Virus record (IMG/VR): IMGVR_UViG_3300049846_002600
Span: 1 to 49,617 of that record
DNA: 49,617 nucleotides
Direction: 5' to 3' (one strand)
Source: a virus
Both the position numbers and the translations under genes were made by a program. Under the pieces are notes generated by a model that had not been told where the DNA came from, ran no database searches, and saw nothing but the letters and a program-made list of their open reading frames with translations. This document shows positions 1-49,617 of this stretch, one piece after another. Position 1 is the first letter of the stretch. Every line of letters begins with the position of its first letter.

Positions 1-1
1 G

Positions 2-622
2 GGTATTAAAGATTTATCTGGCGATTTGATTCGATTGTTTGAAGCTGAGGGATTTATTTATCACTCCAAAGTAACCATCTGGAAAGATCCCGGACTTGCA
101 ATGATTCGCACCAAAAATATTCAATTACTCCACAAGCAAACGACTAAAGATAAAAACATCAGTCGTCAAGGATTGGCGGATTATTTAATCACAATGCGGA
201 AGCCAGGGAAAAACGAAGCCCCCATTTCTGGTTACTTTACCGATTACCAAGGGACTAATGATGACTTCTTGACAGGAGAAGAATATCCCGATTCTATCCA
301 GATTTGGAATCGCTATGCCTCTCCAGTATGGATGGACATTAACCCTAGCGACGTTTTAAATTATCGTGACGGGCGGGATTCTGAAGACGAAAAACACATG
401 ACCCCATTACAACTAACTGTGATCCGCCGTGCTATGCAACTATGGTCTAATCCTGGCGACTTGGTTTATTCTCCCTTCTCTGGCATTGGCTCTGAAGGAT
501 ATGTAGCGATTGATATGGGGCGGCGTTTTATTGGCTCAGAACTCAAAGAATCTTACTGGAATGTTGGGATTAAAAATTTACAGCACGCTACCAACAAACC
601 AACGCAGTTAAGCTTGATGTGA
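2..622 (+). CDS. DNA N4-cytosine/N6-adenine methyltransferase, 3' part
   Basis: The reading frame is open from base 2, so the gene starts upstream of the window and only the C-terminal ~206 residues are present. Near the C-terminus is SPFSGIGSEGYVAI, which matches the AdoMet-binding F-x-G-x-G motif (motif I) of beta-class N6_N4 methyltransferases. In this class the catalytic DPPY/SPPY motif comes before motif I, so it should lie in the missing part. The protein would methylate an exocyclic amino group of A or C in DNA, either to protect phage DNA from restriction or to mimic host methylation. It is followed by a strong bidirectional terminator. Family assignment is fairly sure; specificity is unknown. 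Confidence 0.8.
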   Translation, partial: GIKDLSGDLIRLFEAEGFIYHSKVTIWKDPGLAMIRTKNIQLLHKQTTKDKNISRQGLADYLITMRKPGKNEAPISGYFTDYQGTNDDFLTGEEYPDSIQIWNRYASPVWMDINPSDVLNYRDGRDSEDEKHMTPLQLTVIRRAMQLWSNPGDLVYSPFSGIGSEGYVAIDMGRRFIGSELKESYWNVGIKNLQHATNKPTQLSLM

Positions 623-671
623 TATATTGAGGTTATAAGTAGCTTGCTTGTGCTTGCTTCTCTTAACTCTG

Positions 672-717
672 CAACAAAAGCCTTCCCAGGGACGCACCAC
701 AGGGGAAGGTTTTGTTG
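672..717. terminator. Bidirectional hairpin terminator
   Basis: Left arm CAACAAAAGCCTTCCC (672-687) pairs with GGGAAGGTTTTGTTG (703-717), with one bulged G. The A-rich and T-rich outer arms supply a T-run in both directions. It separates the plus-strand methyltransferase from the convergent minus-strand tail genes. Confidence 0.85.
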
Positions 718-726
718 TGTCTGGGG

Positions 727-1083
727 TTATATTGCCGGGGTAACATTTTCTCTCAGTCGCCATATTCCCCACATCCAGCGGGTAACTGTGCCATCGTCAA
801 ACTCTAGTCGCAAATCATATTTGTAATCCTTGCCAGGAATATCAAGGATGTGGCTTACGATAGTGATTGAGTCCCCGGCGGGGGCAATAGTGATTGAGCC
901 ATTGGCGCTATCGTAACGATGGACTACCGTGTCATATTCCTTGAGGGCGATCGCCGCCGCTACGACCGGACTAGCCGGGGCACTGCCATTAATTAAGATT
1001 GATATGCCGATATCCTTAATCGTTGCGCCCTGAATAAATTCACTGCCATCTGTAGGGAAATCTTGTCTGATTGATTGAGCCAT
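727..1083 (-). CDS. Putative small tail/baseplate protein, 118 aa
   Basis: No family is recognised with certainty. The protein is beta-rich without membrane segments, with alternating hydrophobic strands such as KYDLRLEFDDGTVTRWMWGIWRL near the C-terminus, resembling the small beta-sandwich proteins found after tail-fibre genes (BppU-like N-terminal domains). It is the last gene of the minus-strand tail-fibre cluster, 3 nt downstream of its neighbour and followed by a terminator. A structural role in the tail tip is inferred from position and fold impression only. Confidence 0.5.
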   Translation of the reverse strand: MAQSIRQDFPTDGSEFIQGATIKDIGISILINGSAPASPVVAAAIALKEYDTVVHRYDSANGSITIAPAGDSITIVSHILDIPGKDYKYDLRLEFDDGTVTRWMWGIWRLRENVTPAI

Positions 1084-1086
1084 GGA

Positions 1087-1509
1087 TTAAAGAGTATGAG
1101 TGTCGATAATTGTACAAACGATCCGCAATTGAGCCAGCATCAAATTGTCATGGGTGCGAACTACTCCCTGGCGTGACGTAAACCCGCCCACTAATTTTAG
1201 GCAGTTGGCTTTTCCGTGCAAAAAGTTTCGCAGCAACTCAATAATCCGCTGTTCTAGCCAACGAAAATAAATTGCTTCATTGAGTGCGCTGGCATAATAA
1301 ATAATTTCTATCTCGCATTCCTCTAGGCGATCGCCCCGCGATACCCGGCGGTACACCCCAAGCAAAGGAAAATTGCGATACTGATCCGCCGCGTTAACCG
1401 ACAGTCCTTTCACCACAACTATATCGGTATCCGCTACCAATGCATTAAGCCCATCCATGAGGTATTGGGCAAGGTCTATTAATATCTGATCGGGCTTAGG
1501 GAGACTCAT
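1087..1509 (-). CDS. Hypothetical tail-associated protein, 140 aa
   Basis: Not recognised by family. Soluble, mixed alpha/beta, with an N-terminal helix (ILIDLAQYLMDGLNALVA) and a C-terminal strand-rich half. The pattern of an N-terminal helix followed by strands resembles small tail completion or terminator proteins, but no diagnostic motif is visible. It sits between the tail-fibre cluster and the 118-aa gene on the same strand, so it was probably acquired with the tail module. Confidence 0.5.
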   Translation of the reverse strand: MSLPKPDQILIDLAQYLMDGLNALVADTDIVVVKGLSVNAADQYRNFPLLGVYRRVSRGDRLEECEIEIIYYASALNEAIYFRWLEQRIIELLRNFLHGKANCLKLVGGFTSRQGVVRTHDNLMLAQLRIVCTIIDTHTL

Positions 1510-1529
1510 TTATTTATCCTAATTATTTT

Positions 1530-2060
1530 TTACAAATCTTCCCATCGCCATGACACTCGAAGCACTTCAAGGCAATGATTAATCATGTTGATCTGTGCCT
1601 GGGTGAATGAATTTGTTAGGATGGCTTTTGCTTTTAAATCTCCCATTGCAGCAATCAACCAATCATGTTGCCGCCCTAATAATGCTCCTAAAATATTGGT
1701 TTTTGAGTCGGCAAACTTAGAGAGAGTTTTTGCCCATTCCGATACCTGCCAATAAGGGGTTCCCGGTGTGGTGTCGATAATTTCGTCCTGAAATTTTTGC
1801 CAATCCAACTCGATTTCATCCGAGTCAAGGGGGATAAGTTGATAGCGTTCGACATAACGAGAATGGGCGATCGCCGGAACTTTGTCTACAACATCCAGCA
1901 CTAGCCGATGGGTATTCCTGTCGCATCCATCGGGAATCCCCACATGAAGCCAGATTATTCCGTTTTGCTCCGCTTGATCAAGTTGTGACTGTCCTGGTTC
2001 TAAGTTGGACTGGACAGGATATGCGGTGACGATGCCGTTTTCTAGTGTTCCGTGAGCCAT
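1530..2060 (-). CDS. Hypothetical protein downstream of tail fibre, 176 aa
   Basis: The ATG at 2060 is chosen because an upstream in-frame start would overlap the end of the tail-fibre gene by about 95 nt, whereas this one begins 4 nt after the fibre stop. The protein is acidic and soluble with helical C-terminal half. Genes in this position often encode fibre-assembly chaperones or fibre-tip proteins, but no motif settles it here. The ribosome-binding site is weak, so translational coupling to the fibre gene is likely. Confidence 0.5.
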   Translation of the reverse strand: MAHGTLENGIVTAYPVQSNLEPGQSQLDQAEQNGIIWLHVGIPDGCDRNTHRLVLDVVDKVPAIAHSRYVERYQLIPLDSDEIELDWQKFQDEIIDTTPGTPYWQVSEWAKTLSKFADSKTNILGALLGRQHDWLIAAMGDLKAKAILTNSFTQAQINMINHCLEVLRVSWRWEDL

Positions 2061-2064
2061 GATT

Positions 2065-4164
2065 TTAATAGAGGATGAAATATGGGCGACGTGTTGTTCC
2101 GGCAAGGCTTGCCGAAGATATAGAGTTAGGGAGAGTGGCGTTATTGTTTGCGCTGCCAAACAAAAGCTGAGAGTTCGTAAAGCCTAATGATTTTGTTCCC
2201 CATGCTGCCGTATCCGCTCCGTAAATGGTTGGGGGAGTCACGACGGCGCTATAGTTGCATAGTCCAGCAACGAAAAAAAGTCCCTCGCCAGTAGCAGCAT
2301 AGGGCGAAGTAAATGGCACTTGTTTTAGTACCTGTGTAGTCGCCTTCCAGATTGTTTGATCGTTGGCGCTCTCTGCTACTTTGGTTAAAGTTCCGGCGCT
2401 GTGGGAGTAAAGTCCAATTTTGTTTTCGTTGTCCCCGGTGAAATCGCCTGGGGTGCGGGGAATGAATCCCACCCCTGTAATGGTCATTGAATGAGGAATC
2501 CAGATCGCCGCGACAAAAACCTTGGCATCCTCCATTGCTAATTCATTGGCATTGCTGACGATATCCTCGAATTTCGCAAAGGTTCCCTCAACAAGAATGG
2601 GACTGCCCATTGCCTGCAATGCCCGAATTTGAAAGTCTTTTCTCTGGGTAACGAATGCCGTCGTTGCAAGTTGCGTAGTATTCGTCCCCGCCGCCGCAGT
2701 TGGTGCGGTTGGTGTTCCGGTCAAGGCAGGCGAAGCAAGTGGGGCTTTCAGGGCAAGGTCAGAAACCAAATTAGTCACGCCAGATTGGGGCAGCCCCGTT
2801 CCATTTGTGAGAGTGATCGCCGATGGCGTTCCAAGGTTGGGAGTGGTAAATGTTGGTGACGTAGCGAAAACCAAATCCCCCGATCCTGTCTTGTCACTAA
2901 TTACCCCGGCTAACTGTGATGATGTTGTAGAGGCAAATACGCTCAAATTGTCAGTGACTAGAGCTACTAATGTTCCAAGGTCATTAATCTGGGATTCCGT
3001 GATGGCGATCGCCGTATTGTTTGCCGCCGTCAATCTCCCTTTGCTGTCAACAGTAAAAGTCCCCACCGAACCCGCCGCACCATAAGATCCCGGTGTGACT
3101 GCTGTATTGGCTAGGGTTGCAACAAAGCTTCCAGTCCCTGAACCCGTAACATCTCCAGTCAAAGTGATTGTTTGGTCGCCTGAGTTTGTCCCCGACGTAT
3201 TTCCCAAAACGGTCAAGTTTAAGTCGGTGACAAATCGCTTGTTTAGGCTATCAGTAATATTTGCAGTGGTCGTGGTGTCAGCATTAACAACGTTTCCAAG
3301 TCCGACAGCATTTTTATCCAGCGTCTGCCAAGATTTATCCCCTCGCCAATATTGCGACGTTGTTCCGGCGGTGATCGTCGGTTCTTTTGTTACCAGCCCA
3401 TTCGTCAAGGCTGTATTGGTGGCGTAATCTCCAAAAGCCTGAACGGTTACGCCAATATCGTCAGGCTGCAAAGCACCATCGGCTAAAGCCCCCTGGGCTG
3501 CGGTGGCAAAATCTGTGGTATTTGCGGCGGCGGCGGTTCCGAGAGTGGGCTTATTTAAAATCTGGGCATCACCTGAAACGGCATTCCAGTCAGCATTTAC
3601 ATTGACTTCCGCCCCTGGCTGAATGCCTGCCAGCTTAGAGAGATTTGCCGCCGTGGTGAATTTGTTAATGGTTGCCGCGTCACTAATATCATCGGCATCT
3701 AAAACGACTACTCCGGTTTGACCGTTAACCGAATCCACCGCGCCGCCGCCAGTGGGAAGATTTAATAATTGTGAGCCATCAACTGCTGGCAATTTTGCCA
3801 AAGCGTCAAGTTGCACAATTTGATTTGCTAACGTGCCAACATTCAGCGCCGCCGCCGTACCCGCATCCGAGATAGTGCTTAGGGGTTGCATCCCTGTGTG
3901 ATTGGCTCGGTCAAAGGCATCCCCAGCAATATTCTGAGGATCATAAACCAACGCTGACATATCGCCTGATCCGGCACTTGTCCAGCCAACGTCGTAATTT
4001 AAGTCAGAAAGTTTTACTGCAACCTGCCCTGTTGTCCCACCCGTAGGCAACCCATTAATAGCCGTGTTTTGAACGTTTAAAGTGACGCTATCGGTGGACT
4101 GGTTAACGGCAGCGGTTACATTATCAATTGTTCCGTCAACAGTCACGGTCACTTGGTCGGGCAT
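2065..4164 (-). CDS. Tail fibre protein, 699 aa
   Basis: A long, Gly/Thr/Ala-rich, repetitive, low-charge protein typical of trimeric phage fibres. Recognisable fibre motifs include FDRANHTGMQ near residue 85 and a segment of the type ASPALTGTPTAPTAAAG near residue 480, common in fibre shafts. The N-terminal ~60 residues are beta-strand rich (possible tail attachment) and the C-terminal ~180 residues look like a separate globular domain, probably the receptor-binding head. It should recognise the cyanobacterial surface. A good minus-strand promoter lies just upstream. Confidence 0.85.
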   Translation of the reverse strand: MPDQVTVTVDGTIDNVTAAVNQSTDSVTLNVQNTAINGLPTGGTTGQVAVKLSDLNYDVGWTSAGSGDMSALVYDPQNIAGDAFDRANHTGMQPLSTISDAGTAAALNVGTLANQIVQLDALAKLPAVDGSQLLNLPTGGGAVDSVNGQTGVVVLDADDISDAATINKFTTAANLSKLAGIQPGAEVNVNADWNAVSGDAQILNKPTLGTAAAANTTDFATAAQGALADGALQPDDIGVTVQAFGDYATNTALTNGLVTKEPTITAGTTSQYWRGDKSWQTLDKNAVGLGNVVNADTTTTANITDSLNKRFVTDLNLTVLGNTSGTNSGDQTITLTGDVTGSGTGSFVATLANTAVTPGSYGAAGSVGTFTVDSKGRLTAANNTAIAITESQINDLGTLVALVTDNLSVFASTTSSQLAGVISDKTGSGDLVFATSPTFTTPNLGTPSAITLTNGTGLPQSGVTNLVSDLALKAPLASPALTGTPTAPTAAAGTNTTQLATTAFVTQRKDFQIRALQAMGSPILVEGTFAKFEDIVSNANELAMEDAKVFVAAIWIPHSMTITGVGFIPRTPGDFTGDNENKIGLYSHSAGTLTKVAESANDQTIWKATTQVLKQVPFTSPYAATGEGLFFVAGLCNYSAVVTPPTIYGADTAAWGTKSLGFTNSQLLFGSANNNATLPNSISSASLAGTTRRPYFILY

Positions 4165-4189
4165 GGCTCAAAACAAACTTATTTCCTTA

Positions 4190-4218
4190 ATTATAATTGC
4201 TGTAAAGAGATGAACCAA
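4190..4218 (-). promoter_or_regulatory. Promoter of the tail-fibre operon
   Basis: On the minus strand, TTGGTT (4218-4213) is followed after 17 nt by TATAAT (4195-4190), a near-consensus sigma70-type promoter about 25 nt upstream of the fibre start codon. A second TATAAT faces right at 4228-4233, before the ParB-like gene, but lacks a clear -35 box. Confidence 0.65.
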
Positions 4219-4258
4219 ATCAAGGCATATAATTATATCAATGATGTTTTAAGAGTTT

Positions 4259-4930
4259 ATGGCAAAAATATTAGGCACGGCGATCACTCCTATCGATGAT
4301 TTAAATTATTTTCCGGGCAATGCCAAAAAGCACGACATCGGCAAAATAATTGAATCTATTTTGCTGCATGGCTTTTTCCAGACGGTTTTGGTTTGCAAGC
4401 GGATGGACGTGGTGTTGGGTGGCAATGGTCGCCTAGAGTCGCTAATTTGGCTTAAACAGAATCCCTCCGATGCTGAAAACATGGCGAGGGAACTCAAAGC
4501 CCGATACGGCGCAAATACTGAGATCAACTACCCGCCCAATGGCATCACAGTTAAAAAAAACGATTGGTTAATCAACACTCTGGAGGTAGAAACAATCTCT
4601 GATGCTGAGGCGATCGCCATTAACCTACAGGATAATTTTTCTGTCTTGGATGGTGGCGACTTTACGGCACTGGATAAAACTAGGGCGTTTGATGTTGATG
4701 CTTTGCTGGCTCAGTTGGAATCATTGCAAGAGTCGAATTTTCTACCCGCCAGTGTTGATGAGGATGACCTTGAGTTAATGCTTAGGGAGCTGGAAGAACG
4801 GAAAGCGGTTGATGATTTGGGGTGGGAGGATGAACCTGAATCATCGACAAAAGAAATTGATACAGATGCGTTTGAATTTGACTGTGAATGTCCTAAGTGC
4901 GGGTTTCAGTTTACTAAGATAACCAAATGA
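4259..4930 (+). CDS. ParB/sulfiredoxin-like domain protein with C-terminal zinc knuckle
   Basis: Residues ~1-90 have the ParB-like nucleotide-binding fold: a hydrophobic stretch then VVLGGNGRLESLIWL (around 51-65), equivalent to the G-x-R box of ParB proteins. The C-terminus carries C-x-C-P-x-x-C (about 209-214), a partial zinc ribbon. Such ParB-domain proteins are common in phages beside DNA methyltransferases and may act as targeting adaptors or nucleases rather than in partition. Its stop overlaps the start of the downstream C5 methyltransferase (ATGA), so the two are translated together. Partition is unlikely because no ParA is present. Confidence 0.75.
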   Translation: MAKILGTAITPIDDLNYFPGNAKKHDIGKIIESILLHGFFQTVLVCKRMDVVLGGNGRLESLIWLKQNPSDAENMARELKARYGANTEINYPPNGITVKKNDWLINTLEVETISDAEAIAINLQDNFSVLDGGDFTALDKTRAFDVDALLAQLESLQESNFLPASVDEDDLELMLRELEERKAVDDLGWEDEPESSTKEIDTDAFEFDCECPKCGFQFTKITK

Positions 4931-5973
4931 CAAATCCTCATGCGTGGTTTCTTTCTGACCTTGAAAAGATTCCTAAAAACGGATTGAAAGTGATGTCTAC
5001 TTTTGCCTGTGGAGGCGGGAGTACGATGGGCTATAAATTAGTAGGTTGTGAAGTGATCGCCGCTAATGACATCGATCCTGAAATGGCATATCACTACAAA
5101 CTGAATCACAACCCTAAATATTATTTTCTCTGTCCTATTCGGGATTTGCTGACAAAAGAATTGCCTGATGAATTGTTTCATTTGGATATTTTAGACGGCA
5201 GCCCTCCATGCTCTACTTTTTCTATGGCAGGCAGTCGGGAAAAAGCATGGGGCAAAAACAAAAAATTCAGGGAAGGTCAAGCAACGCAAGTATTGTCTGA
5301 TTTATTTTTTGATTATCTGGATTTAGTTGAACATTTAAATCCCAAGGTGGCGATCGCCGAAAATGTCAAAGGCATGATTCAGGGCAACGCCAAAGGCTAC
5401 GTAAAAATGGTCATGGCACGGTTTAAAGAAATTGGTTATCGTTGCCAATTATTCCTAGTCAATGCCGCTGATTGTGGTGTGCCTCAGAAGCGGGAGCGAG
5501 TATTTTTTGTTGCGTTGCGTGATGACATTGATAAGCCCAAATTAGTATTAGCTCCTAAGCATAGATGGATTAGTGCGGGTGAGGCGACTAGCGATTTACA
5601 GGTTTTGACGGATGATGAGATTAGGGATACTAAACCAGCTAAAGAAGGTTTGATTTATTGGGGAAAAACGAGACAAGGTGATTCTTTTGCTCAAACAAAA
5701 CAAAGATTAAAAGAAAAAGCAGGTAGCTTTTCTAGGATTAGAATTAATGGAGAAATGCCATCCGCTACTTTGCTAGGGGGGGGGGATGCCGACTTATATC
5801 ATTGGAAAGAATGTCGCAATTTAACCTACAAAGAATGGAAACGCCTTGGTTCATTCCCCGACGACTACCAAGCCAAAACCGACAAGATAGGAAAATATAT
5901 GATAGGGATGAGTGTACCGCCTAAAATGACGTATGAAGTAGCAAAGGTAGTCATTGAACAGTGGCTAAATTAA
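4927..5973 (+). CDS. DNA (cytosine-5) methyltransferase
   Basis: All core C5-MTase motifs can be read: motif I ACGGGSTMGYKL (~28-38), catalytic GSPPCSTFS (Cys ~95), motif VI AENVKG (~145-149), motif VIII QKRERVFFVA (~187-196), and motif X GMSVPPKM near the C-terminus. It methylates cytosine at carbon 5 in a sequence given by its unknown target-recognition region. The motif IV is PCS instead of the usual PCQ, a known variation. The coding sequence includes ten consecutive G at 5776-5785 encoding three glycines, a possible slippage site. Translationally coupled to the ParB-like gene. Confidence 0.92.
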   Translation: MTNPHAWFLSDLEKIPKNGLKVMSTFACGGGSTMGYKLVGCEVIAANDIDPEMAYHYKLNHNPKYYFLCPIRDLLTKELPDELFHLDILDGSPPCSTFSMAGSREKAWGKNKKFREGQATQVLSDLFFDYLDLVEHLNPKVAIAENVKGMIQGNAKGYVKMVMARFKEIGYRCQLFLVNAADCGVPQKRERVFFVALRDDIDKPKLVLAPKHRWISAGEATSDLQVLTDDEIRDTKPAKEGLIYWGKTRQGDSFAQTKQRLKEKAGSFSRIRINGEMPSATLLGGGDADLYHWKECRNLTYKEWKRLGSFPDDYQAKTDKIGKYMIGMSVPPKMTYEVAKVVIEQWLN

Positions 5974-6001
5974 GAATACGCAAAAAAGATCTAAATCCCT
6001 A

Positions 6002-6030
6002 TTGACATTCTGTAGATAGTTTCGTATCAT
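6002..6030 (+). promoter_or_regulatory. Strong sigma70-type promoter
   Basis: TTGACA (6002-6007), 17-nt spacer, TATCAT (6025-6030): a full consensus -35 and 5/6 -10. It lies 28 nt upstream of the 64-aa gene, which has AGGA as ribosome-binding site. It should drive the two following small genes. Confidence 0.75.
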
Positions 6031-6057
6031 ATAAGAGTAAGCCAATAGGACAAAGCC

Positions 6058-6252
6058 ATGACCGCTCAACAACTACTCAACTCCCCTTCCTCGATCAAAC
6101 GCTACGCTAAATTAGAGAATGCACGTAATGTAGCCTACAACCGTAGTGTAAAGCCGCAAAGTATTTTGATGGGTGACGACGGTCGCTACTGGGTAGTAAG
6201 CCGCGCCGCTGGTGAAACATTGAACAAAGCTGGTTATGAGTACGTAAAATAA
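6058..6252 (+). CDS. Small hypothetical protein, 64 aa
   Basis: Not recognised. A basic, soluble protein whose C-terminal half (GDDGRYWVVSRAAGETLNKAGYEY) looks like a small beta-hairpin plus helix. It has its own strong promoter and a ribosome-binding site, and its stop overlaps the start of the next gene (TAATG), so the pair is co-translated. Likely an early phage protein; role unknown. Confidence 0.65.
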   Translation: MTAQQLLNSPSSIKRYAKLENARNVAYNRSVKPQSILMGDDGRYWVVSRAAGETLNKAGYEYVK

Positions 6253-6443
6253 TGGCAGCAAAAAAAGCTCAAGCCGACTGGCGAAAAAGGGTGAAGGAAA
6301 ACAATCCTCTCCCTTTTTGTTCTATTTGTGGTGAGTCAAAACTGATAACAGAAAAAACGCAGTTAAGAAAAATTTGTGGAAAATGTTGGAGTAAACAAAC
6401 TGCCTACGAACGAGTAAAAAAAAGAAGAACAAGCTCTAGTTGA
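6252..6443 (+). CDS. Small zinc-ribbon protein, 63 aa
   Basis: Two Cys pairs, FCSICGE (~22-28) and ICGKCW (~41-46), form a treble-clef or zinc-ribbon type site in a very basic protein. This suggests nucleic-acid binding. It is coupled to the preceding gene and followed by a hairpin at 6476-6503. No specific family identified. Confidence 0.65.
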   Translation: MAAKKAQADWRKRVKENNPLPFCSICGESKLITEKTQLRKICGKCWSKQTAYERVKKRRTSSS

Positions 6444-6475
6444 TGACTTTCAAGATGCTAAAATAAAACAAAATA

Positions 6476-6503
6476 CCCCCGCAATGCGATCAACATTCGG
6501 GGG
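6476..6503 (+). terminator. GC-rich hairpin, possible terminator
   Basis: CCCCCG(C)AATG pairs with CATTCGGGGG with one bulge and a 7-nt loop. There is no good T-run after it, so it may be a transcription pause or RNA-stabilising hairpin rather than a strong terminator. Confidence 0.5.
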
Positions 6504-6610
6504 CGTGGTAAACCCTAACACTCAGGATTCACAATAAAGAAGTTATTTTAACTCAGTCTTCGCACGATTCATTGTTGAGCTACGAAGATAAAAGAAAAGT
6601 TGAAATCAAA

Positions 6611-6884
6611 ATGGATTTATTTTTGGCAGGACACACGGCGAATAAAGACACAGAAAAAACGAGACAGTCTCATAGAAATCATTTATCTACATTTGCTGAT
6701 CAAAAAGAGGTTTCTACATTGGTAGAAACCATCGTAGACAAAAAAACTCCCCAGAATATTAATTGATTCAGGCGCATTTACAGACTTTACGACTGGCAAG
6801 GTTATCAAGGTTGAGGATTATGCCGAATGGTCACTTAACCTTAAAAACAAATGGGAATCACTATTTGGGATGATTAATTCATGA
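6611..6884 (+). pseudogene. Frameshifted remnant of a DpdA/TGT-like transglycosylase family gene
   Basis: Two frames join into one plausible protein. The first (from ATG 6611) reads MDLFLAGHTANKDTEK and stops at 6766. The +1 frame, open just after, reads LIDSGAFTDFTTGKVIKVED followed by YAEWSL and stops at 6884. The D-S-G-A-F-T signature resembles phage queuine-tRNA-transglycosylase-like (DpdA-related) proteins, which are several times longer. A run of seven A at 6740-6746 marks the shift. The C-terminus is missing, so I read this as a truncated, frameshifted relic. Family assignment is from memory of the motif, not a search. Confidence 0.45.
6709..6730. repeat. Perfect 9-bp inverted repeat, 4-nt loop
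   Basis: GGTTTCTAC (6709-6717), ATTG, GTAGAAACC (6722-6730). It lies inside the decayed gene, immediately upstream of the A7 frameshift point, and could form a hairpin in RNA. No T-run follows. Confidence 0.6.
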
Positions 6885-7027
6885 ACTACATAAACGAAGA
6901 CTCAGTAAACCAGCAAATAAAATCCTGCCAAGAATCACCTGACAGGATGGGTACTTATTGCCGTTGGTGTGGTGTGGTTAAGCGATCGCTCTGTCCATTG
7001 GCGATCGCCCGAAAAGATTTAGGCTAA
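6881..7027 (+). CDS. Small Cys-rich protein, 48 aa
   Basis: The ATG overlaps the stop of the decayed upstream frame (ATGA), suggesting it was once translationally coupled. It contains YCRWCGVVKRSLCPLA, three cysteines in a possible zinc-binding knot. HIP1 palindromes occur twice in it. Short, so confidence is moderate; function unknown. Confidence 0.4.
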   Translation: MNYINEDSVNQQIKSCQESPDRMGTYCRWCGVVKRSLCPLAIARKDLG

Positions 7028-7084
7028 CTTTTTATTCTGATTTTTAACAAACTTTGCAGCGCCATAGTCGTTGTTGCTAATGAT

Positions 7085-7702
7085 GTGGCGATCGCACTAG
7101 GATACGCAGCCCCTGCAAAAACTATTTCTACAAAGGTAAGCGAGAAAAACAAAGGGCTTACTGAAATGGTAACACCCGGCGGAACCCAATCAGTGACTGT
7201 CCTTAAAGAAGCCGGGATCTATCAGTTGATTTTTTCCAGCAAGCTTGAATCCGCCAAGCGTTTTCAGGATTGGGTGTTTGAAGAAGTCTTGCCATCTATC
7301 CGTAAAACCGGATCGTACTCTGTCACACAACGACCCAATCCCGTCGCGTTACCACCCCGTGACACCATTGAATATGTTGAGGCGGCGGTAGCGCTTGAGG
7401 CGATGCCCGATTCTACCCTTAAAGCTTTGCTCCGTGACTCTATGGTGGATGAGATTTGCTTGCGGCGATCGGGTCAACAGCAATTAATCGCTGGCAGCCA
7501 AAAGCAATACACTACAGTAAAGATTCGTGCTAAACAAATCGGCTACTCATTAAAAGAGATTGGCGACGGTTCTGCTCTAGGGCGTTTTGTCCATAAGCGC
7601 GTGACTGTCGCCTATCAAGAAATGGTGGGGCGTTATCCCGTTTACCACTACGAAATTACACCGGAACTCGATACCGCAATACATACCTTTTTTGGTGCGT
7701 AA
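7085..7702 (+). CDS. BRO-N domain antirepressor-like protein, 205 aa
   Basis: Residues 1-80 match the phage BRO-N/antirepressor domain: ALGY.....TISTKV then KGLTEMVTPGGTQSVTVLKE and SSKLESAKRFQDWVFEEVLPSIRKTGSY. The rest is a variable C-terminal domain. BRO proteins bind DNA and commonly counter repressors. The usual first ~25 residues (with W/F-x-V-A-x-D-V) are only partly coded: the frame is open upstream back to 7028 and reads IVVVANDVAIAL without an ATG/GTG/TTG start other than the GTG used here. The N-terminus is therefore eroded or uses an unusual start. Confidence 0.75.
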   Translation: MAIALGYAAPAKTISTKVSEKNKGLTEMVTPGGTQSVTVLKEAGIYQLIFSSKLESAKRFQDWVFEEVLPSIRKTGSYSVTQRPNPVALPPRDTIEYVEAAVALEAMPDSTLKALLRDSMVDEICLRRSGQQQLIAGSQKQYTTVKIRAKQIGYSLKEIGDGSALGRFVHKRVTVAYQEMVGRYPVYHYEITPELDTAIHTFFGA

Positions 7703-7716
7703 CTAACCGATAATAT

Positions 7717-7740
7717 AGTCCCCTTCTAAGGGGATTTTTT
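7717..7740 (+). terminator. Rho-independent terminator
   Basis: AGTCCCCT-TCTA-AGGGGATT hairpin followed by six T, 15 nt after the BRO-like gene. Confidence 0.85.
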
Positions 7741-7775
7741 ATGCTTAAAATTAATGTAGTTTCATAGATGCCTGT

Positions 7776-8915
7776 ATGAGTGCCAAAGATTTAGCCCAAT
7801 CCAAAAAATTAGAAAGTCAAGCGGCGCGGGTCGATAAGGCGATCGCCCGTAACACTGAACAGCAGACAGAATTAGCGCCGACTATTTTTGAGGGACATGA
7901 CCCGAATACAGGCACAAGCAAGATCCGCAAAATTGGCGGTAATCCTGTCATTGGCGGCGATCGCATTACGCACGGCACACCACAAGAAGGTGATTTAGTT
8001 TTATCTCGTCCGACTCAGGGAAAAACACGGGTAGACAAAAGATCTCCCCGGCATACTTCCATTGAGTGCGGTGGCACGGGCGCACCTAACCCAAGACTAA
8101 GGGGGACGGGTATCCCTGGTGGGCAGGGTGATGATCCTTTAATAAATGATGTGATAGATAATCCCCCGGCAAAAGTCCCCACTGGAAGATTTAATGAGCG
8201 CTGTGTGGGTTTTGCTTTGGTCTATGAAGAATACACCGGGGCGGTAGATGAGGCAGGAAACTTTACTACCCGCACTGTGACGGTTCCAAACTCACCTCAA
8301 TGTACGTCAAAAGTTAAGCCCTTTTCTCCCCTTAGTCCAAATGATAATGGCTGTTATCGTCCATCGGCAAACGTCAATAATCGCTGCCAATGGTTTGATG
8401 TGGCAACGGAGGCTGATGCGATCGCCGGAACCGGAACGCCAGAGGGAATGATTTATACTGGCTATATTGAGTATCCAGAAGCGTCATTTCGTATCATGGC
8501 TTGCGTGGAAAATGGAGCAGCCCCAGTGGAGGGGATTGGGTGCGGATGGCGACCAGAGAATCAACCGGAACCCCAAGTCCAGACGGGGACAATTATTAGG
8601 CTATTAGTAAGATTCCCGCCTAGCGTCGTTTATCACTGTGGGATTGTTCTCAGGACAAATGTTTCTTTTGTACGGGAGATCAACCCAACTAATCCAGCAT
8701 ACAACGTCGCTTATTATCAACATCCGAGATATCCAAATTTACCTACATCAGGATGTAGTGATCCATTGCCATTTTTTACCTACTTTGGAATTTTTGACAT
8801 AACTACTGAATGGCATATGCTGTTTGATTCTGATCAAGGGCAATTTTCAATACGGGTAGCCAGCAACAATACTTTTCCATTCAATAGCGTAACTTTTGAA
8901 CCTTATTACGATTAG
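7776..8915 (+). CDS. Orphan 379-aa protein, possible virion/tail-tip or host-recognition protein
   Basis: Not recognised. The N-terminal ~40 residues are a charged helix, then a Gly/Pro/Arg-rich segment (~50-130, for example IRKIGGNPVIGGDRITHG) resembling the OB-fold/hub-associated segments of baseplate-type proteins. The C-terminal ~240 residues are beta-rich with at least eight cysteines (for example NNRCQWF and GCGWRPENQ) and many aromatics, as in secreted or virion-exposed domains. It is monocistronic between a terminator and another gene, on the plus strand away from other structural genes. A tail-spike-like or exported role is inferred. Confidence 0.5.
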   Translation: MSAKDLAQSKKLESQAARVDKAIARNTEQQTELAPTIFEGHDPNTGTSKIRKIGGNPVIGGDRITHGTPQEGDLVLSRPTQGKTRVDKRSPRHTSIECGGTGAPNPRLRGTGIPGGQGDDPLINDVIDNPPAKVPTGRFNERCVGFALVYEEYTGAVDEAGNFTTRTVTVPNSPQCTSKVKPFSPLSPNDNGCYRPSANVNNRCQWFDVATEADAIAGTGTPEGMIYTGYIEYPEASFRIMACVENGAAPVEGIGCGWRPENQPEPQVQTGTIIRLLVRFPPSVVYHCGIVLRTNVSFVREINPTNPAYNVAYYQHPRYPNLPTSGCSDPLPFFTYFGIFDITTEWHMLFDSDQGQFSIRVASNNTFPFNSVTFEPYYD

Positions 8916-8971
8916 CGACATGATTTTGCATTGTTTTTCTTTTGATAAAATAGCGAGAAAGGAATCCCGTC

Positions 8972-9301
8972 ATGAGCGAACTTTTAAAGCAATTACGTGA
9001 GCAACAGTTTGAATATTCCCTAGGAAAAATGCCTCGATTGCAGCTTGAGAACTTTGCCGCCGATGTGCGATTACACCGGATGCGACGAGAAACCGAGCTA
9101 GTCTATTTCAACAAAAAAGAGGCAGCACCACCGGGGATGCTTACCTCAAGTCAGATGTTTCAATTTGAGTTATTTACCGCGTCTCTCAGTCAAGTTAAAA
9201 CAGATCAGTTAAGGGCAGATTGCTTAAAGGATTTTCAAAAAGTGACGGAGATTGATCTGGAGATTGGCATCATGATCCTATCCAAACAAGAGCCTCTATA
9301 A
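8972..9301 (+). CDS. Hypothetical protein, 109 aa
   Basis: Helical, soluble, with no recognised family. A good ribosome-binding site (AAGGA) precedes the ATG, and a strong bidirectional terminator follows at 9321-9353. It may share a transcript with the 379-aa gene, although an AT-rich stretch (8926-8951, TTGCAT and TAAAAT, poor spacing) could be a weak promoter. Confidence 0.6.
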   Translation: MSELLKQLREQQFEYSLGKMPRLQLENFAADVRLHRMRRETELVYFNKKEAAPPGMLTSSQMFQFELFTASLSQVKTDQLRADCLKDFQKVTEIDLEIGIMILSKQEPL

Positions 9302-9320
9302 TTCAATCAGATTGCATTGC

Positions 9321-9353
9321 AAAATCCCCGGCGCTGAGATGGTCGGGGATTTT
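9321..9353. terminator. Bidirectional terminator
   Basis: AAAATCCCCG (9321-9330) pairs perfectly with CGGGGATTTT (9344-9353); A/T arms give a T-run on both strands. It separates convergent genes ending at 9301 (plus) and 9352 (minus). Confidence 0.9.
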
Positions 9354-9555
9354 ATTTTGCATGTTGTCTAATGTGCCGTTCTAGCCATTCCGATGCGGAT
9401 AGATCGGCGGCGATCGCCATATCCTCCACAGACTTTTTTACCTCAGGACTTAGCCAATATTTAGCCTGGATCTTAACTCCATCTCTAAACCTTGGGCGAC
9501 CAACGGATCGATTCTTTGGACAGCCTGAAGTACCGCGTTCCAATTCGCTGCACAC
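9352..9555 (-). CDS. Ribbon-helix-helix-like DNA-binding protein, ~67 aa
   Basis: The C-terminal half, GRPRFRDGVKIQAKYWLSPE then VKKSVEDMAIAADLSASEWLERHI, has the pattern of a ribbon-helix-helix or similar small repressor: a short basic strand then two helices. The frame is open up to 9660, but that region is coding in another frame for the HTH-like gene. A GTG at 9555 preceded by GGAAGGA is a likely start; other starts (TTG 9543, ATG 9660) are possible. It overlaps the neighbour's 3' end by about 106 nt, which is unusual. Probably regulates the divergent operon. Confidence 0.55.
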   Translation of the reverse strand: MCSELERGTSGCPKNRSVGRPRFRDGVKIQAKYWLSPEVKKSVEDMAIAADLSASEWLERHIRQHAK

Positions 9556-9710
9556 ATCTTCCTTCCCTGCGTCCACTGCTCCGCCGTCCTGGACGGGATA
9601 GGAACAGGCAGACTGCCCAACGTCTTGATTAGCAGATTGGGCGGGATCGTTCTTAGGCATGAGTTCAAAGCGTCTCTTAGCGTCATATTTCTCTCTATTA
9701 TCAATGACAC
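9450..9710 (-). CDS. Small HTH-like regulator, 86 aa
   Basis: Helical sequence TLRDALNSCLRTIPPNLLIK then TAEQWTQGRKMCAANWNAVLQAV looks like a helix-turn-helix or Cro-like fold in which AEQWTQGRK would be the recognition helix region. An alternative ATG is M9 (9686). Its 5' side faces a palindromic operator region shared with the divergent plus-strand operon, the usual arrangement for an autoregulated phage repressor. Its 3' end is overlapped in another frame by the ribbon-helix-helix-like gene. Confidence 0.6.
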   Translation of the reverse strand: MSLIIERNMTLRDALNSCLRTIPPNLLIKTLGSLPVPIPSRTAEQWTQGRKMCAANWNAVLQAVQRIDPLVAQGLEMELRSRLNIG

Positions 9711-9722
9711 TTTTATTGTATT

Positions 9723-9776
9723 AATTTCCAGTACCGATAATTATACTCTACTAGAGTATTTACAGTACCGGAAATT
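9723..9776. promoter_or_regulatory. Symmetric operator region between divergent genes
   Basis: Nested symmetry: outer arms AATTTCC (9723-9729) and GGAAATT (9770-9776); two direct copies of CAGTACCG (9729-9736 and 9763-9770); and a central perfect palindrome ATACTCTA-C-TAGAGTAT (9743-9759). A possible rightward promoter TTGTAT (9716-9721) with TAATTA (9738-9743) overlaps it. This is a textbook layout for repression by the adjacent regulator(s). Confidence 0.75.
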
Positions 9777-9799
9777 CAAATTACATTGAAGGTGTTCAG

Positions 9800-10192
9800 T
9801 TGAACGTTCACTTGAAAAACGATTTGCGTTCACCAATGCACACATACACATTAAAAAGCTGGTCAGTGGAAGGAGAAAAACGATGGAAGTCTAGCGAAGC
9901 CCGGATCTTGTCCGGCGTTCAGAACCGGGGAACATGGAACGATTACCTTATCTCCATTGGTCTTCCCACCGGGGAAAACAGCCCAGTTCTGACAATGACG
10001 GATCTCATCTGGGTACAAGTGGCGAAACTTTGGATGGGGCAAAATGCCAGAAAGTCCAAAGTCAGCACACATCAAACATTTCGCATTTTGCGATGGCATA
10101 AAGACTGGAAGCTTGACGACTTCCTTGATTACCTAAACACCGACTTGCTAACAATTACTTCAGAATTACAGAGAAAAATTAATCATGGCTAA
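9800..10192 (+). CDS. First gene of the membrane/ATPase operon, 130 aa, unknown
   Basis: TTG is taken as start because GAAGG lies ~7 nt upstream; the first ATG is M13 (9836) and lacks a ribosome-binding site. The protein is soluble with a C-terminal helical region (LDDFLDYLNTDLLTITSELQ). A segment SSEARILSGVQNRGTWNDYL suggests nucleic-acid or partner binding, but no family is recognised. It overlaps the next gene by 8 nt. Confidence 0.6.
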   Translation: MNVHLKNDLRSPMHTYTLKSWSVEGEKRWKSSEARILSGVQNRGTWNDYLISIGLPTGENSPVLTMTDLIWVQVAKLWMGQNARKSKVSTHQTFRILRWHKDWKLDDFLDYLNTDLLTITSELQRKINHG

Positions 10193-10664
10193 AGACTTTA
10201 ACAAAGACATTCAAGACGCGGTTAGCGCAACTGCTGGCAAAGGTTTTGGTGACGTGCCCAAGACTGAAAAGACACAAGAACCCAAACCGCAATCCAGTGC
10301 AATGACCACGGCTACAGATTCACTCCAAGACAAAGCGGCTAAATCTGCTCAACAGTTGGCGCTCGTCGAAACTGAAGCCCAACGCGCATCTATCAACAAA
10401 GGGTTTAAGAACGGGCAACAAGAAGCCATGACTGAAACACTTGCGGAAGGTGCGGGTTACTTAGGGGCAAAAGCACAGCTTAAGGCGATTTCTGTTGAAC
10501 AGCGTATTCGTGGGGTGGAAAAAATTCGCCAGGATGCACAAACTCAATTGGCGGCGGAAGTGGAGGCGCTTCAAATTGATGGCGATGACATTGACCCTTT
10601 GGCTCGACTCTCCGGACTTACCGGGGACAATCACGGGCTATTATTGCCCTCGCCTTTTGCTTAG
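10185..10664 (+). CDS. Ala/Gln-rich helical protein, 159 aa
   Basis: Nearly all helical, rich in A, K, Q and E, with a long amphipathic stretch around residues 40-135 that may form a coiled coil. No signal peptide or membrane segment. Tightly packed in the operon, so it may be a scaffold-like or periplasm-independent soluble partner of the membrane complex. Family unknown. Confidence 0.6.
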   Translation: MAKDFNKDIQDAVSATAGKGFGDVPKTEKTQEPKPQSSAMTTATDSLQDKAAKSAQQLALVETEAQRASINKGFKNGQQEAMTETLAEGAGYLGAKAQLKAISVEQRIRGVEKIRQDAQTQLAAEVEALQIDGDDIDPLARLSGLTGDNHGLLLPSPFA

Positions 10665-10717
10665 AACATCAACAAAATCAAATCGACAAACTCACCGAGG
10701 AAAGGACGGACAAAAGC

Positions 10718-10822
10718 ATGGATTGGATGACTGTTGGAATTGTGGCGATCGCCGTTGGGATTTTAGTCGCGCCCCCCGTGGGGTTGCTGGCAGGGGGGAT
10801 TGTCGCTTGCTTAAACGATTAA
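10718..10822 (+). CDS. 34-aa hydrophobic small membrane protein
   Basis: A very short gene reading MDWMTVGIVAIAVGILV followed by APPVGLLAGGIVACL: a single transmembrane helix with a proline break and glycine-rich second half, and almost no soluble part. GAGGAAAGGA lies 10-15 nt upstream of the ATG. It overlaps the TTG start of the next gene by 16 nt. Size and composition fit a pilin-like subunit, coat protein-like subunit or small membrane adaptor; none can be proven. Confidence 0.45.
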   Translation: MDWMTVGIVAIAVGILVAPPVGLLAGGIVACLND

Positions 10823-11208
10823 GAATCACCCCGGTTCAGTGGGTAGGCGCTGGCATTTTGACTCTCACTTTTTGGGTGGGAGTCCCCCGAATAAATGACG
10901 TAGTGGAAACGTTAGCCAATCAAAAAATAGATAACCTACTCGCGTTCCACACCATTGAAAAGACTGATGAAAATGTCGCCATGACCCGTCGGATCTATCA
11001 GCACTATCAGGACATGGCTAAATACGGTTTTGTAATTGGCAGTGCCGTGACAGGAGTTTCGGCGGTAGCCATGTCCATGGTATTTGGCGATAGATTCTCC
11101 AGTATGACCCTCACTCAAAAACGCCAATTTGCAGAAACCCTATTGGCAGAAATCGAACAAATCGAACTTGAAAAGCAAGTGATGGAGGCACTTAAACTAA
11201 AGCCATGA
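10807..11208 (+). CDS. Two-pass membrane protein, 133 aa
   Basis: The start is TTG 10807 with AGGGGGG about 9 nt upstream; open sequence further upstream overlaps other genes and reads as non-protein-like. Transmembrane helices at ~10-26 (VQWVGAGILTLTFWVGV) and ~73-94 (YGFVIGSAVTGVSAVAMSMVFG), then a charged coiled-coil-like tail ending in LLAEIEQIELEKQVMEALKL. It overlaps the next gene by 4 nt (ATGATGA). Probably an inner-membrane component of the operon's complex. Confidence 0.6.
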   Translation: MLKRLRITPVQWVGAGILTLTFWVGVPRINDVVETLANQKIDNLLAFHTIEKTDENVAMTRRIYQHYQDMAKYGFVIGSAVTGVSAVAMSMVFGDRFSSMTLTQKRQFAETLLAEIEQIELEKQVMEALKLKP

Positions 11209-11948
11209 TGACACCCATTGAAGGATACACGCCCGATATTGACGATACGGACGAACCGACAACCAAAAAAGTCAGCACTGGATTCTCCCTTGAGAATTTC
11301 AGCACACGCCAAAAAGTAGGCGCTGGGCTTGTCGGGATTGGGATTATTTGGTGGTTGGCAACGGGTAGCGGCGGCGGTCAAGTCACAGGCGTAACCAATG
11401 CCTTCAATCCGAAGTTGTCGGAACAGGCGATCGCCCAAAGCGAAGACCCTAACCAAGCATCGTTTTACCTCAAAGCGGCGCAACTTCAATCAGGATTAAT
11501 TCAGGCACAAGCCGAACAGTTTTTGGGGTTTGCGGTTCAATATCAAAACACTCCAAATCATTACTGCAATGGCAAGGTGTTATCTACTTGCCTCCGTTCT
11601 TTTCAGCAAGCCCGTGAATCCGAAATGATGGCGTTGTACTTGGATGAGTCGAGCTTGGGAACCAAGGATCTTTACTCTCGCGTAGGCACTCTCAACTTTG
11701 AGATTCTGTCTATCGAGGTGGCGATCGCCCAACTCGACAAACAACCCGACGCAGCAACGCAATCATTCTTGAATACGGTGATTCAGTTCCCTGAAATCAA
11801 AACCCCACAAGTTGCCAGCTATATTGAGGCAGCAAAAGCCCATCGTCATCAGCAACAAATGATGGAAGCAACCGAGAGGGAAAAACTTTCTAGCCAAGCT
11901 TCCACACAAAAAACAGATGAATGCACACCGGGGGAGCCATGTTTTTAA
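11205..11948 (+). CDS. Single-pass membrane protein with tetratrico-like helical domain, 247 aa
   Basis: An acidic N-terminal cytoplasmic segment (1-35), one membrane helix (VGAGLVGIGIIWWLATG, ~38-54), and a ~190-residue helical domain, probably periplasmic, with regularly spaced Ala/Gln helices and two cysteines (HYCNGKVLSTC) that could form a disulphide. This topology resembles bitopic scaffold proteins of secretion or conjugation channels. No family recognised. Confidence 0.6.
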   Translation: MMTPIEGYTPDIDDTDEPTTKKVSTGFSLENFSTRQKVGAGLVGIGIIWWLATGSGGGQVTGVTNAFNPKLSEQAIAQSEDPNQASFYLKAAQLQSGLIQAQAEQFLGFAVQYQNTPNHYCNGKVLSTCLRSFQQARESEMMALYLDESSLGTKDLYSRVGTLNFEILSIEVAIAQLDKQPDAATQSFLNTVIQFPEIKTPQVASYIEAAKAHRHQQQMMEATEREKLSSQASTQKTDECTPGEPCF

Positions 11949-13063
11949 GCAAAAATCTTCTCCCTAATGCTTTAACTGTTGTTGGTGTCCTGCTCCTAAT
12001 TAATGAAATTCAATCGGCTCAATTAATCAAAGTTGCAGAGGCGCGGGTAAACTCATCCACCGGACAAGTGGGCATTGCAGAACAAAAGCGCGGCGGGAAT
12101 CCCATTAATATGATCGGTGCTTTAGGTGCGATTTATTTGGGATTCACTAACCGAGGCGAGGATGTAGAACTTACTGTTGACTCCCCTTTACCATCAGTGG
12201 AAGTGGAGTCAACCCCGGATATCGCCGCGCCCATCTATCAACCTATCCCGATGACAAAAATCAAGGCGAAAAAATCAGTTGACCTAATTCAGCAGATTGT
12301 TAATTATGACCGCTCGATTTTAATGTCCGCTGTGACGGGATGCGGGAAAACTACTCTGCTCCGAGCTTGCCTAACTACCATCTGGGAACAGTCGGGAAAG
12401 ACGGCGGCGTTTGTGGTGATTGACCCCAAACACTCAACCTACGGGATTGAAAAAACCAACCCCATCAAAGAAGGATTACCCATTGTTAGTCACCCTAGCA
12501 CCGCCGAAGATTGCACGATGATTCTGCTGTTGGTGGAATGGTTACTCGATAAATTTTTGGTCGGACGGCAAAAGGATCGTCAACGGGCGGAACAGTCCAA
12601 CAAGGAATACAACCCCGCGCCGCTTTATATTGTGTTCGATGAATGGGTGGCACTCCAAACCAAAATGAAATCCCGACTATCCAAACAAGACTATGACAAG
12701 TTCAATAACATGGTTCAGGAACTCATTGTCATGGGACGCGAAGATCGGGTGAGGGTGTGGTTAGTTGGTCAATCCCATCAATGCGGACAGATTGGCTTAT
12801 CTGGTTCTATCCGTGACAACCTTGGACTGATTGGATTAGCCGCACCAAACGATTGCACTTCTATCGATGCTATGGCAGCGGATAGCTACTTATTCAAGAA
12901 TGCAGTGGATAGAGAATCTATCGCAAATGCCGCCGCTAAATTACGGGGCACTCGTTTTTACTTATCAACATTGGGTGTATCACCTGTCATCAATCAAACT
13001 CCAAACATCACCAAAAAATTAACCGCTACTGACCCTTGGGAGAATACCGAAAATGCAGTTTAA
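11939..13063 (+). CDS. FtsK/HerA-superfamily ATPase with N-terminal membrane segments, ~374 aa
   Basis: ATG 11939 is chosen because GGGGGAG lies 2-3 nt before it; an in-frame ATG at 11921 is less well placed. Two hydrophobic segments (~11-22 and ~55-70) precede the ATPase core. Walker A is SAVTGCGKTTLL (~130-141), Walker B LYIVFDEW (~229-236), and VWLVGQSHQ (~273-281) fits the conserved Gln-bearing strand of FtsK/HerA/VirD4-type motors. These motors pump DNA through membranes or into capsids. The membrane anchor plus neighbouring membrane proteins and hydrolases suggest a translocation or coupling ATPase. It is too short for true FtsK and has no gamma domain. Confidence 0.75.
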   Translation: MFLSKNLLPNALTVVGVLLLINEIQSAQLIKVAEARVNSSTGQVGIAEQKRGGNPINMIGALGAIYLGFTNRGEDVELTVDSPLPSVEVESTPDIAAPIYQPIPMTKIKAKKSVDLIQQIVNYDRSILMSAVTGCGKTTLLRACLTTIWEQSGKTAAFVVIDPKHSTYGIEKTNPIKEGLPIVSHPSTAEDCTMILLLVEWLLDKFLVGRQKDRQRAEQSNKEYNPAPLYIVFDEWVALQTKMKSRLSKQDYDKFNNMVQELIVMGREDRVRVWLVGQSHQCGQIGLSGSIRDNLGLIGLAAPNDCTSIDAMAADSYLFKNAVDRESIANAAAKLRGTRFYLSTLGVSPVINQTPNITKKLTATDPWENTENAV

Positions 13064-13298
13064 CTTTGACCTCAAAAATACGATTTACACCATCGGCATT
13101 TTAAGCCTAGTCAGCATTATTTTGATGCACATTGCAGGATACAGAAATAGCCAACTAGGAATATTTCATGAGGCAATTGATTTTGTTGCTAATACGGCGG
13201 CGGGATTCATTACCCAGGAAAAAGAAATTGACATGGGGCAGTGGGAAAAAATTACGCCCGATGATGCCACTGGTGGCACAGACCAAGAGGGACAATGA
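13053..13298 (+). CDS. Single-pass membrane protein, 81 aa
   Basis: One N-terminal membrane helix (TIYTIGILSLVSIILMHIAG, ~10-29) followed by a ~50-residue acidic tail. Overlaps the ATPase gene and the next gene, so it is part of one translational unit. Function unknown; probably an accessory subunit. Confidence 0.6.
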   Translation: MQFNFDLKNTIYTIGILSLVSIILMHIAGYRNSQLGIFHEAIDFVANTAAGFITQEKEIDMGQWEKITPDDATGGTDQEGQ

Positions 13299-13711
13299 AG
13301 CCCTATGAATCGCTGGCAATTATTGGGGTGAATAGCTTACTGTTTGCCTCAATCGTTACCGCCCACCAACCCCGACAAATTAATACAGATATTTTTGGTC
13401 AGACGTGGGGGTCAGTCGAGTGGGGATGGGCAAGGCTTGACGGGGCGATCGCCGCCGCTAACGACAAAGCAAAAGCACGGTTAAATCAAATTGAAAAAGA
13501 AACCCCGGTTGCCCAAGTTTGTTCCCCAGAATTTGAACCCATCGCATTAAGTGACGCGACAAGTTTGCCCGAACCCCGAACAATAGAAAAAGTCATCAAA
13601 GAATTAGGGCAACCATGCCTTTCTGATGGAGAGAAAATTTATTATGCAACCGATACAGGACAATCAATCTTTTTCGACAAATCGACAGGCAAAGGCGGCT
13701 TTCAAGAATAG
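13295..13711 (+). CDS. Exported or membrane-anchored protein, 138 aa
   Basis: An N-terminal hydrophobic segment (SLAIIGVNSLLFASIVTA) looks like a signal anchor. The mature part carries two Cys and a C-terminal beta-rich segment (DGEKIYYATDTGQSIFFD) reminiscent of small periplasmic BamE/SmpA-like folds, which is only an impression. It overlaps the M23 peptidase gene by 68 nt. Confidence 0.55.
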   Translation: MKPYESLAIIGVNSLLFASIVTAHQPRQINTDIFGQTWGSVEWGWARLDGAIAAANDKAKARLNQIEKETPVAQVCSPEFEPIALSDATSLPEPRTIEKVIKELGQPCLSDGEKIYYATDTGQSIFFDKSTGKGGFQE

Positions 13712-14501
13712 CTCTGCCCTCGTACATCAACCTGGACAGCCGGGGATTTTGCAGGAACCTGAATTTGTTAGACAAGCGCCGCCGCCAATTAATATTCCTC
13801 AAATTCCACAAATCAAAATATCCCTAATTGACGCTGAAAGTTTATTGGGAACCGTGGCGATCCTTTCAACTTTAGCAGTGCCTATTGTATGGGGAATAAC
13901 ACCTATTAATAATTTGGCTAGGGGATTTTTCAAGGTAACTGAAACCGCCGCCCGATATACTCAGGAAACATTCGGCAACCTTGGATTCACGCCTAAGCCA
14001 GGGGACAAAATTAATGGCTACACCGTAACGTCTGGTTATGGCGATCGCCCTGCCCCTTGTGCGGGCTGTTCAACTTTTCACCCAGCAATTGATATTGGCA
14101 CACCCATCGGAACCCCTGTATATATTCCAGCCCGTCCTCAGAATGATTTTGCCAAGGACAAAGGCGAGACAGTTTTAATCCAGTGCCGTCAACCAAATCA
14201 AACAGGCGGCGGCGGGTTAGTGGCTGAAATCCTGCTACCAGAACGGGGCATCATTTACCAAGCTTTGCACCTCTCAAAATGCTCCGATAAACTCATGGGC
14301 GGTGGTCATCAGTTTGGGGAAAGTGGAAATTCTGGCGTAGGCACAGGTGCTCACCTCGACTTAAGAAAGGCGACTACTACCGCCAAAAACTTTAGTGAGT
14401 TAAGCCGCCCATTAAATCATGAGCCGATTACCACCTATGAAGCATGGTGGTTTTTAACTGGCGTAGCTCCTAAACCCGATGCACCGAAGGAGGCAAAATA
14501 A
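13644..14501 (+). CDS. Membrane-anchored M23-family peptidase, 285 aa
   Basis: ATG 13644 is preferred over 13626 because GGAGAG precedes it at good spacing. A Pro-rich cytoplasmic N-terminus, one membrane helix (~68-86), then an M23 (LytM-like) domain: zinc-binding TFHPAID (His ~146, Asp ~150), catalytic-type LHLSK (His ~209) and GTGAHLDLR (~234-241). In most M23 enzymes the last motif is H-x-H; here it is H-L-D, so the third zinc ligand is replaced by Asp and activity may be altered or lost. It should cleave peptidoglycan cross-bridges, opening a path through the wall. Confidence 0.8.
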   Translation: MQPIQDNQSFSTNRQAKAAFKNSSALVHQPGQPGILQEPEFVRQAPPPINIPQIPQIKISLIDAESLLGTVAILSTLAVPIVWGITPINNLARGFFKVTETAARYTQETFGNLGFTPKPGDKINGYTVTSGYGDRPAPCAGCSTFHPAIDIGTPIGTPVYIPARPQNDFAKDKGETVLIQCRQPNQTGGGGLVAEILLPERGIIYQALHLSKCSDKLMGGGHQFGESGNSGVGTGAHLDLRKATTTAKNFSELSRPLNHEPITTYEAWWFLTGVAPKPDAPKEAK

Positions 14502-14502
14502 T

Positions 14503-15045
14503 ATGTGGCAAGCATCTATTTCTGTGTGGGTATTAGTTTTATTTTTCTCGACTTACACCACTGGCAACGCAGAATATTCGCAACCAATATCAACTTCCTC
14601 ATCTGCCGAAACCACAACACAATTTATTGCAAAGCTAGAGGGATTTTCTCCTACTGCATATTGGGACGTAAATGCCTATCGGATCGGATATGGATCGGAC
14701 ACTATCACCTATCCCGATGGCAGGATCGAAAAAGTCACCAAGGATAGCACTGTTACCAAGGAATTAGCCGCGCTCGATCTATCGCGTCGAGCAAAAGAAT
14801 TTGAGTCTGTAGCAGATAAGCAGATCGGGGATATTGACGCATTACCAGAGTCTGCACAAGTGGCATTAACATCTGTCGCCTACAACTATGGCAGTCTTCC
14901 TAAATCAGTGGTAGAAGCCGCAAAAACTCAAGATCCTAACTTAATCGCTAATGCCATTGAGTCATTGCACACTCAAGATAATGGCATTAATGCCCATCGC
15001 AGAAAAGCGGAGGCGAATTTCATTCGGGGGATAACAGATGAATGA
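14503..15045 (+). CDS. Secreted GH24-type lysozyme, 180 aa
   Basis: The ATG at 14503 has GAAGGAGG upstream and starts a typical signal peptide (ISVWVLVLFFSTYTTGNA). The enzyme domain begins at ~38: catalytic Glu in AKLEGFS (~46), Asp in AYWDVN (~55) and the YRIGYGS block (~59-65). In T4 lysozyme the equivalent of Arg60 is the catalytic Thr26, so this is a variant active site. It hydrolyses the glycan chain of peptidoglycan. Being exported through Sec, it does not need a classical holin. Coupled to M23 peptidase upstream. Confidence 0.85.
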   Translation: MWQASISVWVLVLFFSTYTTGNAEYSQPISTSSSAETTTQFIAKLEGFSPTAYWDVNAYRIGYGSDTITYPDGRIEKVTKDSTVTKELAALDLSRRAKEFESVADKQIGDIDALPESAQVALTSVAYNYGSLPKSVVEAAKTQDPNLIANAIESLHTQDNGINAHRRKAEANFIRGITDE

Positions 15046-15634
15046 CAAAGCAAAAACCGGAATCCCTGGCAAGTGGACTGATGACGAGATTGACTTATTG
15101 ATTGAAGTCCTAGAAAAATCAAACGGTGCTAACTTCAATGAAGTCTATGACAAAGAGCGCAAAAAATACGGGTTCCCTGCTCGGTCAAAAACAGCCATCC
15201 GGAAGAAACGAACAAAGCTTAAACGCAGGGCTTATCCCATCACAGATAATTTCACCATGGCATCCCTTGCCGATTATTTAGGACTACCAAGACACGCCCC
15301 CTGGCAATGGCAAAGACATGGGTTAAAAACAAAGAAAGTCGGGCGGTTTAAAATCATTACTCGAAAGAATTTAAGGCTATTTGCCCATGAGCATCCCTTC
15401 TGTTTTAAGAGAGTTGAGATTGATATTCTGGAAGATATTTTTGATGATGAATTAATCGAAAAAATTCAACAGTCTCACCGCGCTTATGCCCCTGTGCAAG
15501 TAAAGTGGAACCCACCTGATGGGAAGTCTCAAGTATTCTCATCCTTAAGAAAAGCCGCGAAAGAAACGCATTACGCCATCGGGACTGTCGGATGGCACAT
15601 AAAAAACAACACCGGATTATTTGAAAAAATATGA
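15038..15634 (+). CDS. SANT/Myb-like DNA-binding protein, 198 aa
   Basis: The N-terminal region GKWTDDEIDLLIEVLEKS (about 11-28) followed by SKTAIRKKRTKL matches a SANT/Myb-like trihelical domain; a second HTH-like segment is TMASLADYLGLPRHAPWQWQ. The C-terminal FSSLRKAAKETHYAIGTVGWHIK (~169-191) resembles NUMOD1-type DNA-recognition repeats of homing endonucleases, but there is no nuclease motif. Probably a transcription factor or DNA-targeting protein linked to the RusA-like resolvase, whose gene it overlaps by 4 nt. Confidence 0.65.
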   Translation: MNDKAKTGIPGKWTDDEIDLLIEVLEKSNGANFNEVYDKERKKYGFPARSKTAIRKKRTKLKRRAYPITDNFTMASLADYLGLPRHAPWQWQRHGLKTKKVGRFKIITRKNLRLFAHEHPFCFKRVEIDILEDIFDDELIEKIQQSHRAYAPVQVKWNPPDGKSQVFSSLRKAAKETHYAIGTVGWHIKNNTGLFEKI

Positions 15635-16152
15635 TTGCTGATACCCCGAAGAAATTAACGTCAAAAAAAGAGGCGATCACCCTTGCTGAAAAATACCGAT
15701 GCGCCCATCGATACACGCCTTTAGTTTTGCCTGTGCCAACATCTAAAAATAATTTACGTTGGCATGGTCGATATCGTAGTGGGCATACTTCTGATTACAG
15801 CAATTTTAGGCAAGAAGTACGCCATCGGTTTGCACTATGGAAAAAGCAAAACCCAACATTTGAGCCGTTCCATGGGAACCGTCGGTTATTGGTTTTGACC
15901 TTTGATTATCAGTTAGTCACTGAAGACGCGACTCACGATTTGGCGAATTTTTCTCAGGCATTATTAGACTCGCTTAGTGGGGGGAAAGACAAAGGGCGGA
16001 TCGTCCCTCCATTAGCTTGGTATGACGATCGCCCTATTAATTTACACCTTCAAATCCCAGACAATTTAGATGACATGATCGATCCAATAAATCCCCACTG
16101 CAAACTATTTTTAAATCCCACAAAAATATCGGTTTGCTCTTTAAAAAAATAG
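15631..16152 (+). CDS. RusA-like Holliday-junction resolvase, 173 aa
   Basis: The VPTSKNNLRW segment (~35-44) fits RusA's N-terminal V-P-x-x-K-x-R/N pattern, and HDLANFSQALLDSLSG (~102-117) matches the D-x-D-N...LLDAL block, with WYDDRPINLHL (~130-140) as the terminal acidic strand. RusA family proteins resolve four-way DNA junctions during phage recombination and packaging. The second Asp of D-x-D-N is Ala here, so catalysis may rely on the remaining acidic residues. Last gene of the plus-strand operon, convergent with a fibre gene that ends one base later. Confidence 0.7.
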   Translation: MIADTPKKLTSKKEAITLAEKYRCAHRYTPLVLPVPTSKNNLRWHGRYRSGHTSDYSNFRQEVRHRFALWKKQNPTFEPFHGNRRLLVLTFDYQLVTEDATHDLANFSQALLDSLSGGKDKGRIVPPLAWYDDRPINLHLQIPDNLDDMIDPINPHCKLFLNPTKISVCSLKK

Positions 16153-16866
16153 CTATCTATTTTGGTCAAGACAAAGGACTCTCCCTTGAGTAAATGTAAC
16201 TGTATTTGACGCGTTAGATTCGTTCCACTGGAATGTGACAGTAGTGTCTTGCGCCGTTGTGGTATCTAATACAATTAACGAGCCAGCGCCAGGGTCAAGG
16301 GAGATCGCCGCACCAGTAATCATTAATGCGTCAATCCGTGCCGTCCCCGTTGATCCAGTGCTTCGGCACGTAAAAGTTACTCGCAATTCAAAAGGCACAT
16401 TGTTCATGGTGGTGTTTGCTGGAGTGACCAACGATTGAATCGTCACCCCGGCATACTTGACTCGAAATGTCCCAAATGCAGACACATTACTTCGTTGGCT
16501 AATATAGCCACGCAAAACCATTTCTTCTGACTTGCCAACATCTAAATAATCTACTCCATGTTCTGCTGTCAAAAGAGCGGAGCTTTCTGTTATCGTGTTG
16601 GCAATTGTGGTGTCAGTCACGCGAACGTTTTGAGACATTGCCACGCCACGGCGATTTAGGAATTGAGAAAATTGAAGACTATGCCCAACAAGCTCAAAAG
16701 CCCCCGGTTCGACGATTGTAAGTGCGGCGGGTTGCTCTGTTAATTTTAATGGCGCTGTTCCGGGCGCTGTTCCACCCGCCGCCAATACAATGCCACTGTC
16801 GCCAACCCGATCAACTTTACTTGCAGCAATTGAAGGATCACCCCCTCCAGGAAAAAACTCACCCAT
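16153..16866 (-). CDS. Putative tail/adhesin structural protein, 237 aa
   Basis: Starts with MGEFFPGGG, the same nine residues as the larger protein encoded at 17306-18841, which suggests a common docking peptide. The remainder is beta-rich, Thr/Ser/Ala-rich, without charge clusters, as in virion fibres or capsid fibres. Ribosome-binding region and orientation match the head-tail cluster. No enzyme motif. Role in attachment or decoration is inferred. Confidence 0.6.
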   Translation of the reverse strand: MGEFFPGGGDPSIAASKVDRVGDSGIVLAAGGTAPGTAPLKLTEQPAALTIVEPGAFELVGHSLQFSQFLNRRGVAMSQNVRVTDTTIANTITESSALLTAEHGVDYLDVGKSEEMVLRGYISQRSNVSAFGTFRVKYAGVTIQSLVTPANTTMNNVPFELRVTFTCRSTGSTGTARIDALMITGAAISLDPGAGSLIVLDTTTAQDTTVTFQWNESNASNTVTFTQGRVLCLDQNR

Positions 16867-16868
16867 GA

Positions 16869-17306
16869 TTAATTGCCCACCTCAAAATTAATCGGGATAT
16901 TGTTGGCATCGGCGATCTCTTGCCATTCAGTCAACACAACGGGATCTAATGGGATATTTTGGGCTGTTAAATCGGCAATTGCAAAATTATAGGCAACAAT
17001 TAAAGCTTGAACATTAGCCGTTCCCGCCGCCGCCGCCACGCCAATCCGAATATCTGGGGTGGAAAAAAGATTGGCGATCGTTTGCCAATTCACATCTCCC
17101 AAAAATGCAGCGTTGAAGCCCACCCAATTAGGAGGATCTACGGCGATCGAAATATCTGCTGGTTCGGGAATATTTCCTTCATTTAGCCAGTCCTGATAAT
17201 CTTGCCAAGCATTCGATCCTTTCGGGACAAAAGAAATGCTGGAGTCCTCTGTAATCGCCCCCGCACAATAAATTACTAAGCTTGGATCATTTGTTAATTT
17301 ATACAT
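16869..17306 (-). CDS. Tail-fibre assembly-like protein, 145 aa
   Basis: ATG 17306 overlaps the stop of the upstream fibre gene (TAATG), so an upstream start is unlikely. The segment ITEDSSISFVPKGSNAWQDY then QDWLNEGNIPEPAD is typical of small proteins downstream of fibres (tail-fibre assembly or fibre-tip companions), where W-L-x-E-G-N-x-P-x-P is a recurring motif. Likely a chaperone or a small fibre subunit for the 511-aa adhesin. Confidence 0.6.
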   Translation of the reverse strand: MYKLTNDPSLVIYCAGAITEDSSISFVPKGSNAWQDYQDWLNEGNIPEPADISIAVDPPNWVGFNAAFLGDVNWQTIANLFSTPDIRIGVAAAAGTANVQALIVAYNFAIADLTAQNIPLDPVVLTEWQEIADANNIPINFEVGN

Positions 17307-18841
17307 TAAAGTTCTGCCTCTAGAGTCCAAAGTCTGCCATTGTCGTAATAATCAAGCACACTACCAGTAGGGATAATTGTGGCTGTAAACCCCCTGCTTG
17401 TGATATTAGTAGCTTGAGGGTATGCAGCGTTTACGTTAGCTCTCCCAGCAACGATGTTTGTTTTTGTTACCGTAGGGATAGAAAACATTGGATCAAAATT
17501 AATGTGATTTGCTGCTACTGCTGTTACTGCTGTTGCTTCGTCTCGAATAGAGCTATAGACCCATCTGTAGTAATAAAGGCATTTATTTAGTTCATCTTTT
17601 CTTTCAAAATCAGTCGCAACAGTTCCTTTTTTCAACTGCGCATTGCCAATCGTCCAAGTTTGGGAAGCCAGCAAAGCCCCGACAGAAAATACAATCTCGA
17701 TGCCTGTAGTTGCTGCTGATGGGATTGAAATCTGCGCCGAATATCTAGCGATTGAAGAGGTAATCGTGAATGTTCCGGTTGCAATTTGAGTGCGGGTGGG
17801 GCTTGCAATTGTCCCAAAAGTGTCAGTTGTATTTGCATAGTATGCCGTCCAATTTACCGTTGTAATTGAGGTGCTTGCAAGGTCAACTGAGAGGGTGCAG
17901 TTTTGTCCATTCAAGTGATAGGAGTTTGCCGCTTCAATACGCTGTCCAAATTGAATCGCTGTGTTGCCTGTAGCGCCCGTAAATCTGTATCTGTATTGGC
18001 TTTGGGCAGATCCCGCTACTCGTTGACCTGTTACGTTTGCCCCTGTGCAATACGCGTACCAGCGATCAACTGTGTAAGCTTTTGCCGCCGCTGCTGTGAT
18101 TGTTTGCGCCGCGCCTTCATTGCGCTGGTCAATGGCAAAAGCACCATTAACTAAAACATTTGTCGGACGAGCTTCGGCAACTGCTGTATCGACATAGGTT
18201 TTAATCGCGTTCTCTGTCGTTGATATTGATTGCGATGTCCCTAAGCTGTTATTATTGGCGATCGTCGGTTTATCGAGAACTAGGATTTTCCCCTGTGTCA
18301 CATGGGCATGAGCCACATATCCGACAGTCGCTACAAAATTAGGACTCGCTGGCGGCGTTGCAGTAATCGCCCCGGCTGTGGTGGCAGAAACATAAAGGGC
18401 ATCCCCATCACTAAATGCCGATGTGTCGATGTCGTTGATTAATCCGCTGATCGTGACTTTGCCGATAGTGTTATTGGCAATATCGTGAGTGGCGATGCCG
18501 ATTACTTCTGATGTGGCGATCGCATTTGCCCTAGCCAGTGCAATTGTCGGATGCTCTCCCGTCGCCCCTGAGATGTAAACGACTTGCCCATTGTTTATCT
18601 GTGAGCCTGTATTATTTCGGGCATCGACTACCAACTCCTTCCCAATCTGAATCGATGTGCCGGAATGGTCATCGTAAAAGGAAAGTGCTTTAGTATCCGA
18701 GTCATACCAAACACGCCCCTCTTGATAGGTGGGAGCGGCGGATGGGGTGAAATTTGTATAGGTTATTGCGCCGTTGTTGCCATCAGTGTCCATCTTTCCA
18801 CTGATGTCTGTTGCGCCGCCGCCGGGGAAAAACTCACCCAT
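17306..18841 (-). CDS. Large fibre/adhesin with carbohydrate-binding-like domain, 511 aa
   Basis: N-terminus MGEFFPGGG is shared with the 237-aa neighbour. Residues ~60-200 contain a repetitive beta domain seen in phage fibres (VYISGATGEHPTIALARANA, then SGLINDIDTSAFSDGDALY). Residues ~225-430 begin NVLVNGAFAIDQRNEG then YTVDRWYAYCTG, a pattern of carbohydrate-binding modules in phage receptor-binding proteins. It probably contacts the cyanobacterial cell surface polysaccharide. The mature position (head or tail tip) cannot be decided. Confidence 0.75.
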   Translation of the reverse strand: MGEFFPGGGATDISGKMDTDGNNGAITYTNFTPSAAPTYQEGRVWYDSDTKALSFYDDHSGTSIQIGKELVVDARNNTGSQINNGQVVYISGATGEHPTIALARANAIATSEVIGIATHDIANNTIGKVTISGLINDIDTSAFSDGDALYVSATTAGAITATPPASPNFVATVGYVAHAHVTQGKILVLDKPTIANNNSLGTSQSISTTENAIKTYVDTAVAEARPTNVLVNGAFAIDQRNEGAAQTITAAAAKAYTVDRWYAYCTGANVTGQRVAGSAQSQYRYRFTGATGNTAIQFGQRIEAANSYHLNGQNCTLSVDLASTSITTVNWTAYYANTTDTFGTIASPTRTQIATGTFTITSSIARYSAQISIPSAATTGIEIVFSVGALLASQTWTIGNAQLKKGTVATDFERKDELNKCLYYYRWVYSSIRDEATAVTAVAANHINFDPMFSIPTVTKTNIVAGRANVNAAYPQATNITSRGFTATIIPTGSVLDYYDNGRLWTLEAEL

Positions 18842-18843
18842 GG

Positions 18844-19113
18844 TTAAGTCCTCTCAATGTAGCGATATCCAAGAATCTGCATTTGGCTGGCAGCGTCAAC
18901 CACATAGTCAATATCGGGTAGAGGATTCCCTGTTTTTGTCTCAGGAAAATTTACCGGATTACCTACCGTGACGGGCTGATTTGTTAAAACCGTACCTGTG
19001 CCAGAAATCATCTTGAAACCAATGGTTAGCGGCGCAACGATTGTCCCTGAGTCCGCCCCTGTAATTAATTCGTCAACATAAACCAAATCATAATTTGCTG
19101 GAATGGTCGCCAT
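18844..19113 (-). CDS. Small structural protein, 89 aa
   Basis: Beta-rich, no membrane segment, one start only. It lies between the connector-type gene (19115-19630) and the fibre (17306-18841), so may be a head-completion or neck protein. No family motif recognised. Confidence 0.55.
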   Translation of the reverse strand: MATIPANYDLVYVDELITGADSGTIVAPLTIGFKMISGTGTVLTNQPVTVGNPVNFPETKTGNPLPDIDYVVDAASQMQILGYRYIERT

Positions 19114-19114
19114 C

Positions 19115-19630
19115 CTACCACCTCACTGAGTCTGCCTGTATGGGATTAATTTTGTCGCCTTTCCGATAGCATCGCTCCTGCTCAAATCCCGCATCGCGTT
19201 CGGATTGGGTGCTACTTCGATTAAATACTTTTGAGGAATTAGGGGATGTTGTGGACGGCGTAAAAATTACCGATTCGCCAGGGAGAGTGATGGTGCGTTC
19301 GGCGATCGCCGCCATCTCCATCTGGCATTCTTTTTTAAGTTGCCCACTCCATGAGTCCCCTTCCCTTCCCTCTGGAGAAACTTCGTAAACGGGAATAATT
19401 TCTGAGATTGTGCATTTTTCAACAATTGACGCTAACTCAGGATGACTTTGTGCCAAGGGAAATTCATAGATTCCTCTCAGCACTCCATCGAGTCGGGCTT
19501 CCACTTGATCACCAATTTGCTCAATAAGCTCTTGGGAAATCTGTTTTTCACCCAACGCGCTCAGGGTTCCGCCTACTTGTAAGCGCCCCTGAATGCGTCT
19601 GGATATAGCGTCAATCGTTGTATATTTCAT
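19115..19630 (-). CDS. Probable head-tail connector/completion protein, 171 aa
   Basis: N-terminal helical part (TTIDAISRRIQGRLQVGGTL, then QELIEQIGDQVEARLDGVL) resembles gp6/DUF1320-like adaptors that bind the portal after packaging; the C-terminal half is basic and probably disordered. It follows the capsid gene with 4 nt between, the standard position for a head-completion protein. Family call is by pattern and position. Confidence 0.65.
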   Translation of the reverse strand: MKYTTIDAISRRIQGRLQVGGTLSALGEKQISQELIEQIGDQVEARLDGVLRGIYEFPLAQSHPELASIVEKCTISEIIPVYEVSPEGREGDSWSGQLKKECQMEMAAIAERTITLPGESVIFTPSTTSPNSSKVFNRSSTQSERDAGFEQERCYRKGDKINPIQADSVRW

Positions 19631-19634
19631 GCGG

Positions 19635-20825
19635 TTAAACTGCGGTGTCTTCCACGTTACGGGCGGCGATCAAACGGGGGTCAGGGCAGATAATCATGCC
19701 AGCAGTATCTACTTTTACATAGTCACGGATGGGCACGGAATCTTCCGCTTTCGCCACGATTGTAAAGCCATTGCCAAAAGATTCAGGCATAGATTGCCCC
19801 GTAATTTGAGAACGGATTTCGAGCATAGTGGGAACCTTCGCCGCCTCTACCATGTTGCTGTTTAGGAACACATAGTAGTCAGCGGGTAGGAACGGGGTAG
19901 GCGTTCCCGCTGCGTTGTAGTAAACACCATCCGTAATAATGAACTGAGGAACAGGCATCCCAGAATTGGTCGTAATGACTTGGTTCTGAATCACATCGCG
20001 AATTTCTTCTGGTGTGGGCTTAGGCAAGTTTGCAGCATCGGCAATCACCGCGCCATCGGTAATTAACCCCTTGTTCCGAGCGACTAGAATCTTACTGGAT
20101 GCCTGAGAGCAAAGGTTATTCATGGTGGCGCGGCTCATGGCGATCGCCTCAGGGAATCGCAGTAGGTTGGCGTAGTACACGTCAAGGTGTGCCACCAAGT
20201 CATCGATACCGTTTGCGTTCGCCAAATTTGACCAGACGTTAGAGCCAGTCAAAGCGGCGGCTAAGTTGCCAGCAGGAACTAATCCGGTGTAATCCACGGA
20301 GTAGGTGATTCCAGATCGGGGGTCGGTGTAATTCGGATCACCCAATGTTACACAACGCAACGCCATCAACAACCAAGTCTGCTCAATGCCCACCGCCAAG
20401 TCACGGGCGGGTTGGAGGAATGTATTAAGCAGGGCATCGTAAACGCCTACCGCATTTGCCATCCGTTCTTGGAGTTGGATCATTTTATTGAGGCGAAGAT
20501 AGTCTTCCTCAACCCATGTCACACCATCGGAAACGTTGATCGATCCTAATTCATCAAGGCTGATTTCTACCTTGTTCCGATCTGTCAAAACCTCGCCATC
20601 GGTTCCTCGAATATGACCGACACGGGGGCGGAACTCCTTAATCCGCATCCATGCCAAATCACGATCCGGGTAAGAGTTTGAAGCAATAAACGGGCGTAAC
20701 GCAGGGTCGAAAAAGCCCTGGCGGTACATTGCACCTGTGGCGCTCATCTCAGCAAGCGTTAAATCAATCGCCTTCTGAATGACTGGACGATTTTCGCCTA
20801 CTAATTCAGCAATACTAGCTACCAT
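19635..20825 (-). CDS. Major capsid protein, 396 aa
   Basis: Position (after decoration protein, before connector), length, and content fit an HK97-fold capsid subunit related to the protein-E type. An N-terminal helical arm, then a long E-loop region (~75-115), then the P-domain with LNKMIQLQERMANAVGVYD and a C-terminal strand-rich A-domain (GNGFTIVAKAEDSVPIRDYV). A perfect AAGGAGGG sequence 6-7 nt upstream of the ATG indicates high expression. Not proven by structure, but no better candidate exists in the window. Confidence 0.8.
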   Translation of the reverse strand: MVASIAELVGENRPVIQKAIDLTLAEMSATGAMYRQGFFDPALRPFIASNSYPDRDLAWMRIKEFRPRVGHIRGTDGEVLTDRNKVEISLDELGSINVSDGVTWVEEDYLRLNKMIQLQERMANAVGVYDALLNTFLQPARDLAVGIEQTWLLMALRCVTLGDPNYTDPRSGITYSVDYTGLVPAGNLAAALTGSNVWSNLANANGIDDLVAHLDVYYANLLRFPEAIAMSRATMNNLCSQASSKILVARNKGLITDGAVIADAANLPKPTPEEIRDVIQNQVITTNSGMPVPQFIITDGVYYNAAGTPTPFLPADYYVFLNSNMVEAAKVPTMLEIRSQITGQSMPESFGNGFTIVAKAEDSVPIRDYVKVDTAGMIICPDPRLIAARNVEDTAV

Positions 20826-20857
20826 ATCAATCCCTCCTTAAGGGTGAAATTCATCAG

Positions 20858-21760
20858 TTAAATAAAAACCATCTCAGGGAAAAGCCCCTTAATTTGGTCA
20901 TCCACATAAGGAAGGCGATCCTCGTAGAACGTGCCACCGACAAACAATCCTTTGATGTTTTCGTCGTCGCCTTCAAGTAAGTCCACTGTCTCGTTAGGGG
21001 ACAGCAAGCCATAACCACCGGAACTGTCATAGGGCAAAGATGTAATCACGCCAATCGGAATCCCGACAGGTAGAGATGCCGCACTAGCCGCCGCCAATAC
21101 AATCTCATCAGTAAGGGCATCCACAGTGAGGATTGTGCCAATGGTCGTAGAGCCAACCATCGCTGCTGCCGCCACTGCGAACGTACCGGAACCAGCGGTA
21201 ACTTCACTGGCGGTTGTGGTGTACAGAGACTGAAAATCACGGGCGTAAACGTAAACCTTAGAAACGCCATCGGTGATCGCCACCACCTTCTGAGAAAGGA
21301 AGAAATTGGCGTTGATTGCCGTCGCCATTGCCGCTGCCCCAGTGACCAAGCTTGCCCCTACAGCAGTGGTCGTGACAGTCACACCGTCAATAACAGCCGT
21401 TGCCGTATCCGCCGCTGCCCAGGTCAAAGCAAAGGTAAACACAGCCATGGGAGCGATCACTTTCAGCGCCTCACCTGCCACGAAATGACGGGCGGTGTTA
21501 GTCGAAACATTGAATGTAGTGGTGCTAGAAACAGTCAAAGCATCCGCTAACTTTGTCCGAGGCAAAGCCCGAACCGTACCGTTAGAACTCGAACCAAGGA
21601 ACACACCGGGATACAGAATTTTTTGAGTCTTGTCAAATTCACCGACATAGGAAGTGACTTTGCTTGCATCAAGCTCAAAACTCCGAGGGGATTTTGTACC
21701 GCACTCGTTAACTAAAACGGGTGGGACAGTCGTGAAATCATAATTTTTTAATCCAGCCAT
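20858..21760 (-). CDS. Head decoration/fibre-like protein, 300 aa
   Basis: Residues ~1-75 and the C-terminal ~60 residues are consistent with a small lambda gpD-like decoration fold (KILYPGVFLGS and FVGGTFYEDRLPY). Between them lies an inserted Ala/Thr/Val-rich region (~95-230) that is probably a fibre or Ig-like domain. It precedes the capsid gene, as decoration proteins do. The insertion makes it about twice as long as ordinary decoration proteins. Confidence 0.65.
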   Translation of the reverse strand: MAGLKNYDFTTVPPVLVNECGTKSPRSFELDASKVTSYVGEFDKTQKILYPGVFLGSSSNGTVRALPRTKLADALTVSSTTTFNVSTNTARHFVAGEALKVIAPMAVFTFALTWAAADTATAVIDGVTVTTTAVGASLVTGAAAMATAINANFFLSQKVVAITDGVSKVYVYARDFQSLYTTTASEVTAGSGTFAVAAAAMVGSTTIGTILTVDALTDEIVLAAASAASLPVGIPIGVITSLPYDSSGGYGLLSPNETVDLLEGDDENIKGLFVGGTFYEDRLPYVDDQIKGLFPEMVFI

Positions 21761-21766
21761 TGAGGG

Positions 21767-22249
21767 TTATTTCACTCCATAGGTTACGGTTTTACTTGCC
21801 AATGCCGCCGCCCGTTGTTCAATCTGCTCTGTGGTCATTGCAGCGGGGGATTTTACGGGCGGTTCAATTTCAGCATGGGTGCTGAGTTCTTCCGACTCGA
21901 CAATAGCGGCGTGATATTGACTGACCATTTCAAGATAAAAAGCAATCTCAGCCAATTGCTGATTGCCTTCTTGGGAGAATGTGGCGATCGCCTCTTTCTC
22001 TTTCCCGTCAGCAAAAATTTGACCATAGGCGGCGGGGGGCAATTTTCCTTGATCGCGTAAATTAGCCGCCGTGCTTCGTAGACTATGGAAAAGATTAGTA
22101 GTCTCTTTTTCCCGGTTAGTCGCTTCTAATTTAGCGGTGGTTTCTTGTAATTGAAGGCGAGTATTTTCAGCTTCTACCTTCATTGCTTCAAATTGCGCCT
22201 TTAGTTCGCTGAATTGTTCAGCATTAAAGGTTTCTGTTTTATCAGGCAT
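21767..22249 (-). CDS. Scaffold protein from internal start, 160 aa
   Basis: Within the protease-scaffold gene, an in-frame ATG at 22249 is preceded by GGAGGG at 6 nt, the best ribosome-binding site in the gene. The product starts MPDKTETFNAEQFSELKAQF and consists of the coiled-coil part only, without protease, so it can serve as a free scaffold, as in lambda C/Nu3. Same stop as the long form. Confidence 0.6.
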   Translation of the reverse strand: MPDKTETFNAEQFSELKAQFEAMKVEAENTRLQLQETTAKLEATNREKETTNLFHSLRSTAANLRDQGKLPPAAYGQIFADGKEKEAIATFSQEGNQQLAEIAFYLEMVSQYHAAIVESEELSTHAEIEPPVKSPAAMTTEQIEQRAAALASKTVTYGVK

Positions 22250-22765
22250 TTCACGCCCTCCGTATTTTTTATACATTGATGCCCCGGCTAATGCAGGGAA
22301 CGGCACAACACTGACTTCGTAGAATCGCTCTTCTCCGATGTCAATGCCGACGCTAACTTCCTTGATTCGCTTATCCATGTATCTTTCAACATTGTCAGAT
22401 CCAAGGATAGTGATATCGGCGAACACGCCAAGTTCACCAATCAAGTTAGTCATGCTTTGCTTTGTTAATGTTTCTTGCGTGATTTCTCCCACGGAAAAAC
22501 CGTCAACAAAACCAATCACACTATCAGACGAATAATAGTGATCCTTGAAAAGCTTGATCGATTCGCCCTGCAATAACCTGGCGTTAGAATTCGCCGCGTA
22601 AGTAGAAATTAACTCACGCGAGAATTCACGCTCAATCCCCATACTATTGGCGTGTGTGCCAGAGTAAAAAACCAGCGCACGCACAGATAGGCGATCGCCG
22701 GAGTCCTCAAACAATGAAATATTTTGCTCGTATTTTTGAGAGCAGACAAACTGATTCTCAGTCAT
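21767..22765 (-). CDS. Prohead protease fused to scaffold, ~332 aa
   Basis: The first ATG (22765) is used; a TTG 15 nt upstream is possible. The N-terminal half has features of phage prohead proteases, including KEVSVGIDIG near residue 135 and EVSVVPFPALAGA near residue 150. The C-terminal half is a long coiled coil (about 175-300) typical of scaffold. It would assemble with the capsid protein and then be degraded. The order portal, protease-scaffold, decoration, capsid is the classic head module. Confidence 0.8.
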   Translation of the reverse strand: MTENQFVCSQKYEQNISLFEDSGDRLSVRALVFYSGTHANSMGIEREFSRELISTYAANSNARLLQGESIKLFKDHYYSSDSVIGFVDGFSVGEITQETLTKQSMTNLIGELGVFADITILGSDNVERYMDKRIKEVSVGIDIGEERFYEVSVVPFPALAGASMYKKYGGREMPDKTETFNAEQFSELKAQFEAMKVEAENTRLQLQETTAKLEATNREKETTNLFHSLRSTAANLRDQGKLPPAAYGQIFADGKEKEAIATFSQEGNQQLAEIAFYLEMVSQYHAAIVESEELSTHAEIEPPVKSPAAMTTEQIEQRAAALASKTVTYGVK

Positions 22766-22884
22766 GACAATTGCCAACAAATTAAATTTATCCTAACAAT
22801 AAATATTTTTTTTGTATGTCACTTGAAAATGTCTGTTTAGTTTATCTTTGATAGAATGGTTTTATCGTTTAGGTTTTAGCTTTT

Positions 22885-23124
22885 ATGCGTGCAATAGTTT
22901 TAGCATCTGCATTGTTAATTTCTGCTGTATATCCCGATCCGACACCTGCCAATTATGCGATTGATGGCAATGGGCAATTAATTGATCTGGATGGTTATTC
23001 TCGTTATTCAAACGAAAAAAGACCGTTCAAAATTGAATTAAGCGAACCGCCAGAACAAGATTCTGATAGCGAACCAGATGACAAGGAACATGATGATTAC
23101 CCTGAGTCACAAACTAATTCATAA
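22885..23124 (+). CDS. Plus-strand 'moron': small secreted protein, 79 aa
   Basis: The only plus-strand gene in the 16-24 kb minus-strand head region, inserted between portal and protease. It starts with a signal-peptide-like stretch (MRAIVLASALLISAVYP) and continues as an acidic, Pro/Asp/Glu-rich tail, probably a lipoprotein-free periplasmic or surface protein. AT-rich sequence upstream (22800-22880) could supply its own promoter. Such isolated genes are often lysogenic-conversion or superinfection-exclusion factors; the role here is unknown. Confidence 0.6.
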   Translation: MRAIVLASALLISAVYPDPTPANYAIDGNGQLIDLDGYSRYSNEKRPFKIELSEPPEQDSDSEPDDKEHDDYPESQTNS

Positions 23125-24352
23125 GCTCTGATGTGGATGGCAGCCCCGCTAATTCCCTAGCCCGATCAATTGCGTCCTGATCTTCACTGCTGATAAGTTG
23201 GGCGTTAATTGATCGGACAAGGATATCTAGTAGCTCAAGACGTGACTCTTTATCATGTTCCGATTCTTGAAATTTTCCATAGTTGAGTTGCATTCCAAAA
23301 TTCCAATCAACTAAGGGACGAACGACTTTATTAATAATCTCTTCTTCGATTTGTCGGTTGGCAGATTCTGTGAGCAATCGCATGATTTCCATATGTCCAG
23401 AATTAAGGTTACTATCCCCACTGGAAATGCCCCCTGTAGAATCCACTGTACTGAGCAGCGTATTCGGAAACAACATACCCAACATCATTAGTCTTTCGCA
23501 GAGGGCGATCGCCTGAAAGAAGAAAGCGCCATCAGTTTGTTGAGATAGCATTTCAATTTTGTTTTGAGTATCGGTTGAAATAATTGATCCGTTTTCCAGA
23601 TTAATCAATTGATTGCCCAATGCGTCTGGGGCAGGAATAGTCACAATGTCCCCGGCATCATCGGTCATTGGTGTGCCATCGGATTTGAGCAAGGGAACGG
23701 CTTGATTTGATGGCGCGTAGCCGACAATGATTCCTGTGGCTTGACGTTGCCCCGCCGTGAGCATTTGCCCCATCAAAATCTTCCATGCACGGGTAGCGCT
23801 CATCGCCCTTGCAAGGTTCGGAACACCATAGGGATCGCCATAGCAAAGCTCACGGCTATTTACAATGTGGCAGCCCTTCTCAATGGGGATGTCTACCCCA
23901 TAAGTCCCCGGTAGTTTGTAGCGAATCCCAGTGACCCGTCCTTTTTTGCCGCCCTGCCCAATGAATTTATAATGCCGGGGGTCAACTGCCCTTAGACTTT
24001 CCAGCACCCATTGACCGCCTCGACTCCGAACCGAGCGCTCGACAAACGAATACCCCAATGCTTCGGCGGCGTACATCTCAGCAAAGCTCCACTGAAAAGA
24101 GCCATTCATGTTGCGAAAGTTTTCCCGAATAAATGCCTCAATATCTTTGTCGGGATTTGTGTATTCTCCCAATGATTTAAGCGCCAATAAAGTTTTGACA
24201 CTTAATACAGTCCCTAATATAGGATTCTCTTTAAGCAAACTTAATCGCAGGGAAATAGAGTCCTCCGTGATTTCAGAAATTTCGCTGATCATGTCGTAAA
24301 CCAAACGACTGACCTCTGGGGCGATTCGACCTGCTCGGATAATGTTTGCCAT
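23114..24352 (-). CDS. Portal protein (DUF935/Mu gp29-like), 412 aa
   Basis: Characteristic portal blocks: SFAEMYAAEALGYSFVE, ESLRAVDPRHYKF near residues 115-130, a helix-rich core, and a C-terminal NLNSGHMEIMRLLTESANRQ region followed by ALGL-like tail helix IDRARELAGLP. It resembles the DUF935 family of portals (Mu gp29). It forms the dodecameric DNA gate at one capsid vertex. Head-module order supports the call. Its 3' end overlaps the moron's 3' end on the opposite strand by 11 nt. Confidence 0.8.
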   Translation of the reverse strand: MANIIRAGRIAPEVSRLVYDMISEISEITEDSISLRLSLLKENPILGTVLSVKTLLALKSLGEYTNPDKDIEAFIRENFRNMNGSFQWSFAEMYAAEALGYSFVERSVRSRGGQWVLESLRAVDPRHYKFIGQGGKKGRVTGIRYKLPGTYGVDIPIEKGCHIVNSRELCYGDPYGVPNLARAMSATRAWKILMGQMLTAGQRQATGIIVGYAPSNQAVPLLKSDGTPMTDDAGDIVTIPAPDALGNQLINLENGSIISTDTQNKIEMLSQQTDGAFFFQAIALCERLMMLGMLFPNTLLSTVDSTGGISSGDSNLNSGHMEIMRLLTESANRQIEEEIINKVVRPLVDWNFGMQLNYGKFQESEHDKESRLELLDILVRSINAQLISSEDQDAIDRARELAGLPSTSELMN

Positions 24353-24391
24353 GGGAAGAATATAATTAGATATCCCTTTGATTATATTCTT

Positions 24392-24763
24392 ATGTCATTC
24401 CGAAAAGACTTACAGGAAAAGTTACGCCAAATTGAAATCATCCTTGATGTCCACATTAACCGAGGGGCGAACACTAAAACTCTGATTGCTGAGTATCAGG
24501 AATTAGTGCCGTCCCTTACTCCTGAGCAGATCGCCCAATTAGACTTTGACCCGTTTGAAGAGTTAGAAATTCCTGAGTCCTTACAACCCGACTCAGAACC
24601 GGAACCAAAATCAAGCAAAAAAAATAAGCCCAAATCGGACTTACCTAAATTTGTTGATTGTGACTTTTGCAGACATCCGGCAGAACTAAATGAGGATCAG
24701 GGGCTGTATGTTTGTACGAATTGCCCTCGCAAGATGCCTATTGAGAAGGCGCTTAAACGGTAG
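24392..24763 (+). CDS. Zinc-ribbon protein, 123 aa
   Basis: An N-terminal helical part, an acidic Pro-rich linker (~65-85), and a C-terminal zinc ribbon VDCDFCRHPAELNEDQGLYV then CTNCPRK (two C-x-x-C pairs at ~91-94 and ~109-112). The fold resembles transcription factor or helicase-associated ribbons. It is divergent from the portal gene and followed by a strong terminator, so is monocistronic. Function unknown. Confidence 0.65.
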   Translation: MSFRKDLQEKLRQIEIILDVHINRGANTKTLIAEYQELVPSLTPEQIAQLDFDPFEELEIPESLQPDSEPEPKSSKKNKPKSDLPKFVDCDFCRHPAELNEDQGLYVCTNCPRKMPIEKALKR

Positions 24764-24789
24764 AATAGAGGAGATGTTCTTTCCTGTTT

Positions 24790-24811
24790 AACCGTCGCAA
24801 GGCGGTTTTTT
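24790..24811 (+). terminator. Rho-independent terminator
   Basis: AACCGT-CGCAAG-GCGGTT hairpin followed by TTTTTT, located 27 nt after the zinc-ribbon gene. The next gene is convergent. Confidence 0.8.
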
Positions 24812-24816
24812 ATTGC

Positions 24817-25131
24817 CTACACAAAACTGCCGTCGGGCGGATCATCATACTGAAAGTCCACAATAATATCCCCACTGTGGTATTCCTCGCAGAATTTAAC
24901 CGTATCGCTGTCCAATCCATCTGCCCACATTTTTAGTGATGTTTGCCAGTGAGAATGATTCACTTTCCCTGCTTTGTTATATTCTGCATAGAGTTGAAGG
25001 AAGCCATAAATGGCATTATCTGAAAGTTCATAGCGGCGTTGCTTTTTAAGGACGTACACCCTAAAGTTTTGCCAGTCTAGGGTGATTAGGCTCCACAGGT
25101 AGCGCAACAATAACAGCAGTTTAGTGACCAT
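24817..25131 (-). CDS. Hypothetical protein, 104 aa
   Basis: Not recognised. The N-terminus (MVTKLLLLLRYLWSLITL) is hydrophobic and could be a membrane anchor, with an amphipathic C-terminal part (YGFLQLYAEYNKAGKVNHSH). It ends a string of small minus-strand genes that begins with a C5 methyltransferase. ATG choice is uncertain. Confidence 0.5.
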   Translation of the reverse strand: MVTKLLLLLRYLWSLITLDWQNFRVYVLKKQRRYELSDNAIYGFLQLYAEYNKAGKVNHSHWQTSLKMWADGLDSDTVKFCEEYHSGDIIVDFQYDDPPDGSFV

Positions 25132-25341
25132 CTAAAAAAGCTCTCTAGCAGATGTTGTGTTTAGTTTAATCGAAATCTCACCGGATCGAATCCGCACATT
25201 GTAAGTTTTTTCTCCCATAGGGAAACCAAACTCAATGCCTTTAAGATTTGTTGTTTTTTCAACAAGTAATGAGGCTTCGATCAAACCTTTGATGAATGGT
25301 GTTACTTTTAGGACGAATAAATTTACTGAGTTGTTAGGCAT
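25132..25341 (-). CDS. Small hypothetical protein, 69 aa
   Basis: Not recognised. Mixed alpha/beta with a C-terminal hairpin (EKTYNVRIRSGEISIKLN), no cysteines. It abuts the next gene downstream with no gap and is the third of several small genes in the methyltransferase operon, suggesting co-expression. Confidence 0.5.
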   Translation of the reverse strand: MPNNSVNLFVLKVTPFIKGLIEASLLVEKTTNLKGIEFGFPMGEKTYNVRIRSGEISIKLNTTSARELF

Positions 25342-25343
25342 AG

Positions 25344-25574
25344 TTAAAGTGGGATTACCCCATTAGAAGTAATTTTGAAAGAGCCAATGGTTGAGTCAAC
25401 AGTAAGCTCTTTTTTTTCAGTTGCATCTAAAAACTGGCGACAAATACCCGCGTGTCTATCGGCAAATTGTTTTTTAAGTGTTTCGTCTTGAGCAAGTTCT
25501 GATGCTTTCATGTCAGAAAGATAGCTGTTTAGAACTTGTGAGATAGCAAAGTTTAAGATGTTTTCTTGATTCAT
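25344..25574 (-). CDS. Small hypothetical protein, 76 aa
   Basis: Helical (NILNFAISQVLNSYLSDMKA), soluble, no motif. It overlaps or nearly abuts neighbours on the same strand. Probably an early small protein; function unknown. Confidence 0.5.
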   Translation of the reverse strand: MNQENILNFAISQVLNSYLSDMKASELAQDETLKKQFADRHAGICRQFLDATEKKELTVDSTIGSFKITSNGVIPL

Positions 25575-25586
25575 GATTGTTTTAAA

Positions 25587-25808
25587 TTAACTATGTAGCT
25601 CTGCATTTTTTTTGAGGTAATAAATAGGGACATTGACAAGATGCCCATATTCTTTTGCCAACTCAAATCTTGTTAGCAAAACTTGTTTTCCTTTATAAAG
25701 ATAATAATTGCCCATGTCTACTACTCTGAACCCGTCTTCATTTTGTGCCGGGACGGTTACAAGACAAATAGATTCTGTCCTTTGAAAAACCGATCTGTGA
25801 ATTGCCAT
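25587..25808 (-). CDS. Small hypothetical protein, 73 aa
   Basis: Beta-rich with a possible short hairpin (GNYYLYKGKQVLLTRFELA). No membrane segment or cysteine pair. Part of the same string of small minus-strand genes. Confidence 0.5.
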   Translation of the reverse strand: MAIHRSVFQRTESICLVTVPAQNEDGFRVVDMGNYYLYKGKQVLLTRFELAKEYGHLVNVPIYYLKKNAELHS

Positions 25809-25814
25809 GTTGTT

Positions 25815-26204
25815 TTAAAACCCGTTATTTTCAATTTTAGACTGTGCAACATCCCACGCGTGAGACATCAAAATAGCGTAAGTTTTTGCTTGATTCTCAT
25901 CAATGTCATCAATGAAGATCAGGTGAATATCATCTTCAATGTCACACTCAACAAAAAAATCATAGCCGCCGTCTCTGGCGATCGCCTGGACAGATCCGCT
26001 TTCATTGATGATGTTCATGATTAATTGTCGATTTGCTGCATCTTTAAACCGCATCCATTCAGCTAAAACATTGTCAATGTCCCAATAAAAATAGGTAATG
26101 GCACAAAAACCAAAACACAATCTAGCCGATGTCTTCCCTTTGAATACGTAAAAACCGCCCCATTTTCCAAAAGAAAAAACGATACTTCCACTAATGTTTT
26201 TCAT
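25815..26204 (-). CDS. Hypothetical protein, ~129 aa
   Basis: Start is ATG 26204 (a TTG 18 nt upstream is possible). The gene starts inside the end of the C5 methyltransferase gene (14-nt overlap), implying coupling. The N-terminal half is Gly/Phe-rich and may be beta, with an acidic segment ECDIEDDIHLIFIDDIDENQ. No family recognised; possibly a cofactor of the methyltransferase or simply co-expressed. Confidence 0.5.
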   Translation of the reverse strand: MKNISGSIVFSFGKWGGFYVFKGKTSARLCFGFCAITYFYWDIDNVLAEWMRFKDAANRQLIMNIINESGSVQAIARDGGYDFFVECDIEDDIHLIFIDDIDENQAKTYAILMSHAWDVAQSKIENNGF

Positions 26205-27159
26205 AATTAATTGTTGCCTCAATAATTTTTTGCATCATTAGCGGCGGCACTGAGTTGCCGATAATTGTTCCGGCTAATGCTTTTTTGCTAGGGAACTTGT
26301 ACCAATCGGGGAATGATTGAAGACGCGCCGCCATTTCAATTGTAGATAATCCTGTCAGCCCATAAGCAAACCATCGAAACTTCCACCAATGCTCGTCGGA
26401 CAAAGCTCGAATAGTCCAGATAGGTTCATAGTGCAATGCAGTAATCGCTTTACGAAGGCTGGGCTTACCGATCGTTTCAAGAGCAAGAATCCCCCCTTCT
26501 GTAATACCTCGCTGTGTATCGTGTGGAAGGAATGAAATATCTACTGAATCCCAAGTTGGAATATCTCCTTTTAAATACAGCCCGTCTTGGTCAAATGGAA
26601 GTAAATTAACTATCGCCTCATACCAGCCAACCCAACCACATCCTGAATGATTAAATACGTCAAAATCCCATCGGTAGTCGCCACGATAAGCAACTAAAAA
26701 TAATCTTTCTCTAGATTGTGGGACACTGTAATTCATGGCATTTATCACCTCAGTATTACAGTGATATCCGTTAACGTTTAGAGCATTAACAATAATATGA
26801 AAAGCGACGCTACCACGATAAGCCCGGACATTTTCAAGAGAAAAATATTCAGGCTTTAACACCTCGATAAACTCAGCAACTTTACGCGCCAATTTAATAT
26901 CATTGTCTTTTTCTCCTTTTTTGGCATTAGCGGCGCTAAAACTTTGGCACGGGGGTGACGCATGAATCCAGTCGGGGCGATCTAAACTTGCGGGGTCAGC
27001 GTCAAGAATATCAATGTTGTGACAAGTGCCAATGTTTTGACGGCACACTTCAGCAATATTTGGATTTTGTTCAATCCCCCAAAGATGGGTTAGTTCGGCG
27101 GCGATCGCGCCCAAATCCGCACCACCTCCACCAGAAAACAATGAGGCGAAAGTTTTCAT
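26191..27159 (-). CDS. DNA (cytosine-5) methyltransferase, 322 aa
   Basis: ATG 27159 follows GAGGA by 6 nt. Full C5-MTase signature: motif I FASLFSGGGGADLGA (~4-18), catalytic ASPPCQSFSAANA (Cys ~71), motif VI LENVRAYRG, motif VIII QSRERLFLVAYRGD, and IIGNSVPP near the C-terminus. Unlike the other C5 enzyme in this window it has the usual PCQ. It overlaps the small upstream gene by one base (TGATG), so both are coupled. Sequence specificity unknown. Likely anti-restriction or regulatory. Confidence 0.92.
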   Translation of the reverse strand: MKTFASLFSGGGGADLGAIAAELTHLWGIEQNPNIAEVCRQNIGTCHNIDILDADPASLDRPDWIHASPPCQSFSAANAKKGEKDNDIKLARKVAEFIEVLKPEYFSLENVRAYRGSVAFHIIVNALNVNGYHCNTEVINAMNYSVPQSRERLFLVAYRGDYRWDFDVFNHSGCGWVGWYEAIVNLLPFDQDGLYLKGDIPTWDSVDISFLPHDTQRGITEGGILALETIGKPSLRKAITALHYEPIWTIRALSDEHWWKFRWFAYGLTGLSTIEMAARLQSFPDWYKFPSKKALAGTIIGNSVPPLMMQKIIEATINYEKH

Positions 27160-27299
27160 CACACGTCCTCAAACATTCGATCAATAGGTGTTCCTTGTTC
27201 CTGCAAGTTACTCCCAGTTGATCTGTCGAACTGCTGAACAAGCTCTTCATTAGCCAATGCAGTTAACAGGCACATATCAAAAAGCGACAAATCATTCAC
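27159..27299 (-). CDS. 46-aa protein upstream of C5 methyltransferase
   Basis: GTG start at 27299 overlaps the stop of the upstream gene (GTGA), and its own TGA overlaps the ATG of the methyltransferase (TGATG). The frame reads NDLSLFDMCLLTALANEELV and ends IDRMFEDV. The double stop/start overlap strongly suggests a real, translationally coupled gene. No motif. Confidence 0.55.
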   Translation of the reverse strand: MNDLSLFDMCLLTALANEELVQQFDRSTGSNLQEQGTPIDRMFEDV

Positions 27300-27466
27300 T
27301 TATCAAACACCTCTCTGAATAAAAAGAATAAAGATATTACACCACCTGCCCACAATGGCAAGGACTGCAATATTACTAACAACAACACCCCGACAAAATA
27401 AACAGCGGTTAATGCGGCGGCTGCAAAAATACAAGCCTTAATGGTTACCTTGGTATCATGATTCAT
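27296..27466 (-). CDS. Two-segment membrane protein, 56 aa
   Basis: ATG 27466 is chosen because the upstream in-frame start at 27487 lies well inside the preceding gene. Two hydrophobic stretches (IKACIFAAAALTAVYFVGVL and LPLWAGGVISLFFLFREV) could be two membrane helices. Such tiny phage membrane proteins are often holin-like or superinfection-exclusion factors; no direct evidence here. Confidence 0.55.
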   Translation of the reverse strand: MNHDTKVTIKACIFAAAALTAVYFVGVLLLVILQSLPLWAGGVISLFFLFREVFDK

Positions 27467-27860
27467 AGATTGCATCCCTTGGCACATAAACTATTTTTTT
27501 CGTATCAATTTCATAATCAATGACTGTCCCATTTAACGGCACATAATCATCGATGTTCACAAAGACAACCCAGCCTTTTAATGACTTTGCCAACACCGTA
27601 CCATCGGACAACAACACTGCATACTCTACGCACTGCTCTCGATTAAGCAGTCGAGTTACAAACATTATTTGCACCCCAGCGATGCAGTCTTTTTGGAGCG
27701 GGCGATCGCCATTGCGGTTTTTGCTTTTTGGGTTTATGCAAAACACCTTGGCGCAGTCTTTGCACTGGCGACGCAACGAATAACCACTGTTCGTGTGCTT
27801 GTATAGCCGCGTACTGCCACAATCGGGACATTTAATAATTCTGCGATTTCGCAGCGCCAT
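27456..27860 (-). CDS. Zinc-ribbon (InsA-like) protein, 134 aa
   Basis: N-terminal zinc ribbon of the transposase/InsA type: IIKCPDCGSTRLYK (~9-22), QCKDCAKVFC (~32-41). The rest is alpha/beta with a C-terminal strand-rich part (KGWVVFVNIDDYVPLNG). It is the first gene of the minus-strand operon downstream of the strong promoter at 27915-27887. Role could be DNA binding or early regulation. No transposase catalytic domain is present. Confidence 0.6.
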   Translation of the reverse strand: MALRNRRIIKCPDCGSTRLYKHTNSGYSLRRQCKDCAKVFCINPKSKNRNGDRPLQKDCIAGVQIMFVTRLLNREQCVEYAVLLSDGTVLAKSLKGWVVFVNIDDYVPLNGTVIDYEIDTKKIVYVPRDAIYES

Positions 27861-27886
27861 GCATAACCTCTCAACTCATTGCATAC

Positions 27887-27915
27887 ATATTATCTTATAA
27901 GTTAAAAAGTTTCAA
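27887..27915 (-). promoter_or_regulatory. Promoter, TTGAAA-17-TAATAT
   Basis: On the minus strand TTGAAA (27915-27910), 17-nt spacer, TAATAT (27892-27887). It shares GTTGTTGAAACTTTTTAA with the promoter at 47967-47999. It faces the 134-aa zinc-ribbon gene and is divergent from a plus-strand 50-aa gene. Confidence 0.7.
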
Positions 27916-27944
27916 CAACAAAAATAAAATTTTTCAACAACAAA
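27910..27944. repeat. Direct repeat TTTCAACAACAAA, two copies
   Basis: Copies at 27910-27922 and 27932-27944 with a 22-bp period, which places both on the same DNA face. Located between divergent promoters, so likely regulator-binding sites. A third matching site is at 47990-48002. Confidence 0.65.
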
Positions 27945-27983
27945 CTATGTTATGCTGTCTCTGTACCTTAAGAGTCAAGCGCT

Positions 27984-28136
27984 ATGCGACTACATCACGA
28001 ATTTTCTACTAACTGGCAAAACAATCAAGAGCCTATTCCCCGCAACCACGGCGATCAGTTATTGACTCCCGTGACCTATGAGGAAACGGAGGGCAAGACT
28101 GAGAGCGACAGAAAGCCTAAGCTAAAACGCAAGTAG
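27984..28136 (+). CDS. 50-aa basic/acidic protein
   Basis: ATG 27984 lies 5 nt after the AGAGTCAAGC leader element seen in other early promoters of this window. The protein is charged and probably disordered (MRLHHEFSTNW ... KLKRK) with no motif. A strong hairpin terminator follows the stop. Small early gene; function unknown. Confidence 0.5.
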   Translation: MRLHHEFSTNWQNNQEPIPRNHGDQLLTPVTYEETEGKTESDRKPKLKRK

Positions 28137-28157
28137 GCGATCGCCGGGCAAAACAAT

Positions 28158-28193
28158 AGCCACCTGGTATCAGGTGGCTTTGCTGTTTTAAAA
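28158..28193 (+). terminator. Strong hairpin terminator
   Basis: AGCCACCTG (28158-28166), loop GTAT, CAGGTGGCT (28171-28179), then a T-rich tail TTGCTGTTTT. The stem is perfect. Flanking AAAACA/TGTTTT may extend it, giving some activity in both directions. Confidence 0.85.
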
Positions 28194-28339
28194 GAATAAT
28201 TTTATTCACCAAGAGATTTATGGGAACCTGTGACAAGCGCTTGTCCATCGGCTGCATTCTCCCACTCTTCAATCTGTGGCTGGTGACTGCCTTAGAGATT
28301 ATATCGGAATCAACGTTTAATACCCCATGGATTATTAAA
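28194..28339. other. No clear gene
   Basis: Between the terminator and the tRNA I see no convincing gene. On the minus strand a short frame without a start reads like a C-terminal fragment (LVTGSHKSLGE at its end), ending at about 28213, which may be a relic. I see no other structure. Confidence 0.3.
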
Positions 28340-28411
28340 TGGCAGGAGATGGGATTGAACCATCGACCCCAGGGGTATGAACCCTGTGAGCTACCACTGC
28401 TCTATCCTGCT
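28340..28411 (-). tRNA. Initiator-type tRNA(Met), anticodon CAU
   Basis: A complete cloverleaf: acceptor AGCAGGA/TCCTGCC, D-stem GAGC/GCTC, anticodon stem CAGGG/CCCTG with loop TTCATAC, T-arm GATGG-TTCAATC-CCATC, discriminator A. Three features mark it as an initiator: an A1-C72 mismatch, three G:C pairs (GGG/CCC) at the base of the anticodon loop, and purine A11 paired with T24. CCA is not encoded. It is transcribed leftward, 12 nt from the upstream minus-strand HTH gene. Confidence 0.85.
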
Positions 28412-28423
28412 AAAAATATTTTA

Positions 28424-28852
28424 TCACGGTGATCGCCACGCCATGAACTGAACAATCCGATAAAGTTTTTCTTTGCTCCATGGCGATATCTTGTTTGGTG
28501 GCTTGCCATAAAGCCAACTATCCCAACTCCGATCAAATCCAGTCAAGTCTCTTGCTTGTCCTTGAGTCAATCCATTAGCCACGGCAACATTGATATAGTC
28601 CCATGGCTCTATTGTGGGGAGTTTCGGAGGGATGAAATCATACTCAATTACAACTCGATGTATCCGCTCTAATCGGGCTTGATGTATTGATTCATGTCCT
28701 TCCCTTAGCCATCGGCTCCACCCATCATAGGAAGTCCCACAAAGCCGGACTAACCGCTTTCGAGTGACGTTAGCTTTCCTTGCTAACTCAGTCGCCTCAT
28801 GCGGCGTTAATGTGAGAAATTTTATCTCTTTTAACCTAGGGGCTTTGGTCAT
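28424..28852 (-). CDS. Tandem helix-turn-helix regulator, 142 aa
   Basis: ATG 28852 overlaps the end of the ribbon-helix-helix gene. Two XRE-like HTH units: VTRKRLVRLCGTSYDGWSRW (~30-50) and LTQGQARDLTGFDRSWDSWL (~93-113), each followed by a similar R/K-rich segment, as in phage repressors made of duplicated domains. The spacing and shared pattern suggest internal duplication. It should bind a bipartite operator. Co-transcribed with the RHH protein. Confidence 0.65.
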   Translation of the reverse strand: MTKAPRLKEIKFLTLTPHEATELARKANVTRKRLVRLCGTSYDGWSRWLREGHESIHQARLERIHRVVIEYDFIPPKLPTIEPWDYINVAVANGLTQGQARDLTGFDRSWDSWLYGKPPNKISPWSKEKLYRIVQFMAWRSP

Positions 28853-29066
28853 ACTCAATCCCCATCTGATTTTCAATGGTGGCGATCCGTTGGGCTAGTG
28901 CTTCAATCGTAGCACTATCATTATCTGTTTCGTTTTCGTTATAGGCGTTCATCAGATGCTTGAGAATAACAGCCGAACGGTTGCTTTTTTCTTTTCGCGA
29001 TTGCTTGTCAATTTTTATCAATAATTGACGGGGACAACGGAATCCAACTAATTGATCTTTTAACAT
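28836..29066 (-). CDS. Ribbon-helix-helix regulator, 76 aa
   Basis: N-terminal MLKDQLVGFRCPRQLLIKID followed by KQSRKEKSNRSAVILKHLM fits an Arc/CopG-like strand-helix-helix fold; the C-terminus is acidic and probably oligomerisation-related. It is divergent from a plus-strand gene across a perfect palindrome, suggesting autorepression. Confidence 0.7.
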   Translation of the reverse strand: MLKDQLVGFRCPRQLLIKIDKQSRKEKSNRSAVILKHLMNAYNENETDNDSATIEALAQRIATIENQMGIEYDQSP

Positions 29067-29099
29067 AAAGCTTTTTCTCTACTCACTTGATCCAAGTAA

Positions 29100-29154
29100 A
29101 ACATTTTGTTGTACACTTGTCAAACAAAATGTTATTATTCAGGAAAGAGTTAGA
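29100..29154 (+). promoter_or_regulatory. Operator and promoter of the 86-aa gene
   Basis: Perfect 11-bp inverted repeat AACATTTTGTT (29100-29110) and AACAAAATGTT (29123-29133) with 12-nt spacer, overlapping TTGTAC (-35, 29109-29114) and TATTAT (-10, 29133-29138) separated by 18 nt. The AGAGTTAGA leader follows at 29146. The repressor is probably the divergent RHH protein. Confidence 0.7.
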
Positions 29155-29162
29155 GTAAAACT

Positions 29163-29423
29163 ATGCCCACTATTCAAGTTCCCCCCGGCGCTGAAATCAT
29201 CAGCGACATCACCTGCACATTTACCTATATCGATCATGAAGGTGAGTTTGCAACTGAGGTTAAATTATTTCCCTGTGATCCGACTACTGAGGCGATCGCC
29301 GCGTGGCGTGATGACTTTATTTTCAACTCCCTAGCCCCAGAAAAATGCACTCTAACCATTCAGTACCCTCACTGCCACTTGCCCGTGCATTTGCTCTATG
29401 AGCGTGGGTTGCTGGAGTTTTAA
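29163..29423 (+). CDS. Hypothetical protein, 86 aa
   Basis: Beta-rich, with FTYIDHEGEFATEVKLF, two cysteines and a HIP1-encoded segment. First gene after a repressor-controlled promoter, so likely an early or establishment gene. No family recognised. Confidence 0.6.
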   Translation: MPTIQVPPGAEIISDITCTFTYIDHEGEFATEVKLFPCDPTTEAIAAWRDDFIFNSLAPEKCTLTIQYPHCHLPVHLLYERGLLEF

Positions 29424-29448
29424 TCTTTATTTTATTTTGAGTATTTCC

Positions 29449-29616
29449 ATGAAAAACAAAAAAACAGACTTTTTAACTATGGTTGAGGAAGAAGAGTTCA
29501 ACAAGAACCATCCTAATCAAGCTATTGGGATTCCTCCCTGCAAAGGTGGGATTTTAATCAGAGCGTCTATTAACGTTGATATGAACTCTGGGACAACATA
29601 CAAACGTCAACCATAA
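29449..29616 (+). CDS. Small hypothetical protein, 55 aa
   Basis: ATG 29449 is taken; the preceding in-frame extension reads poorly and overlaps the upstream gene. The protein is short and polar, with CKGGILIRASINVDMNS near the C-terminus. Followed by a terminator, so it ends the two-gene operon. Confidence 0.5.
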   Translation: MKNKKTDFLTMVEEEEFNKNHPNQAIGIPPCKGGILIRASINVDMNSGTTYKRQP

Positions 29617-29631
29617 AAACTTTAGCACAAA

Positions 29632-29682
29632 AGAACAACCCGCCACTTTGAGGATGCTGTGCATAGCCTAGGCGGGTTTTGT
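29632..29682. terminator. Hairpin terminator
   Basis: ACCCGCC (29638-29644) pairs with GGCGGGT (29671-29677), flanked by AACAA and TTTTGTT that extend the stem and serve as T-runs in both directions. Separates convergent transcripts. Confidence 0.8.
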
Positions 29683-29702
29683 TATGACTATTTTAGTCTA
29701 AC

Positions 29703-29852
29703 TTAATTTGGATTATTGCAATCTTTCAGATTTTCCATTTCTTTAAAAATGCTTGAAAGATCAAAGTTGCCCTGGGTTACAGAAACAAAATGCGGATTTG
29801 CTTGACAACTCTTTTTCTTCCCATTCTTGCGACGGTTTTTTGATACTGGCAT
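29703..29852 (-). CDS. 49-aa basic protein
   Basis: ATG 29852 has AGGAGAG upstream. The N-terminus MPVSKNRRKNGKKKSCQ is strongly basic, possibly nucleic-acid binding; the C-terminus is acidic. It starts 3 nt after the antirepressor stop, so the two are co-expressed. Function unknown. Confidence 0.55.
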   Translation of the reverse strand: MPVSKNRRKNGKKKSCQANPHFVSVTQGNFDLSSIFKEMENLKDCNNPN

Positions 29853-29854
29853 GA

Positions 29855-30637
29855 TTACTCTCCTAAAAACATTTGACGATCGCCGGAATCTTTGATTAAA
29901 TCCTTGAGGTATTCAAAATCATCACGGGATAATTTTTGAGTAGAAATAGCGGTTAATTCATTTTGCCAATGCTCAGAATATTTTCCATAGCCATGGCGTT
30001 CCAACCAATCCCAGCATTGAGCATTGTTTTTAAACCCCAAAGATTTAGTGATGTATGTAATCCCTACGCCGTCAAAACTTTCCCCTGTGATGGCGTTTAC
30101 CGTGCGCTCTACCACCTCAGTTTCCTTGATCGTTTGATAACCTAGAATTTTTTGCTGGATAGGCTCAGGGCAAGTAGTGACAATGACATGACGCAATTCT
30201 AAAGAGCGGTTTTCAATTGCTGCTTTGTCTCGTTCCAGTTTTGTCAATTCAATTTGCAGCTTCATCACTTCAATGTCATGGGCGACATCGGGGCGGGTTT
30301 GCTCTACTAGCTTCCATTTCTTCTCAGCTTCGATGAAATACTGACGAATTGCTTGCCCTTGATCAGTCTCTGCTAACAAACAAAAATGCTTAACCGCATC
30401 ACAGGTCATTTCAATTAAATGGCTAGGGCGACCACCTGTAGAGCTTTTTAACTGATCGGTTAAAAAGTCTTTGCCCTCAACCAAATATTTAAGTTTGTTT
30501 TTCCCTTTTTGCTTTGTGGAGTATCCGGCGATCTTCCATACAATCTCAAAGTCAGCGGGAAATTTTACGCCGTGGCGCTCTTGCTCCATCCATTTATCAA
30601 TGATGGATGCATGGGATTCTGCTAAAATAATGCTCAT
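29855..30637 (-). CDS. AntA/AntB-type antirepressor-like protein, 260 aa
   Basis: ATG 30637 is used; an earlier in-frame start exists. The N-terminal half matches the AntA domain pattern: VEGKDFLTDQLKSSTGGRPS, then LIEMTCDAVKHFCLLAETDQ and IRQYFIEAEKKW. The middle is a coiled coil (~110-150) and the C-terminus resembles the KilA-C/ANT DNA-binding domains of antirepressors. It probably counters a phage repressor. A hairpin lies upstream between it and a divergent gene. Confidence 0.65.
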   Translation of the reverse strand: MSIILAESHASIIDKWMEQERHGVKFPADFEIVWKIAGYSTKQKGKNKLKYLVEGKDFLTDQLKSSTGGRPSHLIEMTCDAVKHFCLLAETDQGQAIRQYFIEAEKKWKLVEQTRPDVAHDIEVMKLQIELTKLERDKAAIENRSLELRHVIVTTCPEPIQQKILGYQTIKETEVVERTVNAITGESFDGVGITYITKSLGFKNNAQCWDWLERHGYGKYSEHWQNELTAISTQKLSRDDFEYLKDLIKDSGDRQMFLGE

Positions 30638-30671
30638 AGATATATTCTTTTGAGTGTGACACCTCAATTAT

Positions 30672-30703
30672 AAACCCCCTCGCCAATTACGGTAAGGGGG
30701 TTT
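30672..30703. terminator. Hairpin with perfect 9-bp stem, between divergent genes
   Basis: AAACCCCCT (30672-30680) and AGGGGGTTT (30695-30703), 14-nt loop. A terminator-like hairpin would be unexpected between divergent starts, so it may be a leader attenuator or antisense stop. Confidence 0.6.
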
Positions 30704-30736
30704 GTAGTATTATCGGATCATGATGCAGGTGACCAA

Positions 30737-30916
30737 ATGAAAAAGCCCAGTGATTTAAACGAGTGGTTAACCACGGCGGCGATCGCCCTACTTATTGCCG
30801 GAATGATCTGGAACGTAGCGGGAATTTTTATTCCATCTAAGCAGGTACGTGATCTTAATAACTCTGGCGATGAATTGAGACGGGCGTTAGATGAGTTTGA
30901 TGAAAATAACTTTTAG
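30737..30916 (+). CDS. Small single-pass membrane protein, 59 aa
   Basis: MKKPSDLNEWL, then AAIALLIAGMIWNVAGIFI as one membrane helix (~14-35), then a charged tail. AGGTGA precedes the ATG. It sits just before the helicase gene. Function unknown; could be a small exclusion or holin-like protein. Confidence 0.6.
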   Translation: MKKPSDLNEWLTTAAIALLIAGMIWNVAGIFIPSKQVRDLNNSGDELRRALDEFDENNF

Positions 30917-30970
30917 TTTTGCATGACACCAAAAATAAACTAAGATAGAAAAAATAATTAAATATTTTCT

Positions 30971-32596
30971 ATGTTCCTAAAAGAGAGTGGCTACACCCTC
31001 TATGAAGACCAAGAAAGCTCCGTTGCTGCCCTCTTAGATAAAGTGCAGAGCGGGGTTACTCAAACTGTTTTTGTAGGGGCTACAGGTTCGGGAAAAACGG
31101 CGATATCTGCTGAGTTAAAGCGCCGCTTATTTCCGCGTCAAATGTTATTCGTTGTGCATCGGGATATCCTGATTAAGCAAACGATCAAGACTTTGGTTAA
31201 GTCCGGTTTTGATTTGTCACTGATTGGCGTTATTGCCGGGGGACACAAAGAACATCGTCATGCCCCCATCCAGATACTGAGTGTGCAAACCGCCGCCCGT
31301 CGGAATATTGATTGGTTCCACTGGGATGTGGCAATTTTTGATGAGGCACATTTCACCGCATGGACAACATGGGCTAAAAAATTACGGCGCTCGCATCACG
31401 ACAAACCCATGGTTTATTTGACAGCTACCCCATGGCGTTTATCCAAGAAAGAAACGTTTCTTCAATTTGTGAGAAAGGATAACTTTGTTTTTGCGCCTCT
31501 ACCCGGCGAATTAATCAAAATGGGACGTTTATGTCAGCCGATTTATTTCAGCGCCGAAACGGTCAATCTAAGCGGTATTAAAAAGCAAATGGGCGACTAT
31601 GCCACGGGTGAATTATCAGTCCGCTGCAATGATCCCGATGTGATTAATAAGGGGCTAAAGTTTTGGCAAGACAAATACCCGAACGAACGGGCGATCGCCT
31701 TCTGTGTTGATGTGAGTCACGCCCAATCAGTGACTGAACTTGCCAACAAAGCAGGGCGGAAAGCGGTTATTGTTCATGGCGACACCCCAATAAAAGAACG
31801 TGAACGGCATTATGAAGCTTTGCGGTGTCAGGACATTGACATGATCGTTTCAGTGGATTGCCTGTCCGAGGGATTTGATGTGCCTAATATTCGCTGCGTG
31901 TGGATGCTCCGTCCTACTATGTCATGGGCAAAAGCCTATCAGCAGATGGGCAGGGGCTTACGGGTAGCCGATGGCAAATCCAACTGCATCATCTTGGATC
32001 AGGCTGGATTGCTCAGTGGAAAAGACGCGTTTCCTCTCATTGAAGATTTAACCCAAAAAGATTTTTACGATGAACCAAAGGAACCCGGAAAGCAAAATAT
32101 CCCGCCGCGAATTTGCATAGAGCGAGACTTGGACACCTGGGATGAGATCTGGGACGGCGAAGGCTGCCATGCCATTATTGGCAGCAAGGTCAAAATCTGC
32201 CCTCACTGTGGCTATGAATTACCCGTTCGAATAGATAACAAGGCGATCGCTGTTGGGGCTATCACAGAGGTCAAGTCCGGCGGCACTGAGTCAGTAAAAC
32301 GCGCCAGTCTATCCGAACAACAGAAGTTTTTTATTAAGGCAATGGATGAGGCATATGTAATGCTTTGGCATCCCGCCGCTGTACGGTTCCGGTACAAAGA
32401 GCGATTCGATACTAATCCGCCCACTGACTATTACCAGCGCTGGGTAAAATACCGCCGATTATCGGCACTTGATATTGAGACATGGCTTAAGCAAGTTGAG
32501 CGGCGTAAGGGTACTGAAGTGGTCAGCGTATGGATGCCCAAACTATGCCCTCCAGAAATTTATAGCCAGCCCAGCTTACTCGAAATGACGGCATAA
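30971..32596 (+). CDS. SF2 DEAD/DEAH-box helicase, 541 aa
   Basis: Motif I VGATGSGKTAISAEL (~35-49), motif II IFDEAHF (~122-128), motif III YLTATPWR (~149-156), motif VI QQMGRGLR in the second RecA domain, then IILDQAG. A small C-terminal zinc site is suggested by KICPHCGYELP (about 408-418). It resembles phage UvsW/Res-type helicases used for replication and recombination (branch migration or fork restart). No nuclease domain. It is probably the main replication helicase of this phage. Confidence 0.85.
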   Translation: MFLKESGYTLYEDQESSVAALLDKVQSGVTQTVFVGATGSGKTAISAELKRRLFPRQMLFVVHRDILIKQTIKTLVKSGFDLSLIGVIAGGHKEHRHAPIQILSVQTAARRNIDWFHWDVAIFDEAHFTAWTTWAKKLRRSHHDKPMVYLTATPWRLSKKETFLQFVRKDNFVFAPLPGELIKMGRLCQPIYFSAETVNLSGIKKQMGDYATGELSVRCNDPDVINKGLKFWQDKYPNERAIAFCVDVSHAQSVTELANKAGRKAVIVHGDTPIKERERHYEALRCQDIDMIVSVDCLSEGFDVPNIRCVWMLRPTMSWAKAYQQMGRGLRVADGKSNCIILDQAGLLSGKDAFPLIEDLTQKDFYDEPKEPGKQNIPPRICIERDLDTWDEIWDGEGCHAIIGSKVKICPHCGYELPVRIDNKAIAVGAITEVKSGGTESVKRASLSEQQKFFIKAMDEAYVMLWHPAAVRFRYKERFDTNPPTDYYQRWVKYRRLSALDIETWLKQVERRKGTEVVSVWMPKLCPPEIYSQPSLLEMTA

Positions 32597-32618
32597 GTAT
32601 TTAGGCTTATGCAGGCAG

Positions 32619-32664
32619 ACTTTGCATTAGATCCCAAAAAGAAATACTGGTACTAATGCAAAGT
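32619..32664. repeat. 46-bp element with perfect 11-bp inverted ends, copy 1
   Basis: Ends ACTTTGCATTA (32619-32629) and TAATGCAAAGT (32654-32664), with central AATACTGGTAC. Copy 2 is at 33393-33438. Located right after the helicase gene. Confidence 0.75.
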
Positions 32665-32696
32665 CCATATTGCCCCCTATTTTTAGGCAAAATAAA

Positions 32697-32714
32697 AGCC
32701 CCCTTTTGGAGGCT
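32697..32714 (-). terminator. Terminator for the GNAT gene
   Basis: On the minus strand AGCCTCC-AAAA-GGGGGCT (one G:T pair) followed by TTTATTTT. Confidence 0.75.
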
Positions 32715-32723
32715 GCGCCGTGA

Positions 32724-33083
32724 CTAGAAGCTGATCCAGTCATGCCCTTGTACGTGTTGCCAATCGGACGATCGCCGTAGGGATTCTTCCCATTCGGCAT
32801 TCTCTACACACTGCACATATACGGGCATATTCCACCGCGCCTTGCACTCTTTGACCAAGGCATTGAACAGCCCTTTTCGCTGGTAGGCAGGGTCTATGTA
32901 GAGGCTTTGTAGCATCACTACTTCCTGCCATTCACCTACAGCGCCCGACTGTCTGTATACAGTGGTCACCCGCCCGTACACTTGGAAGTTGGCGTGTTCC
33001 AAATCGAATCGCTTGAAGGCGGTGTACATCTGGCTATTTAGAATTTCATCGATAATGCGTTTGGCGGCTTGCGTGGCGTTCAT
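32724..33083 (-). CDS. GNAT-family acetyltransferase, 119 aa
   Basis: The signature LQSLYIDPAYQRKGLFNALVK (strand, Q-R-K-G-L acetyl-CoA loop, helix) at residues ~58-78 is typical of GNAT N-acetyltransferases. Short for the family but includes the cofactor-binding core. Substrate unknown: a host protein, tRNA or metabolite. Phage GNATs of this size may inactivate host defences. Shares the 33 kb promoter region with the winged-helix gene. Confidence 0.7.
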   Translation of the reverse strand: MNATQAAKRIIDEILNSQMYTAFKRFDLEHANFQVYGRVTTVYRQSGAVGEWQEVVMLQSLYIDPAYQRKGLFNALVKECKARWNMPVYVQCVENAEWEESLRRSSDWQHVQGHDWISF

Positions 33084-33094
33084 AATCTTTTTCC

Positions 33095-33325
33095 CTATGC
33101 TACTGCTTGTGCTTGTGCTTGTGCAATTTCTTTGGCAACCTGCTTACCTTGTGTCGTCAACTTCCAACACCCATCTTTTACCCATGGCTCAGGCTTGGCA
33201 TATGGATACCATTTTGCTAGACCCCGGCGTTCTAAAGCGCGAAGTGAACAGTCTTTGTAATCAACACAGAATTTAGTTTCTAGCATTGTTACAAGAGTGG
33301 ACATCATTGCAGGAGATAAATTCAT
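33095..33325 (-). CDS. Winged-helix-like small protein, 76 aa
   Basis: Helical N-terminus (MNLSPAMMSTLVTMLETKF), then a turn and possible wing (RGLAKWYPYAKPEPWVKDG) and an Ala/Gln-rich tail made by a 6-nt tandem repeat in the DNA (33101-33123). Looks like a small winged-helix DNA-binding protein. It is transcribed from the strong promoter at 33390-33363. Confidence 0.55.
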   Translation of the reverse strand: MNLSPAMMSTLVTMLETKFCVDYKDCSLRALERRGLAKWYPYAKPEPWVKDGCWKLTTQGKQVAKEIAQAQAQAVA

Positions 33326-33343
33326 TTATGCCTCTGTTTTTTT

Positions 33344-33390
33344 CTTAACTCTTTACTCTCTTATAATAACACACTTTCCGTCACTGTCAA
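33344..33390 (-). promoter_or_regulatory. Strong promoter with AGAGTTAAG leader
   Basis: Minus strand: TTGACA (33390-33385), 16-nt spacer, TATTAT (33368-33363), then AGAGTTAAG (33352-33344). Spacer sequence GTGACGGAAAGTGTGT is nearly identical to that of the 46.7-kb promoter. Confidence 0.8.
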
Positions 33391-33392
33391 CC

Positions 33393-33438
33393 ACTTTGCA
33401 TTAAGATCCAATATGGAATACTGGTACTAATGCAAAGT
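33393..33438. repeat. 46-bp element with perfect 11-bp inverted ends, copy 2
   Basis: Ends ACTTTGCATTA (33393-33403) and TAATGCAAAGT (33428-33438), same length and centre (AATACTGGTAC) as copy 1. It lies upstream of the promoter region of the 303-aa gene. Confidence 0.75.
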
Positions 33439-33455
33439 GAATATCACTGCCTATT

Positions 33456-33620
33456 TTTGACTGACTGGTCAAGAATCAAAATAGTCAAAAGTGGTATATA
33501 CTAACTAAAGAGTTAAGCGCCTTGAACCCGTTGGGATCGGCAATGTCTCAAAAAAAATAACCGCGACGCTCTCACGCCCGGTCAATGATCAACTTCATGT
33601 CGATAGCACAAACCTATCGA
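33456..33620 (+). promoter_or_regulatory. Leader/control region of the 303-aa gene
   Basis: Contains TTGAC-6-GTCAA inverted repeat (33457-33472), a -10-like TATACT (33497-33502) with AGAGTTAAGCGC leader (33509-33520), a tiny possible leader frame (MSQKK) at 33543, and a hairpin CGATAG...CTATCG (33602-33620). No gene other than that seen for 33440-33627. Confidence 0.55.
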
Positions 33621-33627
33621 AGTCAAT

Positions 33628-34539
33628 ATGATTAGTATATTACAAGATGTCTCAAATTACCACCAAATCTGCATAAGAGATTTGATTGAGACTGATAAAG
33701 AAGTTTTACGCCCATTTCTCCCAGCGACCAGGGCAATGAAAATTACATTACTTGCCACTACTGTCCGGTATCTGGACTTGTTGGTCGCCCGGTATGGTTC
33801 CTTGGAACAGGCGATCGCCGCCGGGGAGAGTGGCGAGGCATTCATCGCCCAGGCGGTACGGGGTCGGGATAACCAGCACGGCGGCATGGTGGGCTGGGTT
33901 AAGAGGTTTTTTCCCGGCGCTGCATTCAGTAATCCCAAGGTGGTAGAAGCCCGAAACGTTTTGGAAGCTATGGGCATTATCGTTCACGAATCTAACGGAC
34001 GGGGGAATGTGGGATTTACAAGGATCAATGTCATGCGCCTCATGGTGTTGCAAATTTTACTGGAAGATGAACTGGGCTACGCCACACAGACGGAAGACGA
34101 TGACAATGAACTAGATCCGCCTGAGTTAGATGCCATGGGTAGAGTTAGCCCCTATGCGAGACTAAAGAAAAAGATCCGTAACCGAGAAGCTGCCAAAGCC
34201 GCACGGGCTGAGAATCCAGATATTGAAGCAGCGCCCCCCATGGCACGGATTAACAAGGAACGGTGGCAGAGTGTATTTGGGTTTAATCCACGGGTGAAAA
34301 GCCCCGACTATCAGTACCCGGCGGACATTGAAGATTTTCTACAAGAAGCATGGGGACAGATCGCCACAATCGCCCAGCCGCTGAGAGGCATTCCCCAGAG
34401 ACTTTGGAATGAGACTGAGCAGTTCTGTATTAAACGTTTCGAGCAATATTACAAAGCCAGTAAGGATGCTGTGAAAAAAGTATGGGCGATCATTGAGCCT
34501 TACGAGTCAGACGGGCTAGACGAAATCCCGTTTGATTAA
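33628..34539 (+). CDS. Probable replication/recombination protein with SSB-like C-terminal tip, 303 aa
   Basis: A helical N-terminal domain (residues ~1-150), a basic linker (LKKKIRNREAAKAARA), and a C-terminal domain ending GLDEIPFD. The acidic-hydrophobic tip is like bacterial SSB (D-x-I-P-F) and the phage SSB in this window ends LDDVPF, suggesting a shared partner such as the helicase. Preceded by a complex leader, hence tightly regulated. It may be a replication initiator or helicase loader, but no family motif is certain. Confidence 0.5.
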   Translation: MISILQDVSNYHQICIRDLIETDKEVLRPFLPATRAMKITLLATTVRYLDLLVARYGSLEQAIAAGESGEAFIAQAVRGRDNQHGGMVGWVKRFFPGAAFSNPKVVEARNVLEAMGIIVHESNGRGNVGFTRINVMRLMVLQILLEDELGYATQTEDDDNELDPPELDAMGRVSPYARLKKKIRNREAAKAARAENPDIEAAPPMARINKERWQSVFGFNPRVKSPDYQYPADIEDFLQEAWGQIATIAQPLRGIPQRLWNETEQFCIKRFEQYYKASKDAVKKVWAIIEPYESDGLDEIPFD

Positions 34540-35012
34540 TTCTCAGATTTCTCATGGGACGGCGGCGTAACTTGTGGAGGGACGCTAGTTTTGTTGACTT
34601 GCTGCCAGCCTAAATAAGCCAGCAGCAAAAGCCACCCTGCGCCCTGAGCGAGCCAACCGAATCCGATGCCAAACAATCCATCCGCCACCCTTTCGGCTTG
34701 CTTGTCGCGTCGAGATTGCTCCGCCTCGACCCATGCTTTGACATCTCTAAGCTCCAAGTTCATTTCATCTTGACGCTTATGGAATGCCCTCATGGCATCT
34801 TTTAATGTGCGGATTTCGCCTGTTTCAAGGCTCAATGAAATCATCTTTTTTTCTGTCTCAGCTAAGGATGATTGCATCTCTTTTAATGATTTTTGTATGT
34901 CTTCAATTGTATTTCTCAAGCCTTTTGTATGCTCCTCTGTCCGGATCGCATTATCCTGCACAAATCGAAGCGTTCGCAAGATCTCCGTCCCCATGTCCAG
35001 ATTATCTGGCAT
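34536..35012 (-). CDS. Coiled-coil membrane protein (XhlA-like holin?), 158 aa
   Basis: A long amphipathic coiled coil (~1-110: IRTEEHTKGLRNTIEDIQKS and onward) followed by one or two C-terminal membrane helices (LFGIGFGWLAQGAGWLLLLA, ~112-132) and a polar tail. This is the organisation of the XhlA-type proteins beside lysis genes. A holin role is inferred; the lysozyme of this phage has a Sec signal. Overlaps the next gene and converges with the 303-aa gene. Confidence 0.6.
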   Translation of the reverse strand: MPDNLDMGTEILRTLRFVQDNAIRTEEHTKGLRNTIEDIQKSLKEMQSSLAETEKKMISLSLETGEIRTLKDAMRAFHKRQDEMNLELRDVKAWVEAEQSRRDKQAERVADGLFGIGFGWLAQGAGWLLLLAYLGWQQVNKTSVPPQVTPPSHEKSEN

Positions 35013-35763
35013 CGTTATTTCCCTCCCTGAGTTCCTGTAACCCCTTGGTTATCAGTTGATTATTGATAGCTTTAAGCCGTTTATTTTCATCTGTCAGTGA
35101 TTTGATTTTATCCTGAGTCTCCGTGTCATCATGGAACTGAATCAAATAAGTTTGACTTTCGTAATCAAGGGGAACAATTCGCCATTTGAACCAAATTTTT
35201 TTTTCTTCCCAATAGGTGACTTGATCTGTGAATATTTTGTGAGTCACGGCACAAGCTTGGTTGTTAAGCTTCCAGTCCTGTCGATGGGAAATGACATCCC
35301 ACCAATTGACACCGGGTTTTAAGTCTTCTTTAGTCGCCAATTCACGCATCACGAACCAATCGATCATGGCTTGGTCAAGCGACACAATTAAGCTCGTATT
35401 GAAGTCAACAAATTTTAAAATTACTTCTGGCACTAATGAATATTTATCCCGTAACGTAACCAATTGTTTAGCCGCTTCCAGCTCATTTTGATAGGCGATC
35501 TCCTTATTCAATGTCCAGGGATTCCATAGCGCCGCTGCTACAACGCCAACTAATGACGGCGCGACCAATGACAATTCCCTAACATGATCAAGGGGGTAGA
35601 ACAGCAATGAAATGTAATGGGATTCACAGGATGGGAAGATAATGGCGATCGCCCAAATAACCACCGCCGTAAACCTAGGCGGCTTTTTTGTGAGCGCCCA
35701 TATTGATGCGATGGCGATTTCTGAATAACAGAGAATCAAAATATAAAGAAGGTGTTGGCGCAT
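35002..35763 (-). CDS. Membrane protein with PAS-like cytoplasmic part, 253 aa
   Basis: ATG 35763 is used (a TTG 9 nt upstream is possible). About three membrane segments in the first ~85 residues, then a helical linker, then a region (~130-215; DWFVMRELATKEDLKPGVNW, HRQDWKLNNQACA, WFKWRIVPLDYESQTYLIQF) with a PAS-like alternation of helices and strands, and a C-terminal coiled coil. Such architecture suggests a membrane sensor or partner for the XhlA-like protein it overlaps. Fold assignment is tentative. Confidence 0.5.
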   Translation of the reverse strand: MRQHLLYILILCYSEIAIASIWALTKKPPRFTAVVIWAIAIIFPSCESHYISLLFYPLDHVRELSLVAPSLVGVVAAALWNPWTLNKEIAYQNELEAAKQLVTLRDKYSLVPEVILKFVDFNTSLIVSLDQAMIDWFVMRELATKEDLKPGVNWWDVISHRQDWKLNNQACAVTHKIFTDQVTYWEEKKIWFKWRIVPLDYESQTYLIQFHDDTETQDKIKSLTDENKRLKAINNQLITKGLQELREGNNDAR

Positions 35764-35823
35764 GATTCGCAAGGTGTTTTTTACATTTTCCTACATTTTT
35801 AATATTCCCTGTTTTTAAATAAG

Positions 35824-35884
35824 CAAAATTGCATTTTGTTGATTTTTGACACTTGATAACCTTACTATTGAAAAAAGAGTTAAG
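35824..35884 (+). promoter_or_regulatory. Promoter and operator of the 208-aa gene
   Basis: CAAAAT-TGC-ATTTTG inverted repeat (35824-35838); TTGATT (35839-35844), 18-nt spacer, TACTAT (35863-35868); AGAGTTAAG (35876-35884). It shares CATTTTGTTG with the promoter at 29102-29111. Confidence 0.65.
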
Positions 35885-35892
35885 GAAAAATC

Positions 35893-36519
35893 ATGCAATC
35901 AGAGATTTACATGGATCGCCTATCGGAATCAGAAAAAGCTGCACGGGCGATCGCGCACAAGGCAAAACTAAATGATTCCACTTATGCCCATGCCATCCCC
36001 ATAGTGACTGAGGTTTGCTGGAAATATCACAATGGACATTACCCGGCGATCGCCTATGGACGAATCACGGAATGGGGAAACCGAGATTACGAAAACGGCG
36101 TTCCTAAGAAAACCTACAAGGTGCAAGTATTCTGGATTGTTAGTTCCTCCAAAGACGGATGGCAACTAAATTTTTATGCCGGGGGCAAAAAGTTTTTAGT
36201 TCCTTACATCAATCAAATCCACAAGTTTTTAGGTGTGTCCGTAGAGGGGTTAGTTGCATCCACAACCGGGCTAAGTCTTCACACATTAAAAGCCAACCCC
36301 AACGTAAAGATGGGAGTCAAAGCACCGCCCAAAAAAGTATCCACAGTTAAGCCCGTCATTGGAGATCGCCCCCTCAAGGAAGAGTGGAGGCGGTTGCGGG
36401 GCAGCACAAAAGACAAGTTATCCCAGATTGCCGCCCAACATAACACCGACACCTACAGCATGGCATACAGCCTCAAAAAGCAGGGCGTATTAATCCCTGA
36501 CCATTTGGCTTTTGGCTAG
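35893..36519 (+). CDS. Hypothetical protein, 208 aa
   Basis: Not recognised. An N-terminal helical region, a central alpha/beta part with aromatic strands (YKVQVFWIVSSSKDGWQLNF), and a C-terminal helix-turn-helix-like segment (TKDKLSQIAAQHNTDTYSMA). It may be a DNA-binding early protein. Its promoter carries the same leader as other early genes. Its stop overlaps the tape-measure stop on the other strand by 4 nt. Confidence 0.55.
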   Translation: MQSEIYMDRLSESEKAARAIAHKAKLNDSTYAHAIPIVTEVCWKYHNGHYPAIAYGRITEWGNRDYENGVPKKTYKVQVFWIVSSSKDGWQLNFYAGGKKFLVPYINQIHKFLGVSVEGLVASTTGLSLHTLKANPNVKMGVKAPPKKVSTVKPVIGDRPLKEEWRRLRGSTKDKLSQIAAQHNTDTYSMAYSLKKQGVLIPDHLAFG

Positions 36520-39500
36520 AGTCGAGCCGCGCGTGATTTTGCTCTAAGTTGTTCCCGTTGTAATTGGATCGCCGCCGTTACCGGATTCTGAGCGCCTACG
36601 ATGTTATAGACATTATTCGAGTTAGCAACCGATGGTTTCATTGCTCGGTTGAGTTTCCTGAGTTCGGTTAGTAGCGGCGTAAATTCACCATCGGGTGATC
36701 TCAGTACAGGGCTAATCGTGGGCATAGAGGACATGGAGGGATAGATCACGCCGGATTTACTGAATCGCACCAACTCCGGCGCGTTCTGCCCCAATACTTT
36801 CATGCTGCCATCATTAAACACTACTGGCTCAGGATTGCGCTCACCGACTAAATATGTTTGACCGGGGACAACCGCGCCCCCTGTCTTTCTGGCGATAGGT
36901 TCCTCTAAGTCCGGTTCGTTTAGAGCGGCGGTCAATGCATTCCGGCGGGATTCAATTTCAGCGATTTGTCGGGCGGTGGCTAAATCTTTCTGGCGTTCTG
37001 CCTCATTAAATGCTGCCTCCCTTGCACGTTTATCATCCTCAAGCTGCTGATCCTTTGCTCTCTCACTATCGGCAAATTGTTCTTGGGCTGTGCGTTGCTG
37101 TTCATCAAATATTGCCTGAGCATCAGCGATCGCCTTCTCAGTCTCAATGGCAAATAATTTATCTTGCTCTCGGCGCTGAATATCACGGGCGATTTTTTCC
37201 TGCTCAAACTGATTTTCTAGGGCTTGGACTTGATTTTCAGTCTCTTTATCAAAGTCTCTCTGTTGAAGATCAAACGCCGACTGTTTAGCCTCAATCTCAT
37301 CCTCAAAAGCCCGATCTGTTTCCTTTTGTTTAAGGTCAAATTCTGCCTGTCTGGTTTCAAGTTCCGTGGCTAGATCCCGCTCCGATTGACGTTGCTGCTC
37401 ATCAAATGCAACCTTACGGGATTCGAGTTCCGCTTCAAATGCTAAGTCAATTTGGCGCTGTTCTTCTGCCAATGCAGCGGTAGCAATCTTGTCGGCTTCG
37501 GCTTGCTGCTTTTTCTGCTCGTTTTCAATCAGGCTTAAGGTTTGTTGGAGGGCGATCGCATCCTCTTCAGTTTTGACTGATTGAACACCAGCAATTGCCT
37601 GAGCCTTGCGTAAAAGTTCATCAGGAGAAAATACCTTATTCGCTAAATCCAACGCAGCTACCGCCGCCGATTGTTGCCGTTCCTTCTCAAATTTAGCGGC
37701 GATCTTTTGACGTTCTTCTTCGGAGTCAGCGGCTAAAATCGCCTGGGTTCTTGATAGCTCCAAACCAGCCTGAGAAAATGACGCAGCTTGCTGATCAAGA
37801 CGCGCTGCAATTTGGTCAGCAAGATTTTTTTCAATATCCGCCCGTGCCTGAGAACGCTGATCTTTTAACGACTCAATTTCCTCATCAAACTTTTTGCGAG
37901 AGGATTCACGTTCTGCCGTGCGATTATCTTTGAATGTTTCAAGTGACTCCTCAAAACGTTTTTTCTCCTCATCCCGTGCATCCGAACGAGTATCCTTTAA
38001 CGTCTCAATTTCGTCATCTGATTGTTTTTTGAGTGCATCCCGTTCCAGTGTTCGCTTATCCTTGATATCCTCAAGGGCTTGTTCACTTTGTTGCTGGAAC
38101 TGGATATCTTCTTGGGTTCGTTGATCTTTGATTTTGTTGAGAGCATCTTCATTGGCAAGTTGAGCCGCAGCCAAACTATCATCAAATGCTTTTTGTCTTG
38201 CCCGTTCTGCGTCTCCAGCCTCGCGTTCACGCTTGATTTTTTCCTCGGATGCGGTGCGTTCTTTTTCAAGTTCTGACTTCTGAAAATCCTCTTGAGCTTT
38301 GCTTTTTTCTAATTCGGATCGCTCCTTTAAAACGTCAATTTGTTGCTCTAATGCTTTAGTCTGTTCTTCAATATTTAACTTGGCACTTTCCGCTACATTT
38401 TTTTGCTGCTCTTGAGTTAACACGCCCCATGCCCCGGCATTGTTAATTAATAATTTCTCAGTGATTTCAAGCTGTGCCTTTTGTTCGTTGTAGGCTTCTG
38501 TCCCCAACATTTTTTCATCCAAATTAGCGATCGCATCTTGGGTAGACTTAAGGGTAGTTTCATACAGTTTTTGGCGTTCTGCAAGATCGCCATTGGCTTG
38601 GGCGCTGGCTTGAATTGCGTCTACGTTGGCATAGATATCTTTGGAAAATTCACCGATGGCAATTTTCGATTGATTAATACGTGCCTTTGCTCTAAGCCCA
38701 ACAATGTCAATAAAACTGCGATAAGGTTCAATCACTCGTTGATTCACCGCGTCACCTGACTTGATTGCTGTGTCCGTAAATTCTTCCAGGGCTTTTCTCG
38801 CGCTGTCTGTTTGTTCCGTAAATTTAGTCGCGCCATATTTGTTGACGGCGGCGCTAACCCCTTCCACAGCCAAGGCGATCGCCCCTAGCGTAAGGGCTAA
38901 TTTTCCAGCGCTAATCAATGCAGCATTTTGCGCTGCTGTTAATTTTCCGGTAGCGGCGGCGGCGATCAGTTTTGCCGATGCGGAGGCTTTTGTGGCAACC
39001 GTGCTTGCATTTGTCACAATCGTATTTTTGATTGTGATTGCAGCAAGTTTAATCTCGGATGCAATCTGAGAATTAATAGCAATGTTATATGCCGCTAAAA
39101 CACCAACAGCGGATGCCAATACCCCCGCTAATCCGGTGGTGGCAATAATGACTTGTTGAATAGGAGCGGGTAGCGCCAAGAATGCATTTAATAACGATGT
39201 TGCACTTCTGACTAATGGTTCTACACCATTGGCGCTAAACTCACCAACTTTTGATAATGCACTTCCTAAAGATCCTTCAAACAAATCAATAGCACCACCT
39301 AACCCTTGTAACAGTTTTTCGCTGGCGACACCCGCTGCCCCCTCTGCATTTCGTACAGCGTCGGTTACCGCGTTTACTCGTTCCGGTGCGGTATTAATCA
39401 GCGTTTGAAATGTTTTGCCCCCTTGCACTCCAAACAATGCCTTAAATACAATGTCCTGATCTTCTTTAGATAGATCGCTTAACCCAGCTTGAACCTGAGG

Positions 39501-40814
39501 AATAATTTGAGTCAATGGCAGCATATTGCCTTCGGCATCCCGCACATTTGCGCCGATGACCTGCATGGCTTCCGCCGCTTTTGCGCTACCCCGTGCTAGT
39601 CCTGCTAACTCGCTATTCCCGGCAGCGCTGGCGATTTTTAGGCGATCTAGCGCGGCGGCTAATCCCGTTCCCGCTGATGACCCTTGGATACCTGCATCCC
39701 CTAATAAACCGATGGTAATAAGCACGTCCTCTAATGGCTGATCGGCGCCGGCGGCGGTGGCAGATACATAAGCTAACGATTCGCCAATAGTCGAGACACT
39801 GGTATTGGTTCGGTTTGAAGTTACAGTCAAAAGATCGGCGATCTTCCCTGAGTCCGATGCGGCTAACCCAAAAGCGCGGATCGCCTTGGCTGTAATGTCG
39901 CCTACAGTTCCTAAAGATTCAGCGGTGGCTTCCGATGCTTGAACAATCCCCTCCAGTGCGGCGGTTGTTTCTTGTGCCGAAAACCCAGCCCGTGACAAAG
40001 CGATGGAAGTCTCGGCTACTTCCTTTGGAGTTTTAGATGTGACAATGCCTAATCGCTCTACTTCCTCCCTCAATCCCTGAGCTTCTTCGGTAGTTGCCCC
40101 TGCCACAACGGCAGACTGTCTTAGTGCTTTATCAAGCCCAATAAATTCCTGAGTCCCTTTAAGGAAAATACCACCAATCACAGCTGATGTTGCCGCAGCC
40201 GCCGCACCGATTGATCTCATCCCACTTGCGATTTCCTGGGATGACTTTTGAGATTGAGCCTCAATATTTTTGAATGCTTCAATCTGCGATTTCTCCATCG
40301 CCTTGGCAGCCTTTTCCGCTTCCTTAGCCTGAGCAATGCCCTGCTTTTCTGCGATTCGAGTTTGAGTTTCCGCTAACTTTTGGGCGGATTGCGATGCTTT
40401 TTCCTGTGCTTTAATTTGTGCCTGTGCTGCTTTTTCCGCCGCCGCTACTGCTTTAGCCGCCGCCTTTTCCGCTGCCACCCCCGGATTTGCCTGTGCATTG
40501 GCGATCGCCGCCGCCGCTTTTTCTGCCGCCACCCGTGCCTTGGCTTGTGCTGAGATTTGCGCCGCCGCCGCCTTTTCCGCCGCCTGGACAGCCTTCTGAA
40601 CCTGTAGGGCATAGGAGCGCTCTAACGCCGCCTGTACTTTTGCTTGGGCGGCTATTTGTGCTTCTGCTGTTTTCTTGGCAGCTTCCTGGACTTTTAGCTG
40701 TGCGGATTGACCCGATTTACTGAGCTTTTCAAACTCACTAGAAACATTCCCGATACTTTGGGTTAGATTTTTTTCGTCGCCTGTAAACCGGATCGTTACG
40801 TCATTATCAGCCAT
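36516..40814 (-). CDS. Tape measure protein, 1432 aa
   Basis: The first ~200 residues are Ala/Lys/Gln heptad repeats (coiled coil). Residues ~225-430 contain the TP901-type tape-measure core: LRQSAVVAGATTEEAQGL, then ETSIALSRAGFSAQETTAAL and LITIGLLGDAGIQGSSAG. Hydrophobic membrane-like segments follow around 540-640 (LPAPIQQVIIATTGLAGVLA), and then another very long charged coiled coil (~850-1300). The length sets the tail length and implies a long non-contractile tail (roughly 1430 residues). It also probably forms the DNA-ejection channel. Confidence 0.9.
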   Translation of the reverse strand: MADNDVTIRFTGDEKNLTQSIGNVSSEFEKLSKSGQSAQLKVQEAAKKTAEAQIAAQAKVQAALERSYALQVQKAVQAAEKAAAAQISAQAKARVAAEKAAAAIANAQANPGVAAEKAAAKAVAAAEKAAQAQIKAQEKASQSAQKLAETQTRIAEKQGIAQAKEAEKAAKAMEKSQIEAFKNIEAQSQKSSQEIASGMRSIGAAAAATSAVIGGIFLKGTQEFIGLDKALRQSAVVAGATTEEAQGLREEVERLGIVTSKTPKEVAETSIALSRAGFSAQETTAALEGIVQASEATAESLGTVGDITAKAIRAFGLAASDSGKIADLLTVTSNRTNTSVSTIGESLAYVSATAAGADQPLEDVLITIGLLGDAGIQGSSAGTGLAAALDRLKIASAAGNSELAGLARGSAKAAEAMQVIGANVRDAEGNMLPLTQIIPQVQAGLSDLSKEDQDIVFKALFGVQGGKTFQTLINTAPERVNAVTDAVRNAEGAAGVASEKLLQGLGGAIDLFEGSLGSALSKVGEFSANGVEPLVRSATSLLNAFLALPAPIQQVIIATTGLAGVLASAVGVLAAYNIAINSQIASEIKLAAITIKNTIVTNASTVATKASASAKLIAAAATGKLTAAQNAALISAGKLALTLGAIALAVEGVSAAVNKYGATKFTEQTDSARKALEEFTDTAIKSGDAVNQRVIEPYRSFIDIVGLRAKARINQSKIAIGEFSKDIYANVDAIQASAQANGDLAERQKLYETTLKSTQDAIANLDEKMLGTEAYNEQKAQLEITEKLLINNAGAWGVLTQEQQKNVAESAKLNIEEQTKALEQQIDVLKERSELEKSKAQEDFQKSELEKERTASEEKIKREREAGDAERARQKAFDDSLAAAQLANEDALNKIKDQRTQEDIQFQQQSEQALEDIKDKRTLERDALKKQSDDEIETLKDTRSDARDEEKKRFEESLETFKDNRTAERESSRKKFDEEIESLKDQRSQARADIEKNLADQIAARLDQQAASFSQAGLELSRTQAILAADSEEERQKIAAKFEKERQQSAAVAALDLANKVFSPDELLRKAQAIAGVQSVKTEEDAIALQQTLSLIENEQKKQQAEADKIATAALAEEQRQIDLAFEAELESRKVAFDEQQRQSERDLATELETRQAEFDLKQKETDRAFEDEIEAKQSAFDLQQRDFDKETENQVQALENQFEQEKIARDIQRREQDKLFAIETEKAIADAQAIFDEQQRTAQEQFADSERAKDQQLEDDKRAREAAFNEAERQKDLATARQIAEIESRRNALTAALNEPDLEEPIARKTGGAVVPGQTYLVGERNPEPVVFNDGSMKVLGQNAPELVRFSKSGVIYPSMSSMPTISPVLRSPDGEFTPLLTELRKLNRAMKPSVANSNNVYNIVGAQNPVTAAIQLQREQLRAKSRAARL

Positions 40815-40858
40815 GGGTTTCTCCTATTGGGAGTAGCTGCTATGCGATCGCCTTAACT

Positions 40859-41023
40859 CTAATTAGGGATGGTTTCTTTCAATTCTGACACGGCGTAAAA
40901 CTTGCCACAAGTGGGACAATAAACACGCTCTCCATTTGAGAGGATTAATGTTTTTATGGACTCGTTTGCTGTGTCATAAGGCAGGTCATAAAGATGATGC
41001 CCACGGGGGGCAAGAGTAAGCAA
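40859..41023 (-). CDS. Small zinc-knuckle protein before the tape measure, 54 aa
   Basis: A TTG at 41023 begins a frame containing YCPTCGKFYAVSEL (one C-x-x-C), just after the stop of the tail assembly chaperone and directly before the tape measure. Siphophages often encode a second chaperone (G-T) here by frameshifting; no canonical slippery heptamer is present in the overlap, so this may be a separate gene. A conserved AGAGTTAAGG lies after its stop. Confidence 0.45.
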   Translation of the reverse strand: MLTLAPRGHHLYDLPYDTANESIKTLILSNGERVYCPTCGKFYAVSELKETIPN

Positions 41024-41025
41024 AG

Positions 41026-41481
41026 TTACTTCGGCTCGACATTATCTGATTCCACCATTGCCGTATTAAATTGACTTGATTGGGTTAGAATTTCGTCACA
41101 GTTAAACCGATGAATCCAGCATATTTCACTGCCCACAAATTCAGTAAAATCAAAAATCTTGATAGTCCCATTTTCCTCCATGACATTACATTTCTTGGCA
41201 AAGAATATCCGTTCAATTTGTGCGTAGTCACTGGATATTTCATCGAGCTTAGTCCATGTCCCATCAGGACAATCCTTGATGGGCAGTAAGGCGATCGCCT
41301 GTTTCATTTGTTCCCATGCAGCATCATCGGCGCAAACTTTCCCCACAGAAAATTTACACCGCAACCAAGTCGCCTGAATTTTAATTAAAAGCCGCTCTAA
41401 TTCCGCTAAGTTTTTTCGGGGGGTTGGCATTAACTCGATAATAGTTTCGCCAATAGAATTTGTGATTTTAATTGTGTCCAT
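41026..41481 (-). CDS. Tail assembly chaperone-like protein, 151 aa
   Basis: Position between the tail-tube gene and the tape measure, length, and acidic helical composition fit the gpG-type chaperone. No sequence motif is diagnostic. Its start overlaps the preceding gene's stop (TAATG). Confidence 0.6.
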   Translation of the reverse strand: MDTIKITNSIGETIIELMPTPRKNLAELERLLIKIQATWLRCKFSVGKVCADDAAWEQMKQAIALLPIKDCPDGTWTKLDEISSDYAQIERIFFAKKCNVMEENGTIKIFDFTEFVGSEICWIHRFNCDEILTQSSQFNTAMVESDNVEPK

Positions 41482-42053
41482 TAATTTTTCGATAACGCAC
41501 TTACGGGAACACCAAGAAGACCTGCAACCAAGTCTCTATTTTTATCCATAAAACGATCATACCTTTCACGCCGTGCAATTTCCTCTCTTTCCTCCAAGGG
41601 AATAGATGCGGCGTTTGCTCTGAATATAATTTGATTGACGCGATTCTGTCCCAATGTAGAAACGATTTTTAATCCCCCTTCCACCCCATAGCTCAAGAAT
41701 AAATCTGCCAATAAATCACTGTATGGATCGCCACTGCTTTCAATTGGTGCGGGGGGCTTCTTTTTGTATTTGGATTGTTCTGGCAATTCGGCAACCCGAT
41801 TTAGTTCCAACAAATTATCCAAGATGCCATCCAGCAGCCAATATTCTTCAGGCAAGGGAAACCCGAACCCGTCAATATCAGCGCGGGGGTGTAGGTTAAT
41901 AAGTTTTTGTAAGTCTGCCCAATGGCGATCGCTGGCAGCAATATGCCCGATGTGCTTAGGCAATGAAGCCATCAGGATTGAGTAGGCATTGATAGAAAAA
42001 AACGGCACTGGGTTAAGCAGTACCGTCTCCGAACCGATAGAGAGAAAAAGCAT
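41481..42053 (-). CDS. Hypothetical tail protein/chaperone, 190 aa
   Basis: Lies directly after the tail-tube gene, with overlapping stop/start. The N-terminal ~30 residues are hydrophobic, the rest helical and acidic (PYSDLLADLFLSYGVEGGLK). It likely acts in tail assembly, perhaps a first chaperone; the pair with the downstream 151-aa protein mirrors G and GT. Family not certain. Confidence 0.5.
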   Translation of the reverse strand: MLFLSIGSETVLLNPVPFFSINAYSILMASLPKHIGHIAASDRHWADLQKLINLHPRADIDGFGFPLPEEYWLLDGILDNLLELNRVAELPEQSKYKKKPPAPIESSGDPYSDLLADLFLSYGVEGGLKIVSTLGQNRVNQIIFRANAASIPLEEREEIARRERYDRFMDKNRDLVAGLLGVPVSALSKN

Positions 42054-42869
42054 TTAACACGCCATGATTTGGTCTTGAGTGAGATATTTAACCGTCGGGT
42101 TGTAAGTACAAGTCGAGCCATCATTGAGGACAGACATCGTAAATTCTGCCACCCCGGTACTCGGATCGAACACCCGTGCATCAGCTTTGATTTGCACGGC
42201 AGGGAAAGTCACGATGGCGATCGAGTTATCCACAAACAACAGCACCGCATCAACCTTGAAGGTGTCAAAGGTATTTTCACCAAGTTGACGAATGGTGGCG
42301 GTATTTGTGATGGAACCTGTAATTAGGGGAGCTTTGGCGACGATGTTATCCGAGATCTTAATTTCAGCATTTGCGCCAACCGCGAAGCTATTATTCGTCA
42401 CGGCGGGATTAAATGTCGCGTAGGTGACTTGGGTGAGTTGTACGCTGGCGGTGGGGTCAGTGGGGTCAGCATACCCAAAAGTAGCCGTTGCATCCTCCGC
42501 CACACCATAACCATAGAACCCCGATGCCTTGGCAGAAATTGTGTTAGTCGTGGGCAAGAATGATTGAGTCACATCAAAGTCAGCATCGACCACGCTTTCC
42601 CATTCCGAGTTGAAAACCATCTGCATGGCGATCGGCGTAAGGGGCAGGGTCAAAGTCAACTCAGGGTTGGCAGCGGTTTCGATGTCACGGGCTTTTACCG
42701 ATACCCCTGTAGGCGTGTTCACCCGCACCTCAGAAAGGGTAATATTCGGGTTAAAAGTTAACGCCGTGGCGTTGGGAAGAATAATGATGTTGCCGTTGGA
42801 TAGAGGGTTAAGGGAAGTCAGTTTGGTAACACCCGTGCCCTTGACGACGTTCTGATTGATAGCGACCAT
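42054..42869 (-). CDS. Major tail tube protein, 271 aa
   Basis: Beta-rich, with no membrane segments, N-terminal KGTGVTKLTSLNPLSNGNII and a C-terminal Ig-like region. Length and position upstream of the chaperones and tape measure identify the siphovirus tail-tube subunit. A good ribosome-binding site (GGAGATC) precedes the ATG, consistent with high expression. Confidence 0.75.
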   Translation of the reverse strand: MVAINQNVVKGTGVTKLTSLNPLSNGNIIILPNATALTFNPNITLSEVRVNTPTGVSVKARDIETAANPELTLTLPLTPIAMQMVFNSEWESVVDADFDVTQSFLPTTNTISAKASGFYGYGVAEDATATFGYADPTDPTASVQLTQVTYATFNPAVTNNSFAVGANAEIKISDNIVAKAPLITGSITNTATIRQLGENTFDTFKVDAVLLFVDNSIAIVTFPAVQIKADARVFDPSTGVAEFTMSVLNDGSTCTYNPTVKYLTQDQIMAC

Positions 42870-42930
42870 TTACGATCTCCAATGAGTTGTTATTTTTTTT
42901 GGGACGCATTTGGGACGCAATTTTTAAAAT

Positions 42931-43143
42931 CTACTCTTCCGTTGGCAACTCTAATTCAACGGGTTCGGGCTTTGGTGATCGCCGCTTTTTGACTTCATGG
43001 ATAACTGGAATCAATGCACCAGTATCAAGATATCGGGCGGCGCGTTTTGGGTTTGTGAGGACTGTTTCTCCGGATGGCACTCTAACCGATCCTTCTGCCG
43101 TTGGCACAATCAAAACCCCGGCGGTCACATTTTTATATTCCAT
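42931..43143 (-). CDS. Small tail-region protein, 70 aa
   Basis: Beta-rich N-terminal part and a basic, Pro-rich C-terminus (EVKKRRSPKPEPVELELP). It starts on the last base of the upstream gene. Tail terminator or neck protein is possible; unproven. Confidence 0.5.
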   Translation of the reverse strand: MEYKNVTAGVLIVPTAEGSVRVPSGETVLTNPKRAARYLDTGALIPVIHEVKKRRSPKPEPVELELPTEE

Positions 43144-43514
43144 TAGCTCCGGGCATCACCTGCCGTTGTATAGAACGCATCAAGATTGATAGCGGGGGAA
43201 TAGCCAATCACTGTCACGGAATCCGCCTCAGCATCGGTAAATGGTGTCGTCTTGGCATCGGCATAGGTACTCGCCGCCGCGCTAGAGAAATCCAAAAATT
43301 CCACTTTTACTTTTTGAGTTGCCCCTTCAATGACTGGCGTTAATCGAATCCGATGAACCAGTCGAGCCGCTGCGTTAACAGTCGCCTTTAAATCAATCGT
43401 CACATTATCAGGGTTAGCGGCGGTATCCTCAATGCCAACAAGCGTCAATACGATCGCCTCGTTATTGGTTAAGGTAGCCGCTGGACGGGTGTAATTTACA
43501 GAAGTGAGTGCCAT
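43143..43514 (-). CDS. Tail/neck structural protein, 123 aa
   Basis: Thr/Ala/Val-rich beta protein (NVTIDLKATVNAAARLVHRI) without charge clusters or cysteine. First gene of the tail-tube operon. Probably a tail completion, tail terminator or minor tail protein. Confidence 0.55.
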   Translation of the reverse strand: MALTSVNYTRPAATLTNNEAIVLTLVGIEDTAANPDNVTIDLKATVNAAARLVHRIRLTPVIEGATQKVKVEFLDFSSAAASTYADAKTTPFTDAEADSVTVIGYSPAINLDAFYTTAGDARS

Positions 43515-43601
43515 TTATTTTCCTCTCGAAGCCATCCTTCTAATATTATCCCCATAGCACAATTTCTGCCTAGATCCAAGTAGAATCTAGACAAAAAACA
43601 A

Positions 43602-43626
43602 AAGCGCGATGCCTAACACCACGCTT
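43602..43626 (-). terminator. Terminator of the small gene at 43654-43875
   Basis: On the minus strand AAGCGTGGTG-TTAGG-CATCGCGCTT with two G:T pairs, followed by TTGTTTTTTG. It isolates the tail-tube operon from upstream small genes. Confidence 0.75.
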
Positions 43627-43653
43627 AAAAAAATCTAGCTTTCCCTATTCAGT

Positions 43654-43875
43654 TTATTGTATGGTTCGGTTTGCCCATCGAACAAAGGCATCTGCCACTT
43701 GATTAAGCTCACCTTCATGATGAAAGCCCTCATCAAAATTATCAACGGCACGGATAACCCAAATTTGATTTAGTGGATAGAGTCGATAGGATATCGTTTT
43801 CCGCATGGCAGTAGAGGAAATACGAGCGGTATGAAACGACTGGTTACGGACGGTTAAGGGGCAAGCTACTAACAT
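43654..43875 (-). CDS. Hypothetical protein, 73 aa
   Basis: Not recognised. Mixed alpha/beta; the C-terminal half is helical with FDEGFHHEGELNQVADAFVR. Weak ribosome-binding site (AAAGAAATT). Flanked by hairpins on both sides, so probably a small independent early gene. Confidence 0.45.
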   Translation of the reverse strand: MLVACPLTVRNQSFHTARISSTAMRKTISYRLYPLNQIWVIRAVDNFDEGFHHEGELNQVADAFVRWANRTIQ

Positions 43876-43927
43876 AATTTCTTTGGTAAGTGGTCAATAA
43901 ATTTTATGGATCGAGGGCATGGAAAAT

Positions 43928-43940
43928 CCGTTTTGAACGG
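43928..43940 (-). terminator. Short hairpin terminator
   Basis: Minus strand CCGTT-CAA-AACGG followed by ATTTT. Weak, 26 nt after the 49-aa gene. Confidence 0.5.
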
Positions 43941-43965
43941 TTATTTAAATAATGTTCAAGAGCTT

Positions 43966-44115
43966 TCACGATATGGCTTTCAATATCAATTGATCCATAG
44001 AATTAGCAAAGTCGGCAAGCTTTACGCTTAATGGTTTACTAGGCTGGCTTTTAATGTGATGCAACAATTTTTGCAGTGCATCTTTCTCTATGTTTGTGTG
44101 TTCGTCAAAAGTCAT
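43966..44115 (-). CDS. 49-aa hypothetical protein
   Basis: ATG 44115 is 5 nt after the stop of the zinc-ribbon gene. The protein is helical and acidic in its first half (TFDEHTNIEKDALQKLLHHI). No family motif. Probably co-translated with the zinc-ribbon gene. Confidence 0.45.
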   Translation of the reverse strand: MTFDEHTNIEKDALQKLLHHIKSQPSKPLSVKLADFANSMDQLILKAIS

Positions 44116-44119
44116 AATG

Positions 44120-44326
44120 CTAATCATCTTTATGTCGGTATTTTGCTTGCCGTTCTGCCCCGGTCATGGGATTGCCATTTATAGGGGGTCGTCCTACTTG
44201 TTCCGTCTTGGGAGATTCATGGCACTTTCCGCACCGATAGCGCTGAGTCCCTTTTTTGGTTTTACCGTTACGGTAAAAGGTTCCACCACAAGGGCAGAAC
44301 CACTTAATCATCTTTGGTCTGGTCAT
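44120..44326 (-). CDS. Zinc-ribbon protein, 68 aa
   Basis: FCPCGGTFYRNGKTKKGTQR followed by YRCGKCHESPK, giving C-x-C...C-x-x-C, the same transposase-type ribbon as at 27456-27860. The C-terminus MTGAERQAKYRHKDD is a common tail in phage-encoded HNH-like/small DNA-binding proteins. Likely nucleic-acid binding. Confidence 0.55.
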   Translation of the reverse strand: MTRPKMIKWFCPCGGTFYRNGKTKKGTQRYRCGKCHESPKTEQVGRPPINGNPMTGAERQAKYRHKDD

Positions 44327-44356
44327 GAGTAAAGGGGAATTAAATCCCCCGATAAA

Positions 44357-44683
44357 TTAACAAAGACTGTGTTGATAGGCTAGCCGACGATAGTCGGTGG
44401 GATCAGAGGTGAACCCGTAGTAGCCATAGATCCGCTCTTTAACATCATCATCGGCGTAAATTGCATCGATGATTGCGTTATGGACGATCTCCGTATCGGA
44501 CTCACTCATACTGAGTTTAATCCGGCGGGACTCATCGTAAAACAATTCAGGGCTAGAGTGCCAACTTAAGTGACCCTCATCGCAGTTGATGTCTTCGTAG
44601 TTGAACGTGGCGATCGCATCCCATAAACCAAGCTTTTCACAGGAGAATTGAATTTGGAAGTTGGTGGTGGTTGCAGTAGTCAT
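44357..44683 (-). CDS. Hypothetical protein, 108 aa
   Basis: Acidic, mixed alpha/beta; no family recognised. It has its own promoter with the AGAGTTAAG leader. Early gene; role unknown. Confidence 0.55.
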   Translation of the reverse strand: MTTATTTNFQIQFSCEKLGLWDAIATFNYEDINCDEGHLSWHSSPELFYDESRRIKLSMSESDTEIVHNAIIDAIYADDDVKERIYGYYGFTSDPTDYRRLAYQHSLC

Positions 44684-44704
44684 CTATCCTCTTGGGGTTC
44701 TCCC

Positions 44705-44750
44705 CTTAACTCTATAATCATTATAACACTCTTTTTGTTACTCGCGTCAA
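44705..44750 (-). promoter_or_regulatory. Promoter with AGAGTTAAG leader
   Basis: Minus strand TTGACG (44750-44745), 19-nt spacer, TATAAT (44725-44720), then AGAGTTAAG (44713-44705). The spacer is longer than ideal but the -10 is consensus. Confidence 0.65.
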
Positions 44751-44771
44751 CTATTTTTTTGCAACAAAAAA

Positions 44772-44788
44772 CCGCCCATTTAGAGCGG
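44772..44788 (-). terminator. Hairpin terminator after the 74-aa gene
   Basis: Minus strand CCGC (44788-44785) and GCGG (44775-44772) stem followed by TTTTTTG. Confidence 0.6.
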
Positions 44789-44821
44789 CGTTAGATAGAC
44801 CATTGGTAACTTCCTATGGTA

Positions 44822-45046
44822 TCAATCAATCCCCGCCACCGTGAGGGCGCATCCATCAACTTTTAACACCGCATGAGGATCAGCCTCGCCAAAGTCTTCA
44901 ATCTCTTCCGCAAATCCTACGGCATCACCAACGGCGATCGCCGCGTCATCTGCGATATACCCATGGCAGAAAAAATTGCCCTTTGCGTCACGCACTTCAA
45001 TTAACTGCGAAATCCATACAAACTCGTCCGTGTAAATCAATATCAT
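44822..45046 (-). CDS. Hypothetical acidic protein, 74 aa
   Basis: Strongly acidic, with VDGCALTVAG and DDAAIAVGDAVGFAEEIEDF. No motif recognised. An acidic DNA-mimic-like composition is interesting but unproven; the pI should be low. It is downstream of a 57-aa gene on the same strand. Confidence 0.5.
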   Translation of the reverse strand: MILIYTDEFVWISQLIEVRDAKGNFFCHGYIADDAAIAVGDAVGFAEEIEDFGEADPHAVLKVDGCALTVAGID

Positions 45047-45078
45047 TGCTCAAAACCTTTAAAACTGTGGCGATAATT

Positions 45079-45098
45079 GCGGCTGTAAGGGGAGCCGC
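45079..45098 (-). terminator. GC-rich hairpin
   Basis: GCGGCT (45079-45084) and AGCCGC (45093-45098), 8-nt loop, between two minus-strand genes. It may be an RNA-processing or attenuation site, as no T-run follows. Confidence 0.5.
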
Positions 45099-45108
45099 AC
45101 CCGTCAGG

Positions 45109-45282
45109 CTATACCAGCCAAATACCCTTCTCTTGGTCGTATTCGCCGCGCTTTACAGCCTCGCGGATGATATCTGCATTGATTGCATCTAACGTCTCTT
45201 GAAAAGCTTTGCGCTGGGCTTCAGTTTGGTATCTGTTCCCAACCTTGTTAGTGGCATCAAAAAGTTCTTGTAAAGTAGTCAT
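45109..45282 (-). CDS. 57-aa protein
   Basis: ATG 45282 with AAGAGG upstream. Helical: QELFDATNKVGNRYQTEAQR and FQETLDAINADIIREAVKRG. Small early gene, no family recognised. Confidence 0.55.
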   Translation of the reverse strand: MTTLQELFDATNKVGNRYQTEAQRKAFQETLDAINADIIREAVKRGEYDQEKGIWLV

Positions 45283-45304
45283 TTCGTAAAACCTCTTAGG
45301 TAAC

Positions 45305-45633
45305 GTGTGTCGCTATATCAAATATATTTCCTTGTCAACGTCAAAACCGTTTGATTCCCTAAATTGAAACAATATTTATTTGAAGATTTTGGCTTAGGTA
45401 TTGACAGGATTGAGCCTAGGCACAAAAGGCTTTCCACTTATTCGCCATATCTTTTGTGAAGCGGGATCGCATGGTTTGTACTACTTTTTTGTCGAATTTT
45501 GCCTCTAAAAACAGCAAAAAACGAGCATAATCCGCTCAAAAAATACGGGAAAACGCTCTCATAAGTTATTTAAATAGACCCCCATACTTTCCGCATAGCG
45601 ACACACAGAGGCGATGGGGGATCTATCTATTTT
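45305..45633. other. Non-coding region with long-range inverted repeat
   Basis: No gene seen in 45283-45684. It holds GTGTGTCGCTAT (45305-45316) and its exact reverse complement ATAGCGACACAC (45595-45606), plus an imperfect hairpin AAATAGACCCCCAT/ATGGGGGATCTAT (45572-45626) and the palindrome TATTTAAATA. A replication origin or small RNA is possible. Confidence 0.5.
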
Positions 45634-45684
45634 AGGGTATTTTGAAGCTGTCTAGGGAGTTGTTGAAGGATACAATGCAACAAA

Positions 45685-45710
45685 AAACCACCCATGGGCG
45701 TAGGTGGTTT
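45685..45710. terminator. Strong hairpin terminator
   Basis: AAACCACC (45685-45692) and GGTGGTTT (45703-45710), with T-runs on both strands. It ends the Sak3-like transcript (minus) and may stop any rightward non-coding RNA. Confidence 0.8.
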
Positions 45711-45730
45711 CGTACTGGATGCCCTTTATT

Positions 45731-46444
45731 TTATTCTGGGGCGTTATAGTTTTCCTGTGATAGATCCCCCCATAGTTCATTGAGATCGGCAATTACCTTT
45801 TCAAACTTGTCTGTAGTGACTTCGGCGGTGTTGGAGAACCCGTAGGACTCCAACACCTCTACAATTGCCCCTTTTTCTAACGGAGGTTCTGCTTTTGTGT
45901 AGTCGGTTATCCGCTTCCGTTGCTCTGCTGAAATTAACATAGGCATTGACGAGAGTTGTGTTTGCGCTGCTGGCATCTTAGTCGCCTTGGGCTTCGCTTT
46001 GACAGGGGCTGGTTCGGCGATCGCCTTTTCATCACGATATGGGTTCTCAATAGGTTCTTTAGCCCACAGTTGATATGCTAGCCCGAAAGTAAATGCTGCC
46101 GTGGTACAAAGGCAACGGCGATGGGTATCCGTCACGTCACGGGCGCTGATTTTTCCAAACTGGATCGGAGCGTTGCGGTTGTCCATAATCGCCTGTGGAA
46201 AGTCCGGCGTTTCGCTTCCTTCAGGGCTGACAAAATAGCCAACTAAATAGCCCGTTTCATTTGGGGCTTTCCACACATGACCGCCGCCGGGACACTCTCT
46301 CAGGCGAAATTGCCACCCATTTGCATGGACACTGAGAAGATGGGCTACTTTTGCCCAGTTGACATAATCAGCGGCGTAATTGCCGTTCCCTTTAGTGCTG
46401 ATATCATCGGGCGTGATAATGCTTGAAAGATCTGGAATATTCAT
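45731..46444 (-). CDS. Sak3/DUF1071-like single-strand annealing protein, 237 aa
   Basis: ATG 46444 with AGGTG upstream. The N-terminal ~130 residues show the DUF1071 pattern: YAADYVNWAKVAHLLSV near residue 25 and ARDVTDTHRRCLCTTAAFTF near residue 100, equivalent to the conserved D-x-x-x-A-x-x-R-C-L region. The C-terminal part is a Pro/Ala linker with an acidic tail. Its partner SSB is the next gene upstream. It should anneal single strands during recombination-dependent replication. Confidence 0.7.
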   Translation of the reverse strand: MNIPDLSSIITPDDISTKGNGNYAADYVNWAKVAHLLSVHANGWQFRLRECPGGGHVWKAPNETGYLVGYFVSPEGSETPDFPQAIMDNRNAPIQFGKISARDVTDTHRRCLCTTAAFTFGLAYQLWAKEPIENPYRDEKAIAEPAPVKAKPKATKMPAAQTQLSSMPMLISAEQRKRITDYTKAEPPLEKGAIVEVLESYGFSNTAEVTTDKFEKVIADLNELWGDLSQENYNAPE

Positions 46445-46471
46445 ATTCACCTGAAAATAAATAAACAAAAT

Positions 46472-46488
46472 GCGGGAATTTCACCCGC
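46472..46488 (-). terminator. Terminator between 53-aa gene and Sak3-like gene
   Basis: Minus strand GCGGG-TGAAATT-CCCGC followed by ATTTTGTTT. Confidence 0.7.
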
Positions 46489-46496
46489 GAAATTAA

Positions 46497-46658
46497 TCAG
46501 AAAACGTCTTTGAAAAAAGCAATTTCACAATCATCGCCAACTAATGCCTTTACGTCCGCTACGGTCAAAGGACGAGCCGCAGTCACAAAGTCGGTAATCA
46601 TTAAACTGCCTGTGTAATAGCCCAGTGAATAAGTCCAAGTTCTGTTGCTGATAGTCAT
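46497..46658 (-). CDS. 53-aa protein
   Basis: ATG 46658. Residues MTISNRTWTYSLGYYTGS then LMITDFVTAARPLTVADVKA: a beta-hairpin-like N-terminus and helical middle. It has its own promoter and is followed by a terminator, so is monocistronic. Function unknown. Confidence 0.6.
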   Translation of the reverse strand: MTISNRTWTYSLGYYTGSLMITDFVTAARPLTVADVKALVGDDCEIAFFKDVF

Positions 46659-46671
46659 GATGTGTGTTTCT

Positions 46672-46714
46672 CTTAGCTCTATATTTAATATAGCACACTT
46701 TTCGTCACTTGCAA
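46672..46714 (-). promoter_or_regulatory. Promoter of the 53-aa gene
   Basis: Minus strand TTGCAA (46714-46709), 16-nt spacer GTGACGAAAAGTGTGC, TATATT (46692-46687), then AGAGCTAAG (46680-46672). The spacer is almost identical to that at 33369-33384. Confidence 0.75.
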
Positions 46715-46732
46715 CAGCAGAACAAAACTTTT

Positions 46733-47161
46733 TTAGAAAGGAACGTCATCTAAATTTGGTTCATCGTCCCATGTTTTTTTTGAAGGCTGCTGACGGGTGG
46801 ATTTTTGAGACTGGCGATCGCCTCCATCGTCATCGGCTTTTTTGCGGATACCGTAACCAACGGCATTGACCCGCACACTGTCACGCTTAACAGTTTCGCC
46901 GTCTTTGTTTTCCCACTCCTGGGTAGACATGAACCCATGCACTTCGATAGGGTCGCCTTTCTGAAAGCTATTAGCGACAAATTCCCCAAGCTCTCCCCAT
47001 GCCTCACAATTCACCCAGGTAGTCGGGTTCCACTCATCGGTTTTCTGGTTTTTGCCATTGGAAGAATAGACAGAAAACTTGGTTACAGACGATCCAGAGT
47101 CAAAGTATTGAATCTTGATATCTGAGCCGATTTTGCCTGTAGCTTTGATTTCGATAGCCAT
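46733..47161 (-). CDS. ssb: Single-stranded DNA-binding protein, 142 aa
   Basis: N-terminal OB-fold (1-105) with typical strands (EIKATGKIGSDIKIQYFDSG, TTWVNCEAWGELGEFVANSF, GDPIEVHGFM) and a disordered Gln/Ser/Lys-rich tail ending LDDVPF, the canonical SSB acidic tip that recruits partner proteins. It should protect single-stranded DNA in phage replication and supply the Sak3-like annealase. Length is near that of a bacterial SSB. Confidence 0.9.
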   Translation of the reverse strand: MAIEIKATGKIGSDIKIQYFDSGSSVTKFSVYSSNGKNQKTDEWNPTTWVNCEAWGELGEFVANSFQKGDPIEVHGFMSTQEWENKDGETVKRDSVRVNAVGYGIRKKADDDGGDRQSQKSTRQQPSKKTWDDEPNLDDVPF

Positions 47162-47194
47162 TGTATTAAGGGCGATTCTTGCCGCCCGATAAAT

Positions 47195-47710
47195 TTATTT
47201 GATACGAAGAATTGTCTGGCGATCGCCCAACACTGCAAAGGGCAATTGCTCACCACTTTCCAGATCGGCGCGTACCGCCTCTTTGTCAATCTCAACCTTA
47301 ATCGCCTGATACTTTTCGGGTAGCGTGGCGGGGTCAAGATTATCAATATAGCCGACAGTGCGTTTCCCTCCAGCCTTGCTGATAGATAGGCTATGGCGCT
47401 GAGTTTCTAGGCACTTAACGCCACGCTGCTCTAGGAACCAGAGCAGATTAGCGCGAAGCCGGATCGCTCGGTTTTCGTTTGCCTTGGCAAGATCAGTAAG
47501 TTTTTTCGCCTGTTCTTTTCGGGCTTTGGCGATCGCCTCAAGCTCGTTAATCAGTTCGGCATAGTTGTCTAGCTTGGTTGCCAGTTCCCCACCCTCAACA
47601 GTCAAAAACTGCTGAATGATTTCGTCCTGCTGTTGATGATCTTCTGTTTCGGTTAGCTGACACTCAAGGGCGCGGAGTTCATCGGCAATGTCAAACAAAG
47701 ACTTACTCAT
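47195..47710 (-). CDS. Gp157-family protein, 171 aa
   Basis: ATG 47710 overlaps the upstream gene by 8 nt. The helical N-terminal part (SLFDIADELRALECQLTETE and ATKLDNYAELINELEAIAKA) followed by a C-terminal strand region (QRHSLSISKAGGKR, LPEKYQAIKV) is the typical outline of Siphovirus Gp157 (PF05565). That family is linked to phage DNA metabolism and, in Streptococcus phages, resistance phenotypes; its exact role is not established. Confidence 0.75.
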   Translation of the reverse strand: MSKSLFDIADELRALECQLTETEDHQQQDEIIQQFLTVEGGELATKLDNYAELINELEAIAKARKEQAKKLTDLAKANENRAIRLRANLLWFLEQRGVKCLETQRHSLSISKAGGKRTVGYIDNLDPATLPEKYQAIKVEIDKEAVRADLESGEQLPFAVLGDRQTILRIK

Positions 47711-47942
47711 CGACTTCAATGTCATCACTGGCGACAAAATTAACGTCGATCATTTTTACTCTTACAAAGCAATCAACTTCATACAGCCGCCCTTCATAAG
47801 AGTAAATCCCGGTATCTTCGTTTTCAGTAATATCATTTTCAGCGTCATGATACTCATCTTGTGCCTTTTCCAGTGCAATTTCAAGTCGTTTTACTTCTAG
47901 AGCTGCTGCACGTAGTCGCTCAAATCTTTTTGCTCTACTCAT
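47703..47942 (-). CDS. Coiled-coil small protein, 79 aa
   Basis: Helical, charged N-terminal coiled coil (RLRAAALEVKRLEIALEKAQ) and a beta-rich C-terminus ending in acidic residues. First gene of the Gp157/SSB operon, driven by the promoter at 47995-47967. Family unknown. Confidence 0.55.
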   Translation of the reverse strand: MSRAKRFERLRAAALEVKRLEIALEKAQDEYHDAENDITENEDTGIYSYEGRLYEVDCFVRVKMIDVNFVASDDIEVDE

Positions 47943-47966
47943 AAACTAATCCTCTTAACTTCCTTT

Positions 47967-47999
47967 ATTGTATATGAGAACTTAAAAAGTTTCAACAAC
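47967..47999 (-). promoter_or_regulatory. Promoter of the Gp157/SSB operon
   Basis: Minus strand GTTGTTGAAACTTTTTAA (47999-47982) with TTGAAA as -35 (47995-47990), 17-nt spacer and TACAAT (47972-47967). Confidence 0.75.
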
Positions 48000-48003
48000 A
48001 AAG

Positions 48004-49521
48004 TTACTTAAAGGGGTTTGCAGTCTTGCTTGAAAAGCTTTTGGCTCTTAGCTTTTGGGCTGGACTATTGTTGTCTGCGTTTGTCTTGGTGGCACTTTGT
48101 AGGTAACTTGCCTTGAGGACTGAATACGCCCCGCTGGATGCGTCCGTTACGTCTGTGATAAGCGGAACTCTGGAACCGTCAAACTTTTGTAGGCAGGTTA
48201 GATACTGGTCATTCCAACCGCCATAGGCGATCGCCACGCCGCCGTTACTTGCCTCGGTCGCCAATGGGATCGCCCTGGTTAGTTTGTCCCCCCGTGGTTT
48301 GACCGCATCCCCATCTATCCCCATCAGGTTTAGTTTGGTTTTAAGTGCAGCGGAAAACGCCATGCTTTCCGAACCGCCTTCAAGTTCCCATCGCACCTTT
48401 ATTTTTTTGCCGTCCTGTTTGGCTAGGTTGAGAATTGTCTGCTCTAGGTTAGCCGCGCCGATCTGTTCGGCGTACATATCCAAGACGGTGTATTTATTCC
48501 CCTTGCGCCCCATCTTTACCCCGGCGGTGTAACAGGAATTTTTGGTGGCTTGCTCTTTTGCTGTCCCTGCCAAGTCCCAGAATCTGACTACGGTGATCGC
48601 CTCACTCTCTAAGAATGTATCCCGATGGAACCAGTCGCGGCTGAATACAGTCCCCCCGGTAAAGTCGATCTTCCAGTTCCCGCCCAATAGTCGAGCGCGA
48701 TCCACGGGGTGCAATGCCTTAAGGCGACTGATGTACTTCGGATCTTTCTCTAACAGCTTGGGGTTGTCGTAAACAGTGGCGGGGATAAAAGTTAAGCTCA
48801 TCGGCTCGCAGTCGTCATATTCGGCAAGTAAATCATCCCGGCTGTCTCCCCATACTGTTTGTTCTTCGTGGCGGATAAACCAGCGCAATATGCCAGAGCG
48901 CTCGCCGATCATTTCCCCATCGTCGTCAATCCACCAACTTATTAGATCTTTTACCCATGAGTTGGCATCGGGGTTCGTTGTGGCACGGATTTTAGTGGGG
49001 ATGCCCGATGTAGTTCTGTTCCGAGATAGTAGATAAAAAAATTGACTTTCCGTAAAGTGCGTCAACTCATCAAAAGCCAAGCGCCCGACTTCTGCCCCCT
49101 GCCAATCGTACTTATTTTTCTCATGTTGGAGGTGAGCAAATTTGATTTTTGCCCCCGACAAAAAAGTATGGGTAAGGTTTCCGACTGAGGCGATCGTCCC
49201 CATGTTTTTGTAAAACTCCATGCTAGAGTCCCACAACCCGCCGGGGTTTGTAATCTGTGGGCTTGTCCGGCGAAATACTACCGCCGCATACTTTGAGTTT
49301 TGGATTAATTCTTGTCGGGCAAAATCCAGCAAAACCGCTGCACTTTTTCCTGAACCCGCGCCGCCGCCGTAAATAGTAATATCTGCCTCACTCGCCAAAA
49401 ACTCTTCTTGCCGCCCCGGCTGTGGTGATGGCAGACTGCTCACTGAGGTGATCGCCCCCAACACAATTTCCTCTAATTCAGTTTTGCGACGACACAAATT
49501 ACCAGCCCGTTTTCTAACCAT
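48004..49521 (-). CDS. Terminase large subunit (TerL), 505 aa
   Basis: Walker A YGGGAGSGKSAAVLLD (~51-66), Walker B LAFDELTHF (~148-156), and the C-terminal RNase H-like nuclease domain beginning VVRFWDLAGTAKE (~325) with further conserved acidic positions. It packages and cuts concatemeric phage DNA. The partial gene ahead of it, overlapping by 8 nt, is presumably the small subunit. Placed next to SSB/Gp157 genes, away from the portal. Confidence 0.92.
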   Translation of the reverse strand: MVRKRAGNLCRRKTELEEIVLGAITSVSSLPSPQPGRQEEFLASEADITIYGGGAGSGKSAAVLLDFARQELIQNSKYAAVVFRRTSPQITNPGGLWDSSMEFYKNMGTIASVGNLTHTFLSGAKIKFAHLQHEKNKYDWQGAEVGRLAFDELTHFTESQFFYLLSRNRTTSGIPTKIRATTNPDANSWVKDLISWWIDDDGEMIGERSGILRWFIRHEEQTVWGDSRDDLLAEYDDCEPMSLTFIPATVYDNPKLLEKDPKYISRLKALHPVDRARLLGGNWKIDFTGGTVFSRDWFHRDTFLESEAITVVRFWDLAGTAKEQATKNSCYTAGVKMGRKGNKYTVLDMYAEQIGAANLEQTILNLAKQDGKKIKVRWELEGGSESMAFSAALKTKLNLMGIDGDAVKPRGDKLTRAIPLATEASNGGVAIAYGGWNDQYLTCLQKFDGSRVPLITDVTDASSGAYSVLKASYLQSATKTNADNNSPAQKLRAKSFSSKTANPFK

Positions 49522-49617
49522 CAGTCTTGTCCAATATCTCGATCACCCGGTCAATGCCAGCAGCTTCATTCAGCGCGGCGTATGCGTCGTTGATCGCCCC
49601 ACTAATGACCCTAGGCA
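49514..49617 (-). CDS. Partial gene, probable small terminase subunit, C-terminal end
   Basis: The frame is open at the window edge and ends at TAG 49514, overlapping the TerL start (ATGGTTAG) by 8 nt. It reads RVISGAINDAYAALNEAAGI then DRVIEILDKTDG, a helical C-terminus. Position just upstream of TerL is standard for TerS, but only 33 residues are visible. Confidence 0.6.
   Translation of the reverse strand, partial: PRVISGAINDAYAALNEAAGIDRVIEILDKTDG

What the first reader, a model, noticed from the sequence alone, without database searches (positions are those of the whole stretch)
9800..16152. Operon with a membrane-anchored FtsK/HerA ATPase, membrane proteins and two wall hydrolases inside a tailed phage
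Twelve overlapping plus-strand genes encode at least five membrane or exported proteins, a P-loop DNA-translocase-type ATPase (Walker A SAVTGCGKTT), an M23 peptidase, a secreted lysozyme, a SANT-like DNA-binding protein and a RusA-like resolvase. The ensemble resembles a conjugation/DNA-export or membrane-packaging module, not a lysis cassette. I know of no standard siphovirus module with this content. It has its own repressors and operator, suggesting it moves as a unit.
Basis: partly seen in the sequence, partly recalled or inferred. Interest (0 to 1): 0.72.

Follow-up and report, generated by a model that had tools for sequence, protein, structure and literature searches.

The report
Phage-borne membrane DNA-pump operon
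A tailed virus of cyanobacteria carries a twelve-gene operon built around a membrane-bound, FtsK-like motor with two cell-wall-enzyme homologues, and the same kit turns up in unrelated tailed phages and, in a looser form, on plasmids of filamentous cyanobacteria, which suggests a machine for moving DNA at or through the cell envelope.

Summary
Twelve tightly packed + strand genes (9800-16152) encode a membrane-anchored P-loop ATPase, at least six further TM or exported proteins, an M23-like and a lysozyme-like protein, and weak Myb-like and RusA-like proteins, inside an HK97-type tailed cyanophage. The ATPase core folds like TcpA (conjugation coupling ATPase) and FtsK; a relative passes Pfam's FtsK_SpoIIIE cut-off. 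The operon is not unique: the order small TM peptide - TM proteins - ATPase - exported protein - M23 - lysozyme recurs in a second tailed phage contig (L139), a cyanobacterial contig (L096) and, with a fused ATPase-TM-M23 protein, a contractile-tailed prophage (L121/L140). Looser versions occur in seven isolated Nostoc/Anabaena/Dolichospermum myophages and on plasmids of filamentous cyanobacteria. No relaxase or VirB4-like ATPase was found in the window or the two phage records. Best reading: a membrane dsDNA-translocase module coupled to peptidoglycan opening, working like TraB/TcpA/FtsK; whether it moves DNA between cells, segregates DNA or assists lysis is not settled. The window's M23 and lysozyme carry substitutions at catalytic or zinc positions. 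Single ATPases were already annotated 'DNA translocase FTSK'; I found no published description of the module.

The parts
9352..9660 (-). 102-aa divergent regulator candidate
   Evidence: no Pfam hit. Relatives have ribbon-helix-helix proteins in the same divergent place (L096 RHH_1 E 9.6e-8, L123 and L098 RHH_5).
9723..9776 (.). Operator-like region: two 19-nt half-sites around inverted repeat ATACTCTA-n-TAGAGTAT (9743-9759)
   Evidence: promoter-like match at 9759-9787 is not above chance.
9800..10192 (+). Gene 1, 130 aa, TTG start, putative DNA-binding protein
   Evidence: same place and size as L096 139 aa / L139 106 aa, no significant sequence match.
10185..10664 (+). Gene 2, 159-aa soluble protein
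   Evidence: position counterpart of the 148/178/208/244-aa family of L096, L139, L101, L123; resemblance by position only.
10718..10822 (+). Gene 3, 34-aa single-TM peptide
   Evidence: counterparts of 46-60 aa with TM and central proline in L096, L139, L121.
10807..11208 (+). Gene 4, 133-aa protein with two hydrophobic segments
   Evidence: position counterpart of the 134-138-aa proteins in L096, L139, L121.
11205..11948 (+). Gene 5, 247-aa Cys-containing protein with one weak TM
   Evidence: Sequence relative of the L121 286-aa protein (phmmer E<1e-3).
11921..13063 (+). Gene 6, membrane-anchored FtsK/HerA-type ATPase, 380 aa
   Evidence: Relative at E 2e-15; AF2 core 121-350; Foldseek TcpA/FtsK/EccC.
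13053..13298 (+). Gene 7, 81-aa one-TM protein
   Evidence: position counterpart of the 109-146-aa one-TM family.
13295..13711 (+). Gene 8, 138-aa exported or anchored protein
   Evidence: Weak profile match to the L096/L121/L139 153-164-aa family (E 0.015, same position).
13626..14501 (+). Gene 9, M23-peptidase-like protein with one TM (true start may lie downstream, e.g. 13644)
   Evidence: 34% identity to L096 M23 protein; alignment; HxxxD kept, HxH reads HLD.
14479..15045 (+). Gene 10, exported phage-lysozyme-like protein, 188 aa
   Evidence: Pfam Phage_lysozyme E 6.6e-9; catalytic Thr position reads Arg (alignment).
15038..15634 (+). Gene 11, 198-aa DNA-binding candidate (Myb-like N-terminus)
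   Evidence: Weak Pfam matches E 0.03-0.05.
15631..16152 (+). Gene 12, RusA-like resolvase candidate, 173 aa
   Evidence: PHROG RusA E 0.03; a RusA-like ORF also follows the ATPase in prophage L127 (weak).

Best explanation
The operon encodes an envelope machine. An FtsK/HerA-type ATPase anchored in the inner membrane, probably a hexamer, pumps double-stranded DNA; small TM proteins build or regulate the membrane part; exported proteins and the M23/lysozyme-type proteins bind or open the peptidoglycan at that spot; a divergent regulator switches the unit. Shown: gene content and order, their conservation, the ATPase fold class, the fusion of such an ATPase to M23 (through a TM) and of another to an HNH-like stretch, and the absence of two T4SS hallmarks in the window and phage records. 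Inferred: DNA as substrate, hexamer, pumping, local wall opening. Most likely use, inferred with low confidence: moving or placing phage/plasmid DNA across the septal membrane of filamentous hosts, as TraB does in Streptomyces mycelia.
For: Fold: TcpA, FtsK and EccC are among the best PDB matches. The L122 relative scores 30.5 bits against the FtsK_SpoIIIE cut-off of 24. ATPase-TM-M23 fusion, 534 aa, in L121/L140, with M23 E 1.4e-8. Synteny with M23 and lysozyme at the end in L096 and L139, in tailed phages with different portals, capsids and tails. The L122 ATPase has a C-terminal HNH-like stretch that links it by phmmer to the separate HNH protein of L139. Plasmid relatives are annotated as T4SS conjugative DNA-transfer ATPases, some next to ParM/ParG genes. 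Hosts: all 62 plasmid hits are in filamentous genera, while a plasmid Rep control also hits Synechococcus, Synechocystis, Acaryochloris and Geminocystis. Profile hits at E<=1e-20: 27 of 145 genomes in the Cylindrospermum family, 2 of 50 in the Synechocystis family, 0 of 146 in a small-genome family. FtsK-based dsDNA transfer in actinomycete mycelia is established (PMC3218068, PMC3158045).
Against: The window ATPase itself is below every Pfam cut-off, and its model rests on four sequences (mean pLDDT 55.6; TM-scores about 0.4; Rho, RecA and KaiC also match). No DNA-binding gamma-type domain is recognised. N1-type phages and plasmids show no wall hydrolase next to the ATPase in the stretches I read, so the wall step is not universal. 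The window's M23 and lysozyme may be inactive. No experiment bears on function.
Confidence: 0.5

Rival explanations
1. Lysis or egress cassette: the 34-60-aa TM peptide is a holin, M23 and lysozyme are the endolysins, and the ATPase with its TM proteins times or localises lysis in thick-walled, multicellular cyanobacteria.
For: Wall hydrolases lie at the end of the operon in L096, L139 and L121 and near its end in the window; PHROG calls both window proteins endolysin; no other lysozyme was found among the window ORFs tested.
Against: I know of no holin-endolysin system that uses a DNA-translocase ATPase (own knowledge). N1-type phages carry the ATPase module without adjacent hydrolases and have lysozymes elsewhere. 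Plasmids carry it. Window hydrolases have catalytic substitutions.
Confidence: 0.2
2. Segregation or anchoring system: the ATPase clears or positions plasmid/phage genomes at the septum, as FtsK does, so that low-copy DNA is inherited.
For: Plasmid copies follow ParM and lie near ParG-type genes (ParG also); RHH regulators upstream in others.
Against: Lytic Nostoc myophages, which do not need segregation, keep it; wall hydrolases and the M23 fusion are not needed for partition.
Confidence: 0.15
3. Protein secretion, superinfection exclusion or defence: an EccC-like or HerA-like ATPase exports a protein or destroys incoming DNA with the HNH partner.
For: EccC is a fold match and a weak NCBIfam hit; weak PADLOC mad8 hits; HNH-like fusion in L122 and HNH-like genes in L096, L139, L101, L123.
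Against: One ATPase domain only, no WXG100-type substrate recognised; PADLOC hits are weak and partial; no HNH protein was recognised in the window operon.
Confidence: 0.13

Closest known systems
TraB/Tra of Streptomyces plasmids and AICEs (FtsK-type dsDNA conjugation in mycelia; PMC3218068)
   Same: Membrane FtsK-like ATPase, no relaxase and no VirB4 found in the window and phage records, small membrane helpers, mostly filamentous multicellular hosts.
   Different: Cyanobacterial, carried by tailed phages, has wall hydrolases, M23 and HNH-like fusions; no clt site or transfer shown.
TcpA of pCW3 (clostridial conjugation coupling ATPase)
   Same: Best PDB fold match; N-terminal membrane anchor, single FtsK-like domain; a wall hydrolase in the same locus (own knowledge for pCW3).
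   Different: TcpA works with VirB4- and VirB6-like partners (own knowledge); no VirB4-like ATPase here.
'DNA translocase FTSK' of Anabaena phage A-1(L) and Nostoc phage YongM
   Same: Same broad family and gene layout; found through a fold match.
   Different: Too distant for tblastn from the window; no adjacent M23 or lysozyme; not described as a module in the papers I could read (PMC4916379, PMC8297451, PMC11356776).

Membership tests
FtsK/SpoIIIE-HerA ATPases | Walker A and B in a RecA-like core with FtsK-type fold | tested here: met
   Motifs in sequence; AF2 + Foldseek TcpA/FtsK prob 1.00, TM about 0.4, so class level only.
FtsK/SpoIIIE-HerA ATPases | Passes Pfam FtsK_SpoIIIE (PF01580) cut-off | tested here: not met
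   Window 11.4 bits < 24; relative L122 30.5 > 24.
FtsK/SpoIIIE-HerA ATPases | DNA binding and directional translocation | not testable with these tools
   Needs biochemistry.
Type IV secretion / classical conjugation | Relaxase | tested here: not met
   PF03432 absent in window, G646, G647; present in 2 of 3 plasmids tested. Only this relaxase family was tested.
Type IV secretion / classical conjugation | VirB4-like ATPase | tested here: not met
   PF19044: none over cut-off in 10 records; controls ring.
TraB-type dsDNA transfer (AICE) | FtsK-like membrane Tra protein without relaxase/T4SS | tested here: met
   by fold, a relative's Pfam match and absence of T4SS hallmarks, not by sequence membership in TraB.
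TraB-type dsDNA transfer (AICE) | Integrase and Rep in the same element | tested here: inconclusive
   XerC-like recombinase near L121, CyRepA1-like Rep near L122, by inspection; no integrase seen in the window record, which is linear and may be incomplete.
TraB-type dsDNA transfer (AICE) | cis-acting clt repeats and proven transfer | not tested
   No assay; no repeat search outside the operator.
Tectivirus/corticovirus packaging module | Double-jelly-roll capsid packaged by the ATPase | tested here: not met
   Phage has TerL and HK97-type MCP; no DJR candidate recognised, no structural screen done.
Phage lysis cassette | Endolysin with intact catalytic residues | tested here: inconclusive
   Lysozyme Thr position is Arg, M23 HxH is HLD; activity not assayed.
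Type VII secretion | Multi-domain EccC with WXG100 substrates | tested here: not met
   One ATPase domain in 380 aa; no WXG100 family in Pfam scans of ten operon proteins.

The most novel reading that the evidence does not exclude
Tailed cyanophages and plasmids share a TraB-like, T4SS-free DNA transfer machine that opens septal peptidoglycan and passes dsDNA from cell to cell along a cyanobacterial filament, letting phage genomes spread without virions.
Probability: 0.2. Interest if true: 0.88.

Novelty: new variant of a known kind. Interest (0 to 1): 0.6.

Why it matters
If the reading is right, phages of filamentous cyanobacteria carry a DNA-pumping envelope machine of a kind known, without a type IV secretion system, from Streptomyces mycelia. 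It would explain an unannotated gene block in classic laboratory phages (N-1, A-1(L)) and in many plasmids, offer a testable route for DNA spread along filaments, and give a fusion protein that ties a DNA-translocase-type ATPase to a wall peptidase.

Tried and rejected
Direct BLAST/tblastn of the ATPase in phages, plasmids, viral contigs and one scan of genome contigs found nothing. PDB sequence search gave only chance hits. I wrote a script that made substituted variants of the ATPase as a loose search pattern; I did not search with them and dropped alignment A1. A gapped DNA pattern gave no window match and was not run on collections. Composition first looked odd for the operon, but that was a strand effect; counted on both strands it ranks 98 of 174. 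The ATPase tree is unresolved and four rows were cut at the wrong domain, so I rely only on the 100/100 clade L120+L121a+L096+L139. AF2 of gene 8 gave no usable model. Considered and rejected: double-jelly-roll phage packaging, inovirus Zot, classical T4SS.
Full report
WHAT IS THERE. The window is an IMG/VR record of 49,617 bases without end repeats. It is a tailed phage: TerL, portal, head protease, HK97-type MCP, tape measure and tail fibres are recognised. HIP1 octamers (GCGATCGC) occur 51 times against 0.5 expected, which points to a cyanobacterial host. Two of its genes are hidden in the mechanical ORF list: a 34-aa single-TM peptide (10718-10822) and a 133-aa protein starting at TTG 10807 inside a longer open frame.

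THE ATPASE. Gene 6 (11921-13063) has SAVTGCGKTT, FVVIDPK, YIVFDEW and a GQSHQ motif after N-terminal hydrophobic segments. Direct sequence searches fail, and Pfam matches stay below cut-offs. The link was made in steps. A six-frame search of 386 cyanobacterial genomes found G206 at E 2e-15. A profile then found more. One of these (L122) passes Pfam FtsK_SpoIIIE, 30.5 against 24 bits. An AF2 model from the window sequence and three relatives gives a usable core, residues 121-350, within a poor whole (mean pLDDT 55.6). Foldseek places TcpA and FtsK at the top, EccC near, but also Rho, RecA and KaiC at similar E-values, so the class is supported and the exact subfamily is not. Against viral models the best hit is a Nodularia phage protein; rank 5 is an unnamed 525-aa protein that led me to the 525-aa N1 protein at 34424-36001. 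That identification rests on length and on the features then found in N1.

THE MODULE RECURS. L096 (contig of a cyanobacterial genome) has the same order: 139-aa, 148-aa, small TM peptide, 134-aa, 242-aa, ATPase 451 aa, 138-aa, 160-aa, M23 491 aa, an HNH-like protein and lysozyme 205 aa. ATPase, M23 and lysozyme match the window by phmmer at E 2e-19, 1e-18 and 1e-8. L139, a 73.7-kb IMG/VR contig with a portal (PHROG portal E 3.9e-84), has the same order again. L121, also found as IMG/VR prophage L140, lies in a prophage with TerL, portal, MCP and contractile-tail sheath; it has two ATPases, and the second is fused through a TM to an M23 domain (Pfam E 1.4e-8), followed by a lysozyme-like SLT_3 protein below cut-off. 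Profile work adds the window's 247-aa protein (to L121) and, weakly, its 138-aa protein (E 0.015). The remaining small genes agree only in position, size and topology. Conserved order in phages with different portals, heads and tails is the main argument that the set functions as one unit.

WIDER FAMILY. Related ATPases lie in prophages of G449 (TerL and tape measure nearby) and G511, in integrated elements with Rep or integrase genes (L122, L123, by inspection), and on 62 plasmids, all from filamentous genera; in two of the four plasmids I opened they follow ParM, with ParG or a similar small gene divergent. Seven isolated Nostoc, Anabaena and Dolichospermum myophages share the N1-type ATPase at 61-100% identity; two are annotated DNA translocase FTSK. 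In N1 the gene order is 169-aa, 200-aa (CUE/UBA-like), one-TM, two short genes, 2-TM, ATPase. The Nodularia phage kac65v151 has a relative, gp140.

HOST BIAS. At E<=1e-20, counted from the tables, the broad profile hits 27 of 145 genomes of the family of Cylindrospermum, 2 of 50 of the family of Synechocystis and 0 of 146 of a small-genome family. A Rep control on plasmids hits unicellular genera too. The bias is real in these data, but genome size, plasmid number and the origin of the query set confound it, and the two hits in the mostly unicellular family show it is not absolute.

NOT A T4SS. PF03432 relaxase and PF19044 (TraG/VirB4 P-loop) are absent from the window and the two phage records; two plasmids carry relaxases. 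Only these two families were searched.

REGULATION. Between the divergent 102-aa gene and gene 1 lie two 19-nt half-sites around a perfect 8+8 inverted repeat. Relatives carry ribbon-helix-helix genes in the same divergent position (by inspection in others).

WALL ENZYMES. The window M23 keeps HxxxD but reads HLD where relatives read HxH. The lysozyme has Arg where relatives have the catalytic Thr of the E-D-T set (alignment; assignment to T4 lysozyme positions is my own). Both may be inactive, structural, or altered in specificity.

MECHANISM. The fusion and the conserved linkage tie the ATPase to wall processing on the outer face of the membrane; the fold class ties it to DNA. A membrane pump for dsDNA with local wall opening is the simplest machine that uses both. 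Its biological use is open. Transfer between filament cells, by analogy with FtsK-type conjugation in actinomycetes (PMC3218068, PMC3158045), fits the host bias and the lack of T4SS; segregation fits the ParM neighbourhood; lysis fits the position of M23 and lysozyme. None is shown.

LITERATURE. PMC4916379 (phages N-1 and A-1) reports gene exchange with host plasmids and does not mention FtsK. PMC11356776 lists the YongM homologue among presumed essential genes, on comparative grounds. I found no description of the module, in an open-access library only.

Noticed in passing
L122:8695-10323 (+): ATPase with an HNH-like C-terminus (CCFPGCQNRATETHHAYY...PLCEEHH), linked by phmmer to the separate HNH-like protein of L139 (13857-14372).
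   Followed up: partly
L096:1582-1902 (-): Peptide MYKRQ suggests a sequencing-adapter remnant in contig G206:C65, so the join between its tail-fibre end and the module may be chimeric.
   Followed up: no
window 4927-5973 and 26191-27162: A C5 DNA methylase (Pfam E 1.5e-50) and a second methylase-like ORF, plus a methylase-like ORF at 26-622, in one phage.
   Followed up: no
window 7776-8915: 379-aa protein just upstream of the operon, no Pfam, PHROG or PADLOC match.
   Followed up: partly
window 28339-28412 (-): Lone tRNA-Met (CAT); Nodularia phage kac65v151 (MK605242) also carries a single annotated tRNA, tRNA-Met (CAT).
   Followed up: no
L121:12241-12888: SLT_3 lysozyme-like protein replaces the phage lysozyme at the end of the module.
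   Followed up: partly
L101:11367-12056: Repeated peptides GFSPLTGKRFER look like a translated CRISPR array next to the module.
   Followed up: no
L160, L161 (G659, G677): Two strong ATPase hits in the mostly unicellular Synechocystis family, exceptions to the filamentous bias.
   Followed up: no
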